From a virus: DNA of 41,779 nucleotides. Numbering within the stretch: the first letter of the stretch is position 1; each line of letters starts with the position of its first letter. The notes beneath the pieces were generated by a model, which searched no databases, was not told the origin of the DNA, and saw only the letters and a program-made list of their open reading frames with translations. Below are positions 1 through 41,779 of this stretch, piece after piece. The stretch spans positions 1-41,779 of IMG/VR virus record IMGVR_UViG_3300021356_000045, one strand, 5' to 3'. The translations under genes were made by a program, and so were the position numbers.

Positions 1-82
1 CAATTAAATATTTGCTTTGTATTGCCACACCACTATGTGATAATGCATGATCTGATATTATCAATAATTTTGTTTTTTTCAA
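1..82 (-). CDS. Glycosyltransferase, N-terminal fragment (cut by window edge)
   Basis: The first 27 residues of a leftward gene can be read before the window ends. They start from a TTG codon at 82-80, with a Shine-Dalgarno AGGAAG just upstream. The peptide begins KKTKLLIISDHALSHSG. I recognise this as the opening beta strand and glycine-containing loop of GT4-like (GT-B fold) glycosyltransferases common in marine T4-like phages. Such enzymes transfer sugars from nucleotide-sugars to phage DNA or virion proteins, but the acceptor here cannot be told. The gene starts 11 nt after the nuclease stop and is probably cotranscribed with it. The family call rests on a short peptide and memory of relatives, so it is moderate; that this is a real gene is well supported. 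Confidence 0.6.
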   Translation of the reverse strand, partial: MKKTKLLIISDHALSHSGVAIQSKYLI

Positions 83-93
83 TCTACTTCCTT

Positions 94-927
94 TTATTTA
101 CAATAAACAGTATTTTTAAATTCGCAAAACATACATGATTGCTTATTTTTTAAGAAAAATTGTTTTTCTACAGTTTTAATCATGCTTCTTACCATTTTTT
201 GCGCTTTATCTAAATTTTTAGGTCCTGCTGAAACTTTGATTAATTGACATGATTTTCCAACTGTTTTAACTTTTTTAAGTAAAACAAACCCACATTGAAT
301 ATCTTTCATCGGAATTTGATTTTTAGTTCCCCAAAAATGTTTATAAAGTATAACCTGCGCTTGAGTATTAAAGTCTCTTTGTTTATCTAAAGACCAACCT
401 CTTCCACTCGATGTTTTCCAATCTAATACCCAGTATTTATATTTTGATTTGTGTGGGACTTTTATAATACAATCGATGTAACCTTTAAACTTTGTATCAA
501 TGTTTTCCATGCTTTCATACAAAGCTTCTTCAGCAGACTGAAATTCCCAATCCGGAAATGTCTCGTCCAAAAACTGTGGCACTGAGCTTATGCTTGTTTC
601 TGCCCATTGTAACCAATCTTTTAACTTATTGTGTTTATACTTCCATCCTTGTAACTCTGCACGCTGTGTTTGCAATTGTATAAAATCTTCTGCATCAAAG
701 CCATGTTCGTCCCAAGCAGCTTTAATCTTATTTTGTGCTTCTTCGATTTTAAGCTCTTTTGTTTTAAGGTAGTGCTCACACGCATCATGGATTATTGTTC
801 CGTAATGCAAATGTGGACTCTCTTCAAATGTAGATAACTTATCTATGTATAGTAATTTATGTCGCCAAGGACATTCTTTCCATTGACGAACCTCAGAATA
901 AGAGACATGCTCTTTTAAAATAGTCAT
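94..927 (-). CDS. Cas4/RecB-like PD-(D/E)XK nuclease with iron-sulfur cysteines
   Basis: This 277-residue protein is a single-domain nuclease of the Cas4/RecB type. A first cysteine lies at residue 19 in KECPW. GTIIHDACEHY (about 43-53) supplies the motif I histidine. The catalytic core is GYIDC (about residue 150) and VLDWKTS (about 167-173), giving the D...D-x-K signature. A QAQVILY helix follows, and the C-terminus carries C265-x2-C268-x7-C276. Four cysteines placed like this usually ligate a 4Fe-4S cluster. In T4-like marine phages such proteins are presumed recombination or repair exonucleases. The frame is open to a TTG at 945, but the ATG at 927 is preferred because GAGG lies 6 nt upstream of it. 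That site is inside an inverted repeat (932-969), which suggests translational control. Confidence 0.82.
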   Translation of the reverse strand: MTILKEHVSYSEVRQWKECPWRHKLLYIDKLSTFEESPHLHYGTIIHDACEHYLKTKELKIEEAQNKIKAAWDEHGFDAEDFIQLQTQRAELQGWKYKHNKLKDWLQWAETSISSVPQFLDETFPDWEFQSAEEALYESMENIDTKFKGYIDCIIKVPHKSKYKYWVLDWKTSSGRGWSLDKQRDFNTQAQVILYKHFWGTKNQIPMKDIQCGFVLLKKVKTVGKSCQLIKVSAGPKNLDKAQKMVRSMIKTVEKQFFLKNKQSCMFCEFKNTVYCK

Positions 928-931
928 AACA

Positions 932-969
932 GACCTCACTTTCAATATTATTATAATAAAAGTGAGGTC
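932..969 (-). promoter_or_regulatory. Inverted repeat hiding the nuclease ribosome binding site
   Basis: On the transcribed strand, GACCTCACTTT is followed by 16 AT-rich bases and then AAAGTGAGGTC, a perfect 11-bp stem. The right arm contains the GAGG Shine-Dalgarno of the nuclease gene (start at 927). The folded RNA would therefore block ribosome binding. It could also act as an operator or a weak terminator after the fibre gene ending at 987. The stem is directly visible; the regulatory role is inferred. Confidence 0.7.
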
Positions 970-986
970 AATTTATAAAACTAATT

Positions 987-3900
987 TTAATTTAGAGTTA
1001 CTGTTCCTCCTTGGCCAATAATATGCCAAGCTGTACCGTGAGAAACAATTTCAATAAACGCATATTGTGAGCCTAAAGTTACTGTTTCAGATCCATCAAT
1101 TGTTTGTGCACCATTTGCATCAATTGTAGTACCGTTTGTAAAAGCTGCTGTTTGTTTAATAACATATCTTGCACCTGCTGTTGCAGCTGATGGTAGAGCA
1201 ATTGTTTGATTGTCAGCATTAACAAGGTAAATGTAGTGATCACCTAAAGTTACTGCTCCTCCTGCAGTAATTTTTTGTGTAAACAACTTACCTTTCATAA
1301 CGGTATTTCCATCAATTGTTGCGTTACCGTCTACAGTTAGATTTGATTCAGCTGTAAGATTTCCACCTACAGTCATGGTGCTGTCACAAGAAACAGCACC
1401 AGCGGCTGTTACGCTAAACGTATCAGTTTCTGTACCATCTTGAACTGATAGTGTTGCATTACGAATAACTGTGTTTGAAGTAAATAAGCCGCCAGTAACA
1501 GCAATGTCGCCGCCAACATATAAGTCGTCAGCGACGCCTAAACCACCAGCAACCTTAAGTGCACCAGTTGTAGATGATGTAGAAACTGTTGTTGAAGAAA
1601 TAGCAATATCGCCTGCTGAGTTAATAGTAATTGCATCGGTATCTGAAGCAGATCCAATTGTTGCACTATCTGGAATAACAATGCCCCCTTCAGATAGAGT
1701 AAGAACACCAGTCGAAGAAAGACTCATTTTTTCTAATGCAGCTCCTGATGCAGCTCCTGATCCAGATGTCTTAAATGAAAGCTTAGTTGCATTTGAATCG
1801 GAAGCAAAATCGCCTTCGGATATAGCTGAAATTGCAGCTGCTACTTCTCTTGAGCTTGTTCCAGTTCCTTCATCAGGTGCTTGGAACTCAATAGATCCTA
1901 AAACATCATTTAAAGCAATATCTGTATCACCTGTTTGAAGTGTAAGAACTGCTCCACCTGCATCTGTTGTATTGAGATTCTTTAAAGCAAGACCTGCGTC
2001 TCTAACATGTGAAAGAGTAATGTCAGCAGCAGAAACGTTGTCTTGGAATCTAACTGCTCCTGCATCTGCTAAGTATAGATCAGCAAAACTCTTTGCAGCT
2101 GTACCTAAAGTCAAGCCATCATTTGCTTCAGGATATAGTTCTGTTGCATTTAAATGGAGCTCGTCTGAACCTCCTACTTCAAAAGAAATAACATCGTCAG
2201 CAGAAGCTCTAATTGATGTATCAGCATCAGCGTCTAAATCAATTCTACCTTGACCATTTAAGTCAATATCATCAACGTAAAGTTTACGCCATGCTGTACC
2301 AACTTCACCAAGATCATCAGCACTATCTGCACCTGGCAAAACAGCACTTGTTGCATCAAGAACAATATTTCCGCCTGAAGTCACTGTTAAATTGGTGCCA
2401 TCAGACTCAATCTTTTCTGCATCGTCTGTAGAGAAAACAAGACCTATATTTTCTGGAATGTTAATGTCACCACCCACACCAACGCTAAAAGAAATATCTG
2501 TGCCATCTGATTCAATCTTTTCGTGGCCTGTTGCACCATCAAGAACTAGACCGACATTTACAGGAATGTGTACGTCAGATGTTGCAGTAAGATTTAGTTT
2601 GCCACTTGAAGCAATTGTAAGATCTGTTCCATCACCTTCAATCTTTTCACCATCGTCACCAAATGTCATACCAACATTTGCAGGCACATTAACATCTGAT
2701 GAAGCTGTAAGATTAATGTCACCACCTGAATTTATTGTGAGATCAGTATCATTAGATTCGATCTTTTCTGCTGCGTCTGCTGTAGAAAAAACTAATCCAA
2801 CGTTAGCAGGAATATGAACATCAGATGTTGCAGTAAGATTCAACTTATTGCTTGAAGCAATTGTAAGATCTGTTCCATCACCTTCAATCTTTTCACCATC
2901 ATCACCAAATGTCACACCAACGCCTGAAGGTATGTTGACATCTGATGAAGCTGTAAGATTAATATCACCACCTGAATTTATTGTGAGATCAGTACCGTCA
3001 GACTCGATCTTTTCTGCATCATCTGTAGAGAAAACAAGTCCTATATTATTAGCTAATTGCAAGTCAGATCCATCAAATGTAAAGCTAGCGCTGCCTTCAA
3101 GGGCACCACCTACACCAGCCAAAACAACTTGATCATTTGTTAAACCAGAGTTAGTAAAAGAAGAAGCTTCAAGTGAACCAACTTTTAAACCAGCATAACT
3201 ATCAATTGTAACATTACCCGAAGTAGTTGCATCTTCTGTTGCAGACGCAACAAAAGCAAACTGATCTGCAGATTCATCCCACAAGAGCACTTGATTTGCT
3301 CTGTCTGCAACACCGCCAGCGCTTCTAGAAAATACAATACCTTGATCTCTTACAGGTGCATTTGTATCACCTTTATTAAGCTTTATAAGAGGGTCTGCAA
3401 CTGTCATTGTTGTTGAGTCGACTGTTGTTGTTGTACCGCTAACAGTTAGATTGCCTGCAACTGTTAAGTTACCGCTAGTTTTTACTAGAGTTTCTGTTAA
3501 AGTGAGTTCACCTGCTGTCTCAGAGTCAATTATTGCGCCGTTAGAAAGTGTTACCCTTCCACCCTGTACCTCAATGTCGCCAGCAAATATAACATCACGA
3601 TCAGCTGAATTAAGTGTCATGTTAGGCGTTGTTCCTAAAGAACTTCCTAAACCTATTTGTAGCTTATCTTCTGAATCATCCAAACCAATATGGAAATCAA
3701 CAGCATTACCATCAAAAATAATAGATGCATCCTCAGCACCTGCATCTCCAATTGTTAAAGTCGGAGTTGTTCCTGTAATATTGACATCTTGTGCAATATC
3801 AACAGAATCAGCGTCAACAGAAACTACAACTTCACCTTGTACAGAAAGATCTATTCCACCGGCAGCATCTGATGCATTAATAACAACTGCATTTGCAGCT

Positions 3901-6131
3901 GCTTGAGATGAAGTCAAAGCTACTTGACCTGAAGTGTCTAAATCAACACCTGCAGAGCCTGCATCAATGTTAATACCACCTGCAGCGTTTGAAGCATTAA
4001 GATGAATTGCGCTAGCATCACTTTCAGTAGAAGAAATATTAACTGAAGATCCTGTTGCTAAAATGTCAATGTCATCACCAGCAGCACCAGTAGCTAAAAT
4101 ATCAATACCACCAGCTGAAGCAACAACTTCAACAGCTTTAACAGCATCTAGTGTAGTAGTAAGAGAAACTAATCCTGAAGTATCTAAGTCAACACCTGCA
4201 GAACCTGAATCAATATCAATACCACCTGCAACGTTTGAAGCATTAAGATGAATTGCATCACCAGCAGCTTCTGCACCTTCAATAGTTACGCTTCCTGCAG
4301 CTGCGTCTAAACTAATATCATTTGCTGCCGCATCTAGTGTTATACCTGTTGCGCCATCAATGTCAACAAGACCTGCAGAGTTTAAGTGAACTTTACCACT
4401 TGTTGCCGTTTGAATTGTAGCATTTGCTTCAGTTGACTTAAGAGTAATTGCGCCAGTATCATTATCACTACCTACTGAAAGTGATGAACCGTCAATTGTT
4501 ATTGCACCTGCAGCATCTAAATCAAAAGTTAGTGAAGGATCGAGGGTCATTGACGTAGATGTTAATGTTAATGCGCCGGAAGCATCTAAATCAAATGTTG
4601 AAGCGTCAACATCGATTGCAACATCAGCATTTTTACCAATATCAATTCCTCCTGCACCATCAAGTGCTAAAACACCATTTGCATCAATATCAATACCACC
4701 TGCTGAAGCATTAATGTCAACTGCATCTGCCCCAGTACCAGCTGAAGAAAGAATAAGACTGGAAGCTGTGGCACCTGTTACTGAGATTGTCAAATCTTCA
4801 TTTGCTTCGCCAGAAGCTACTGTAATATTTGATGCTGCAGCGCCGTCTATAGAAAATGCACCTGTAGTTTCAACATCAACGCCACCTGTTCCTGCGTCAA
4901 TATCAATACCGCCAGCAGGGTTTGAAGTACTAAGGCTTAATGCAGAAGTAGTTGCTGAAGAACCGCTCATCGCAATTTCGCCTGCTACAGCTTCTTGAAC
5001 ATATGAGCCTGTAGATCCAAACATCAACTTGTTTGTGCCGTTTAACAATAAGCCTTCATTGTGTTGGTGAGTTAAGGTAACTTCTTTATCTGCGCCAAAC
5101 TTAAGAACTGCTGAATCGCTATCAAGTTCTAAGTCATTACTAACTCTTACTGCAGTCGATGCATCAATATCTACAACTGGTGCTGTTAAAGCTAGCGCAC
5201 TGGATGCTGCTAAATCTAATTGCCCAGCTGCTGACTGATGAATATTGGTTGCTGCAGCACCAAATTGTAATTGACTTGAACCATTTAACAAAAGACCTGT
5301 ATCTGCAACGTGTGTCAAAGAAACATCATCATCAGCGCCAAAATGTAAAACTACTGCGTCATGTTGTAAAGATAGGTCGCCACCAAAGTGTGCATCACCT
5401 GCAAGTCCCATACCACCATCAACAACTAACGCACCAGTTGTAGAGCTAGTTGATACTGTTACGTCATCAACATTAAGCTGTTGTGCAATGTCTACAGAAT
5501 TTGCGCCTGCTGTAAGAACTGTGTCAGTATTTACTGATAGTTTGACTGATACGCCACCTTCAAGCGTCATAGAACCGTCTACGTCAGAATGTAAAAATTC
5601 AGTTGCATCTCTAAATTCTAATTTCATTGCGCCATTTAGTCTTATACCATTATCAGCAACGTGTGTTAAAGTAACATCTTGGTCGTTACCAAATTGTAAA
5701 ACACCAGAATCGCCTAGGTATACATTGTCCCAACCTAGAGAAGTAGAACCTAAATTGTGATTTGAATTTGCAGCTGGTAGCAAGTTTCCAGTTAGTTCTA
5801 AATCGTCATTAAGCTCCCATTGTGATATAAGACCATTGTCTGTGTAAAGAAATGTTGCATTTGCTCCATCAACTGTAAGACCTGCGCCGTTCCAATCTGC
5901 ATCATTTTGTGCACCGCTAGCAACAACAATATTTTTATCATCAACAGTTAGTGTTGTAGAATTAATTGTTGTTGTTGATCCGTCAACTTGCAAATTTCCT
6001 GTTATTGTAAGATTTCCTCCAATAGCTATTTCGTCTGTTGTTGCTATTGAATCAACCCATAATTTTCTCCATCTAAGTGTCGTAGTACCTAAATCATGTG
6101 TACTATCAACATCTGGCTTTAATGCTGACAT
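987..6131 (-). CDS. Long repetitive tail-fibre protein (1714 aa)
   Basis: A very large virion adhesion protein made almost entirely of short beta-rich repeats. The N-terminus (MSALKPDVDSTHDLG) is followed by GSTTTINSTTLTVDDKNIV, and a related GTTTTVDSTTMTV recurs in the middle. This signature is familiar from long fibre proteins of marine T4-like phages. Repeated units include LTHVADNGIRLNG-type and GGIDIDAGSAGVDLDTSG-type segments, then LVFSTDDAEKIESDGTDLTI units repeated about six times. The last 100 residues (KGKLFTQKITAGGAVTLGD onward) form a non-repetitive cap ending in GGTVTLN, a likely trimerisation or receptor-binding tip. A Shine-Dalgarno AAAGGA precedes the ATG. Its exact place on the virion is unknown. 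Confidence 0.8.
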   Translation of the reverse strand: MSALKPDVDSTHDLGTTTLRWRKLWVDSIATTDEIAIGGNLTITGNLQVDGSTTTINSTTLTVDDKNIVVASGAQNDADWNGAGLTVDGANATFLYTDNGLISQWELNDDLELTGNLLPAANSNHNLGSTSLGWDNVYLGDSGVLQFGNDQDVTLTHVADNGIRLNGAMKLEFRDATEFLHSDVDGSMTLEGGVSVKLSVNTDTVLTAGANSVDIAQQLNVDDVTVSTSSTTGALVVDGGMGLAGDAHFGGDLSLQHDAVVLHFGADDDVSLTHVADTGLLLNGSSQLQFGAAATNIHQSAAGQLDLAASSALALTAPVVDIDASTAVRVSNDLELDSDSAVLKFGADKEVTLTHQHNEGLLLNGTNKLMFGSTGSYVQEAVAGEIAMSGSSATTSALSLSTSNPAGGIDIDAGTGGVDVETTGAFSIDGAAASNITVASGEANEDLTISVTGATASSLILSSAGTGADAVDINASAGGIDIDANGVLALDGAGGIDIGKNADVAIDVDASTFDLDASGALTLTSTSMTLDPSLTFDLDAAGAITIDGSSLSVGSDNDTGAITLKSTEANATIQTATSGKVHLNSAGLVDIDGATGITLDAAANDISLDAAAGSVTIEGAEAAGDAIHLNASNVAGGIDIDSGSAGVDLDTSGLVSLTTTLDAVKAVEVVASAGGIDILATGAAGDDIDILATGSSVNISSTESDASAIHLNASNAAGGINIDAGSAGVDLDTSGQVALTSSQAAANAVVINASDAAGGIDLSVQGEVVVSVDADSVDIAQDVNITGTTPTLTIGDAGAEDASIIFDGNAVDFHIGLDDSEDKLQIGLGSSLGTTPNMTLNSADRDVIFAGDIEVQGGRVTLSNGAIIDSETAGELTLTETLVKTSGNLTVAGNLTVSGTTTTVDSTTMTVADPLIKLNKGDTNAPVRDQGIVFSRSAGGVADRANQVLLWDESADQFAFVASATEDATTSGNVTIDSYAGLKVGSLEASSFTNSGLTNDQVVLAGVGGALEGSASFTFDGSDLQLANNIGLVFSTDDAEKIESDGTDLTINSGGDINLTASSDVNIPSGVGVTFGDDGEKIEGDGTDLTIASSNKLNLTATSDVHIPANVGLVFSTADAAEKIESNDTDLTINSGGDINLTASSDVNVPANVGMTFGDDGEKIEGDGTDLTIASSGKLNLTATSDVHIPVNVGLVLDGATGHEKIESDGTDISFSVGVGGDINIPENIGLVFSTDDAEKIESDGTNLTVTSGGNIVLDATSAVLPGADSADDLGEVGTAWRKLYVDDIDLNGQGRIDLDADADTSIRASADDVISFEVGGSDELHLNATELYPEANDGLTLGTAAKSFADLYLADAGAVRFQDNVSAADITLSHVRDAGLALKNLNTTDAGGAVLTLQTGDTDIALNDVLGSIEFQAPDEGTGTSSREVAAAISAISEGDFASDSNATKLSFKTSGSGAASGAALEKMSLSSTGVLTLSEGGIVIPDSATIGSASDTDAITINSAGDIAISSTTVSTSSTTGALKVAGGLGVADDLYVGGDIAVTGGLFTSNTVIRNATLSVQDGTETDTFSVTAAGAVSCDSTMTVGGNLTAESNLTVDGNATIDGNTVMKGKLFTQKITAGGAVTLGDHYIYLVNADNQTIALPSAATAGARYVIKQTAAFTNGTTIDANGAQTIDGSETVTLGSQYAFIEIVSHGTAWHIIGQGGTVTLN

Positions 6132-6208
6132 GTTTTTTCCTTTCTTTGGTATGTCTAACTAACCACAAAATTATATGTTTAATTATGTTGTTGTAATTAA
6201 ATTTTATA

Positions 6209-6487
6209 CTATTTGTTTTTCTTAGCCCAAAAAAAGTCCGGAACTTCTCCAAAATAGTTATTTATTTTTTCTCTATTTTTTTCTGTATTTACTATCAAAT
6301 AACCCTCTGAAAGTTTTGAAAGTATTAATTCAATATTGCATGGAAAAGGCTTTTCGCCTTCTTTTTTAAGATAAATGCATTGATTTTTCAGTGTTTTGCT
6401 TCTCTTTTTATTAACTTCATCAATAAAATCTTTGCTTTTTTCTTCCCAAAATTTTTTCATTGATTCAGAAATTGCCTTGTTTTTCAT
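6209..6487 (-). CDS. Small NUMOD3-like protein, function unknown
   Basis: A 92-residue basic protein lying between two fibre genes. The first 40 residues, with ISESMKKFWEEKS followed by a second basic helix (RSKTLKN), resemble the NUMOD3-type DNA-binding helices attached to phage homing endonucleases. The remainder (PFPCNIELILSKLSEGYLIV, then FGEVPDFFWAKK) is not recognised. No nuclease motif such as GIY-YIG or HNH is present, so this may be a remnant of a homing element or an unrelated regulator. The Shine-Dalgarno is weak. Confidence 0.5.
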   Translation of the reverse strand: MKNKAISESMKKFWEEKSKDFIDEVNKKRSKTLKNQCIYLKKEGEKPFPCNIELILSKLSEGYLIVNTEKNREKINNYFGEVPDFFWAKKNK

Positions 6488-6568
6488 CTGCCAGACTTTC
6501 TTTTAATATATGTATATTTTTATATAAAATCTTTTCATGTTTAACAGGCGTAATTTTAAATATCAATA

Positions 6569-9500
6569 TTAAGGAGTATTTTCGTTTGCTCCTGTAAACT
6601 TAGTATCACCAGCATCATCACCGCTACCTACAACTAAGAAATGTCTATCAGAAGCGCCTGTAGCAGTTGCACCGTAGAAGATAAGATCAGAACCACCTTG
6701 TGCATGTAATTGTCCTAAGTCAAAAGCAAAAGGTCCAAAGTGTGATCTAACAAGAGGTGACGAATCAAATACGACATCGTATATGTCACTTCCGTTCTCT
6801 TGAATAGGATCATTATTTCCATCAAGTCTTTGTGAAGTTAAGAATACACCACCAAATCGACCAAGCTGACTATCTACATAAGCTTTAATCGCTTTAGCTG
6901 ATGCTAAAGTTGTATCAGTTTCAGCTACTGCAGAAAGATCTGTATCTAAAACTCCTGCTTTAAGATTGTCAACTTCAAGATTTGAAACTGTATTGTTGTC
7001 TGCGTCAATTGATTTATTTGTTAAAGTATCAGTTGTTGCACGCCCAACAAGAGTATCAGTTGCATCTGGAAGCGTAAGTACTCGATCATCAGTAGGGTCT
7101 GTAACAGATAGCGTTGTTTCAAAGTCGTTTGAAGTTGCGCCTTCAAATACGATAGATGAGTCACTTAATGACAAACCTGAAACAATTGGAGATGTCAGCG
7201 TTTTATTAGTCAAGGTTTGTTCAGCAGTCAATTGTACAATATCAGATCCTACATTAACTGTGATTGTTTGTCCCGCGTGAGTTACTCCAACTTTATTAGC
7301 TGTACCTTGAATAGTCAAAGTTTCGCTGTCTAAATCTACTGTTCCTCCTGCCCCAGTATCAGTTGCAAAGTCTAAATCTTGAGCAGTTATTTGCGCATCT
7401 ACATATGTCTTAACAGCTTTTGCTGTTGTTAACGTATCATGATTTTGTGAAACTGCTGTTAGGTCTGTGTCAACAGATGTTATTGCTGTTGAATTATTTA
7501 TTGTTAAACTTGTATTTGCAGTTAAAGCTGTAAATGTACCAGCAGCTGCTGAAGTGCCACCAATTACAGAATTATTTACTGTACCTCCGCTTATTGTCAA
7601 GTCGTTTGCAACGTAAGCGTCAACTATAACTTCTCCTTGCCATGTACCAGAAGTAATTGTACCAACTGTTGCAAGCGAGCTTAAAGATGTTAAAGATGTA
7701 TTATCACTTAAGAAAGTAACCAAGTTTGCAAGTGTTGCTTTTTTATTACCTGCGTTATTACCTTCACCTGCAGCAACATCACTAACTAAAAGTAAATCGG
7801 AAGCTGTTAATGGTTCGTTTGTTGCAGTTCCACCACCAAAATTTAAAGCATTTAGTGAAACTTTATTATCTGTGTTAATTACATTAAGCTTGTCATTTGA
7901 AATACTACCAGCAAGCATTGCATTTGTTATACCTAGAGCTCTTACGTTTAAAGAATTATTAGCAAACTCTATCGAAGAGCCATCAACTTCTGCAGTTTGA
8001 ATATAATCTTGCGCAAGTTTATCATCTGCTATAGATCCTTCTAGCATTGCGTTTGTAACAGCTAGGTTTCCAATTGTAGCATCTCCACCTGCTGCAATAG
8101 TTATATCTCCTGAAACATTTCCAAATATTGAATCTTCAAGATTACTTAAAGTCATAGATTTAATTGTAGTAACATTTGTATCGTATATAAATAACTTATC
8201 ATCTTGAGCAAAGTTTGTTAAAACAGCGCTTTCTGATGTCCAGTCTAGTTTATCTAAGTCTATTGCTGCATTTGCTGCGATTGATGCATTAACAACTGCG
8301 TCATCTGCAAGTTGATCAGCTCCAACAGCATCAGCTACCAGCATAGAGCTCTCTACAGAACCGTCTGCGATTGTCAAATCTACGTTATTAACTGCAGCAG
8401 AACCGTCAATATCAAAACTTCCTGTTACGTCACCATTGGCAAATGTAACTGTTACAGCATCTGACCAGCTTGCTGCTGTTGTTGCAGTAGTCGCGCTTGT
8501 TGCATTACCATCTAAAGCGCCTGAAAATGTTGTAGAAGTTAGTTCACCTGTACTTGGGTTATATGTTAGCCCTACATCAGTTTCAATTCCTTGCTCGCCA
8601 GTTGCGCCGTCAACAAAAGTCAAATAAACAGTCTCGTTTGTATTGTTGTTTGCAGACGCTGTAATATTTGTTGCAGTAGTTGCAGTATCAGCATTACCAG
8701 TTAAATCACCTCTAATTTTACCTGCATTACTGTAAATAACAGCTTTTTCGTTTACTACTGTATCTGCTGCTGAACCGTCTAATAGATTTAATTCTGCAGG
8801 AGTTGATGTTACTGCAGTATTCTTTTCATTATCTGTTGCATCTGACCTTAAAACTAAAATGCTACCATTTTGATCAGGTAAAGTAATTGATCGATCATCT
8901 GTAGGATCGATAACTGAAAGAACTGTTTCAAATTCATCTGGAGTTGCACCTTCAAAAGTAAATGAATTTTGAACATTAATAGTTGTTGAGTCAACAGTTG
9001 TTGTAGTTCCTTTAACAGTTAAATTACCTCTAATCACGACGCTTGTGTCATTATCAGCATCACCAATATTTAATGTATCAGTACCATCAAACGATGCTAA
9101 TCTAGTTGAAAGGTTTGCTTTTGAAACATCTTCATCAGTATTAGTAGTAAATGTTAAATTGTCTTGCATATAAGTTTGCAAATCGGAAGCTGTTATCTTC
9201 TTTAAATCTCCAACATTATCACTTGTATCGCTTACAAGTAACTGGTCACCTGAAGCCAAAGATTCTCCTTGCGCAAAATCATTTTGGCCAGTTATAATAG
9301 ACTTGTTTATTGATAAGTCTATTGCACCATCACCAGCATCGTCATATGCTGCTGTTATACCCGAGTGTGAACCATTAGTCACTAATTGACCAGCACTTAC
9401 ATCTTGAACGGCTTCAGTAAAGTCTGTAATTTGAGTTGAGACTATTGAAACAGAAGATGTTGACGTAGCAGTTACTTGACCTTGTTTATTAAGTGTTAAA

Positions 9501-11203
9501 ACAGGTATAACTGATCCTGAGCCTATAGAAGCTGTATCTCCTACTCCATCTCTTGGATCACCGTTTTCATCTAAGAATAAACCTCCATTTTGACTAGCTA
9601 TACCAGTATTATCTAAACTAATTGTTTGAACATGGTCTCCTGCCGCTGTATTTACAGATCCAGATAAACCAGTTCCAGCAGTTATATTAACTCTTGAAAT
9701 ATCTCCTGAGCCTTGTCCAAAACCTTGTTCATCGATGTAATGTTTAATTGCTGCAGCTGTTAATAATGATGTATCGTTGTCACCAAAACCTGTAATTCCA
9801 CCTCCTGCTGAAATCTCTGCTTCGGTTTGTATTGCATTACCAGCTAATTGATTAAATGCAATTGATCCTGATAGTGAAGCAGCGGGATAGTTTATTGCAT
9901 CTTGTAGATCAAATGCTGGAGTAGCATCTGTACCACCTAAAGAAACGTTTACTCCGCCTAAAGATATTTGTTCTGAAGAAAGAGATATTGCTACATTATT
10001 ATCAGAAACTGTTGTAACTACAGATCCAGACCCTGCAAATGTTAAAGTTTCGCCATTATTAAAAACATCTGTATTCGCTTGATTTTGATTGTCTGATATT
10101 GTAAATGATGTTGAAATTGCTGCAGTTGAAGTAGCAGTTACCTGGCCTTGTTTGTTAAGTGTTAACACTGGAACTAGAGTTGCAGAACCTATTGATGCTG
10201 TATCGCCTACTCCATCTCTTGGATTACCGTCACCATCTAAGAACAAACCTCCATTTTGACTAGCTATATCTGTATCGTCTAAGTCTATAGTTATAGTGTC
10301 GTTACTAACCGTAGTTGTAATACCAGTATCACCTGCAAATGTTAACGTTCCTCCATTTTCAAATGTATCGTTAGCACCTGCATCAGCAGACAGTGTAAAT
10401 GATGTTGAAATTGCTGCAGTTGATGTTGCTGTTACTTGACCTTGTTTATTTAGTGTTAAAACTGGAACTAGAGTTGCAGAGCCTATTGATGCTGTGTCGC
10501 CTATTCCGTCTCTTGGATTACCATCTCCATCTAAAAATAACCCGCCATTTTGACTAGCTATGCCTGTATCATCTAAGCTTAAAGTTAGAGTTTGATTTGC
10601 ACCTGTAGATGTTAAGCCTGTGCCACCTGCTATTGTCAGTACTTGGCTATCTAAATCAACAGCAAGAGCTCCACCTGCGTCTCCTTGAAAATCTAAATCT
10701 TGAGAAGTTAATTGTGAGTCAACATAATCTTTTACAGCAGCTGAAGTTGGTAGTGTTGTGTCATTGTCGTTATTAGATATACCTTCACCTTCTAACACAA
10801 TAGCTGTTGCATCAAAGCTTGCAACTGTTAAGTCAGATGGAGCAGCAACATCTCGTAATTCATCGTTGAGTTTTTGAATTGCTGCGACAAGTGAATCACC
10901 TGCAGCAATTATCGTATTATTAGGAAGTGCGTCTCCGTTAGGTAAAGTAAAGTCAGGTTTAGTTGAATCCGCATTAAATCCAAGTCGATCAGTTAGAAAT
11001 GTACCGTCAAGTGCAATTACTAGCTGATTATTTACAGTTGCTATGTTTTTTATACCAGCGTCATTTACTAATAAGCTGCTTCCATTAGAATTTTGTAAAC
11101 TAGTCGCTTTTATAGTGACTGCATTTACTTCTTCCCATCTTGTTCCTGATATACCAATTTTTCCTTGGCTATCTGCTCTTGGTACTAAATTTCTCGTAGT
11201 CAT
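6569..11203 (-). CDS. Long repetitive tail-fibre protein (1544 aa)
   Basis: A second large fibre protein, composed of Asp/Thr/Asn-rich beta repeats. It carries the marine phage fibre signature GTTTTVDSTTINV and three near-identical blocks containing IASQNGGLFLD followed by VPVLTLNKQGQVTATST. LTSQDLDF-type and AKAVKTYVDAQ-type segments recur. The N-terminus MTTRNLVPRADSQGKIG resembles the opening of the 1714-residue fibre (a DxxxxLGxxxxRW pattern), suggesting a common attachment domain. The C-terminal 100 residues (GRFGGVFLTSQRLDGNND onward) are non-repetitive and may form the tip. AGGA sits about 10 nt before the ATG, and a late-promoter-like box lies 42 nt upstream. Receptor and position in the virion are not known. 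Confidence 0.8.
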   Translation of the reverse strand: MTTRNLVPRADSQGKIGISGTRWEEVNAVTIKATSLQNSNGSSLLVNDAGIKNIATVNNQLVIALDGTFLTDRLGFNADSTKPDFTLPNGDALPNNTIIAAGDSLVAAIQKLNDELRDVAAPSDLTVASFDATAIVLEGEGISNNDNDTTLPTSAAVKDYVDSQLTSQDLDFQGDAGGALAVDLDSQVLTIAGGTGLTSTGANQTLTLSLDDTGIASQNGGLFLDGDGNPRDGIGDTASIGSATLVPVLTLNKQGQVTATSTAAISTSFTLSADAGANDTFENGGTLTFAGDTGITTTVSNDTITIDLDDTDIASQNGGLFLDGDGNPRDGVGDTASIGSATLVPVLTLNKQGQVTATSTAAISTSFTISDNQNQANTDVFNNGETLTFAGSGSVVTTVSDNNVAISLSSEQISLGGVNVSLGGTDATPAFDLQDAINYPAASLSGSIAFNQLAGNAIQTEAEISAGGGITGFGDNDTSLLTAAAIKHYIDEQGFGQGSGDISRVNITAGTGLSGSVNTAAGDHVQTISLDNTGIASQNGGLFLDENGDPRDGVGDTASIGSGSVIPVLTLNKQGQVTATSTSSVSIVSTQITDFTEAVQDVSAGQLVTNGSHSGITAAYDDAGDGAIDLSINKSIITGQNDFAQGESLASGDQLLVSDTSDNVGDLKKITASDLQTYMQDNLTFTTNTDEDVSKANLSTRLASFDGTDTLNIGDADNDTSVVIRGNLTVKGTTTTVDSTTINVQNSFTFEGATPDEFETVLSVIDPTDDRSITLPDQNGSILVLRSDATDNEKNTAVTSTPAELNLLDGSAADTVVNEKAVIYSNAGKIRGDLTGNADTATTATNITASANNNTNETVYLTFVDGATGEQGIETDVGLTYNPSTGELTSTTFSGALDGNATSATTATTAASWSDAVTVTFANGDVTGSFDIDGSAAVNNVDLTIADGSVESSMLVADAVGADQLADDAVVNASIAANAAIDLDKLDWTSESAVLTNFAQDDKLFIYDTNVTTIKSMTLSNLEDSIFGNVSGDITIAAGGDATIGNLAVTNAMLEGSIADDKLAQDYIQTAEVDGSSIEFANNSLNVRALGITNAMLAGSISNDKLNVINTDNKVSLNALNFGGGTATNEPLTASDLLLVSDVAAGEGNNAGNKKATLANLVTFLSDNTSLTSLSSLATVGTITSGTWQGEVIVDAYVANDLTISGGTVNNSVIGGTSAAAGTFTALTANTSLTINNSTAITSVDTDLTAVSQNHDTLTTAKAVKTYVDAQITAQDLDFATDTGAGGTVDLDSETLTIQGTANKVGVTHAGQTITVNVGSDIVQLTAEQTLTNKTLTSPIVSGLSLSDSSIVFEGATSNDFETTLSVTDPTDDRVLTLPDATDTLVGRATTDTLTNKSIDADNNTVSNLEVDNLKAGVLDTDLSAVAETDTTLASAKAIKAYVDSQLGRFGGVFLTSQRLDGNNDPIQENGSDIYDVVFDSSPLVRSHFGPFAFDLGQLHAQGGSDLIFYGATATGASDRHFLVVGSGDDAGDTKFTGANENTP

Positions 11204-11244
11204 ATGATTATAATCCTAACTTAATTATTTTATTTCTTATATAA

Positions 11245-11253
11245 CTATTTATT
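11245..11253 (-). promoter_or_regulatory. T4-type late promoter box upstream of the 1544-aa fibre
   Basis: The transcribed strand reads AATAAATAGTTATATAAG. This matches the T4 late promoter core TATAAATA at seven of eight bases and shares its downstream TTATATAA with the boxes at 37999 and 38590. Start codon spacing is 42 nt. Late promoters of this type need phage-encoded sigma and clamp proteins. Confidence 0.5.
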
Positions 11254-11298
11254 ACGTTATTAAATTACAAAAAATACCTTAAATAATATTTACATTGA

Positions 11299-13632
11299 TT
11301 ATTTAGGCCTAATACATTCTTCTCCTGAAGCTTCATCGGTATATATTTCAAAAAACTCATCTGTAATATCACTTGAATTTCTTGTAGAAGGTGTATAAGC
11401 ATTCATTGAACTCAATTCTTCAAGTATATCATGTAAAGTAATATCAGGATTTGCAAAATTCATTGAACCTGCGCTTAAGTTGATTGCAAACATTCCTGTG
11501 TCTAAAGTTCCATCAATAATACCATGAGGATAAAGATCTGCGTCACCGTTGTCATTTGTAGTTGAAGCTTCTGCCCATAATGAAGCAGTTGTTGCTTGAA
11601 AAACAGTGTCTGTATCATCAGCAGGTACCCATTTATAAACAGGATTGTTAACATCAGAATTATCAACCAGCGTCCATTTTAAAACTTGTCCTGCTGTTGG
11701 TGAATAATCTTCTCCAGCTGGATCTTCTCCTGAATGATCTGTTGTATCTACGTCTGATAGGCTGTTAATTGATGTAGAAAAACTTCCTTCACTTGTAGTA
11801 TTATCATCAAAAGTAGTAGTTACTACATTGTTAGTAATTGAAACGTCAGTAATAACAGGAGCATTATCTCCTGCAGGACCCTGAACACCTTGAGGACCCT
11901 GAATACCTTGCTCGCCCTGAGGTCCTTGTTCGCCCTGAGGACCCTGAATACCTTGCACACCTTGAATACCTTGAGGACCCTGTATTGATCCTCCGTCGAC
12001 CCAATCTTGACCTTCATAAATAAACAAAGAATCATCTACAGTTGATATTACAGCGTCTCCATTTTGTGGTGTAAAAGTTACATCATTAGTTAAAGTAACA
12101 TCACCGCTACCTGATGGGTCTTGTGATACTTGGCCTTTAAAAGTTATTCCAGTTCCAGCTTCACCCTGTTCACCTTGAGGACCTTGAATACCTTGAACAC
12201 CTTGAATACCTTGCTCGCCTTGAGGTCCTTGAATACCTTGCGGTCCCTGTTCACCTTGCGGTCCTGTTAAATCTATTGTTGTGAAACTAGTATTGTCTGA
12301 AAAATTTAAAGTAAAGGTACCGTCATTATTTTCAACTGTCGAAGATATTCCAACGCCAGCTTCTCCTGCAGGTCCTTGAGGACCTTGAGCACCATCAGCT
12401 CCTGCGGGTCCTTGAATACCTTGAATACCTTGTGGTCCCTGTTCACCTTGAGGACCTTGAGCACCATCAGCTCCTGCGGGTCCTTGGATACCTTGAGGAC
12501 CCTGTTCACCTTGTGGTCCTGTTAAATCTATTGTTGTGAAACTAGTATTATCTGAAAAATTTAAAGTAAAAGTTCCGTCATTGTTTTCAACTGTCGAAGA
12601 TATTCCAACACCAGCTTCTCCTTGAGGACCTTGAGCACCATCAGCTCCAGCAGGTCCTTGCTCACCTTGAGGTCCTTGAGCTCCATCAGCTCCAGCAGGT
12701 CCAGCAGGTCCTTGGATACCTTGCTCTCCTTGCTCTCCTTGCGGTCCTTGAGGACCTTGAGCACCGTCAGCTCCTGCAGGTCCTTGAGGTCCTTGCGCGC
12801 CTTGAGCACCAGTATCTCCTTTAATAGATCCTCCAGATATCCAAGTTGTTCCATTATAAGAGTATAAAACGTTTTCTAGATTATTGTCAGACTCGTCAGT
12901 GCTTACGATATAAGTCCAGCCTTTTTCAGGATTTGCAACGTTTAATAAAAGTGTTTTTGAAGCTATATCACCTTTAAATTCAAAGTCTGCACCGTCTGCT
13001 CCAGCTTCACCTCCGCCTCCGCCTCCTCCTTCTGTAAACCTTTCTGAAGCCATATTACCGATATAAATAAATGCTTCGACGTGACTTGGGTTTTCATTGG
13101 CATTATCAGGAGGAACTTCTTGAAAAAGTATACCGTTAAAATAATCTAAATACCAAGATCTATTATCTAAAAGAGGTATTCTTGTACCGTTACCTTTAGT
13201 ACCATCGCCACCATAATAAACTTTTGCTTCATAAGTGTCAGAAAAAGAAGGTGGAACTAATTGAAGTCTTCCAATAGAAGTATTTAAGTCTTGACTATCT
13301 AAAAAAGATAAAGTTCCAGACTTTGTATTTGATGAATTACTTTCATAATCTGCAGGTAAACTTAATTTAAAAGCATGATATTTACCTGAGACTAGTGATT
13401 CTGGTAGTGCTGTTGCAACGAGTCTAACATATTCAACTGTATCACCAGTAATGTCATACAAATTTGTGTTTGAAGGTGTTGTAGTAATACTATCACCAAA
13501 TATTGATGATGCGCTTAACGTTAAGCCAGTCGTTTTACTTTCATTAAAAGCTTCCAAAGCATTTGAAGTATGTGCTTTACCGACCAGCTTTTTAAGAGAT
13601 ATGTTTTCTTTTGAAGAAGATGATAATGCCAT
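11299..13632 (-). CDS. Collagen-like fibre protein (777 aa)
   Basis: A virion protein with a 200-250-residue N-terminal domain, a glycine run (about residues 203-210), and then Gly-X-Y collagen-like tracts from about residue 275 to 590. The tracts are dominated by GPQGEQG and GIQGPAG triplets and should form a trimeric triple helix. They are interrupted by two copies of a small folded insert ([19 protein letters not shown]) and by one [11 protein letters not shown]-type insert that also occurs in the 2337-residue neighbour. The C-terminal 190 residues are globular. The start uses a GGAG placed in the last codons of the upstream gene, and only 3 nt separate the two, so they are probably translationally coupled. 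A side or tail fibre is likely. Confidence 0.82.
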
Positions 13633-13635
13633 TTT

Positions 13636-16600
13636 TTAACTCCAATCTACTGTTATATTGCTTAAGTATCCTGTCCAATTTTCGTCTGCTTCAATTCTCA
13701 TTACGAAATATTCATTTGGTTGCAGGAATTTTTGTCCAAAAGTTATTGTATTTGTTGTAGAAGATCCTGCAGATATATTTGCGTTTAAGCTTCCATTTAG
13801 TGATCCATCGTCATCTGAATAACTGCCTGTCTCAAAGTCTTTAGCAATATTTAAATATCCTGTAGCTTGAGAATCCCCGGTAAGAGGTATTTTAACTGCT
13901 ATTTTTATATTTGAAGCTGATAGCGTTCCATTAGGATCTACCAAAGTACTTCCATTACCTTCTAAAGAAAGAGAAAAACCAGTTTTTGCGTTCTGTGTAT
14001 TGTTTTGAAATATTCTATAAAAATATTTTGTACCAGTTTCTCCAGAGTAATTAGGATTATCTGCGGGCGCATAAATTGATCCACCACTGTTTATATCTCT
14101 AAAATCTCCATCAGGATATATTAATTTGCTATCATAAATCATTAAACCATTAACTAAATCATTTTCTGAGTTCCAAGAAGCTCCAGACGCAGCAGCCTGA
14201 GAATTGTAATCAACATTATCTGGTAATCTTCTAGTCTCGTTTGAGAAGTCTTCTTCAACTAAACTTTGATTTGATGTTGAAACACTATATTGCAAGAATT
14301 TTTCTGATGTTATAACTTCATTTACTCCCGATGTAGTTTCACCATTTGCAGCTGTCAAAGGATGTTTTACTCTTGCATTGATTGTAATATCATTCATGTT
14401 ATCATAAGGCTGTTGCGATGATAAATCCGGTATTGACTTTGTATAGTTCACTTCAATAATTGAATTTATAATCAATACTTCTGATTCATCTCCAGCTGCT
14501 GTAATTTCTGGTAAAGATACTGAGCTTGAACTTGTTGGATTTTGTATTGTATGAGATCCATTATTTGAAATTTGATTATTGTATGTACCTGTTAAAAGAA
14601 TAGACTTTATTTTAGATCTATTATTTGGATCAAAAACTGTAACTGCATTACTTTCACTGCTATAAATGTTCTTATATACATTCTCAACGCTTATTTCATA
14701 AGGAACATTTGTAACCGACTTATAATATGTTATACCAGATAAGCTGTTTGTCTCTGTTGACGATATTTGTGTTGAGTCAATAGAATAAGTGGCTGCACCA
14801 TTGTTTGTAAAATCTGGTACATCTGTATTATTATCGTTAATCCACTCAATTAAGTTAGATTCGTGTGATGTATCACCAATTGTATGAATAACTTTAGCAA
14901 AGTTATACCCAAGTCTTTGGTCTAAAATATCAACATAAAACTTAGAAGTTCTAAATAGCTTATTATAGTCAGGTCTATTATTTGCATCTCTTCCAGGTTT
15001 TGGAGCTGTTAAGTTTTTAAATCCACTTCCATTATTATTTAACTGATCGCCTGACAAGTAAGGCAATGTTGCTAAATTAATTGAATGCTTTTCTACACCA
15101 TTTACGTACAAAGACAATGTACCAAGTTCAGCATTGTCTCCACCGAAAGCGTACTGGTCATAACTATTACCATTTGCCGCTGTTAAATTGTTAATAAATC
15201 CAGATATATCTTGATTATTGTTAAAAATTCCAGATTTATTACCACTTAAATCAAAAGTCGAATTAATATCTGATGTGTAATCATCAAATTCTGGTACTGG
15301 ATTAGTTGTTCCAAACGACAACTTTCCAGAAACACCTTGCTGTTCTGAATCAATATTGGTAACATTTGGTGACGAAGTAACATTCCCTAAAACGTTTGTA
15401 AAATTAGCTGTTATAGAATCTAAATAACCAGCCCAGTTTCCTGCAGCTTTAACTCTTGCCAAGACATATTCGCCATTTAAGACTTCGTCTCTTCCAAAAG
15501 TAGCAAATAAATTATTTAAATTACCACTTATTGATAAGTTTGTATTGATTTCGCTATCTCCACAAGTTGTTCTGGAGTCATTTAAATAATCTTCTAAACT
15601 AAAGTTAGAAGCTAAACTCATCCACTCAGTTTCAGCAAATCCATCTTTTGAGGGTAGTTTAATTTCAACATCAATTTGAGATGAAGTAGGCGTGTCAGTA
15701 TCTGTTATTGTTGAATTGCTTCCGTTAAAAGATAATAACATTTCACTAATAGTACTACCTGAATTATTTTTAAATTTACGTATATAATATCTATTTGAAT
15801 TATCAATGCCACTATAATCTGGATTGTTATATGAAGAGCTTAAAGAACTAAAGTCACCGCTGTTAGGTAAACTATTGTTTTTAGGAGAATACAATCTTGA
15901 GTTATAAACTGCTAATCCTTCATTATGATTTACGTCATTACCCACAATGCTTAATTCAGAGTCCCAAGCATATGTATTGTTTATATCATTTAAGTCTGTT
16001 TGTGTATAAGCATTTGTTAAATATTGTCTATAGTTTTCATCATTAAATGATTCAGACGTTATTGTACTGTCTGCTGCAACATTGTCTAAAAGTATTCCTT
16101 CAACTGTTTGATTAGTTGAAGCTGTTGTAACATTAGCCTTTATTGGGTGAGGCAAACTAAATCCTGTAGTTAAAGATTGATTTAAAAGTCTATTGTTTAT
16201 GGGTAAAAGATTTGACGTTTGAGACAGACTAATTTGTTTAGTATGATCTTCACCAGAACCTGTATTGATTTCAGGAACTGCAATATTGTTAAAGTTTGCT
16301 ATGGCGTCCGGGGATTCAACAAAAGTCATATTGTCATTTTTGTAAACATATTTATAGAAATTATCAATATTTGCTGAGTATGTTGCAGTACCACTTGTAT
16401 GATATTGAATACCGGAAAGATATTTGCTTCCGGCCATTGCAAGTGTTAAAGACTTATTTGTAACAGAAATAGCTTCATTGTTGCTATCATTAACCCACTC
16501 AGCATATCCTGTAGTTTTTGTATTTTGCCCTACAACATGCTTTACTTGAGCAATATTCCAACCGTTTCTTTGACTTGATGAATGAACTTTCCATTCTCCT

Positions 16601-19600
16601 TGTCTATGTTTAAAAGTTGGAAATTCTGAACTTGAAGAAAACTTACCGCTAATTGCTGCTGTTAAATTAATAAATCCGCTACCATCTACATTAACATAAT
16701 CACCAGCACCGTTAGCAGGATCTGTCAAATCTAATTCGTGAATTTTTTCACCATTTAACCATAGCTGCAAAGTACCTTGGTCACCTTCACTAAAGCTATT
16801 ATCAGCAAAGTTTACAACATTATTAGTATATGTGTCATTAACTGCATTTTCATTTAAAGTTCCTGTTATTGAAGTATTTCCAGTATATACACCTAATCTA
16901 TAATTTCCATTTTCTGATTCAATTGTAAATATTTCATTAACATCTGTAGCCTCAAAGCCCGTAGTATTTTCTACTGAAAAATACGGGTTTCCATCTAAAG
17001 ATTGATCGCTAGATGCACCAAAAGATAATTTAATATTTTGCAACAAACTGTTTGCAGTATCTACGTCAAATTGCTCTAAGTCTGGTGCAGGTGCAGGAGC
17101 TAATGCTTTTAAGACTTCGTTAAATCTATCAATTGCAGTTCCTATTCTAGTAGTTGAAGTAAAGTCAACAAACAAACCGTCTGTATAGTCTGCATCTTCT
17201 GCATTTCCAATAATTCCTACTAATGTAGCCTCGTTATTTCCTGAATTTGTTACTGTTGCTAATTGCTGAACATCTAAAGTAGTAGTTTCTGCAACTGAAG
17301 TTGTGTTATCTGTGACACTTAAGCTTCCACCGCCACCACCTCCGTTGCCTCCATCATCAGCTACTACAAATTTAGCACCTCCTGGCGCATCTGAATCCCA
17401 TTTTAAAATTTTACCGTCAGCAATGTTTGTTAAGTCGACATCACTTAAATCACCGATAGAAGCGCTAAATGTTCCTTCATCATTAGTGTTATCACTAAAA
17501 GTTGTTGTTACAACTGTTCCTGAAATTGAAACGTCTGTAATTGACGGCGCATCAGCGCCTGCAGGTCCTTGAATACCCTGAATACCTTGCTCACCTTGCG
17601 GGCCTTGAGCTCCAGCTTCTCCAGCAGGACCTTGAATACCTTGAGGACCTTGAGAACCTTGAGGGCCTTGTAAGCCTTGCTCACCCTGGGGTCCTTCTGG
17701 TCCTTGAGGACCTTGAGCACCTGCAGGTCCAGCTTCTCCTTGTAAGCCTTGAGCACCCTGTGGTCCTTGAGCACCCTGTGGTCCTTGGATTGATCCACCA
17801 CTTACAAAAGAAGTTCCATCGTGTATATGTAAAGAGTCGTCTGATTGAACAATATACGCATCGCCTTGACTTGCATTATCAGGCAAGTCATCAACTGTAG
17901 GAACATTACCTTGAAAAGTTATTCCTGTACCAGCTGAACCTTGAATACCTTGTGGACCTTCTGGACCTTGCGGGCCCTGGATACCTTGCGGACCTTGTGG
18001 GCCTTGCTCGCCTTGAATACCTACTTCACCTTGAGGACCCTGTTCACCTTGCTCGCCTTGAATACCTTGTGGACCCTGAATACCTTGCTCGCCTTGTGGG
18101 CCTTGAGCGCCATCAGCACCAGCAGGACCTTGAAGGCCTTGAATACCTTGCTCGCCTTGTGGGCCTTGAGCACCGTCATCTCCTTTTGGTCCAGCAGGTC
18201 CTTGTTCACCCTGGGCACCTGCAGGTCCCGCAGGTCCCTGTTCGCCTTGAGGGCCTTGGATACCTTGTTCACCTTGTGCACCGTCTGCTCCTGCAGGTCC
18301 TTGAAGGCCTTGAGGTCCCTGTTCGCCTTGAGGACCTTGAACGCCAGCGTCGCCTTGTGGTCCAGCTGGCCCTTGAGGACCTTGAAGGCCTTGTTCACCT
18401 TGTGGTCCTTGTGGTCCTATTTCTCCTTGTGGTCCTTGTTCACCTTGAGCTCCAGCAGGTCCTTGCTCGCCCTGGGCACCTGCAGGTCCTATTTCGCCTT
18501 GCGGACCTTGTTCACCTTGCGGACCTTGCGCGCCTACAGGTCCTTGTTCACCTTGAGGACCTTGAGCTCCATCAGCTCCATCCGCACCAGCTGGCCCTTG
18601 CTCTCCTTGCGGTCCTTGTGGACCAACTTCACCTTGAGGTCCTTGTGGACCAGCTTCAGGATCAACATAAACAAACTTTTCAGGATCATTTTCAGTTGCT
18701 GCTACGTATTGTAATATTTTTCCTTCTTCTTTGTTTGTATGATCAATACCTGTAAAGTTTTCGTCAAATATGTTTGAACCTTTAGCAGCTATCGCGTCAT
18801 CTAGATTTTCTAACGCTGTTTTAATAACTGTTACGCCATTTAAATAGTTTGTTCCTGCAAAAGCAGCAAGAACACCATCTTCGTCAGTGCCTACAGAAGA
18901 TTTTAAATTAATTAGCTGTGAAATGTCTCCATCGCCTGTTAAATTTGAAATAACATCTGAATTCGCCTTAATTCTACCATCTAATATAAGACTTGCATTA
19001 TGCAAAGAAGTTGATGCATTTAAATAATTTGAAGTATTAGGTTGAATATATTCGCCACTATTATTTAAACCTGCTCCTGTTTGAGTTGCATCAATTTCAT
19101 TTTGTAACAACGTAATATTGTTTTCTGCTGTGTCTAAATCATTCTGTGTTGATTTAATTTGAGTATCTAAAAGATTAATACTGTGAAAAACTGAAGTTGC
19201 TGTTGAAATATAGTTTGACTGTTCGTTTGCAACGTAATTTCCGTTTACATCTAATCCAATTTGATCTTCGTGTTTGTCTAATAAAGTGAATATAGAAGTA
19301 ATATCTGCATCATTAGAATTTATTTGATTTTGTAAATTCGTATCAGCTGCAGCTCTAGCTGTTGCTTCAGCTGTAATATTAGTTTGAAGAGTATTATCAG
19401 CATTAGTTCTTGCAGTTGCTTCAGCATCAATGTTAGCCTGAAGTGTCGTATCAGCTGTCTGTAGATTTGTAATGTCTGTATCATTAGAACTAATTTGATT
19501 TTGTAAATTAGTATCAGCTGTAATTCTTGCAGTCTCTTCATCATCAATATTGTCTTGGAGAGTAGAATCTGCTATTTGTAGATTTGAAATGTCTACGTCG

Positions 19601-20649
19601 TTAGAATTAATCTGATTTTGTAAATTTGTATCTGCATTAGCTCTTGTAGTTGCTTCAGCATCAATGTTAGCTTGTAAAGTAGTATCAGCTGTTTGCAGAT
19701 TTGCAATGTCTGTATCATTAGAACTAATTTGATTTTGTAAATTCGTATCTGCTGATGCTCTTGCAGTTGCTTCAGCATCAATATTAGTTTGAAGTGTATT
19801 GTCTGCATTAGTTCTTGCTGTTATTTCAGCATCAATGTTAGCTTGCAAAGTAGTATCAGCATTAGTTCTAGCTGTAATTTCATTAGATAAATTATTAGAG
19901 TTTGTCGTTATATTGTCTGTGTTTGTACTAATTAAGTCTGCATTTGATTTTATTTGAGCATCAAGTTTATCGTCTGCATCCTTTAGAGACGTTGCTTCTG
20001 TTATATAATTTGAACTACCATTTGCAATATAACTTCCATTGTTTTCTAAACCTGCACCTGTTTCAATAGCATCGACTTCTGTTTGAAGTGAAGTTATTGA
20101 TGTTTCGGTTGCTGATACTCGGGTTGTTAATACTGATAAATCAGCTTGACTAGCTTTTAATGCAATATTTGTTTGGTTGTTTGATATGTTTGTTGTATTT
20201 GTACTAATTAAATCATATAAAATACCATCTGCTTCTCCAGAAGTTGTAGGAGCAGGATCAGGAAATTGCTCAGGTGCAACATAAGATATACTATCAAAGT
20301 TTACTAAACTACCATCAGACTTTCTAAGAACGCTTACCCAAAGTGTACCTTGTATGTTTACATCTCCAGCAAATGTTGTTGCATAATTACCAGCTGAAGT
20401 TGGAAGTAAATTTGCTTGACTACCTAGCGCATTAGGTACGCCGTAAACATAAAGAAATGGATTAGATGAAAATCTTGAACTATCTGCGTCTGTTAAAATA
20501 GTATTTAATGCTGCTTTAAATACTCCATCACCTAGATATTCTTGAGAAGGTGCTATTACTAGCTTAGGCTCGTAATTAGCATTAGCAGCATTAGTATTAC
20601 TTATTATTGCACTTGTCTTTATTTGATTATGTATAAAGTCTGCTGACAT
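13636..20649 (-). CDS. Giant collagen-like fibre protein (2337 aa)
   Basis: The largest gene of the window. Its N-terminal part (1-250) is followed by tandem repeats of [14 protein letters not shown] and [15 protein letters not shown] units at about 250-440, probably a trimeric coiled or triple-beta stalk. Collagen-like Gly-X-Y tracts span about 667-905 and 951-1033. After a glycine run (about 1100) come two diverged copies of a roughly 600-residue module to the C-terminus. Paired landmarks include [14 protein letters not shown] versus [14 protein letters not shown], and [11 protein letters not shown] versus [12 protein letters not shown] clear AAGGGAG precedes the ATG. This is probably a long fibre or adhesin acting with the coupled 777-residue protein; the receptor is unknown. 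Confidence 0.82.
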
Positions 20650-20766
20650 ACATACTCCCTTTTAAAATCTTTAATAATAATTATTATTGATTTACGTATA
20701 AAGCATCAATAATAACAATTTAATTTTTAATTATCATTCCAGATACATATCAGACTTCTATAATAA

Positions 20767-22686
20767 TTAAAAATCTTTGAAATCAAGCGGGTTAGTTCCA
20801 GCAGCAATTTCATCTCCGTCGCTTACACCATCACCATCTGTATCAGCATCTTTTGGATCTGTTAAATGCGTGTTAATCTCAGCTCCGTCACTTAAACCAT
20901 CACCATCTGTGTCTGGGTTTAAAGGATCAGTTCCTATATTAAGTTCTTGATTATCATTAAGTCCATCGCTATCTGAGTCTGGATTTAAAGGATCTGTGCC
21001 TTCAGCAATTTCATCTACATCACTTAACCCATCTCCATCATCATCAGGATCAGCATTATTACCTATTCCGTCGCCATCTGTATCAACTGATTCGGTTGGA
21101 TCTAAAGGGAACGCATCTGTTGCATCATCAACTCCATCACCATCTGTGTCTGGGTCTAAAGGATCAGTTCCCGTTATAACCACTTCATAAAAATCGCTTA
21201 TTCCATCTCCATCATCGTCAGTATCAGTATTGTTACCTATTCCATCTCCATCTGTATCAACTGATTCGGTTGGATCTAATGGGAATGCATCTTCAGCATC
21301 ATTAACTCCATCACCATCTGAGTCTGGGTCTAAAGGATCTGTGCCTTCAGCAATTTCATCTACATCACTTACACCATCACCATCATCGTCAGTATCAGTA
21401 TTGTTACCTATTCCGTCGCCATCTGTATCGACAGATTCAGTTGGGTCTAGAGGAAATGCATCATTGACGTCCAGTACTCCATCGCCATCATCATCAGTAT
21501 CAGCATTATTACCTATTCCGTCGCCATCTGTATCAACTGATTCGGTTGGGTCTAATGGGAATGCATCTTCAGCATCTAAAACTCCATCGCCATCATCATC
21601 AGTGTCAGCATTGTCACCTGTTCCGTCTCCGTCTGTATCGACAGACTCAGTTGGATCTAATGGGAATGCATCATTGACGTCCAGTACTCCATCACCATCA
21701 TCATCAGTATCAGCATTATTACCTATTCCGTCGCCATCTGTATCAACTGATTCGGTTGGGTCTAATGGGAATGCATCATTGACGTCCAGTACTCCATCTC
21801 CATCATCGTCAGTATCAGCATTATTACCTGTTCCGTCTCCGTCTGTATCAACTGATTCGGTTGGATCTAAAGGGAACGCATCATTGACGTCCAGTACTCC
21901 ATCTCCATCATCATCAGTGTCAGAATTATCACCTGTTCCGTCTCCATCTGTATCGACAGATTCAGTTGGGTCTAATGGGAATGCATCATTGACGTCTAGC
22001 ACTCCATCGTTGTCATCGTCAGTATCAGCATTATTACCTATTCCATCTCCATCTGTATCAACTGATTCAGTTGGGTCTAACGGCAATGCATCTTCAGCAT
22101 CATTAACTCCATCGCCATCTGAGTCTGCGAGTAAAGGATCTGTGCCTTCAGCAATTTCATCTACATCACTTACACCATCATTATCATCATCTTTGTCAGC
22201 ATTGTCACCTGTTCCGTCTCCGTCTGTATCAACTGATTCGGTTGGGTCTAGAGGGAATGTATCTGTTACATCATCAACACCATCTCCATCATCGTCAGTG
22301 TCAGTATTATTACCTATTCCGTCGCCGTCTGTATCAACTGATTCAGTTGGGTCTAAAGGGAATGCATCATTGACGTCTAGTACTCCATCGTTGTCATCAT
22401 CAGTATCTATAACGTCTGGTATTCTATCATTGTCATAGTCTATTGAAACGTCTATTTTTAGTTGTTGTGAATATAGAATCGCAACGTAATGATATACAAC
22501 TCTAATAGGTGTATTATTAAAAATAATAAAGTATTTTTTATTAACAGTTAAAATATCAGGAGAAGAATTCATATTAGAAGATACATTTAAAGTTGGAGTA
22601 TTTTTAAAGTATCCCCAAGGAAATTCTACTTTTGTTTTTTCTTGAGGTTCTAAAGTTACTTTTGAAGCATAGCTTTTATAAGACAT
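20767..22686 (-). CDS. Thrombospondin type 3 (calcium-binding) repeat virion protein
   Basis: 639 residues. Residues 1-90 form a beta-rich domain ([19 protein letters not shown]) that resembles in style the small protein encoded next door. From about residue 95 to the end, the protein is acidic repeats with Asp-rich loops such as [20 protein letters not shown] count 11 units containing [14 protein letters not shown], plus variant EIAEGTDPL units near the ends. These are thrombospondin type 3-like repeats, where Asp and Asn side chains bind calcium. Such a rod would be stiff only in calcium-rich water, which fits a marine setting. Its place beside the fibre genes points to a tail or surface decoration. 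Confidence 0.8.
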
Positions 22687-22704
22687 TTTTTGATTTCCTA
22701 GTTC

Positions 22705-23028
22705 TTAACTTTGATCTGCAAAAATTTGTAAGTGTAACTTTAAAGTTTCTCCAGATTGTAAATAAACTGAAGAGTTTATTACAACGCTTGTTGTGTTTAT
22801 TGATTCAATATACGCATTAGAACTTTTATTTTCTACAGTAACTATGCAAACCGGTGCTTGTGAATAAGAATTCTGGAAAATGTATGTAAATGGTAATTGA
22901 TTGACATTACTTATAGTTATTATTGCATTTTCAATATAAGCTTGATCTAATGTCGCGTATCTAGGTCTTCTTCTTCTAAGAGGATAAGATTTCCTCATTC
23001 TATTTAAATCGTAAACTTTAGTAGACAT
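22705..23028 (-). CDS. Small beta-sandwich virion protein (H-type-lectin-like?)
   Basis: 107 residues with an Arg-rich stretch near the start (RRRRPRY, about 18-24) and then alternating beta strands (AIITISNVNQLPFTYIFQN, VCIVTVENKSSNAYI). The pattern of a strand ending in an F-x-x-x-F segment, then PVCIVTVEN, resembles the H-type lectin-like domains found in phage tail-tip proteins. The first domain of the neighbouring 639-residue protein has a similar strand pattern. AGGAG lies 6 nt before the ATG, and the gene begins 9 nt after PhoH ends, so it follows PhoH in one transcript. A sugar-binding or connector role is only an inference. Confidence 0.5.
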   Translation of the reverse strand: MSTKVYDLNRMRKSYPLRRRRPRYATLDQAYIENAIITISNVNQLPFTYIFQNSYSQAPVCIVTVENKSSNAYIESINTTSVVINSSVYLQSGETLKLHLQIFADQS

Positions 23029-23037
23029 TTATAACTC

Positions 23038-24357
23038 CTATAATTTACTTGCAGCAATATTAGCAAGTTCTGATCTGTAGCCTTTTGTAAAGCTAATATG
23101 ACCTGTAAGACTTTCTTCTTTTAGCTTTTCTATAACAATAGTCAAACCGTTGGAATACTTATTTACATATGCTAAATCAACTTGTTCTATATCACCTAGC
23201 AATATTATTTTAGAATTTTTTCCAGTTCTAGTAATGACTGTTTTAAGTTCATGAACAGTTGCATTTTGTGCCTCATCAACAATAATAATAGAGTCATTAA
23301 AACTTCTACCTCTTATATAAGACAAAGGTGCTATATCAATAATTCCTTTTTCCATCATCATGTCAAAATAAGTTAGATCTCCAAACTGATTTCTAAAATT
23401 ATCAACAATTGGAGCTAACCAAGGTGCCATTTTTTCATTAAGAGAGCCAGGAAGAAAACCAATATCCTTACCAACAGTCTGTATAGGTCTTGTAAATATT
23501 ATTCTTTTTACTTTTTCTTTTTCAATATATTTTAAAGCAGTCATTAAAGTTAAATATGTTTTACCACTACCAGGAATACCTGTTAAAGTTGTTAAAGAAA
23601 TATTTTCATCTAGTAATAAGTTAAGAGCAAATATTTGTTCTTTGTTTTTAGGTTCAATACCTAATTTGTTTTTTATTTCATTTTTTGACAAAACTAACTC
23701 AAGTGAATTAAATTTCTTTATACAAAGTGCTGATTTGGATTCTTCAGTATTAGACTTAAGGATTACACATTGATTCTCGTTTAACATTTCTTTTAAATTT
23801 AATTTACCTAATGATATATGTTTATTTGCATAAACTGCTTCAATTAGATGTGATTCTGTGTATATTTCGTGAAGACCTGAATATAGATTATCTGTTTGTA
23901 TAAATTCATAATCGGCATAGTAGTCATTTGCTTTTAATCCAATAGCATCACATTTTACTCTAAGATTTATATCTTTTGTTATTAAAATAACTTTTTGATT
24001 AGTAACGTTATCATTAACAAAGTTACATGTAGCAATAATAACATTGTCATTGTCTTTTTGATCTAAATTTTCTAATCCTTCCCAATTCGTATTAGATTCT
24101 ACTCTAATTTTCATAGAAAGATCTTCTAATAAAACGCCATCATAAAGATTGTTATTTTTTCTAATATCGTCTAAAAATCTATTAATATATCTTGCATTTT
24201 CTCCTAAAATTCCTTCTCTAGACTTAAATTTATCTATTTCTTCTAATACAATTAAAGGAATTACTATGTCGTTGCCATGAAGCTTTGCAATACAATCTTT
24301 ATCGTATAATAAAACGCTTGTGTCAACAACAAATAATTTGTTTAAATTTTCATTCAT
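23038..24357 (-). CDS. phoH: PhoH-like protein with N-terminal PIN domain
   Basis: A 439-residue two-domain protein. The N-terminal PIN ribonuclease-like domain begins FVVDTSVLLYD and has IVLEEIDKFKS and later acidic residues. The C-terminal PhoH ATPase has Walker A GIPGSGKT (about 259-266), FTRPIQTVGKDIGFLPGS, and Walker B IIIVDEAQNAT (about 359-369). PIN-PhoH fusions are known as RNA helicase-ribonucleases in bacteria, and phoH is one of the commonest genes of marine phages. Its exact role in infection is unsettled. The frame is open to a TTG at 24375, but the ATG at 24357 with GAAAGG upstream is preferred; that start also mirrors the divergent gene's start. Confidence 0.88.
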   Translation of the reverse strand: MNENLNKLFVVDTSVLLYDKDCIAKLHGNDIVIPLIVLEEIDKFKSREGILGENARYINRFLDDIRKNNNLYDGVLLEDLSMKIRVESNTNWEGLENLDQKDNDNVIIATCNFVNDNVTNQKVILITKDINLRVKCDAIGLKANDYYADYEFIQTDNLYSGLHEIYTESHLIEAVYANKHISLGKLNLKEMLNENQCVILKSNTEESKSALCIKKFNSLELVLSKNEIKNKLGIEPKNKEQIFALNLLLDENISLTTLTGIPGSGKTYLTLMTALKYIEKEKVKRIIFTRPIQTVGKDIGFLPGSLNEKMAPWLAPIVDNFRNQFGDLTYFDMMMEKGIIDIAPLSYIRGRSFNDSIIIVDEAQNATVHELKTVITRTGKNSKIILLGDIEQVDLAYVNKYSNGLTIVIEKLKEESLTGHISFTKGYRSELANIAASKL

Positions 24358-24398
24358 TCTTATAAAGCCTTTCAAGACATATTATAATGTTTATAATT

Positions 24399-24406
24399 TA
24401 TAAATA
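24399..24406 (+). promoter_or_regulatory. T4-type late promoter box (TATAAATA)
   Basis: An exact TATAAATA lies 30 nt upstream of the sigma-region-4-like gene, in the 78-bp gap between two divergent genes. In T4, late transcripts begin a few bases after this box. Such a match by chance is quite possible in AT-rich DNA, but its position and orientation are right. Confidence 0.45.
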
Positions 24407-24435
24407 TGAAATTTTATAGAAAGGTTTATTAAATT

Positions 24436-24705
24436 ATGAATGAAAATATATCAAATGTAGCATGCTTTGAGGCACATAATAAAAAAAATAAATGTTGCAA
24501 TATTAGTAAGTGTAGATATTGGCACGATTTAAAGTCATCAAATAATTGTATTATTAATAAAGTAAATAATAATGATATTAATGATAATGAAATGACACTT
24601 CAGGAAATAGGTGATTTATTTAATATTACTAGAATGAGAGTATGTCAAATAGAAAAGTCAACATTAAATAAAATGAAAAAGTCTATTGAAAAATCACTTG
24701 CCTAA
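24436..24705 (+). CDS. Sigma-70 region 4-like small regulator with Cys-rich N-terminus
   Basis: 89 residues. The C-terminal part, MTLQEIGDLFNITRMRVCQI followed by EKSTLNKMKKS, is a clear helix-turn-helix of the sigma-70 region 4.2 type, which contacts the -35 element. The N-terminal half has clustered Cys and His (KKNKCCNISKCRYWHD, then NNC), likely binding a metal ion. No region 2 is present, so it cannot be a full sigma factor by itself. It may redirect host RNA polymerase, much as small T4 factors do. It is divergent from phoH and overlaps the end of the convergent histone-like gene by 12 bp. Confidence 0.7.
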   Translation: MNENISNVACFEAHNKKNKCCNISKCRYWHDLKSSNNCIINKVNNNDINDNEMTLQEIGDLFNITRMRVCQIEKSTLNKMKKSIEKSLA

Positions 24706-24909
24706 AGTAAACTTAATAAAGTCTCCTGCATGAGACTTAATATGACGTAAAGACTTTCTAATTCTTACACCTGCAGCTTTATTACCTTTAGCTGATTTAA
24801 GAACATCGGCTTCCAAAGATGCTACTGCAGTTTTTAAATAATCGTAATAGTCATGAATTGTTTCTAAAGTTAATTCTTCTTCTGTTGTTACTTCTAGTTC
24901 TTCTGACAT
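24694..24909 (-). CDS. Histone H1-like (Hc1 family) DNA-binding protein
   Basis: 71 residues. An acidic N-terminal 15 residues are followed by a helix-rich basic region with KSAKGNKAAGVRIRKSL. This closely resembles the KGNKAA-x-R-x-R core of chlamydial Hc1 and related small nucleoid proteins of Bacteroidota and phages. It probably binds and compacts DNA. GAGAG lies 6 nt before the ATG. It is followed in transcription order by nothing on this strand until phoH, and its 3' end overlaps that of the convergent regulator by 12 bp, so read-through of either would make antisense RNA. Confidence 0.65.
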   Translation of the reverse strand: MSEELEVTTEEELTLETIHDYYDYLKTAVASLEADVLKSAKGNKAAGVRIRKSLRHIKSHAGDFIKFTLGK

Positions 24910-24925
24910 AGTATTCTCTCTTTCT

Positions 24926-25138
24926 TTATAAGCTAAATTTTGGTTTTGTTTCTTTAATTGATGAATTTATAGCTTCAACAATTTTAAGCATTTTTTCTCT
25001 ATCTTCTAGTTCAAGTGATAAAAGTTCAATAATTTTATAGATTTCGTCTTGACTAACACCGAAGTCAATTATTTCTTTAACAATGTTTCTAGTTTTTTCA
25101 AGTGAAAGAACATCACTTGGATTGTTTGGATCTAACAT
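24926..25138 (-). CDS. Small acidic helical protein, unknown
   Basis: 70 residues, predicted mostly helical (SLEKTRNIVKEIIDFGVSQD, then IIELLSLELEDREKMLKIVE). No motif is recognised. The start codon overlaps the stop codon of the upstream gene (TAATG) with AAGG 8 nt upstream, so the two are translationally coupled. The charge pattern suggests a protein-protein interaction module rather than an enzyme. Confidence 0.7.
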   Translation of the reverse strand: MLDPNNPSDVLSLEKTRNIVKEIIDFGVSQDEIYKIIELLSLELEDREKMLKIVEAINSSIKETKPKFSL

Positions 25139-25605
25139 TACAAGTACCTTTGAACAAGTTCATTTTTTATTTTATATCTACCATTTTTAATATGTAAAAC
25201 TTTTAAGCTAACATTATCATCAATTTCAGACTTTTCTAAAATAATGCTTCCTTCTTTTTCATTTTCAAACAAGTAATCAATATATTCCCATTCTGGTGTG
25301 TCTATTAAATTTACTTCTAAAATATTAGTAAGGTCTGAAAAACCTTGGCTTTCTAAATTAAACTTAACATCATCTTTTGTTGTTACAAGACTTTTCAATC
25401 CTTCGTTTCCCCATTTGATTTCACTTTTGTTGATTTCATAAACTCTATGTAAAATATCACAATTATTACATAAAACATACTTTTCTTTAATTTGATCATC
25501 TTCCAACAAAGAAAAAACTACAAATTTATGATAAACACTTTTTGATCGATTTTCATAAATCTTAAGCGTACATTGACATTCTATTAAGTGTTTAATATAA
25601 TCCAT
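25138..25605 (-). CDS. Conserved-looking phage protein with Cys pairs, unknown
   Basis: 155 residues. It opens with MDYIKHLIECQCTL, followed by KFVVFSLLEDDQIKEKYVLC and CNNCDILHRVYEI. The Cys-x-Cys and Cys-x2-Cys pairs look like a zinc site. From memory, similar HLIECxC and QCNNC proteins recur in marine T4-like phages, but I cannot name a function. AAGGA lies 5 nt before the ATG. It sits between the chaperonin-like gene and the coupled 70-residue gene, in what appears to be one leftward operon. Confidence 0.68.
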   Translation of the reverse strand: MDYIKHLIECQCTLKIYENRSKSVYHKFVVFSLLEDDQIKEKYVLCNNCDILHRVYEINKSEIKWGNEGLKSLVTTKDDVKFNLESQGFSDLTNILEVNLIDTPEWEYIDYLFENEKEGSIILEKSEIDDNVSLKVLHIKNGRYKIKNELVQRYL

Positions 25606-25613
25606 TTTTTTCC

Positions 25614-26810
25614 TTAAGACACATTTTTATCTCCAACTTTTATTGTATATCCAATATTAAAAGTAGTTTCTATAAATTTATTTGATAATTTAATGCATTT
25701 ATTATATGCCTTAGAAGAATAAAGTTTATTGTTAATTTGAAATAAACCATTTTTTGCTATATTATTATACATTTTAATCATAGCTTTATAGTCATTTAAG
25801 TACTTAACTTTGTTTTGAGGAATTTTTATATAAACATTATTTGGAGAGCACCTATTTTTTCTCTTGTACAAATATTTTAAAACTTCAGCATCATTAGTTT
25901 TTTTAATTTGATCGTTTATTTCACTTATTAGAATATTTGAATTACTTAGTATTTGTATTTTATTTGAAAAAAGTTTTAGTTTTCTAAAATCAGAGTTTTC
26001 TGATATGGCTTTGTGTAAATTGTCGCCTGATTCTATATTATGAGTTTTTATCTCTAGAACTTTTGAAAGATCTTCTAACGCAAAAGGGTCAGTATTGTCA
26101 AACTTACATATATAAGGATATAAAAATATATTACTTTTTAATAGAATTTGTTTAAGAGATCGTATTGCATTGTCTGAAATTCCTCTACATACTAATAAGA
26201 TAGGGCATTTATTGTTTGATTTAGACTTTTCTATTAATGAAAAAATCTCTGATTCTCTTTCTATATAACCATCATACAAGCATGTTAAATAGTTTTTAGT
26301 TGAAGAATCTTGACTTTTAAAAAAAACCTGATCGAAGTCTTCATGTATTTTAATACTGAAATTGGGAAACTTTACTTTTTCAACTGTAAATTGAGAATTT
26401 TTTGTTACTTCACAATTTAAAATTGCATCTGGACCGCTAAAGTCAAGTATATTAATAAAATCATTAACTATTTTTTTGTTTAATCGTTGATTAAAATATT
26501 TAACTAAGTTGCTTTTACTTTTTTTAGCAATATTAATATTTTTACTTTTTTTATCAAAAAAATTATCGACTATTAACTGACTTAATAAAAATGCGCTACC
26601 TGGGTGGGTATTTTCTGCATTTATAAAATAGTTTAAAACAATTTCTCTATAAGGTGAAGTTAAAAAATCTTTATGTAAAAGAAAATGTGTTATAAATAAA
26701 TTTTCGTTATAAAATACATCATTATACGCAATCAGTCTATGTTTTTTGTTTTTAAATTCAATATTAAATTTATTTAAACTATTTATAAACTTAAAAATAT
26801 TACTATTCAA
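25614..26810 (-). CDS. Divergent GroEL-like (chaperonin apical domain) protein
   Basis: 398 residues. Residues about 180-250 read LTCLYDGYIERESEIF, then KCPILLVCRGISDNAI, then FALEDLSKVLEI. The order matches the GroEL apical domain: strand and helix before K-P-L-L-I-I-A-E-D, a helix, then R-R-x-A-x-L-x-D-I-A. The preceding GPDAILNCEV and FTVEKVKFPNFS segments fit the intermediate-to-apical passage. Equatorial ATP-binding motifs are not visible, so it may not hydrolyse ATP or form a normal ring. It could be a folding adaptor for phage structural proteins. The start is probably TTG, with AAGG 9 nt upstream, because no early ATG exists. Identification is by eye only. Confidence 0.55.
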   Translation of the reverse strand: MNSNIFKFINSLNKFNIEFKNKKHRLIAYNDVFYNENLFITHFLLHKDFLTSPYREIVLNYFINAENTHPGSAFLLSQLIVDNFFDKKSKNINIAKKSKSNLVKYFNQRLNKKIVNDFINILDFSGPDAILNCEVTKNSQFTVEKVKFPNFSIKIHEDFDQVFFKSQDSSTKNYLTCLYDGYIERESEIFSLIEKSKSNNKCPILLVCRGISDNAIRSLKQILLKSNIFLYPYICKFDNTDPFALEDLSKVLEIKTHNIESGDNLHKAISENSDFRKLKLFSNKIQILSNSNILISEINDQIKKTNDAEVLKYLYKRKNRCSPNNVYIKIPQNKVKYLNDYKAMIKMYNNIAKNGLFQINNKLYSSKAYNKCIKLSNKFIETTFNIGYTIKVGDKNVS

Positions 26811-26845
26811 AATAATATACCTTTTTGGTGTATTATATTAAAATT

Positions 26846-27298
26846 TTATGATTGTTTAACTATATCATGCGCTTCTTTTAAAGCAGGAATTAAAAATCCA
26901 TAAAGTAATTTTGAATCTAAAATATCTTTATATGTTAAAAACATAAATTTTTCATGCTCATAAATAGGTAATTTAGGATTCATTTTAATTCTAATATTAG
27001 AAATATCGCTTAAATATCCTAAAAACATGTGCAAACCTTCTCCACACTTAAAAGCTTTATCTTCATGTTCTGAATGGAAATGAGTAAAATTTTTATATTT
27101 TAAGTTAGCTTCTTCATTTGACTCTCTTAAAGCACAATCAAAAGCATATTCATCAGGATCAATACAACCCTTAGGAAAGTCATATCTACCTTTTTTATCT
27201 ACTAAAATTAAATATAAATAGTCTTTAGGTAAATCAGTATATTTTAATTGTGTGTTATCTAATACAGGAATAATCCCAGCACCTGTTACTTTTGGCAT
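26846..27298 (-). CDS. Nudix hydrolase
   Basis: 150 residues from the ATG at 27298, with GAG 7 nt upstream; longer in-frame starts at 27310 (ATG) and 27322 (TTG) are possible. The Nudix box is GCIDPDEYAFDCALRESNEE, fitting G-x5-E-x7-R-E-x2-E-E, with Asn replacing the usual Gly after it. The surrounding beta strands (YLYLILVDKKGRYDFPKG) are typical. Nudix enzymes cleave nucleoside diphosphates linked to another group, for example oxidised dNTPs, dinucleoside polyphosphates or capped RNA. The substrate cannot be read from this sequence. It starts 2 nt past the end of the helicase gene, so the two are coupled. Confidence 0.85.
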   Translation of the reverse strand: MPKVTGAGIIPVLDNTQLKYTDLPKDYLYLILVDKKGRYDFPKGCIDPDEYAFDCALRESNEEANLKYKNFTHFHSEHEDKAFKCGEGLHMFLGYLSDISNIRIKMNPKLPIYEHEKFMFLTYKDILDSKLLYGFLIPALKEAHDIVKQS

Positions 27299-27299
27299 A

Positions 27300-28925
27300 T
27301 TAATACTCATGATAGTTATCAAAAAAATCTTCTGGAAAATAATCTTTAGCTCTACTTTTAATTATGTTCCAATCGCTATCTAGTATATATGTAACTGCTA
27401 CATCTTTTTCGTTTCTAATGCTTCTGCCTAAGCTTTGTATTATTGTCCTAGAAGTTTGAGTATCGTACCACCATTTCCATTTGTTCATTTTCTTTTTTGT
27501 TACTTTGTCACCTAAATACGGATAAGGTATTTTACATAAAATTTGAAACTCTGAAAGTTTGCCTTTCAAATCAACACCTTCAGCCATTGAAGGCGACAAT
27601 AAAACAGTATTTCCTTTAGAGTTAATATGTTTTTCTAAAGAAGATTCTCTTGTTTCTCCTGTTGCTAAAATTAGTCTTCTGCTTTTTACATTTTGCTTGA
27701 TATATTTTGCTATTTTGTTACTATGTGTATGTATTATTCCTTTTTGATTTTTATGATTTTCTAATATTGCATTAATCATCTGTATCATGTTTGGCAGTGT
27801 TTTATCAATATTCTTAAATGACATACTGCCAGCAGGAGAAAATATAACAGGCTTATTTTTGGAATCAAATGGACTACCTTTTTTGACTATCGAAGTCTTT
27901 TCAAATGGTAAACCTAAAGATATACAAAATCCTTCGTGAGAAACTATTGTTGCAGACATAAAAATAATGTAGTCTGCATATTGTAAAATATATTCTTTAG
28001 CATAAGATGATATATCAATAGGTTTAAAAATAAATTTTCTATATTTTTCATTAGTGTTTTCAATATCAAAAACCCAGTTATCTTTATCGTATAGCTTTAT
28101 AAAATCAGTTATTTTTGTCATATGACTTTGTAGCATTTCAACATGCTTAGTAATTTTTTTAAACTCTTCAAGTTTTTGACTATTTATACCTAGTTTTCCA
28201 AGCTGTTGCTGTATATTTTCTAATTTGCTTGAAACTTTTTGCAGATATACATTTTTAATCCACTGAAAAACTTTAAACTGTGTGTTAAGATCTGAAGGAA
28301 TTTTTAATTTTAAAATCTTTTCAGAGAAGTATTCAGAAACTGATATCTCTATGAATCTTGTTAACTCTGACTCTAAATTGTGAGCTTCATCAATTACTAA
28401 TACTTTTTTATTTGGTAGTTTTTTACTATAATTTTTTTCTGTAAGAAAATAGCTAAAATTTGTTATTCCTAAATTATTTTCAATAAACTGCTTTTTCTTT
28501 TCTTTATATTTGCATTTATAACCACAACAATCGTATTTTTTAGGAAGACTTCCTGATTTTAAAGCAGTTTGTATTTCTTTACAAGATGCTTTTTTATCTA
28601 CGTCACATATGTAATTTGAAGATGAATATAAATTATTTAAGCCTTTTGATTTAAAATCTTTATTATACTGCTCTTGTAATATTTTTTGTGTAGTCAAAAA
28701 ATAAGTACCTTCTTCATTGTCAGAAGAAAACTCTGACATGTTTGTTAAATATTTTCCAATTGTAAATCCGATTGCAGACTTTCCTACACCTGTTCCACAC
28801 TCAATTACTGCAAATTTCTTCCCTTCTTTAAAGTCATTAAGTACACTATTTATAACGTCTTCTTGGATTTCTCTAGAATCTTCGTAAGGAAAATATTTAA
28901 TCCAGTCTTCTTTTGTAATTTTCAA
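27300..28925 (-). CDS. DinG/XPD-type Fe-S DNA helicase
   Basis: 541 residues, superfamily 2. Walker A is CGTGVGKS (43-50). A cysteine-bearing insertion (YICDVDKKASC near 108 and DCCGYKC near 135) is the Fe-S domain typical of XPD and DinG. DEAH lies near residue 180 in VLVIDEAHNLE. Motifs in the second half are LLSPSMAEGVDLKG, KIPYPYLGD and IIQSLGRSIRN. The enzyme should unwind forked DNA or R-loops 5' to 3' at the cost of ATP. The start must be TTG at 28925, because no Met occurs before Walker A; AAGG lies 8 nt upstream. It is followed by the coupled Nudix gene. Confidence 0.88.
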   Translation of the reverse strand: MKITKEDWIKYFPYEDSREIQEDVINSVLNDFKEGKKFAVIECGTGVGKSAIGFTIGKYLTNMSEFSSDNEEGTYFLTTQKILQEQYNKDFKSKGLNNLYSSSNYICDVDKKASCKEIQTALKSGSLPKKYDCCGYKCKYKEKKKQFIENNLGITNFSYFLTEKNYSKKLPNKKVLVIDEAHNLESELTRFIEISVSEYFSEKILKLKIPSDLNTQFKVFQWIKNVYLQKVSSKLENIQQQLGKLGINSQKLEEFKKITKHVEMLQSHMTKITDFIKLYDKDNWVFDIENTNEKYRKFIFKPIDISSYAKEYILQYADYIIFMSATIVSHEGFCISLGLPFEKTSIVKKGSPFDSKNKPVIFSPAGSMSFKNIDKTLPNMIQMINAILENHKNQKGIIHTHSNKIAKYIKQNVKSRRLILATGETRESSLEKHINSKGNTVLLSPSMAEGVDLKGKLSEFQILCKIPYPYLGDKVTKKKMNKWKWWYDTQTSRTIIQSLGRSIRNEKDVAVTYILDSDWNIIKSRAKDYFPEDFFDNYHEY

Positions 28926-28995
28926 ATTAATAGCCTTATTTTATAAACATAATTGTATTTTTAACAAATATATTAAAAAATGTTCTATTTTACAC

Positions 28996-29475
28996 TTAAT
29001 TTTTTGTAATAGACTTAATTTTAATTTGATTAACAATAACTGATGCATGATCTGGGCTGTCTATTTTTAAAACTTTTTCGTTACCTTTATCATCCTCTAC
29101 ATAAGCAATTTCTTCTTCACCCCATGTATCTACACCTTTTTCAAATTCAACGTCACCGTAAAAATTTGCAACTTTATCTGCAGTTACTGGATTAAAACCG
29201 GACTCTCTACCTCTTCCTATCTCTTCTTTTAATATTTTGTTAGTATAATATTTGCTTATGTTTTTAATATTTTTCTTTTTAAAATACCTGTTGTTACAAC
29301 TATAATAAAACTCTTTTAAAATATTTTCAATATGACATTGTAAATTATCTTCAGTTATTATATGATGATCAAGCATATTACAGAATTTACTATATATAAA
29401 ATAAGACTCTGATTCATTTAATAATACTTGACATCTATTAACTGTAAATTTAGAAAATGTATTAATATTAATCAT
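28996..29475 (-). CDS. Hypothetical protein, 159 aa
   Basis: The N-terminal half is helical and Cys/Tyr-rich (YFIYSKFCNMLDHHI, ILKEFYYSCNNRYF). The C-terminal half is acidic and beta-rich (VEFEKGVDTWGEEEIAYVED). No family is recognised. The start overlaps the stop of the two-helix membrane protein gene (TAATG), so the two are coupled and may act together. There is no signal peptide or membrane segment. Confidence 0.65.
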   Translation of the reverse strand: MININTFSKFTVNRCQVLLNESESYFIYSKFCNMLDHHIITEDNLQCHIENILKEFYYSCNNRYFKKKNIKNISKYYTNKILKEEIGRGRESGFNPVTADKVANFYGDVEFEKGVDTWGEEEIAYVEDDKGNEKVLKIDSPDHASVIVNQIKIKSITKN

Positions 29476-29738
29476 TATTCTTTTTCTTTTCTATTATCAT
29501 CTCTATCAAAAACTTCAACAGCTGCATTGATATATTTATCAAGTGCAGCCTGCCCTAATATATAGCCTATTTGAATTATACCACTAGTTATAACAACTGT
29601 TAATAGTAAAGTTAATTCGCTAGGTTGAAGTTTAGATTCTAAATGAGTTAACATATACAAAATTATAACTTTCCAACCTAAGTCTGCTACTAAATACGCT
29701 AGAAATTTTTTACTTTTCATAGGAGTTTTGTCAAACAT
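29475..29738 (-). CDS. Small two-helix membrane protein, possible holin-like
   Basis: 87 residues from the ATG at 29738, preferred over 29753 because GGAG lies 9 nt upstream. Two membrane helices are visible: FLAYLVADLGWKVIILYML and LTLLLTVVITSGIIQIGYIL, followed by a charged tail (FDRDDNRKEKE). Size and topology resemble class II holins, and a lysozyme gene lies 2 kb away. However, no holin sequence family is recognised and many phage membrane proteins look alike. It shares an overlapping stop/start with the following gene. Confidence 0.6.
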   Translation of the reverse strand: MFDKTPMKSKKFLAYLVADLGWKVIILYMLTHLESKLQPSELTLLLTVVITSGIIQIGYILGQAALDKYINAAVEVFDRDDNRKEKE

Positions 29739-29804
29739 TCTTAATATCTCCATTAATTCTTATTTTTTAAATAATTATTATATACAACCAATTAATGTGA
29801 TGCT

Positions 29805-30059
29805 ATGAAAAATAAAATTCCAAAACTGTTTTTTGAAAAAAACGAAGAAATAGAATTTATTCCTGAGTCTATAGATTGGGATGATCCTACTGTTTGCGTT
29901 TTATGTCGTCAAATAGATTGTATATGCACTATTCAAAAATGTTTATGCAACATATCAGCAAATAAATGCACCTGGCCTAATAATAATTGCCCTTGTTCTA
30001 ATTGCTTAAAAGTTTTATCTGAATGTAAATGCACTGTAAAAATAAAGAAAGAAGTGTAA
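29805..30059 (+). CDS. Cysteine-rich small protein (12 Cys)
   Basis: 84 residues with 12 cysteines in the last 55, arranged in pairs: CVLC, CIC, CLC, CPC, CKC. The first 27 residues are acidic and cysteine-free. The arrangement suggests a multi-zinc or other metal-binding knuckle protein rather than a disulfide-rich secreted one, since no signal peptide is present. It is the first gene of the rightward run and ends one base before the cyclase start, so they are probably cotranscribed and coupled. Function unknown. Confidence 0.7.
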   Translation: MKNKIPKLFFEKNEEIEFIPESIDWDDPTVCVLCRQIDCICTIQKCLCNISANKCTWPNNNCPCSNCLKVLSECKCTVKIKKEV

Positions 30060-30060
30060 A

Positions 30061-30939
30061 ATGTCTGTTTTGTTAGATGAAAATACTGTTGAAGCTCACA
30101 TTGCAATAGTACTAACAGATATTATCGGCAGTACAAAATTTGTTCAAAAAAACGGTGCAAGAATAGCAGCAAAATGGTTTGGAGCTCATGACAAAGCAGT
30201 TATGAACTATATTGCAAGACATAACGGTCAATTAATAGATGCATCTGACGGGCATTTAATGATGTTCGGAACAGTTTCAGACGCAATTGCATTTGCATTT
30301 GAATATAAGAAATATCTTCGACAAAAAAAATTTCCTTTTAGAAGCCGTGTAGGAATACACTGGGATAAAATGCTAATTGTAAAATCAGAAGCGCACATGG
30401 TTCGTGCAGGTGGTAAAAGAATAAATTTAGAAGGAATTGGAAAAAACATAGCAGCAAGAACAATGTCAATTTGTGGTGCTGAACAAATTTTATTATCTTA
30501 TTCAGCTTATATGCAGTTTAAAAAATTTGGTCACAGAAATAGATATATTCCTAAAAAAGCTCTATCAGCTCTAGTAGGTTTATATCAATTTAAAGGAGTT
30601 TCAGAACCAGAAGCAATATATGCAATTGGGCTAATACAAGAACAATTACAACCACCTCCAGATGGTGAAAAAGCTAAAAGAATAGGTGGCGCTAAAAAAA
30701 TAAAAACTAGATTGAGAGATAAAAAGATTAAAGAATTGTTTTTCTGGTTTGCTTATAGATTAATATTTGTTGCATTTTGTATGTTTTTATGGGTTTTGAT
30801 ACAAATGTCAAACAGGTTTCATTCTAATAACATCATTTATAACGCAACAGGTTTAGATTTAAACTATTATCTCGGATGGATTATACCTTTTTTCGAAAAT
30901 ATATATGAATTATTAATAAGAATAATAAAGGCTTTTTAA
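30061..30939 (+). CDS. Class III nucleotidyl cyclase with C-terminal membrane helices
   Basis: 292 residues. The N-terminal catalytic domain shows class III order: VLTDIIGSTKF with metal ligand D20, SDGHLMMF with second metal ligand D63, RVGIHWD (96-102), and KNIAARTMS with transition-state residues N129 and R133, then AEQILLSY. By manual alignment, the base-selecting Lys and Asp/Thr of adenylate cyclases are replaced by Ile59 and Asn122, so the nucleotide made (cAMP, cGMP or a cyclic pyrimidine) cannot be assigned. A basic linker leads to a membrane helix (FWFAYRLIFVAFCMFLWVLI) and a second hydrophobic segment near the C-terminus. It is followed 1 nt later by a membrane/coiled-coil protein. 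A phage-encoded cyclase is unusual. Confidence 0.8.
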   Translation: MSVLLDENTVEAHIAIVLTDIIGSTKFVQKNGARIAAKWFGAHDKAVMNYIARHNGQLIDASDGHLMMFGTVSDAIAFAFEYKKYLRQKKFPFRSRVGIHWDKMLIVKSEAHMVRAGGKRINLEGIGKNIAARTMSICGAEQILLSYSAYMQFKKFGHRNRYIPKKALSALVGLYQFKGVSEPEAIYAIGLIQEQLQPPPDGEKAKRIGGAKKIKTRLRDKKIKELFFWFAYRLIFVAFCMFLWVLIQMSNRFHSNNIIYNATGLDLNYYLGWIIPFFENIYELLIRIIKAF

Positions 30940-30940
30940 C

Positions 30941-31426
30941 ATGACAGACAAAAAAAAAGAAGAACAAAAATCACAAAAACAATTCACACAAACAGAAAAA
31001 GCAAAACGTGGTTGGTGGTTTAGCGTTATTTTTATGATTCTTGTTGTAGGATTAATAATGTTTCTTGCATTTATTCCTTTACAACAAGACAATCGTGATA
31101 TTATCGTAGGTATGATTGGTATGATTACAGGTGCTATATCGTCAATGCTTTCAATTGCAGCAGGTCGAGATCCATCTGAAGTCGAAGAACTAAAAGATAA
31201 ACTATCAGCTGCGAATGCTGATAGAGCTGCTTTGATTGGTCGTCTTAGAGACTCTCAAATACAAATGCAATTATTAAGAGAACAAATATTCGAATTGCAA
31301 AGTGCTGTAATCGACAAACTTTCTTTCTTTCAAGGACAAAGCCCGATTAAAACAAAAGACAGAAATCAAGTTGTTCTTCATGAAGAAGTTGAAGAATGGT
31401 TACCTAAAGTTGATAGAAAAAATTAA
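30941..31426 (+). CDS. Membrane protein with two helices and a coiled coil
   Basis: 161 residues. A basic hydrophilic N-terminus (about 25 residues) precedes WWFSVIFMILVVGLIMFLAF, a short loop, and a second helix IIVGMIGMITGAISSMLSIA. A coiled coil of roughly 40 residues follows (VEELKDKLSAANADRAAL, RDSQIQMQLLREQIFELQ). No domain is recognised. It is coupled to the cyclase gene (1-nt gap, with its AAAGG inside the cyclase 3' end), suggesting a shared complex in the membrane. It could alternatively be a holin-like or tail-associated protein. Its stop overlaps that of the convergent GIY-YIG-like gene. Confidence 0.65.
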   Translation: MTDKKKEEQKSQKQFTQTEKAKRGWWFSVIFMILVVGLIMFLAFIPLQQDNRDIIVGMIGMITGAISSMLSIAAGRDPSEVEELKDKLSAANADRAALIGRLRDSQIQMQLLREQIFELQSAVIDKLSFFQGQSPIKTKDRNQVVLHEEVEEWLPKVDRKN

Positions 31427-31716
31427 TTACTCCACCAATCATCAAAAGATCCCCATTTTATTCTTTCGTAAATAGAATCTGGTATGCTGCCTGTACAATC
31501 ATAACTAAACCATTCTCCTTCTAACCTGTATCTTTCTAATCTTTCATGTAATATTTTTTCTTTCCAGCCTTCACCTTTAAACTCAGCTATTAATTTTAGT
31601 TTATTTGGATTACCAGTTTGAAGCTGTTTTAATCTTTTTGATGGATTTTTAGATCTACCTATTTTTATCATTCCAGTCACATCTGACTGTATTATATATA
31701 AATCGTCATTGTTCAT
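31423..31716 (-). CDS. GIY-YIG superfamily protein (T5orf172/MUG113-like)
   Basis: 97 residues from the ATG at 31716, with GAGA 8 nt upstream; an ATG at 31728 and longer versions are possible. The fold signature is LYIIQSDVTGMIKIGRSKNP followed by RLKQLQTGNP, then EKILHERLERYRLEGEWF. This fits the T5orf172/MUG113 branch of GIY-YIG nucleases: tyrosine motif, KIG-x-(S/T) with Arg, and a catalytic Glu region. Such proteins are found alone or fused to DNA-binding domains in phages. Nuclease activity is possible but unproven. It is the only leftward gene in this rightward block, consistent with a mobile insertion. Confidence 0.7.
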   Translation of the reverse strand: MNNDDLYIIQSDVTGMIKIGRSKNPSKRLKQLQTGNPNKLKLIAEFKGEGWKEKILHERLERYRLEGEWFSYDCTGSIPDSIYERIKWGSFDDWWSN

Positions 31717-31761
31717 TTTATTTCTCATAGTTATACTTAAATATAAATCAAAAGGTATTGT

Positions 31762-33144
31762 ATGATTATTATAGCAGAAAATAAAAAAAATCATTATATG
31801 ATTAAAAAATTTTTAGTTGATTTTAACAAATATAAAAATATAAACGAAAACAGAAGTGAAAAATTTCATCCAGTATTTAAAGACAATTTACCTGGAGAAG
31901 ATAATCCAGCTGGAGAATTTCCAATAGTCACAGACAAAGAAATATTCACAGATAAAGACAATAGACCAGCCACTGAAGCAGAAATAAATTTTGTTGCAAA
32001 CAAAAATCCAAAATATAAAAGTTATTTACAAAAATTTCTTAATACCTCAAAATTTGTTTTACCTTTTATGGCTGCAGTTTTACTTTATAACTCAACTCAC
32101 TTAAACTCTCCAGAACAAAAAGTTGCGATCGAGATGATCAAACAAGAAAATCAAGCCGAAAATATTTCTCCACATCAAATAGAAAATGAGCCAAATATAG
32201 ATAATAATGAAATTACTACAAGCAGCACAAAGTCTTCTCAATCAAATGAAATTCAAACTAAGGAAAAGAAAAAAGCGAGCAAAAATAAAACAAGTCGAGA
32301 AGAAATTAAAAAACAAGTTTCTGAAAGAATAAAAGAATTTGAAAGCTACAGACCATACCCATATCAAGATGCTGAAGGCATTTCAATAGGTTACGGTACA
32401 CAATTCATTAATAAGGGCAAAGTAAACGATTTACAAGATGACTGGAAAGATATAATTTATAAAAAAATAGGTTTGTCTGAAAAAGAAATTAAAGAAAAAG
32501 AAAAAAACGAAAAATATAAAGAATCTGTAGACGAAGAACTCGATCAATACATAACAGAATTAGATGAAAGAATAAAAGAACTAAAAAACAAAAAAGATAA
32601 AGTTGTCAACCCTTATAAAGATAAAAAACCTAAAAACTGGAAACCTAGATATCACTTTAAAAAAGAATTTCGAAACAAACTTCAAAAATTAATTAATAAT
32701 TTAGAAAAAAGAAAAGAAGTTGTCAAAAAAAGAGGAGTACTTAAAAAAGATGAAGCAGAAGAATGTTTTAAAATTGATCTTGAAAATAGATTTGATATTT
32801 TAGAATCAAATTTTAAAAATCCTTATATAATGGATGCTGAAATTATTAAAGTTTTATTAGACATGTATTACAATATTGGTCCTGCTTTAGAGTCAAAATT
32901 TCCTGACTTTATAAAACATATTGAGTCATATCATAAAGAAATGTCTAAAAAATCCCCTAATCTAAAAAAGATTAAAAATATTTTAAAAGAAGCTAATAAA
33001 GAAATTTCTCCTAAAGGTGCTCCTGTATATCACAAACAAAATAAAGATAGAGCTGAGTCTAATCAAGAGTTAATTCAGATTGCTATTAATAAATACAAAA
33101 CAAACGAATCACTCAAGTCAGTATATAAACATCTATTTGTTTAA
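31762..33144 (+). CDS. Membrane-anchored GH24-like lysozyme with charged insertion
   Basis: 460 residues. The N-terminal region has a hydrophobic segment FVLPFMAAVLLY near residue 100, a possible anchor, and then a Ser/Lys/Glu-rich linker. The lysozyme motif begins near 190: ERIKEFESYRPYPYQDAEG then ISIGYGT. E194 and D203 match the T4 lysozyme Glu-Asp pair in spacing, but the third residue is Ser208 and its loop is one residue short. A Lys/Glu-rich insert of about 100 residues (about 235-335) separates this lobe from the second lobe (KKDEAEECFKIDLENRF, LLDMYYNIGPA). The role is probably peptidoglycan cleavage at lysis or during entry. AAAGG lies 6 nt before the ATG. Confidence 0.72.
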   Translation: MIIIAENKKNHYMIKKFLVDFNKYKNINENRSEKFHPVFKDNLPGEDNPAGEFPIVTDKEIFTDKDNRPATEAEINFVANKNPKYKSYLQKFLNTSKFVLPFMAAVLLYNSTHLNSPEQKVAIEMIKQENQAENISPHQIENEPNIDNNEITTSSTKSSQSNEIQTKEKKKASKNKTSREEIKKQVSERIKEFESYRPYPYQDAEGISIGYGTQFINKGKVNDLQDDWKDIIYKKIGLSEKEIKEKEKNEKYKESVDEELDQYITELDERIKELKNKKDKVVNPYKDKKPKNWKPRYHFKKEFRNKLQKLINNLEKRKEVVKKRGVLKKDEAEECFKIDLENRFDILESNFKNPYIMDAEIIKVLLDMYYNIGPALESKFPDFIKHIESYHKEMSKKSPNLKKIKNILKEANKEISPKGAPVYHKQNKDRAESNQELIQIAINKYKTNESLKSVYKHLFV

Positions 33145-33156
33145 AGAAAGAATGTT

Positions 33157-33912
33157 ATGAAAAAAATATTATTAATTATTGCTTTGCTTTTACCAAGCTT
33201 TGCCTTTAGTCAAGTAAACATTGAATCAATTAGAAATGGCAAAGAATCAAAAAATCCTATTTGGGGTGAAACTAAAGGAGGATTAGAACTACAAAGAGGA
33301 AACGTTGAAATAAACGCAATTGATCTCGACTTTTTAATCCACTTTAAAAAAAATAATCATCACGTTTTTCTTCAATCTAAAACATCACAAGGAAAACAAG
33401 GAGATACAAAATTTAAAAACTCTTCTTTTTTACATCTAAGATGGACTTGGATGTTTACAAAAATTATTGGAGTTGAACTATTTTCTCAATTACAACATGA
33501 CGAGTTTAAAGCTTTAGAAATAAGACAATTAAACGGAATTGGTATAAGATCAGAATTGTTTCATTCAAAAACTTTTTCTTTAAGTTTAGGCTCAGGTGCA
33601 ATGACTGATTTTGAAAGGCTAACTTCTAAAGAAGAAAACAACGTTATAAGAAGCACGTCTTATATTACAGCAATAAAAACTTTTAACAAAAACAAAAAGA
33701 ATTTAATTCTGTTTACACTTTATTATCAACCTTTGTTTACTAATCCAGAAGATTATAGAATTAATCTAGAAGCTAACGTCCGCACAAGTTTAATATCTTT
33801 CTGGAACATTTCTTTAGATAACTCAATAAATTATTTATATGATACTAATCCACCTGATAACATTAAAACAGACGATTTAATTATTAAAACAAATGTTGTT
33901 TATGAATGGTAA
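33157..33912 (+). CDS. DUF481-like outer-membrane beta-barrel protein
   Basis: 251 residues with a clear signal peptide (MKKILLIIALLLPSFAFS, cleavage before Gln19). Alternating amphipathic strands follow, and the last residue is aromatic (VVYEW), as required for insertion by the BAM machinery. Landmarks SSFLHLRWTWMFTKIIGVEL, FSQLQHDEFKALEIRQLNG and IGIRSEL match the DUF481 family of salt-induced outer-membrane proteins of Gram-negative bacteria. It lies 12 nt after the lysozyme-like gene. Functions to consider are altering the infected cell surface, blocking superinfection, or aiding lysis. The family match is from memory, by eye. Confidence 0.7.
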   Translation: MKKILLIIALLLPSFAFSQVNIESIRNGKESKNPIWGETKGGLELQRGNVEINAIDLDFLIHFKKNNHHVFLQSKTSQGKQGDTKFKNSSFLHLRWTWMFTKIIGVELFSQLQHDEFKALEIRQLNGIGIRSELFHSKTFSLSLGSGAMTDFERLTSKEENNVIRSTSYITAIKTFNKNKKNLILFTLYYQPLFTNPEDYRINLEANVRTSLISFWNISLDNSINYLYDTNPPDNIKTDDLIIKTNVVYEW

Positions 33913-33920
33913 ATTTTTAA

Positions 33921-34793
33921 CTACTCAAATAAGCTTTTGTTAAATTCAACTATTGGACTCCATCGTTTTTTATATTGTTCTGTCTTTTCATTCTTTTTAT
34001 ATTCGACTCCTCCACAACTTTTAAATATTTTTAAAGCTTCACTTGCATATTTATTACCCTTCTCAGATTCTTTTTCCAATTGTTGTGTTAGTTTTTCACT
34101 CAGTTTTTTAACATCATCAATTGATTTAGCACCCTTAACAGCATTACTCCAATTGTTTATTTTGTTAGCTACGCTAAGTTTAGGATTACCTGTTTTAAGT
34201 TCAATTACTTTTTTAAAAAATTTCGGGTATTTTAATTTTATATTTTTAAGTTTTTCTTTTGAATATTTGCTAAAACTCTTACCATAAATATCCCATACAC
34301 CTCTCATTTCTCCAGAAACAACTTTATCACCACTCGCTCTTTCTTGATTCATATCAGCAACACCATCAGCTACGTGATCTACAAGTGTATCTATGATTTT
34401 CTCCGAATCAGCATCTGAAAGTTTATAATTCGGATCATTTTTTTTTGCTTGTTTTTCCAATTCTTTAACTGCAAGAACATTCCTGACATCATTATTTATA
34501 TCTTCTATAGTATTGCCTTTATAAATATCGGTACTAGCACCAGGCTTAGAAATACCTGATAATGTTGGATTTTCGCCTACACTTTTTAGTATTAATTCTG
34601 TAGTTTTCTCAGGCGACGGTATTGCATTGCCTATTTTAGGTAAAACAGCATTAGTTAATACTGCAACAAGTCCTAAAACTGCTATTGTATTTTTTAAATT
34701 TTCTTCTAAAAGCTCTGGATCACTATCATATAATCCTTCATCTAAAACTTTACGCCAGTTTTCAACTAATAACTTCGTTTCGTTTCTATTCAT
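33921..34793 (-). CDS. Predicted packaged head protein, leader type 2, 290 aa
   Basis: The leader MNRNETKLLVENWRKVLDEG closely matches that of the kinase gene at 35912 (MNRKEYNLLVEGWRTYLKEE). Both carry L-x-E at residues 17-19, the cleavage motif of T4-type prohead protease. The remaining cargo has a hydrophobic segment (NTIAVLGLVAVLTNAVL, about 31-48) and then helical, Lys-rich sequence with no known fold (KLSDADSEKIIDTLVDHVAD). It is probably delivered in the capsid and perhaps injected. AAGG lies 7 nt before the ATG. Its 3' end is convergent with the outer-membrane protein gene. Confidence 0.62.
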   Translation of the reverse strand: MNRNETKLLVENWRKVLDEGLYDSDPELLEENLKNTIAVLGLVAVLTNAVLPKIGNAIPSPEKTTELILKSVGENPTLSGISKPGASTDIYKGNTIEDINNDVRNVLAVKELEKQAKKNDPNYKLSDADSEKIIDTLVDHVADGVADMNQERASGDKVVSGEMRGVWDIYGKSFSKYSKEKLKNIKLKYPKFFKKVIELKTGNPKLSVANKINNWSNAVKGAKSIDDVKKLSEKLTQQLEKESEKGNKYASEALKIFKSCGGVEYKKNEKTEQYKKRWSPIVEFNKSLFE

Positions 34794-34813
34794 TTTTAGA
34801 CCTTTTTTAATTT

Positions 34814-35053
34814 TTAATTATCTTCTATGTGTTTAAATATTTCTTCACAACTGTTTATTTTTTTGATCTCTTCTAAAGAAATATCACCACAACTTCTTAT
34901 ATATCCTAAAGCACCTCTATGAATGCCCAAACAGTCAGTTACAATATCTTTTATTTGCTCACATTCTGTTTTAGGCAACTCTACTTTCTTTTCTGAGCAT
35001 GATATTGTCGATGCTAAGAAAAACGTAAAACATAACATTACTTTTTTAAACAT
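34814..35053 (-). CDS. Small lipoprotein, possible outer spanin
   Basis: 79 residues. A lipoprotein signal sequence (MFKKVMLCFTFFLASTIS) ends at a lipobox-like cysteine, residue 19. The mature part has four further cysteines (TECEQIKDIVTDCLG, RSCGD, NSCEE), which may form disulfides in the periplasm. Small phage lipoproteins of this size often act as outer spanins in lysis. The neighbouring 218-residue membrane/coiled-coil protein could be the partner. No spanin family is recognised, so this is a suggestion only. It lies between leader-bearing head genes and is followed by the 290-residue gene. Confidence 0.65.
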   Translation of the reverse strand: MFKKVMLCFTFFLASTISCSEKKVELPKTECEQIKDIVTDCLGIHRGALGYIRSCGDISLEEIKKINSCEEIFKHIEDN

Positions 35054-35088
35054 TGTAAATTCTTTCTCTCGGTTATATTATAAATATC

Positions 35089-35235
35089 ATGAATTATTCA
35101 ATAACACAAAAAGAACTTACATGCATCAATATTCTCATTAAAGTTTTAGAAGAAGCTATAAATAGAAATTGCTTCACTGATGGAGAAATAAAAAAAATAT
35201 ATAAAACTATAGATCAACTAACTAACAAAAACTAA
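35089..35235 (+). CDS. Small helical protein, 48 aa
   Basis: A short rightward frame reading MNYSITQKELTCINILI, then EEAINRNCFTDGEIKKIYK, ends at a TAA 8 nt from the stop of the convergent coiled-coil gene. The composition is protein-like, with two predicted helices. The Shine-Dalgarno is weak, and a TATAAATA lies only 2 nt before the ATG. The translation signals are therefore poor and the call is tentative. Confidence 0.45.
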   Translation: MNYSITQKELTCINILIKVLEEAINRNCFTDGEIKKIYKTIDQLTNKN

Positions 35236-35243
35236 TGCTTGTC

Positions 35244-35900
35244 TTATTGATATTTTACTTTTTTTAATAAACTCTGATCTAAATGCTTTAAAATCTTATC
35301 TAAACTCTTTTGCTGACCTAAACTTTTGTTCATTCCTTCACCGTTTATAATAGATAGAATTGATTTTCCTTTTTGAACTTCTTCTTTTGTTAAAGAAACA
35401 TAACACATAATACTTCTACTCGTATTTTTATCTACTCCTTTTTGTATCTCTATGTCTCTACTTATAGACTTACTAGAAGCTTCTCTCACTTTATCATTAA
35501 CGTAGTTATATACACCTTCTTTTATAGCACCGTCTTCTTTTCTTAAATTTCTAACAATAGTTAATAAATTTTTATTTGCTTCTTCTATACGTCCAAACCT
35601 TAAATTATTAGTATTTCTTGTCTGCGACACAACAACTTTATGCAAGTCTAAATTTTTTCCATTTTCTTTGATATTTCCTTCTAATCTTTTAATATCGTTT
35701 TTATATTTTTCTTGAAATACTTTAAATTCAGTTACTATACTTTCTGATGGTACTGTACTTGCTGCTACAGATGACTTTGCACTTTCTGTTGATTCTTCTC
35801 CTTTAGATATAACAGCAGTTACTACTGTAGTCAAAGAGGTTATGATAGCTAAAGCAATCGCTAGCCAAATATTTTTACTACTTGTATTACTTTCTGCCAT
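35244..35900 (-). CDS. Membrane-anchored coiled-coil protein, 218 aa
   Basis: An N-terminal membrane helix (IWLAIALAIITSLTTVVTAV, about 10-29) is followed by a Ser/Glu-rich linker and a long helical, charged region (FQEKYKNDIKRLEGNIKEN, LLTIVRNLRKEDGAI), with a Lys-rich C-terminus. The likely topology is a short cytoplasmic N-terminus with the rest in the periplasm, as in inner spanins, though it is longer than most. A lipoprotein gene lies just downstream in the same direction. AGGA lies 9 nt before the ATG. Alternatives are a virion or superinfection-exclusion membrane protein. Confidence 0.6.
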   Translation of the reverse strand: MAESNTSSKNIWLAIALAIITSLTTVVTAVISKGEESTESAKSSVAASTVPSESIVTEFKVFQEKYKNDIKRLEGNIKENGKNLDLHKVVVSQTRNTNNLRFGRIEEANKNLLTIVRNLRKEDGAIKEGVYNYVNDKVREASSKSISRDIEIQKGVDKNTSRSIMCYVSLTKEEVQKGKSILSIINGEGMNKSLGQQKSLDKILKHLDQSLLKKVKYQ

Positions 35901-35911
35901 TGTTTATAATC

Positions 35912-36634
35912 CTATTTTTTACTTCTAAAATGCCCAATAGCATTTTTACTAACAGGTACATCAATAATTTCATCAAATTCTCCTTCTAACGGTCCTTGAT
36001 AACTTGAAGTCATTCTGTCATAAGCTGCGTCAGGAATTGTTTTAGACGTTCCTTCTTCTTTATATTTTTTACTTCTTTCTCTAGCAATCGATTTTAAATC
36101 TTCTAAGTATGAAACATCATCTTCTTCCCAGTGAAAAACAACGCCTACAGTTTTATATTCTGAAAGATTTAATTGATCTTTTATTCTATTTCTACTAGCT
36201 TCATTCATATTAGTCATGTCAATTACAACATCACAACCTGAAGATTTTGCGTTTTTTATCTTTCTTTCATGATTATCTAAAACTTCCAGTTCAGCATTAT
36301 TTACTTTTTCCCAAGCTTTTGGAACCCATTTTTTCCAAGTTATTTGCTGGTCAATAATTTTTCCAAACTTAGGGTGAACTACATCATTTTTTATATCTTC
36401 CTCAGAAGGCGATAAAAACATATCATCATAAGTTAGTCCATATTTCCTAGCAACACTTTCAGTTTCACTATCTAAACTTATTATATAAACATCGTCTAAG
36501 TTATTTTCAACCCAATAACTTTTACCTATTGCAGGAGGCCCAATAAGAAAATACAATTTGTTTTCTTTGCCTGCTTCTTCTTTTAAATAAGTTCTCCAAC
36601 CTTCAACTAATAAATTATATTCTTTACGATTCAT
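35912..36634 (-). CDS. Predicted packaged polynucleotide-kinase-like protein
   Basis: 240 residues from the ATG at 36634. Residues 1-20 (MNRKEYNLLVEGWRTYLKEE) match the leader of the gene at 33921 and end in L17-K-E19, a prohead protease motif. The rest is a P-loop kinase: Walker A GPPAIGKS (32-39), Walker B-like VVIDMTNMN (about 135-143), and an Arg-rich lid (RERSKKYKEEG, about 180-190), then IPDAAYDRMTSSY and FDEIIDV. The order resembles the 5'-kinase domain of T4 polynucleotide kinase. No phosphatase domain follows. A capsid-delivered kinase could act on nicked tRNA or DNA at the first moments of infection; that role is inferred. Confidence 0.68.
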   Translation of the reverse strand: MNRKEYNLLVEGWRTYLKEEAGKENKLYFLIGPPAIGKSYWVENNLDDVYIISLDSETESVARKYGLTYDDMFLSPSEEDIKNDVVHPKFGKIIDQQITWKKWVPKAWEKVNNAELEVLDNHERKIKNAKSSGCDVVIDMTNMNEASRNRIKDQLNLSEYKTVGVVFHWEEDDVSYLEDLKSIARERSKKYKEEGTSKTIPDAAYDRMTSSYQGPLEGEFDEIIDVPVSKNAIGHFRSKK

Positions 36635-36673
36635 CACTTCTTTATCATCTTTTTATTTAATTACTATATATAC

Positions 36674-37213
36674 TTAAACACTATAATCATGATCGTCATA
36701 AGATACTGAACTAAGTCCTACATCACTTAGCGCAGATTTAACAGCATGTTGTGGATATCCAAAAGTTTTTAAAACATTTACAAATGATTGCTTAAATGAA
36801 TTATCTGAAAAATATTTTCTATATATTTTAATAATACTTTGAACATCTTCTATACTATTATTGTATATTTCACTTTCAGCTTTTTCTATTCCTTTTGTAT
36901 GCGCAACGTCCTCAAATTCAACAATCCAAGAACCATCCGCTTCCATGTAACCAAGCTGCTCAGCTATATAATCACCTTCAAGTTTTTCTTCAAAATTTCT
37001 GCCATTTATATCTTTGTATTTCATCACAGCATTCAAAAAGTCAGGATTTGCTTCTAACTTTGCGAGCAAACCCTCATCCAGAAAACCGACTAAAAAATCT
37101 ATCAGATCGTCATGAGTAACATTATACTCGCCTATTTCATACATAGAATTTGAAGCACTTTCTAAAATCACGCTTCTTATAATTCTTCTTAATCTACTCT
37201 CTGTTATTTTCAT
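36674..37213 (-). CDS. Predicted packaged head protein, leader type 1, 179 aa
   Basis: The leader MKITESRLRRIIRSVILES is nearly identical to that of the genes at 37346 and 38168. It is amphipathic and basic and ends in I16-L-E18, fitting T4-type prohead protease cleavage before Ser19. The cargo is acidic and helical (DDLIDFLVGFLDEGLLAKL, IYRKYFSDNSF) with no recognised fold. A TATAAATA box lies 28 nt upstream of the start, and the conserved 30-bp element lies 75 nt upstream. It is predicted to be packed in the head during assembly and ejected with DNA. Confidence 0.65.
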   Translation of the reverse strand: MKITESRLRRIIRSVILESASNSMYEIGEYNVTHDDLIDFLVGFLDEGLLAKLEANPDFLNAVMKYKDINGRNFEEKLEGDYIAEQLGYMEADGSWIVEFEDVAHTKGIEKAESEIYNNSIEDVQSIIKIYRKYFSDNSFKQSFVNVLKTFGYPQHAVKSALSDVGLSSVSYDDHDYSV

Positions 37214-37240
37214 TTTAAATCCTCATTAATCTTTTCTTTT

Positions 37241-37248
37241 TATTTATA
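37241..37248 (-). promoter_or_regulatory. T4-type late promoter box (TATAAATA)
   Basis: The transcribed strand has an exact TATAAATA 28 nt before the start of the 179-residue leader-bearing gene. This is the T4 late promoter core, and late expression fits a head protein. Confidence 0.6.
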
Positions 37249-37287
37249 TATTCAATTAAATCTCAAAACAATGTTAAACGTATATAA

Positions 37288-37317
37288 ACGTCGTGACTCA
37301 AGAGACGCCCAGCTCGA
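37288..37317 (-). repeat. Conserved intergenic element, copy A
   Basis: One of three copies of a 30-31-bp element with core GTGACTC, then AGA and the shared CCCAGCTCGA. This copy lies 28 nt past the stop of the gene at 37346 and upstream of the 179-residue gene. It differs from copies B and C by one deleted base, which leaves a CGTC/GACG pairing across the core. Function unknown. Confidence 0.7.
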
Positions 37318-37345
37318 TCAAAAAATAAAAGCAGTCTCAGCCACT

Positions 37346-37966
37346 TTATAAATATTTATCACTTAATGGACTTTCCGGATCTTCTGATCTACGAATATCA
37401 TCAGACACACCAGTGTCAGACTCAGAGCCGGCAAGAGCCGTAAAACTAACGCCAAATAAACCAAGTATAGTTTTTCCACCAATAACACTCATTATCTTTA
37501 AACCTACTGCTGTTGGAATTAATCCCGGAAGTGCACACATGAAAGTTATAAGTACCATTAACCCTGCTCCAAGAGCCCCAACCCCGCCTAAAATTCCTAT
37601 GACTTCATTGATTTTTTTGGCTTTAAGATTCCCCTTCGCAGCTCTAATCTCTGCTGCTTGACTTCTTACTTTTTCTTTATCTTCTTCACTTAAACTTTCA
37701 TATTGAGCGTCAAGATCAATGTTTTTCTTTTCAAGATCTTTTAAATACTCACTCCAATTTTTATATTTAAAAAAAGATTCTTTGATTAATCTTTTTCTTC
37801 TAAAATTACTCTCATTCACTGTTAAAATTTCAGGATCAAAACCGTTTTTCTCTAGCGCATCTAAAAAATCACCAAACACACTAGGATCTTCTAAGTCTCC
37901 CATACCATCAGATTCTAATATAACTTGACGAATAATACTTCTTAACTTGCTCTCAGTTATTCTCAT
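37346..37966 (-). CDS. Predicted packaged membrane protein, leader type 1, 206 aa
   Basis: The leader MRITESKLRSIIRQVILES ends in I-L-E at 16-18, a likely prohead protease site. The middle is charged and coiled-coil-like (YKNWSEYLKDLEKKNIDLDA). Residues about 122-177 form two or three Gly-rich membrane helices (VIGILGGVGALGAGLMVLIT and KTILGLFGVSFTALAG). The tail is acidic. A membrane protein inside a phage head is surprising. After ejection it could insert into the host inner membrane, for example to aid DNA entry or block a second phage. No family is recognised. AAGG lies about 8 nt before the ATG. Confidence 0.63.
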   Translation of the reverse strand: MRITESKLRSIIRQVILESDGMGDLEDPSVFGDFLDALEKNGFDPEILTVNESNFRRKRLIKESFFKYKNWSEYLKDLEKKNIDLDAQYESLSEEDKEKVRSQAAEIRAAKGNLKAKKINEVIGILGGVGALGAGLMVLITFMCALPGLIPTAVGLKIMSVIGGKTILGLFGVSFTALAGSESDTGVSDDIRRSEDPESPLSDKYL

Positions 37967-37998
37967 TTAAAAACCTTTTTTAATAAAATTATATAAAT

Positions 37999-38007
37999 CT
38001 ATTTATT
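37999..38007 (-). promoter_or_regulatory. Late-promoter-like box of cassette copy 1
   Basis: The transcribed strand reads AATAAATAGATTTATATAAT, a seven-of-eight match to TATAAATA followed by the TTATATAA shared with sister copies. It lies 33 nt before the start codon of the 206-residue gene. Confidence 0.5.
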
Positions 38008-38111
38008 AAAGATTAATCAATTATCAAAAAGTTTTTCAAAATTTCTCCCGAAAATTTTTTGTCAAAAAGCATAAATTACTTTTGCAAATAAGTGCCGCAA
38101 ACTTTCATATT

Positions 38112-38142
38112 ACGTCTGTGACTCTAAAGACACCCAGCTCGA
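38112..38142 (-). repeat. Conserved intergenic element, copy B
   Basis: The + strand has ACGTCTGTGACTC, TAAAGACA and CCCAGCTCGA, the same 31-bp layout as copy C. It lies 25 nt past the stop of the 128-residue gene and at the outer end of cassette copy 1. GTGACT and AGACAC can pair around a 4-base loop with one mismatch. Confidence 0.75.
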
Positions 38143-38167
38143 GTCAATAATTTTTTAATAACAACAC

Positions 38168-38554
38168 TTATCTTAAATTTGATGTCAAATGACCATCATG
38201 TACTAATACACCAGTACAGTCAGTTTTAAAATTATCACTACCTACAATCGCAGGTGTAGACCTTATCGTTTGTTTAAGTTTTTCGGCTTGAGATTCACTA
38301 AGCTTTTCAATATATAAATATACAGTAGTACCTTGTAAAGCTATTAAATTCTCTTCTCCATTTCCAAAATCACACATTATAACAGCATGGTCGGTACCTG
38401 GCCTGTATACACATTCTTTACCTACTATATTCTTTAACATTTTTAAAGTCTCTGAATCACGCATCCACATATCAACATATGTACTTCGCATACCATATGA
38501 TTCAGCTAACACACTTCTTATAATTCTTCTTAATCTACTCTCAGTTATTCTCAT
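38168..38554 (-). CDS. Predicted packaged head protein, leader type 1, 128 aa
   Basis: The leader MRITESRLRRIIRSVLAES ends in L16-A-E18, fitting prohead protease cleavage before Ser19. The cargo is a small alpha/beta domain with three cysteines (GKECVYRPGTDHAVIMCDFG, DCTGVLVHDGH) and beta strands NLIALQGTTVYLYIE. It is not recognised. The gene is preceded by cassette copy 2 with its late-promoter-like box 36 nt upstream of the start and AAAGG 8-9 nt before the ATG. Predicted to be packaged and ejected with the DNA. Confidence 0.65.
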   Translation of the reverse strand: MRITESRLRRIIRSVLAESYGMRSTYVDMWMRDSETLKMLKNIVGKECVYRPGTDHAVIMCDFGNGEENLIALQGTTVYLYIEKLSESQAEKLKQTIRSTPAIVGSDNFKTDCTGVLVHDGHLTSNLR

Positions 38555-38589
38555 TTATAAAACCTTTCTTTTAAAAACATTATATAAAA

Positions 38590-38598
38590 CTATTTATT
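38590..38598 (-). promoter_or_regulatory. Late-promoter-like box of cassette copy 2
   Basis: The transcribed strand reads AATAAATAGTTTTATATAAT, 36 nt before the 128-residue gene. Same layout as the box at 37999. Confidence 0.5.
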
Positions 38599-38701
38599 CT
38601 AGATTAATCGATTATTAAAAAGTTTTCCAAATTTTCTCCCGAAATTTTTTGCTAAAAAAATCAAAATGCTTCTTTCAAGAAATGCCGCAAACTCTTATAT
38701 T

Positions 38702-38732
38702 ACGTCTGTGACTCAAGAGACACCCAGCTCGA
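38702..38732 (-). repeat. Conserved intergenic element, copy C
   Basis: The + strand has ACGTCTGTGACTC, AAGAGACA and CCCAGCTCGA. It begins 13 nt past the stop codon of the gene remnant at 38746, the same arrangement as copies A and B behind intact genes. Confidence 0.75.
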
Positions 38733-38745
38733 TCAAAAATTTTAT

Positions 38746-38811
38746 TTAAAGACCTTCTGGTCTTACTTTCTCGTATTCAACCCAATTACCCGGTTTATTA
38801 TATAACTCTAT
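38746..38811 (-). pseudogene. 3' end of a lost cassette gene
   Basis: A leftward frame reads YNKPGNWVEYEKVRPEGL and then a stop. The text looks like a real protein C-terminus, but it has no start codon or ribosome site. It begins directly after TTATATAAT, where intact cassettes continue into leader and start codon. Copy C follows the stop, as in intact units. An internal deletion that removed the start and body of a cassette gene explains this. The peptide is short, so coincidence cannot be excluded. Confidence 0.45.
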
Positions 38812-38868
38812 TTATAACTGAAATGGTAAAAGTTTTCGGAAAATTCTCCGGAAGTTTTTTGCGGAAAA
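38785..38868 (-). repeat. Third, partial copy of the promoter-leader region
   Basis: The + strand shows ATTATATAAC, CTATTTATA, AAAAGTTTTC, then ATTCTCCGGAAGTTTTTTGC, in the same order as cassettes 1 and 2. The GTTTGCGGCA part of those copies is reduced to a TTTTTTGCGG match. This copy is more diverged. Confidence 0.6.
38809..38816 (-). promoter_or_regulatory. T4-type late promoter box (TATAAATA) of the partial copy
   Basis: An exact TATAAATA on the transcribed strand, followed by GAGTTATATAAT as in the other cassettes. It now drives only the gene remnant and the leftward cassette array. Confidence 0.5.
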
Positions 38869-38879
38869 ACGATGTATTC

Positions 38880-38901
38880 AGATGTGTGCTTTCCCACATC
38901 T
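38880..38901. other. Hairpin with competing partner
   Basis: AGATGTG, 8 bases, CACATCT forms a perfect 7-bp stem. The right half can instead pair in CCACA-TCTTGG-TGTGG (38894-38909). The two structures exclude each other. No gene follows closely on either strand, so a function cannot be assigned. Confidence 0.45.
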
Positions 38902-38939
38902 TGGTGTGGTCAAGTGTGTACCCTAAAAGTTTTTGAAAA

Positions 38940-39068
38940 AGTTGCGCGAAGAAAATTCGGGTAGCGGACTTGGCCCAGCCCCCGTGTAACCCTCACTGAG
39001 TTTCGGCAGGGGGTTCTGGGAGGGGCCCTTTTAGGGCCCTTGAGAGCCCCGGGGCTTTGGGGCCCTCT
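38940..39068. other. GC-rich, hairpin-dense block at the divergence point
   Basis: This 130-bp block is markedly GC-rich against AT-rich surroundings. It holds three GGGCCC palindromes (39023, 39034, 39060), a 12-bp perfect palindrome AGCCCCGGGGCT (39045-39056), the hairpin GGGCCC-TTTTA-GGGCCC, and a CCCCC/GGGGG pairing (38979-39013). It separates the leftward late cassettes from the rightward early genes. A terminator, replication origin, packaging site or structured RNA are all possible. No open frame is seen. There is a GTGTAA at 38983, but no -10 box at the right distance. Confidence 0.6.
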
Positions 39069-39070
39069 GT

Positions 39071-39099
39071 GTGTAACTCTGAAATATATGAAGTATAAT
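39071..39099 (+). promoter_or_regulatory. Early promoter 1
   Basis: GTGTAA (39071), a spacer of exactly 17 bp, then TATAAT (39094-39099), followed by AAACATAAGGAGG. First of seven complete copies. The layout is that of a strong sigma-70 promoter with a -35 variant reminiscent of T4 early promoters (GTTTAC). Confidence 0.85.
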
Positions 39100-39150
39100 A
39101 AAACATAAGGAGGGATAGGAACGGTGGTTCCTAAGGACGATGAGGAAGGG

Positions 39151-39258
39151 ATGGCAACCGACCTCGGGATTCCGACTCCAATCTTTGAAATTCAGGTAAC
39201 TCAGGTCGACAAGATGGATCCTTTACGCGAGGAACATGATGTGAGACAGGTCGGCTGA
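39151..39258 (+). CDS. Small acidic early protein, 35 aa
   Basis: The frame reads MATDLGIPTPIFEIQVTQVD, then KMDPLREEHDVRQVG. It starts at ATG 39151 with GAGG 5 nt upstream. A GTG at 39124 would add 9 residues and lies nearer the AGGAGG of promoter 1 (39108-39113). A competing 19-codon frame from ATG 39139 overlaps it. The protein-like composition and its own promoter support a real gene. It is too short for domain recognition. Many early phage proteins of this size bind and redirect host enzymes, but nothing specific can be said here. Confidence 0.55.
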   Translation: MATDLGIPTPIFEIQVTQVDKMDPLREEHDVRQVG

Positions 39259-39272
39259 AAAGGACGTAATAC

Positions 39273-39301
39273 GTGTAAAACTTAATTCCTTAATCTATAA
39301 T
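39273..39301 (+). promoter_or_regulatory. Early promoter 2
   Basis: GTGTAA (39273), 17 bp, TATAAT (39296-39301). The spacer end TTCCTTAATC is shared with early promoter 5, pointing to duplication. AAGGAGG follows. Confidence 0.85.
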
Positions 39302-39325
39302 AGAGATATAAGGAGGAGAACAAAT

Positions 39326-39394
39326 ATGGAATATATACCGATGATATTGGCGGCCGGAATGCTTTATGTAGCTTGGCAAATCTTAACTAGTTAA
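39326..39394 (+). CDS. Single-helix membrane microprotein, 22 aa
   Basis: The frame reads MEYIPMILAAGMLYVAWQIL, then TS. It is almost entirely one membrane-spanning helix. A strong AAGGAGG and its own promoter precede it, and its stop is directly followed by the next promoter. Such microproteins often act on host membrane enzymes or transporters; the target is unknown. Confidence 0.65.
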   Translation: MEYIPMILAAGMLYVAWQILTS

Positions 39395-39423
39395 GTGTAA
39401 CTTTCATTTAATCAGTTTATAAT
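39395..39423 (+). promoter_or_regulatory. Early promoter 3
   Basis: GTGTAA begins at the base after the preceding stop codon. A 17-bp spacer and TATAAT (39418-39423) follow, then AAGGAGG. Confidence 0.85.
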
Positions 39424-39443
39424 ATACTATAAGGAGGAAAAAG

Positions 39444-39503
39444 ATGACTTTGATCTATATGTTATTGTTGTTGTACATCATAACTCATGCTAATAAGAAG
39501 TAA
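39444..39503 (+). CDS. Single-helix membrane microprotein, 19 aa
   Basis: The frame reads MTLIYMLLLLYIITHANKK, a hydrophobic helix of about 14 residues with a basic end. AAGGAGG lies about 8 nt before the ATG and early promoter 3 is upstream. The hydrophobic stretch is short for a full membrane span, so it may sit at the membrane surface or pair with the 22-residue peptide. Function unknown. Confidence 0.6.
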   Translation: MTLIYMLLLLYIITHANKK

Positions 39504-39521
39504 ATAAACTTAACCCGATTC

Positions 39522-39550
39522 GTGTAACTTAAAACTATTAATCCTATAAT
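39522..39550 (+). promoter_or_regulatory. Early promoter 4
   Basis: GTGTAA (39522), 17 bp, TATAAT (39545-39550), followed by AAAACATAA. It drives the 202-residue gene. Confidence 0.85.
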
Positions 39551-39589
39551 AAAACATAATTCATTCAATCAATAAAAAGGAGTTTCAAT

Positions 39590-40198
39590 ATGGAAACAAT
39601 GATTCAACAGTTATTTCAAGAGTTTATCAATAATGGTGGAGAACCTAAGGTTACTGCGTTTAAGCGTCACCTTGATGGTTTGATTAATAAGGACATTAAG
39701 CCTTTGTGTGGTCGTTCTGGTAAGGCTGGAGTTGATGGTGGTTGGCGACAGGAGTTGAAGGCCCGTTTTGGTGGGAGAGGTGCGAAGTGGGTGAAGGTGT
39801 CGATTGACAATATTGAGCAAACGCTAGCAGGATATGATAGTTCAGCTGATGCTTATCGTCAGTGGATATACAAGGCTGGTTACGCATGGATTCGATTCTC
39901 TGGTCCTCGCGTCGTGAAGGGACAAAATGTCGCGGCGTTTGAGGTGAGAACTGGTGGGTCGACCATTGATCATCCAAAGCAATTGCATTATATACTTGTA
40001 AGTGAATTGGACATGACAATTGAGTTTCTTAATTCGACTCCCCACGCGATGAAGCTTGAGGAAACGACGCCTCCTGTTGTGAAGGAAGAGGAAGTAGTTG
40101 AGGTGAAGAGTGACGACGTGGTAGAAGTCGAAGAGAACTACGAGGATATGATGGGTGACATTGAGGCTTTGATGGCGCAAGAAGAAATGGACTTCTAA
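39590..40198 (+). CDS. Early protein, unknown, 202 aa
   Basis: An AAAGGAG lies about 8 nt before the ATG. The first 140 residues are mixed alpha/beta with basic patches (AFKRHLDGLINKDIKPLCG, WRQELKARFGGRGAKWVKVS) and aromatic stretches (YRQWIYKAGYAWIRFSG). The last 50 residues are a strongly acidic tail (VVKEEEVVEVKSDDVVEVEE). The acidic tail might mimic DNA, as in some phage anti-defence proteins, but no family is recognised. GC content is visibly higher than in the late genes to the left. Early expression points to host takeover or defence evasion. Confidence 0.75.
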   Translation: METMIQQLFQEFINNGGEPKVTAFKRHLDGLINKDIKPLCGRSGKAGVDGGWRQELKARFGGRGAKWVKVSIDNIEQTLAGYDSSADAYRQWIYKAGYAWIRFSGPRVVKGQNVAAFEVRTGGSTIDHPKQLHYILVSELDMTIEFLNSTPHAMKLEETTPPVVKEEEVVEVKSDDVVEVEENYEDMMGDIEALMAQEEMDF

Positions 40199-40240
40199 GG
40201 TGTTTTGGGTGGTGGAGGCTTCGCGACGTCGTTTGACGAA

Positions 40241-40269
40241 GTGTAAATATGAATTCCTTAATCTATAAT
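40241..40269 (+). promoter_or_regulatory. Early promoter 5
   Basis: GTGTAA (40241), 17 bp, TATAAT (40264-40269). It shares the string TTCCTTAATCTATAATA with promoter 2. Confidence 0.85.
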
Positions 40270-40323
40270 ATGGATATAAGGTAAAAACAATAAACAAACA
40301 ACCTTAAAAGAAAGGATTCTCAT

Positions 40324-40668
40324 TTGAGAAACAATTCAACATTCCTTGTACTTATCGCTTCCTTTTGTCTCTCAGCAGTTGCTTATACAGCAGCGCAGCC
40401 TCACGAAGTGCCTGTTGACTATATTGAGTTTGAGGAGATGATAATTCAGCCTGAAGTGGAATATTACGAGTTTGGTGACTACGAGATTCGTGTTGAGCCG
40501 ATTCGGGTCGTGATGGATGAGATGGTGATTATTGCGCAGGGAAGTGACGACGTGGATGATGGTGATGGTGCGAATCTTGACATGATGAATGCTAATTGGT
40601 GTTTAATCCATCCCGACGATGTGATTTGTCAAGATCTTGAAGAAGACGAAGAAGATTATGGATGTTAG
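40324..40668 (+). CDS. Early secreted acidic protein with signal peptide, 114 aa
   Basis: A TTG start with AGGA 7 nt upstream is followed by a signal peptide, RNNSTFLVLIASFCLSAVAY with probable cleavage near TAA-QP (about residue 24). The mature part is very acidic (VDYIEFEEMIIQPEVEYYEF, DDVDDGDG), with three Cys near the end (WCLIH, VICQD, YGC). It is probably exported to the periplasm early in infection. There it could alter uptake of other phages, as T4 Imm and Sp do, but it does not resemble them. No family is recognised. Confidence 0.7.
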   Translation: MRNNSTFLVLIASFCLSAVAYTAAQPHEVPVDYIEFEEMIIQPEVEYYEFGDYEIRVEPIRVVMDEMVIIAQGSDDVDDGDGANLDMMNANWCLIHPDDVICQDLEEDEEDYGC

Positions 40669-40685
40669 GATGTAACGACGTTAAC

Positions 40686-40714
40686 GTGTAAGACGACGAG
40701 AGACAAAGTATAAT
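40686..40714 (+). promoter_or_regulatory. Early promoter 6
   Basis: GTGTAA (40686), 17 bp, TATAAT (40709-40714), then AAAAACATAGGAGG. Confidence 0.85.
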
Positions 40715-40732
40715 AAAAACATAGGAGGCAAT

Positions 40733-41131
40733 ATGAACAATCAATTTACAAATCAACAAGGAGATTCTATGACAATCAAATGTTTAATGGTGACAGGTAG
40801 CAACGAGGATCCGCGACGTAACGATGATTGGGGTGCTGCGTATGACCTCGATGTTAGTAAAGAATATACTTTTCAAGAGTTAGTAGAAATTGCCAGTGGT
40901 CAACCTCATAGGCATGCATTGTGGGTATATGTTGGAGAAGAGTTTGAGCACAAGACTTCAGGAGCTCAATATTTCTATCCGTGGGATCGGCCTGAGTGTT
41001 TAACTCTTGTACGTCCTGCTTGTGTCTTAGTTCAAGACGACGAGTGGTACGATGACTGGCGTCGAGAGATTGCAATGGAGGAAGGCATGTTGCAAGGTGT
41101 TGAAGCCTACAACGAGACGATGGGTTACTAA
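40733..41131 (+). CDS. Early protein, unknown, 132 aa
   Basis: AGGAGG lies 4 nt before the ATG at 40733. A second in-frame ATG at 40769 has its own strong AAGGAGA, so a 120-residue form (MTIKCLMVTGSNEDPRRNDD) may be made too. The protein is acidic and rich in Trp, Tyr and Asp (DDWGAAYDLDVSKEYTFQEL, DDEWYDDWRREIAMEEG). No motif is recognised. The composition suggests a small folded interaction protein rather than an enzyme. It is followed by the 77-residue gene without a new promoter, so those two form a short operon. Confidence 0.75.
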   Translation: MNNQFTNQQGDSMTIKCLMVTGSNEDPRRNDDWGAAYDLDVSKEYTFQELVEIASGQPHRHALWVYVGEEFEHKTSGAQYFYPWDRPECLTLVRPACVLVQDDEWYDDWRREIAMEEGMLQGVEAYNETMGY

Positions 41132-41180
41132 TATGTTTTTTATAAATAATCATTCTATCAGCAAACAGGAGTTTAATAAT

Positions 41181-41414
41181 ATGGATATTGAAGTTATCAT
41201 GAATCATCGAGTTAGAGCTGAAGGTATAATCTCCAATGCACTTCGAGATACTGGGATTAATCCTACATCGCCTCTTGTTGAGGAGTTTCTTTCTTTCTAC
41301 GACTATAATGGTTTGAATGAAACGCTTAACAATGTGTATCGATACGCTAATAAAGTGACGAATCGACTAGAAGATCAACTTCATCTACAATTTCAGTTAG
41401 TGTCTCACCGTTAG
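41181..41414 (+). CDS. Small early protein, unknown, 77 aa
   Basis: The preferred start is ATG 41181, with AGGAG 9 nt upstream. The ATG at 41133, one base after the preceding stop, would add 16 residues. The protein is helical (DIEVIMNHRVRAEGIISNAL, VYRYANKVTNRLEDQLHLQF) with no recognised domain. It is cotranscribed with the 132-residue gene. Confidence 0.65.
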   Translation: MDIEVIMNHRVRAEGIISNALRDTGINPTSPLVEEFLSFYDYNGLNETLNNVYRYANKVTNRLEDQLHLQFQLVSHR

Positions 41415-41440
41415 GACGCTAGGTCTCGTCGTCACTCATC

Positions 41441-41469
41441 GTGTAACTTTTAAATAAATGAAGTATAAT
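41441..41469 (+). promoter_or_regulatory. Early promoter 7
   Basis: GTGTAA (41441), 17 bp, TATAAT (41464-41469), then AAACCATAAGG. Its spacer end ATGAAG matches promoter 1. Confidence 0.85.
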
Positions 41470-41517
41470 AAACCATAAGGCATCAACAATAACAACCAAA
41501 CAATTAAGGGAATCATT

Positions 41518-41724
41518 ATGATTAACGTTAATTCAAGAAGACGCGCAAACATTCAAAATAAAAACACCGTTTGGGCTGAACCCAACAAGAAAGGTGGCTT
41601 CATCATCTACTTTGGTCGACGAGGAACTGATGTCAAAACAAGAGTTGGTTCTGCGCAATCTAGATCTACTCTGGAATACAACATCCGTAAAGCTAAAGTT
41701 AAAAACAATATTAAAGTTGATTAA
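41518..41724 (+). CDS. Small basic early protein, 68 aa
   Basis: AAGGGA lies about 7 nt before the ATG. The sequence is strongly basic (INVNSRRRANIQNKN, FGRRGTDVKTRVG, YNIRKAKVKNNIKVD) with a short beta-hairpin-like middle (GGFIIYFGRRGTDVKTRV). That suggests nucleic-acid binding. No family is recognised. The gene has its own promoter and is followed by a palindrome that may end transcription. Confidence 0.7.
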   Translation: MINVNSRRRANIQNKNTVWAEPNKKGGFIIYFGRRGTDVKTRVGSAQSRSTLEYNIRKAKVKNNIKVD

Positions 41725-41731
41725 AGTTTCA

Positions 41732-41743
41732 GGGTTATAACCC
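41732..41743 (+). terminator. Palindrome after the last gene, possible weak terminator
   Basis: GGGTTATAACCC is a perfect 12-bp palindrome. With the following GGTAACCC it can alternatively form a 6-bp stem (GGGTTA/TAACCC) with an 8-base loop. No T-run follows, so if it is a terminator it is not a classic one. Confidence 0.35.
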
Positions 41744-41764
41744 GGTAACCCGTCAGCTTTCCAT

Positions 41765-41779
41765 GTGTAACTTTGATTT
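41765..41779 (+). promoter_or_regulatory. Early promoter 8, cut by the window edge
   Basis: GTGTAACTTTGATTT begins at 41765, the same -35 start as the other seven. The -10 would fall just outside the window. Confidence 0.55.

Follow-up and report, generated by a model that had tools for sequence, protein, structure and literature searches.

A gene in the virus record IMGVR_UViG_3300021356_000045 encodes a nucleotidyl cyclase, C1, whose conserved residues and gene linkage suggest that it is very probably a competent enzyme and that it forms one unit with C2, the small membrane protein encoded directly after it. The window, by which we mean this entire 41.8-kb record, also holds genes for a phage tail fibre, an exonuclease, a PhoH-like protein and a helicase. 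Because the stretch has relatives on contigs as long as 211 and 240 kb, the window is most likely a fragment of a jumbo-phage genome. The genes around C1 are as follows.

27300-28925, minus strand: DNA helicase (phrog_2488, E 3e-106), a marker of this jumbo-phage lineage
29475-29753, minus strand: C0, a protein of 92 aa with two TM segments, an accessory member of the neighbourhood present in 27 loci
29805-30059, plus strand: C8, a Cys-rich protein of 84 aa with homologues upstream of C1 in 15 loci
30061-30939, plus strand: C1, with a class III nucleotidyl cyclase domain (about residues 9-198) and a C-terminal hydrophobic helix (residues 223-251)
30941-31426, plus strand: C2, the partner membrane protein, with TM helices at about residues 29-47 and 54-72 and a coiled coil at residues 78-132
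31762-33144, plus strand: a neighbouring gene with a weak phage-lysozyme match (PF00959, E 5e-4, below the cut-off)

Several other genes in the window deserve mention. A MUG113/T5orf172 (GIY-YIG-like) protein is encoded at 31423-31794, directly after C2, and its identity of 80-87% in many jumbo relatives exceeds the conservation of most neighbours. A DUF481 protein (33157-33912, E 1.5e-16), which is unexpected in a phage, is retained in several jumbo relatives. Four very long minus-strand genes, encoding 1714, 1544, 777 and 2337 aa, occupy positions 987-20649. The 777-aa product matches tail-fibre families, and those of 1714 and 1544 aa have little or no PHROG match.

The first-pass annotation had placed a cyclase reading frame where C1 now stands, and this placement was confirmed. 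The frame runs from ATG to TAA and encodes 292 aa. A first scan of viral sequences recovered 18 relatives with 60-79% identity, and the widest scan found 283 cyclase loci, with phage C1 proteins ranging from 257 to 343 aa. C1 is under strongly purifying selection, with pairwise dN/dS values of about 0.05-0.15 where these could be estimated (three C1 pairs are saturated at synonymous sites). Given these relatives and dN/dS values, C1 is a real gene rather than a chance reading frame. Neither Pfam nor PHROGs supplies a name for the window protein, and its N-terminal domain is matched by NCBIfam TIGR04510 (E 3e-32). The cut-off of PF00211 is passed by a relative (L055); C1 of the window has no match to this family.

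Searching the PDB by sequence returned the mycobacterial proteins Ma1120 and Rv1900c. The AlphaFold2 model of C1 (pLDDT 87, pTM 0.75) matches the Rv1900c structure (1ybt_B of 1ybt) with a Z score of 23.0 and a deviation of 1.7 Å over 171 residues (Foldseek/VIA-align), and it matches Ma1120 with a Z score of 22.6 (VIA-align). PycC is not among the structural matches listed for C1. The residues that had been reported to be in place, namely D20, D63, N129 and R133, are conserved across the 121 distinct phage proteins: D20 in 119 of 119 and D63 in 120 of 120 aligned, R133 in all 121, and N129 as Asn in 118. The three relatives with Ala at the N129 position (L125, L127 and L188) nonetheless retain C2, and they offer a natural test of the need for catalysis. 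With the exception of these three, the proposal of an intact catalytic site survives comparison with homologues. By modelled fold and by its metal and transition-state residues, C1 is a class III nucleotidyl cyclase, as originally proposed, with predicted activity.

It had also been suggested that the cyclase is anchored in the membrane, and this is probable. The AlphaFold2 model includes a C-terminal helix at residues 223-251, and 67 of 80 distinct C1 relatives have a hydropathy window above 1.5 in their C-terminal portion, the window protein being borderline at 1.51. C1 is therefore best described from the model as probably membrane-tethered.

The likely product of C1 is a more difficult matter. 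The annotation had read Ile and Asn at the two positions that select the base. The larger point, that the pocket is non-standard, stands, as does the Asn (N122), but the Ile was misplaced. In canonical relatives, the hairpin that carries the second metal Asp reads K-x-x-G-D (K-x-T-G-D), and in the phage proteins and their TIGR04510-type relatives it reads D-x-[ST]-D, which is one residue shorter. The window protein has D60-x-S-D63. Because of this one-residue deletion, the position of the adenine-selecting Lys is taken by D60 rather than by I59. Profile alignments likewise set D60 opposite this Lys, and D60 is invariant in 120 phage proteins. The second base position (N122 in the window) is most often Glu (98 proteins); 22 proteins, that of the window among them, have Asn there, and one has Ser. 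Thus the Lys and Asp/Thr pair of canonical adenylyl cyclases is absent from C1, which has D60 and N122 instead. EaPycC and AnPycC carry an aromatic residue two positions before the first metal Asp (PMC11224242), where the phage family has Leu in 117 of 119 proteins and Phe in 2. As aligned, the putative C1 pocket matches neither the adenylyl pair nor the PycC residues reported in that study. Because this base pocket is non-standard, the product of C1 is not readable from the sequence.

The adjacent membrane protein that the annotation had pointed to is C2, whose gene begins one base past the cyclase stop. This linkage is near-obligate. Of the 147 distinct cyclases, 137 are followed directly by C2 on the same strand. 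Another 8 have it elsewhere in their fragment and 1 has it upstream, which makes 146 with C2 in the fragment, and the last cyclase is cut at a contig edge. When adjacent pairs were measured (n = 70), 53 were found to overlap and 14 to lie within 20 bases of each other. Conversely, 77 of 80 loci fetched by C2 contain C1, two more belong to contigs that carry C1 at a greater distance, and one is truncated by the contig edge. The expectation that homologues would keep their membrane partner was therefore borne out. The scans found 311 viral C2 loci in all, and no C1-C2 fusion proteins were found. C1 and C2 distances are also correlated (Mantel r 0.64, with none of 2000 permutations as high), a value to which shared phage descent contributes. 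In seven loci (L001, L002, L004, L007, L016, L017 and L021), C1 and C2 are separated by one to several additional genes, and the junction in these loci looks like an insertion site.

C2 proteins are mostly 147-179 aa in length and have a variable N-terminus, two TM helices joined by a loop of about 8 residues, a coiled coil that reaches roughly to residue 132 and, finally, a short tail. AlphaFold2 places helices at residues 3-44, 49-73 and 78-132 (pLDDT 77), with low global confidence (pTM 0.36). Two TM segments are recognized by hydropathy in 107 of 109 C2 proteins, a topology that is unspecific when taken alone. Conservation is highest in TM2 and in the first half of the coil (mean majority frequencies of 0.88 and 0.89). 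Values of dN/dS are about 0.04-0.12 between pairs, with one pair at 0.25. The mean distance among C2 proteins is 0.34, against 0.46 for C1, which makes C2 the better conserved of the two. The C2 fold has no match in the PDB. With two TM helices and then a cytoplasmic helix, C2 has the layout of SLATT 2-TM effectors, and SLATT_fungal (PF18142) gives weak matches in 16 of 20 C2 proteins (best 5.7e-5, below the cut-off), a list that does not include C2 of the window. However, the matches of C2 to unrelated TM families are of similar weakness, and we have not adopted a SLATT identity for this protein. A bacterial source of C2 was likewise set aside after none of 398 sampled Pseudomonadota genomes, the one phylum sampled, was found to carry it in a search for which no positive control existed.

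The genes for C8, C1 and C2 form a tight plus-strand run with C1 in the middle, in which a single base separates each pair. Judging from this one-base gap, C8 is likely co-transcribed with C1 and C2. C8 has no family match in Pfam or PHROGs, and zinc binding by this protein is possible. Clade D PycC depends on a zinc ribbon for its activity (PMC11224242), and it is pure speculation that C8 might act as a zinc-binding subunit separate from the cyclase. C0 is found close to the C1-C2 pair in L009-L012, L018, L025, L026 and L103, where the surroundings differ. It is holin-like in size and topology, has no family match, and gave no tblastn match among GenBank isolate phages.

The pair occurs in unrelated contexts. 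In jumbo phages its neighbour is the helicase, and in small phages it is located between the terminase gene and the gene for a portal with distant relatives in Gordonia, Mycobacterium and Pseudomonas phages. Among helicase relatives above 60% identity, most of those with fragments that reach the place have the pair. It is absent from a helicase group at 45-49% identity, including contigs of 255 and 267 kb, and its absence from many more distant relatives of the jumbo lineage indicates that the pair is accessory. L299, of the same lineage, has a divergent C2 (E 4e-44; 3635-4246, minus strand) and no C1 on its 20.8-kb contig. On inspection only, the neighbours of this C2 include small membrane proteins and a lipoprotein that resembles a cysteine-peptidase lysin. 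Among GenBank isolate phages, tblastn gave no match for C1 or C2. In the open-access literature covered, we found nothing on a C1-type phage cyclase or on the C1-C2 pair, the nearest being a report on pelagiphage curli clusters (PMC9599517).

The closest cellular relatives by profile are proteins of the TIGR04510 type ('putative peptide modification system cyclase'), which C1 relatives match with E values as low as 1e-48. The curated cut-off (400 bits over 814 positions) is not reached, since two proteins score 112 and 157 bits and align to the N-terminal quarter only. Maximum-likelihood analysis grouped 22 of 23 phage representatives in a single clade (98/99) beside the TIGR04510-type bacterial domains. 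The canonical sequences lie on long branches, and L188 is placed outside the main phage clade. The bacterial proteins considered here are from Rubrivivax/Rhizobacter MAGs (L034-L041) and from loci L198-L205. They share with phage C1 the shortened D-x-[ST]-D hairpin, a K..E..G..K segment and a similar PP..KA tail. However, they are multidomain proteins of 843-1361 aa in which Pro or Ala replaces the catalytic Asn, whereas phage C1 is short, keeps the Asn, carries a predicted membrane helix in its C-terminal portion and is paired with C2. Rv1900c and Ma1120 have the fold and metal site in common with C1, but they lack C2, have a longer hairpin and Asn or Lys at the base position, and their solved domain has no TM helix. 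The CHASE2 adenylate cyclase of pelagiphages (HTVC008M gp019; PMC9599517) is also a phage-encoded class III cyclase. That protein is 611 aa long and has a CHASE2 sensor, the canonical K-x-x-G-D and curli genes alongside, none of which applies to C1, and no sequence similarity to C1 is detectable. C1 has no CHASE2 domain. A link to curli clusters was rejected, given that no CsgG was found in 28 C1 records and that the HTVC008M cyclase is distinct from C1.

A class III cyclase gene beside a membrane-protein gene recalls Pycsar (PycC with PycTM or PycTIR), and the first-pass annotation had drawn this parallel, which is not supported in that form. The CNBD family PF00027 was detected in 10 of 14 controls and is absent from C2 and from 26 viral records, although these may be fragments. 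Because the records contain no CNBD receptor and the pocket is different, C1-C2 is not Pycsar as defined, and it is phage-borne rather than bacterial. One might still imagine a Pycsar-like exclusion device in which a competitor triggers C1, the product activates C2, and C2 depolarises the membrane. We regard this as unlikely. Its gene order, with a cyclase gene adjoining that of a 2-TM protein, is that of nucleotide-signal defence pairs, and the weak SLATT_fungal matches point in the same direction. PycC is also the best PADLOC match of C1, but its E value of 3.8e-5 is about the level of general class III similarity, and the PycC aromatic pocket residue is absent. Moreover, C2 lacks a ligand-binding domain, and its resemblance to SLATT proteins is no better than that to unrelated TM families. 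Integrase genes are absent from the 26 records, and the pair-bearing phages are probably lytic, which is a likely reading and no proof because the records may be fragments. Abortive infection benefits lytic phages less, and exclusion of this kind would bring them a smaller gain.

If the phage has no receptor of its own, then a host receptor would be needed, and perhaps the C1 cyclic nucleotide acts on CRP-type receptors to reprogramme the host cell, with C2 as an anchor or regulator. Pelagiphages do carry another cyclase that is read as cAMP-producing (PMC9599517). However, this proposal leaves the greater conservation of C2 relative to C1 unexplained, and the C1 base pocket is unlike that of adenylyl cyclases, such that we find host takeover unlikely as well. 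More improbable again is that C1 is non-catalytic and serves as a pseudo-enzyme or as a nucleotide sponge against host cyclic-nucleotide defences. The changed base-selecting residues, the loss of N129 in three relatives, and the Pro or Ala at this position in TIGR04510-type bacterial relatives are all compatible with such a role. Against it, the phage family shows no variation at either metal Asp or at the Arg, N129 is almost always kept, and a sponge has no need of a full catalytic site.

Our preferred reading, which we offer tentatively, is that C1 and C2 might form one membrane complex that couples cyclic-nucleotide synthesis to a late inner-membrane event, such as the timing of lysis or a response to superinfection. 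The linkage, the gene overlap, the correlated divergence and the conserved coil suggest that the two proteins act together at the membrane. C1 would be a catalytically competent cyclase tethered to the inner membrane, and C2 would be a two-TM hairpin with a cytoplasmic coiled coil that is complexed with C1. C2 could then couple cyclase activity to a membrane event, whether by regulating C1 or by itself acting on the membrane. Because C2 is too small to hold a globular nucleotide-binding domain, coupling by contact with C1 seems more reasonable than a classical receptor function.

The complex would most likely be used late in infection, when it might set the timing of lysis or respond to a superinfecting phage. 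This timing is suggested by the position of the pair among structural genes in small phages and by peptidoglycan hydrolases near it elsewhere, although the latter evidence is weak. Matches to such hydrolases lie 1.4-9.3 kb from C1 in several contexts, but this proximity is insignificant contig by contig (0.10-0.32 under uniform placement, with contigs that are not independent). Amidase_2 is far from C1 in the three largest records, and the small terminase-portal phages have no lysis match.

In phage biology, cyclic nucleotides are familiar chiefly as bacterial alarm signals, and a phage has to destroy them. In the present case, viral fragments in the hundreds keep a cyclase with an intact catalytic set, nearly always beside C2. 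The recurrence of this two-gene unit in hundreds of uncultivated phage fragments suggests that many phages may run an undescribed signalling system of their own. It is conceivable, if somewhat doubtful, that this is a widespread second-messenger system owned by phages, in which a membrane cyclase and C2 control the host inner membrane without a known cyclic-nucleotide receptor. If C1 works, then these phages make their own signal, and its product is possibly outside the usual four. What C1 makes, and how C2 reads or controls it, could be addressed with two genes in a laboratory strain.

Follow-up and report, generated by a model that had tools for sequence, protein, structure and literature searches.

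The array and its genes

The window, the whole viral record of 41,779 bases analysed here, is a fragment without head genes. It contains three genes that begin with the same 19-residue leader, M[K/R]ITES..LR.IIR.V[I/L].ES (type 1), and continue into different proteins, here called cargo (Table 1). Two further genes carry a second leader, MNR.E..LLVE.W...L.E (type 2). The window's presumed tail-fibre genes are encoded on the strand that carries the array. Each type-1 leader ends in (I/L)-x-E, as the initial annotation had stated; the ends are ILE/S, ILE/S and LAE/S, the slash marking the predicted cut here and below.

A small Cys-containing lipoprotein-like gene (34814-35053, minus strand) adjoins the array and is conserved at 50-72% in four relatives. 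On the opposite strand, nt 39071-39580 (+) hold repeated early-type promoter units, GTGTAA...TATAAT...AAGGAGG, ahead of very short ORFs.

Table 1. Features of the cassette array and of the neighbouring type-2 leader genes
Feature	Position	Strand	Description
Further type-2 leader gene	33921..34793	-	MNRNETKLLVENWRKVLDE/G; cargo without assigned function
Second-leader-type gene	35912..36634	-	MNRKEYNLLVEGWRTYLKE/E; P-loop kinase-like cargo (Pfam AAA_33, E=5e-8)
Cassette gene 1	36674..37213	-	179 aa; type-1 leader MKITESRLRRIIRSVILE/S; cargo without known domain
Gene 1 leader, 19 codons	37157..37213	-	Leader sequence MKITESRLRRIIRSVILES
Gene 1 upstream region	37214-37345	-	Shorter cassette subtype
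Gene 1 box	37241..37248	-	T4-late-promoter-like TATAAATA, 35 nt ahead of ATG
24-nt conserved element, copy 1	37293..37316	-	
Cassette gene 2	37346..37966	-	206 aa; type-1 leader MRITESKLRSIIRQVILE/S; cargo with hydrophobic segment, no known domain
Gene 2 leader	37910..37966	-	Leader sequence MRITESKLRSIIRQVILES
Gene 2 promoter cassette	37967..38150	-	Long type; 24-nt element 38118-38141, AACTTTTT block, AATAAATA box 38000-38007
Cassette gene 3	38168..38554	-	128 aa; type-1 leader MRITESRLRRIIRSVLAE/S
Gene 3 leader	38498..38554	-	Leader sequence MRITESRLRRIIRSVLAES
Gene 3 promoter cassette	38555..38740	-	Long type; 24-nt element 38708-38731, AATAAATA box 38591-38598
Short hairpin AAGACCAGAAGGTCTT	38749-38764		After the orphan half-cassette on the minus strand
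Orphan promoter half-cassette	38785..38900	-	TATAAATA at 38809-38816; no leader, no cargo

Repeated 5′ units and promoter boxes

The regions upstream of gene 2 (37967-38167) and gene 3 (38555-38740) are identical at 155 of 183 positions (85%), with an alignment score of 114.5 against a shuffle maximum of 17, confirming the initial annotation, which had called them near copies. The similarity continues in the leader DNA, where 41 of 57 nt are shared by genes 2 and 3 and 46 of 57 by genes 1 and 3 (72-81%). Over successive codon windows the identity of genes 2 and 3 falls from 0.87 through 0.57, 0.50, 0.37 and 0.33 to 0.23, and their cargoes are similar at chance level (score 4.0, null mean 5.4). 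The boundary that had been placed at codon 19 therefore holds in that the cargo is unrelated, but a little similarity reaches slightly beyond that codon.

Cassettes had been described for two upstream regions together with a partial third copy. Those of genes 2 and 3 stand; gene 1 has one as well, of the shorter subtype, with 82 of 110 aligned positions identical to gene 3 (score 27, null maximum 12) and with the same 24-nt element. Thus all three genes are cassette genes. The element, CGAGCTGGGYGTCTYTWGAGTCAC, is found at nt 37293, 38118 and 38708, a recurrence that had not been singled out earlier. In the partial third copy (38785-38868), the stretch as far as the TATAAATA box matches gene 3 (score 56, null maximum 37), so the promoter half is upheld. 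Downstream of the box no leader match was found, 20-100% of shuffles scoring equally, and what had been taken for a partial cassette is an orphan promoter copy. A decayed leader was rejected on the same lack of significant similarity downstream of the box. The intergenic unit was also considered as a structured RNA or terminator, and this was rejected with no Rfam match and fold z-scores of -0.63 to 0.19.

We set the leader classes and null windows after viewing the sequences, so the p-values in this report are contrasts rather than pre-planned tests; read in this way, NATAAATA lies within 70 nt of 9 of 22 type-1 genes and 22 of 223 others (p=4e-4), and NATAAATAG lies upstream of 8 of 22 and 3 of 223, respectively (p=1.6e-7). 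Two of the three non-type-1 genes with NATAAATAG are large presumed tail-fibre genes. The boxes of the cassettes resemble late-type, rather than early, promoters. A sigma gene (PF04542) was found in only three of eight larger records.

Exchange of cargo and leader among relatives

Five relatives (G029, G030, G031, G032 and G033) were found through the 24-nt element. All keep the neighbourhood of the array, with the small lipoprotein, a class III cyclase-like gene, a helicase, a PhoH-like gene and others, and many of these flanking genes are 60-90% identical. Between the conserved flanks the content of the array is different in each of the five.

Homologous cargoes stand behind different leaders. 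G029 7052-7327 has a type-1 leader and G031 3443-3661 a type-3 leader (MKLLESYVFEVLKE), and their cargoes are 78% identical over 64 aa, with the identity beginning at the leader boundary. In five relatives a family of 260-aa cargoes stands behind a type-2 leader, and a related cargo of G029 (2501-3304) has the type-3 leader MSLLKRYIKESLLLE. Ahead of a 104-aa cargo, G029 and G030 have the long cassette subtype and G033 has the short one, so recombination also occurs between the 5′ unit and the leader-cargo unit. The alignment of related genomes, which had been named earlier as a check on cargo replacement behind a constant 5′ region, thus gives constant flanks, changing arrays and homologous cargo with different leaders. 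Promoter, leader and cargo form a modular system in the array, and its parts are exchangeable.

Not all cargoes are swapped; that of gene 3 has distant kin (25-27%) in a 229-aa cargo of G029, G030 and G033, with the same leader type. The 206-aa cargo of gene 2 has no relatives in viral contigs. The 260-aa type-2 cargo (L157:4881-5660 and homologues) contains a conserved GFGPLLYEIGLEII motif.

The product of the cyclase-like gene of the window (30061-30939, +) resembles class III nucleotidyl cyclases (PDB 5d0g, E=8e-7) and has a hydrophobic stretch at its C-terminal end. Its match to TIGR04510 has E=3e-32, yet lies below the family cut-off. The protein is 64-79% identical between the window and all five relatives. 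A cyclase in a phage is unusual.

Spread of the leader and nature of the cargoes

In viral contigs, 72 stretches matched a codon-degenerate pattern for M[K/R]ITE..LR.IIR and none matched a scrambled-codon control, a rough comparison in which the control pattern had one degenerate base fewer. The leader pattern had three matches in a set of 84,980 genomes of bacteria and archaea, each in a metagenome-assembled genome, and a second variant, MKITK.QL..II[K/R]E, gave at least 120. The wider search for the leader that had been called for earlier thus shows it to be widespread in viral contigs. Among the matches listed there are 383 distinct full-length leader proteins, whose cargoes make up 301 clusters (256 singletons). 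The information content of the leader is at least 1.4 bits at each of residues 1-16 and 0.2-0.3 bits from residue 23, and its conservation gives out at residues 16-22. As many as 13 leader genes occur at a single locus. L262, L303 and L250, with 9-13 each, are far denser than the window.

Pfam and PHROGs recognised almost nothing in the cargoes; 89 leader proteins scanned gave one convincing Pfam domain (PAP2, 2.6e-9) and one PHROG match. The structure model of gene 3 was unusable as a functional guide (pLDDT 43). The low-confidence model of the 260-aa type-2 cargo (pLDDT 54) bears no more than a weak likeness to acetyltransferases, with GNAT enzymes as the best structural matches, though non-significant ones (best E=0.16). 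A module, GRYHDWRNDESLTPKQKI, recurs among different phages, in leader proteins and in other ORFs (L049/L125 4564-5565, L205, L227, L242 and L303).

Among named cultured phages, those closest in gp23 are Flavobacterium phage immuto, Microcystis phage Mel-JY01 and Rhodothermus phage RM378; the leader was found in none of the three (145 of 160 kb of immuto covered). Short tblastn queries with the leader, a search that is insensitive for short peptides, matched no named isolate. A survey of the open-access literature found no paper describing this leader.

The 5′ unit might be a recombination or regulatory repeat in which the leader is conserved merely by lying inside, or the genes might be fast-diverging paralogues from a single family. 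The 24-nt element and the AT-rich block are repeated at the DNA level across leader types and at one non-leader gene: the element also lies ahead of a lipoprotein gene (L151), so the 5′ unit is not restricted to leader genes. T4-type phages, moreover, shuffle genes via mobile promoter cassettes, as reported by Arbiol et al. 2010 (cited in PMC4177764). Yet searches with codon-degenerate patterns show the leader kept as protein in hundreds of phage proteins, and the DNA element is missing from the larger leader-bearing records that were tested. Its conservation stops at the protease motif, and the occurrence of different leader types on homologous cargo points to a function of the leader. We regard a passively conserved leader, or mere paralogy, as quite improbable.

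Probable head packaging and the predicted protease site

An [I/L]-x-E motif ends at residues 16-23 in 74 of 102 leader proteins and in 15 of 98 in the stretch that follows (p=7e-17), so that about a quarter of the leader proteins are without it at the expected place. The leader ends seen are IKE/S, ILE/S, LAE/S and ISE/N. In ten leader-bearing relatives, gp23 has an LRE, LKE or IKE site at residue 59-60, the next residue being S, A or V; the site is at residue 85 in G028, which has a longer predicted start, and G030 gp23 carries LRE/N. The part of gp23 that aligns to the mature protein starts shortly after this site, which is the predicted maturation site. G030, a close relative of the window, encodes a gp21 homologue (E=2.7e-17 to PDB 5jbl) and carries both this gp21 (S77) protease and a gp23 with the L/I-x-E site.

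Two small conserved proteins encoded downstream of gp21 have leader-like starts: protein A, in 9 of 13 records, M[AG].[TS]...LK.IVKECLVEILAEG, and protein B, in 10 of 13, KLT...L..II.EE...L.E. The leader profile matches protein A with E=0.001 and protein B with E=0.00036, none of 100 column shuffles being as good in either case; it does not match gp23 or gp21. For type-2 leaders, none of gp23, gp21 and protein A gives a significant match, and protein B gives a marginal one (2 of 60 shuffles). The resemblance of LVEGW to LVEKW raised a copy of the gp23 propeptide as the origin of the type-2 leader, which was rejected, 13 of 60 shuffles being as good by profile comparison. Four leader genes adjoin gp23 in G026, and the surroundings of gp21 hold five in G027 and six in G020.

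The presence of an S77 protease was rejected as proof of packaging. It was found in 23 of 30 leader-bearing records of at least 95 kb and 5 of 10 random records (p=0.12), and at 150 kb or more in 14 of 14 leader-bearing contigs and 3 of 4 random ones. Since random large contigs also carry S77, its presence is not discriminating. The capsid-targeting role proposed for the leader in the initial annotation is supported by the same motif in gp23 and by the leader-like N-termini of genes near the protease. Judged from these sequence features, packaging into the head and cutting by a gp21-type protease are likely.

Could the leader target the prohead core while the cargoes serve as parts of the core or in head assembly, like T4 gp67 and gp68, and are consumed in maturation rather than injected? 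The leader-like starts of proteins A and B, both of the head operon, would agree with this, as would the leader genes that adjoin gp21 or gp23. However, the array of G030 (2.8-5.7 kb) is away from the head operon (81-91 kb), and the cargo set, in its 301 clusters, differs in each relative, unlike core genes. Kinase-like and PAP2-like cargoes also exist. A role as core components is unlikely for the cargoes.

Another sorting signal, such as a membrane-binding amphipathic helix, a degron or a host RNA polymerase docking helix, would suit a leader that is short and basic, with a helix modelled at residues 4-19 in a low-confidence model. It would leave unexplained both the [I/L]-x-E end in common with gp23 and the leader-like N-termini of the conserved genes beside gp21, and we hold it to be most improbable.

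Proposed mechanism and significance

Quite probably, the phage is a T4-related marine one and the locus an array of cassettes whose cargo is packaged into the capsid. Each of them comprises the 24-nt spacer element, the AT-rich block, the late-type box NATAAATAG, a ribosome site and the codons of the leader of about 19 residues, a promoter-plus-tag unit of about 190 bases placed ahead of unrelated proteins. The leader is predicted to bind the prohead core during head assembly, bringing the attached protein inside. A gp21-type prohead protease would then cut after the [I/L]-x-E at the leader end and free the cargo, which may be injected along with the DNA. Since both the 5′ DNA and the leader come close to being repeats, the cargo behind them can be exchanged by homologous recombination. 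Injection and an effector role of the cargoes would go one step beyond core binding and cleavage, a step that is helped by the example of T4 Ip1-3.

We lean towards the view that large uncultured T4-related phages of the sea rely on one common leader, plus at least two further interchangeable types, to bring hundreds of unrelated and mostly unknown proteins into the head. The injected proteins of large marine phages are hard to study because they are unrelated and without known domains. If the proposal is true, the leader turns unknown small phage proteins into predicted head-packaged cargo, amounting to several hundred families. With a leader shared by conserved head-operon genes, a single motif would read out the injected-protein repertoire from metagenomes. 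The predicted leader ends give directly testable N-termini, and the leaders would be naturally occurring signals with which proteins could be targeted to phage heads and loaded there. The array bears on what large marine phages inject and how that set keeps renewing.

Comparison with known systems

SPN3US/phiKZ-type phages have unrelated ejected head proteins, the propeptides of which are removed by the prohead protease (PMC5694885, PMC10052503). Removal of the leader is predicted here in the same way, a likeness in described features; SPN3US and phiKZ are giant phages outside the group considered here.

The PeSL unit is reportedly an early promoter paired with a stem-loop. Like PeSL, the cassettes are repeated promoter-bearing intergenic units that permit gene shuffling. 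Unlike PeSL, they have a late-type box and an RNA fold no better than chance, and the repeat extends into the coding sequence. Gene shuffling in T4-type phages via such mobile regulatory or promoter cassettes is described in PMC4177764 (citing Arbiol et al. 2010).

In T4, gp21 cuts after L/I-X-E, and internal proteins have propeptides of 10-19 residues that target the prohead core (PMC9026906). The leader is the sole common part of T4 Ip1-3, which are type IV restriction inhibitors (PMC12373910). The array resembles T4 IPI, IPII, IPIII and Alt in the short N-terminal leader on unrelated mature proteins, the L/I-x-E site and the variable locus, and related phages, like T4, encode a gp21 protease. 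It differs from T4 in its three interchangeable leader types, its far larger cargo repertoire and its late-type NATAAATA boxes, which are absent upstream of T4 ipI, ipII and ipIII. The type-1 leader (MRITESRLRRIIRSVLAES) has about 19 residues against 10 for the T4 CTS, MKTYQEFIAE(A), and inspection reveals no visible similarity between the two, so that for this leader the original description as analogous to the T4 signal, yet unrelated in sequence, holds. By this analogy, the array may well work as the CTS system of T4 does.
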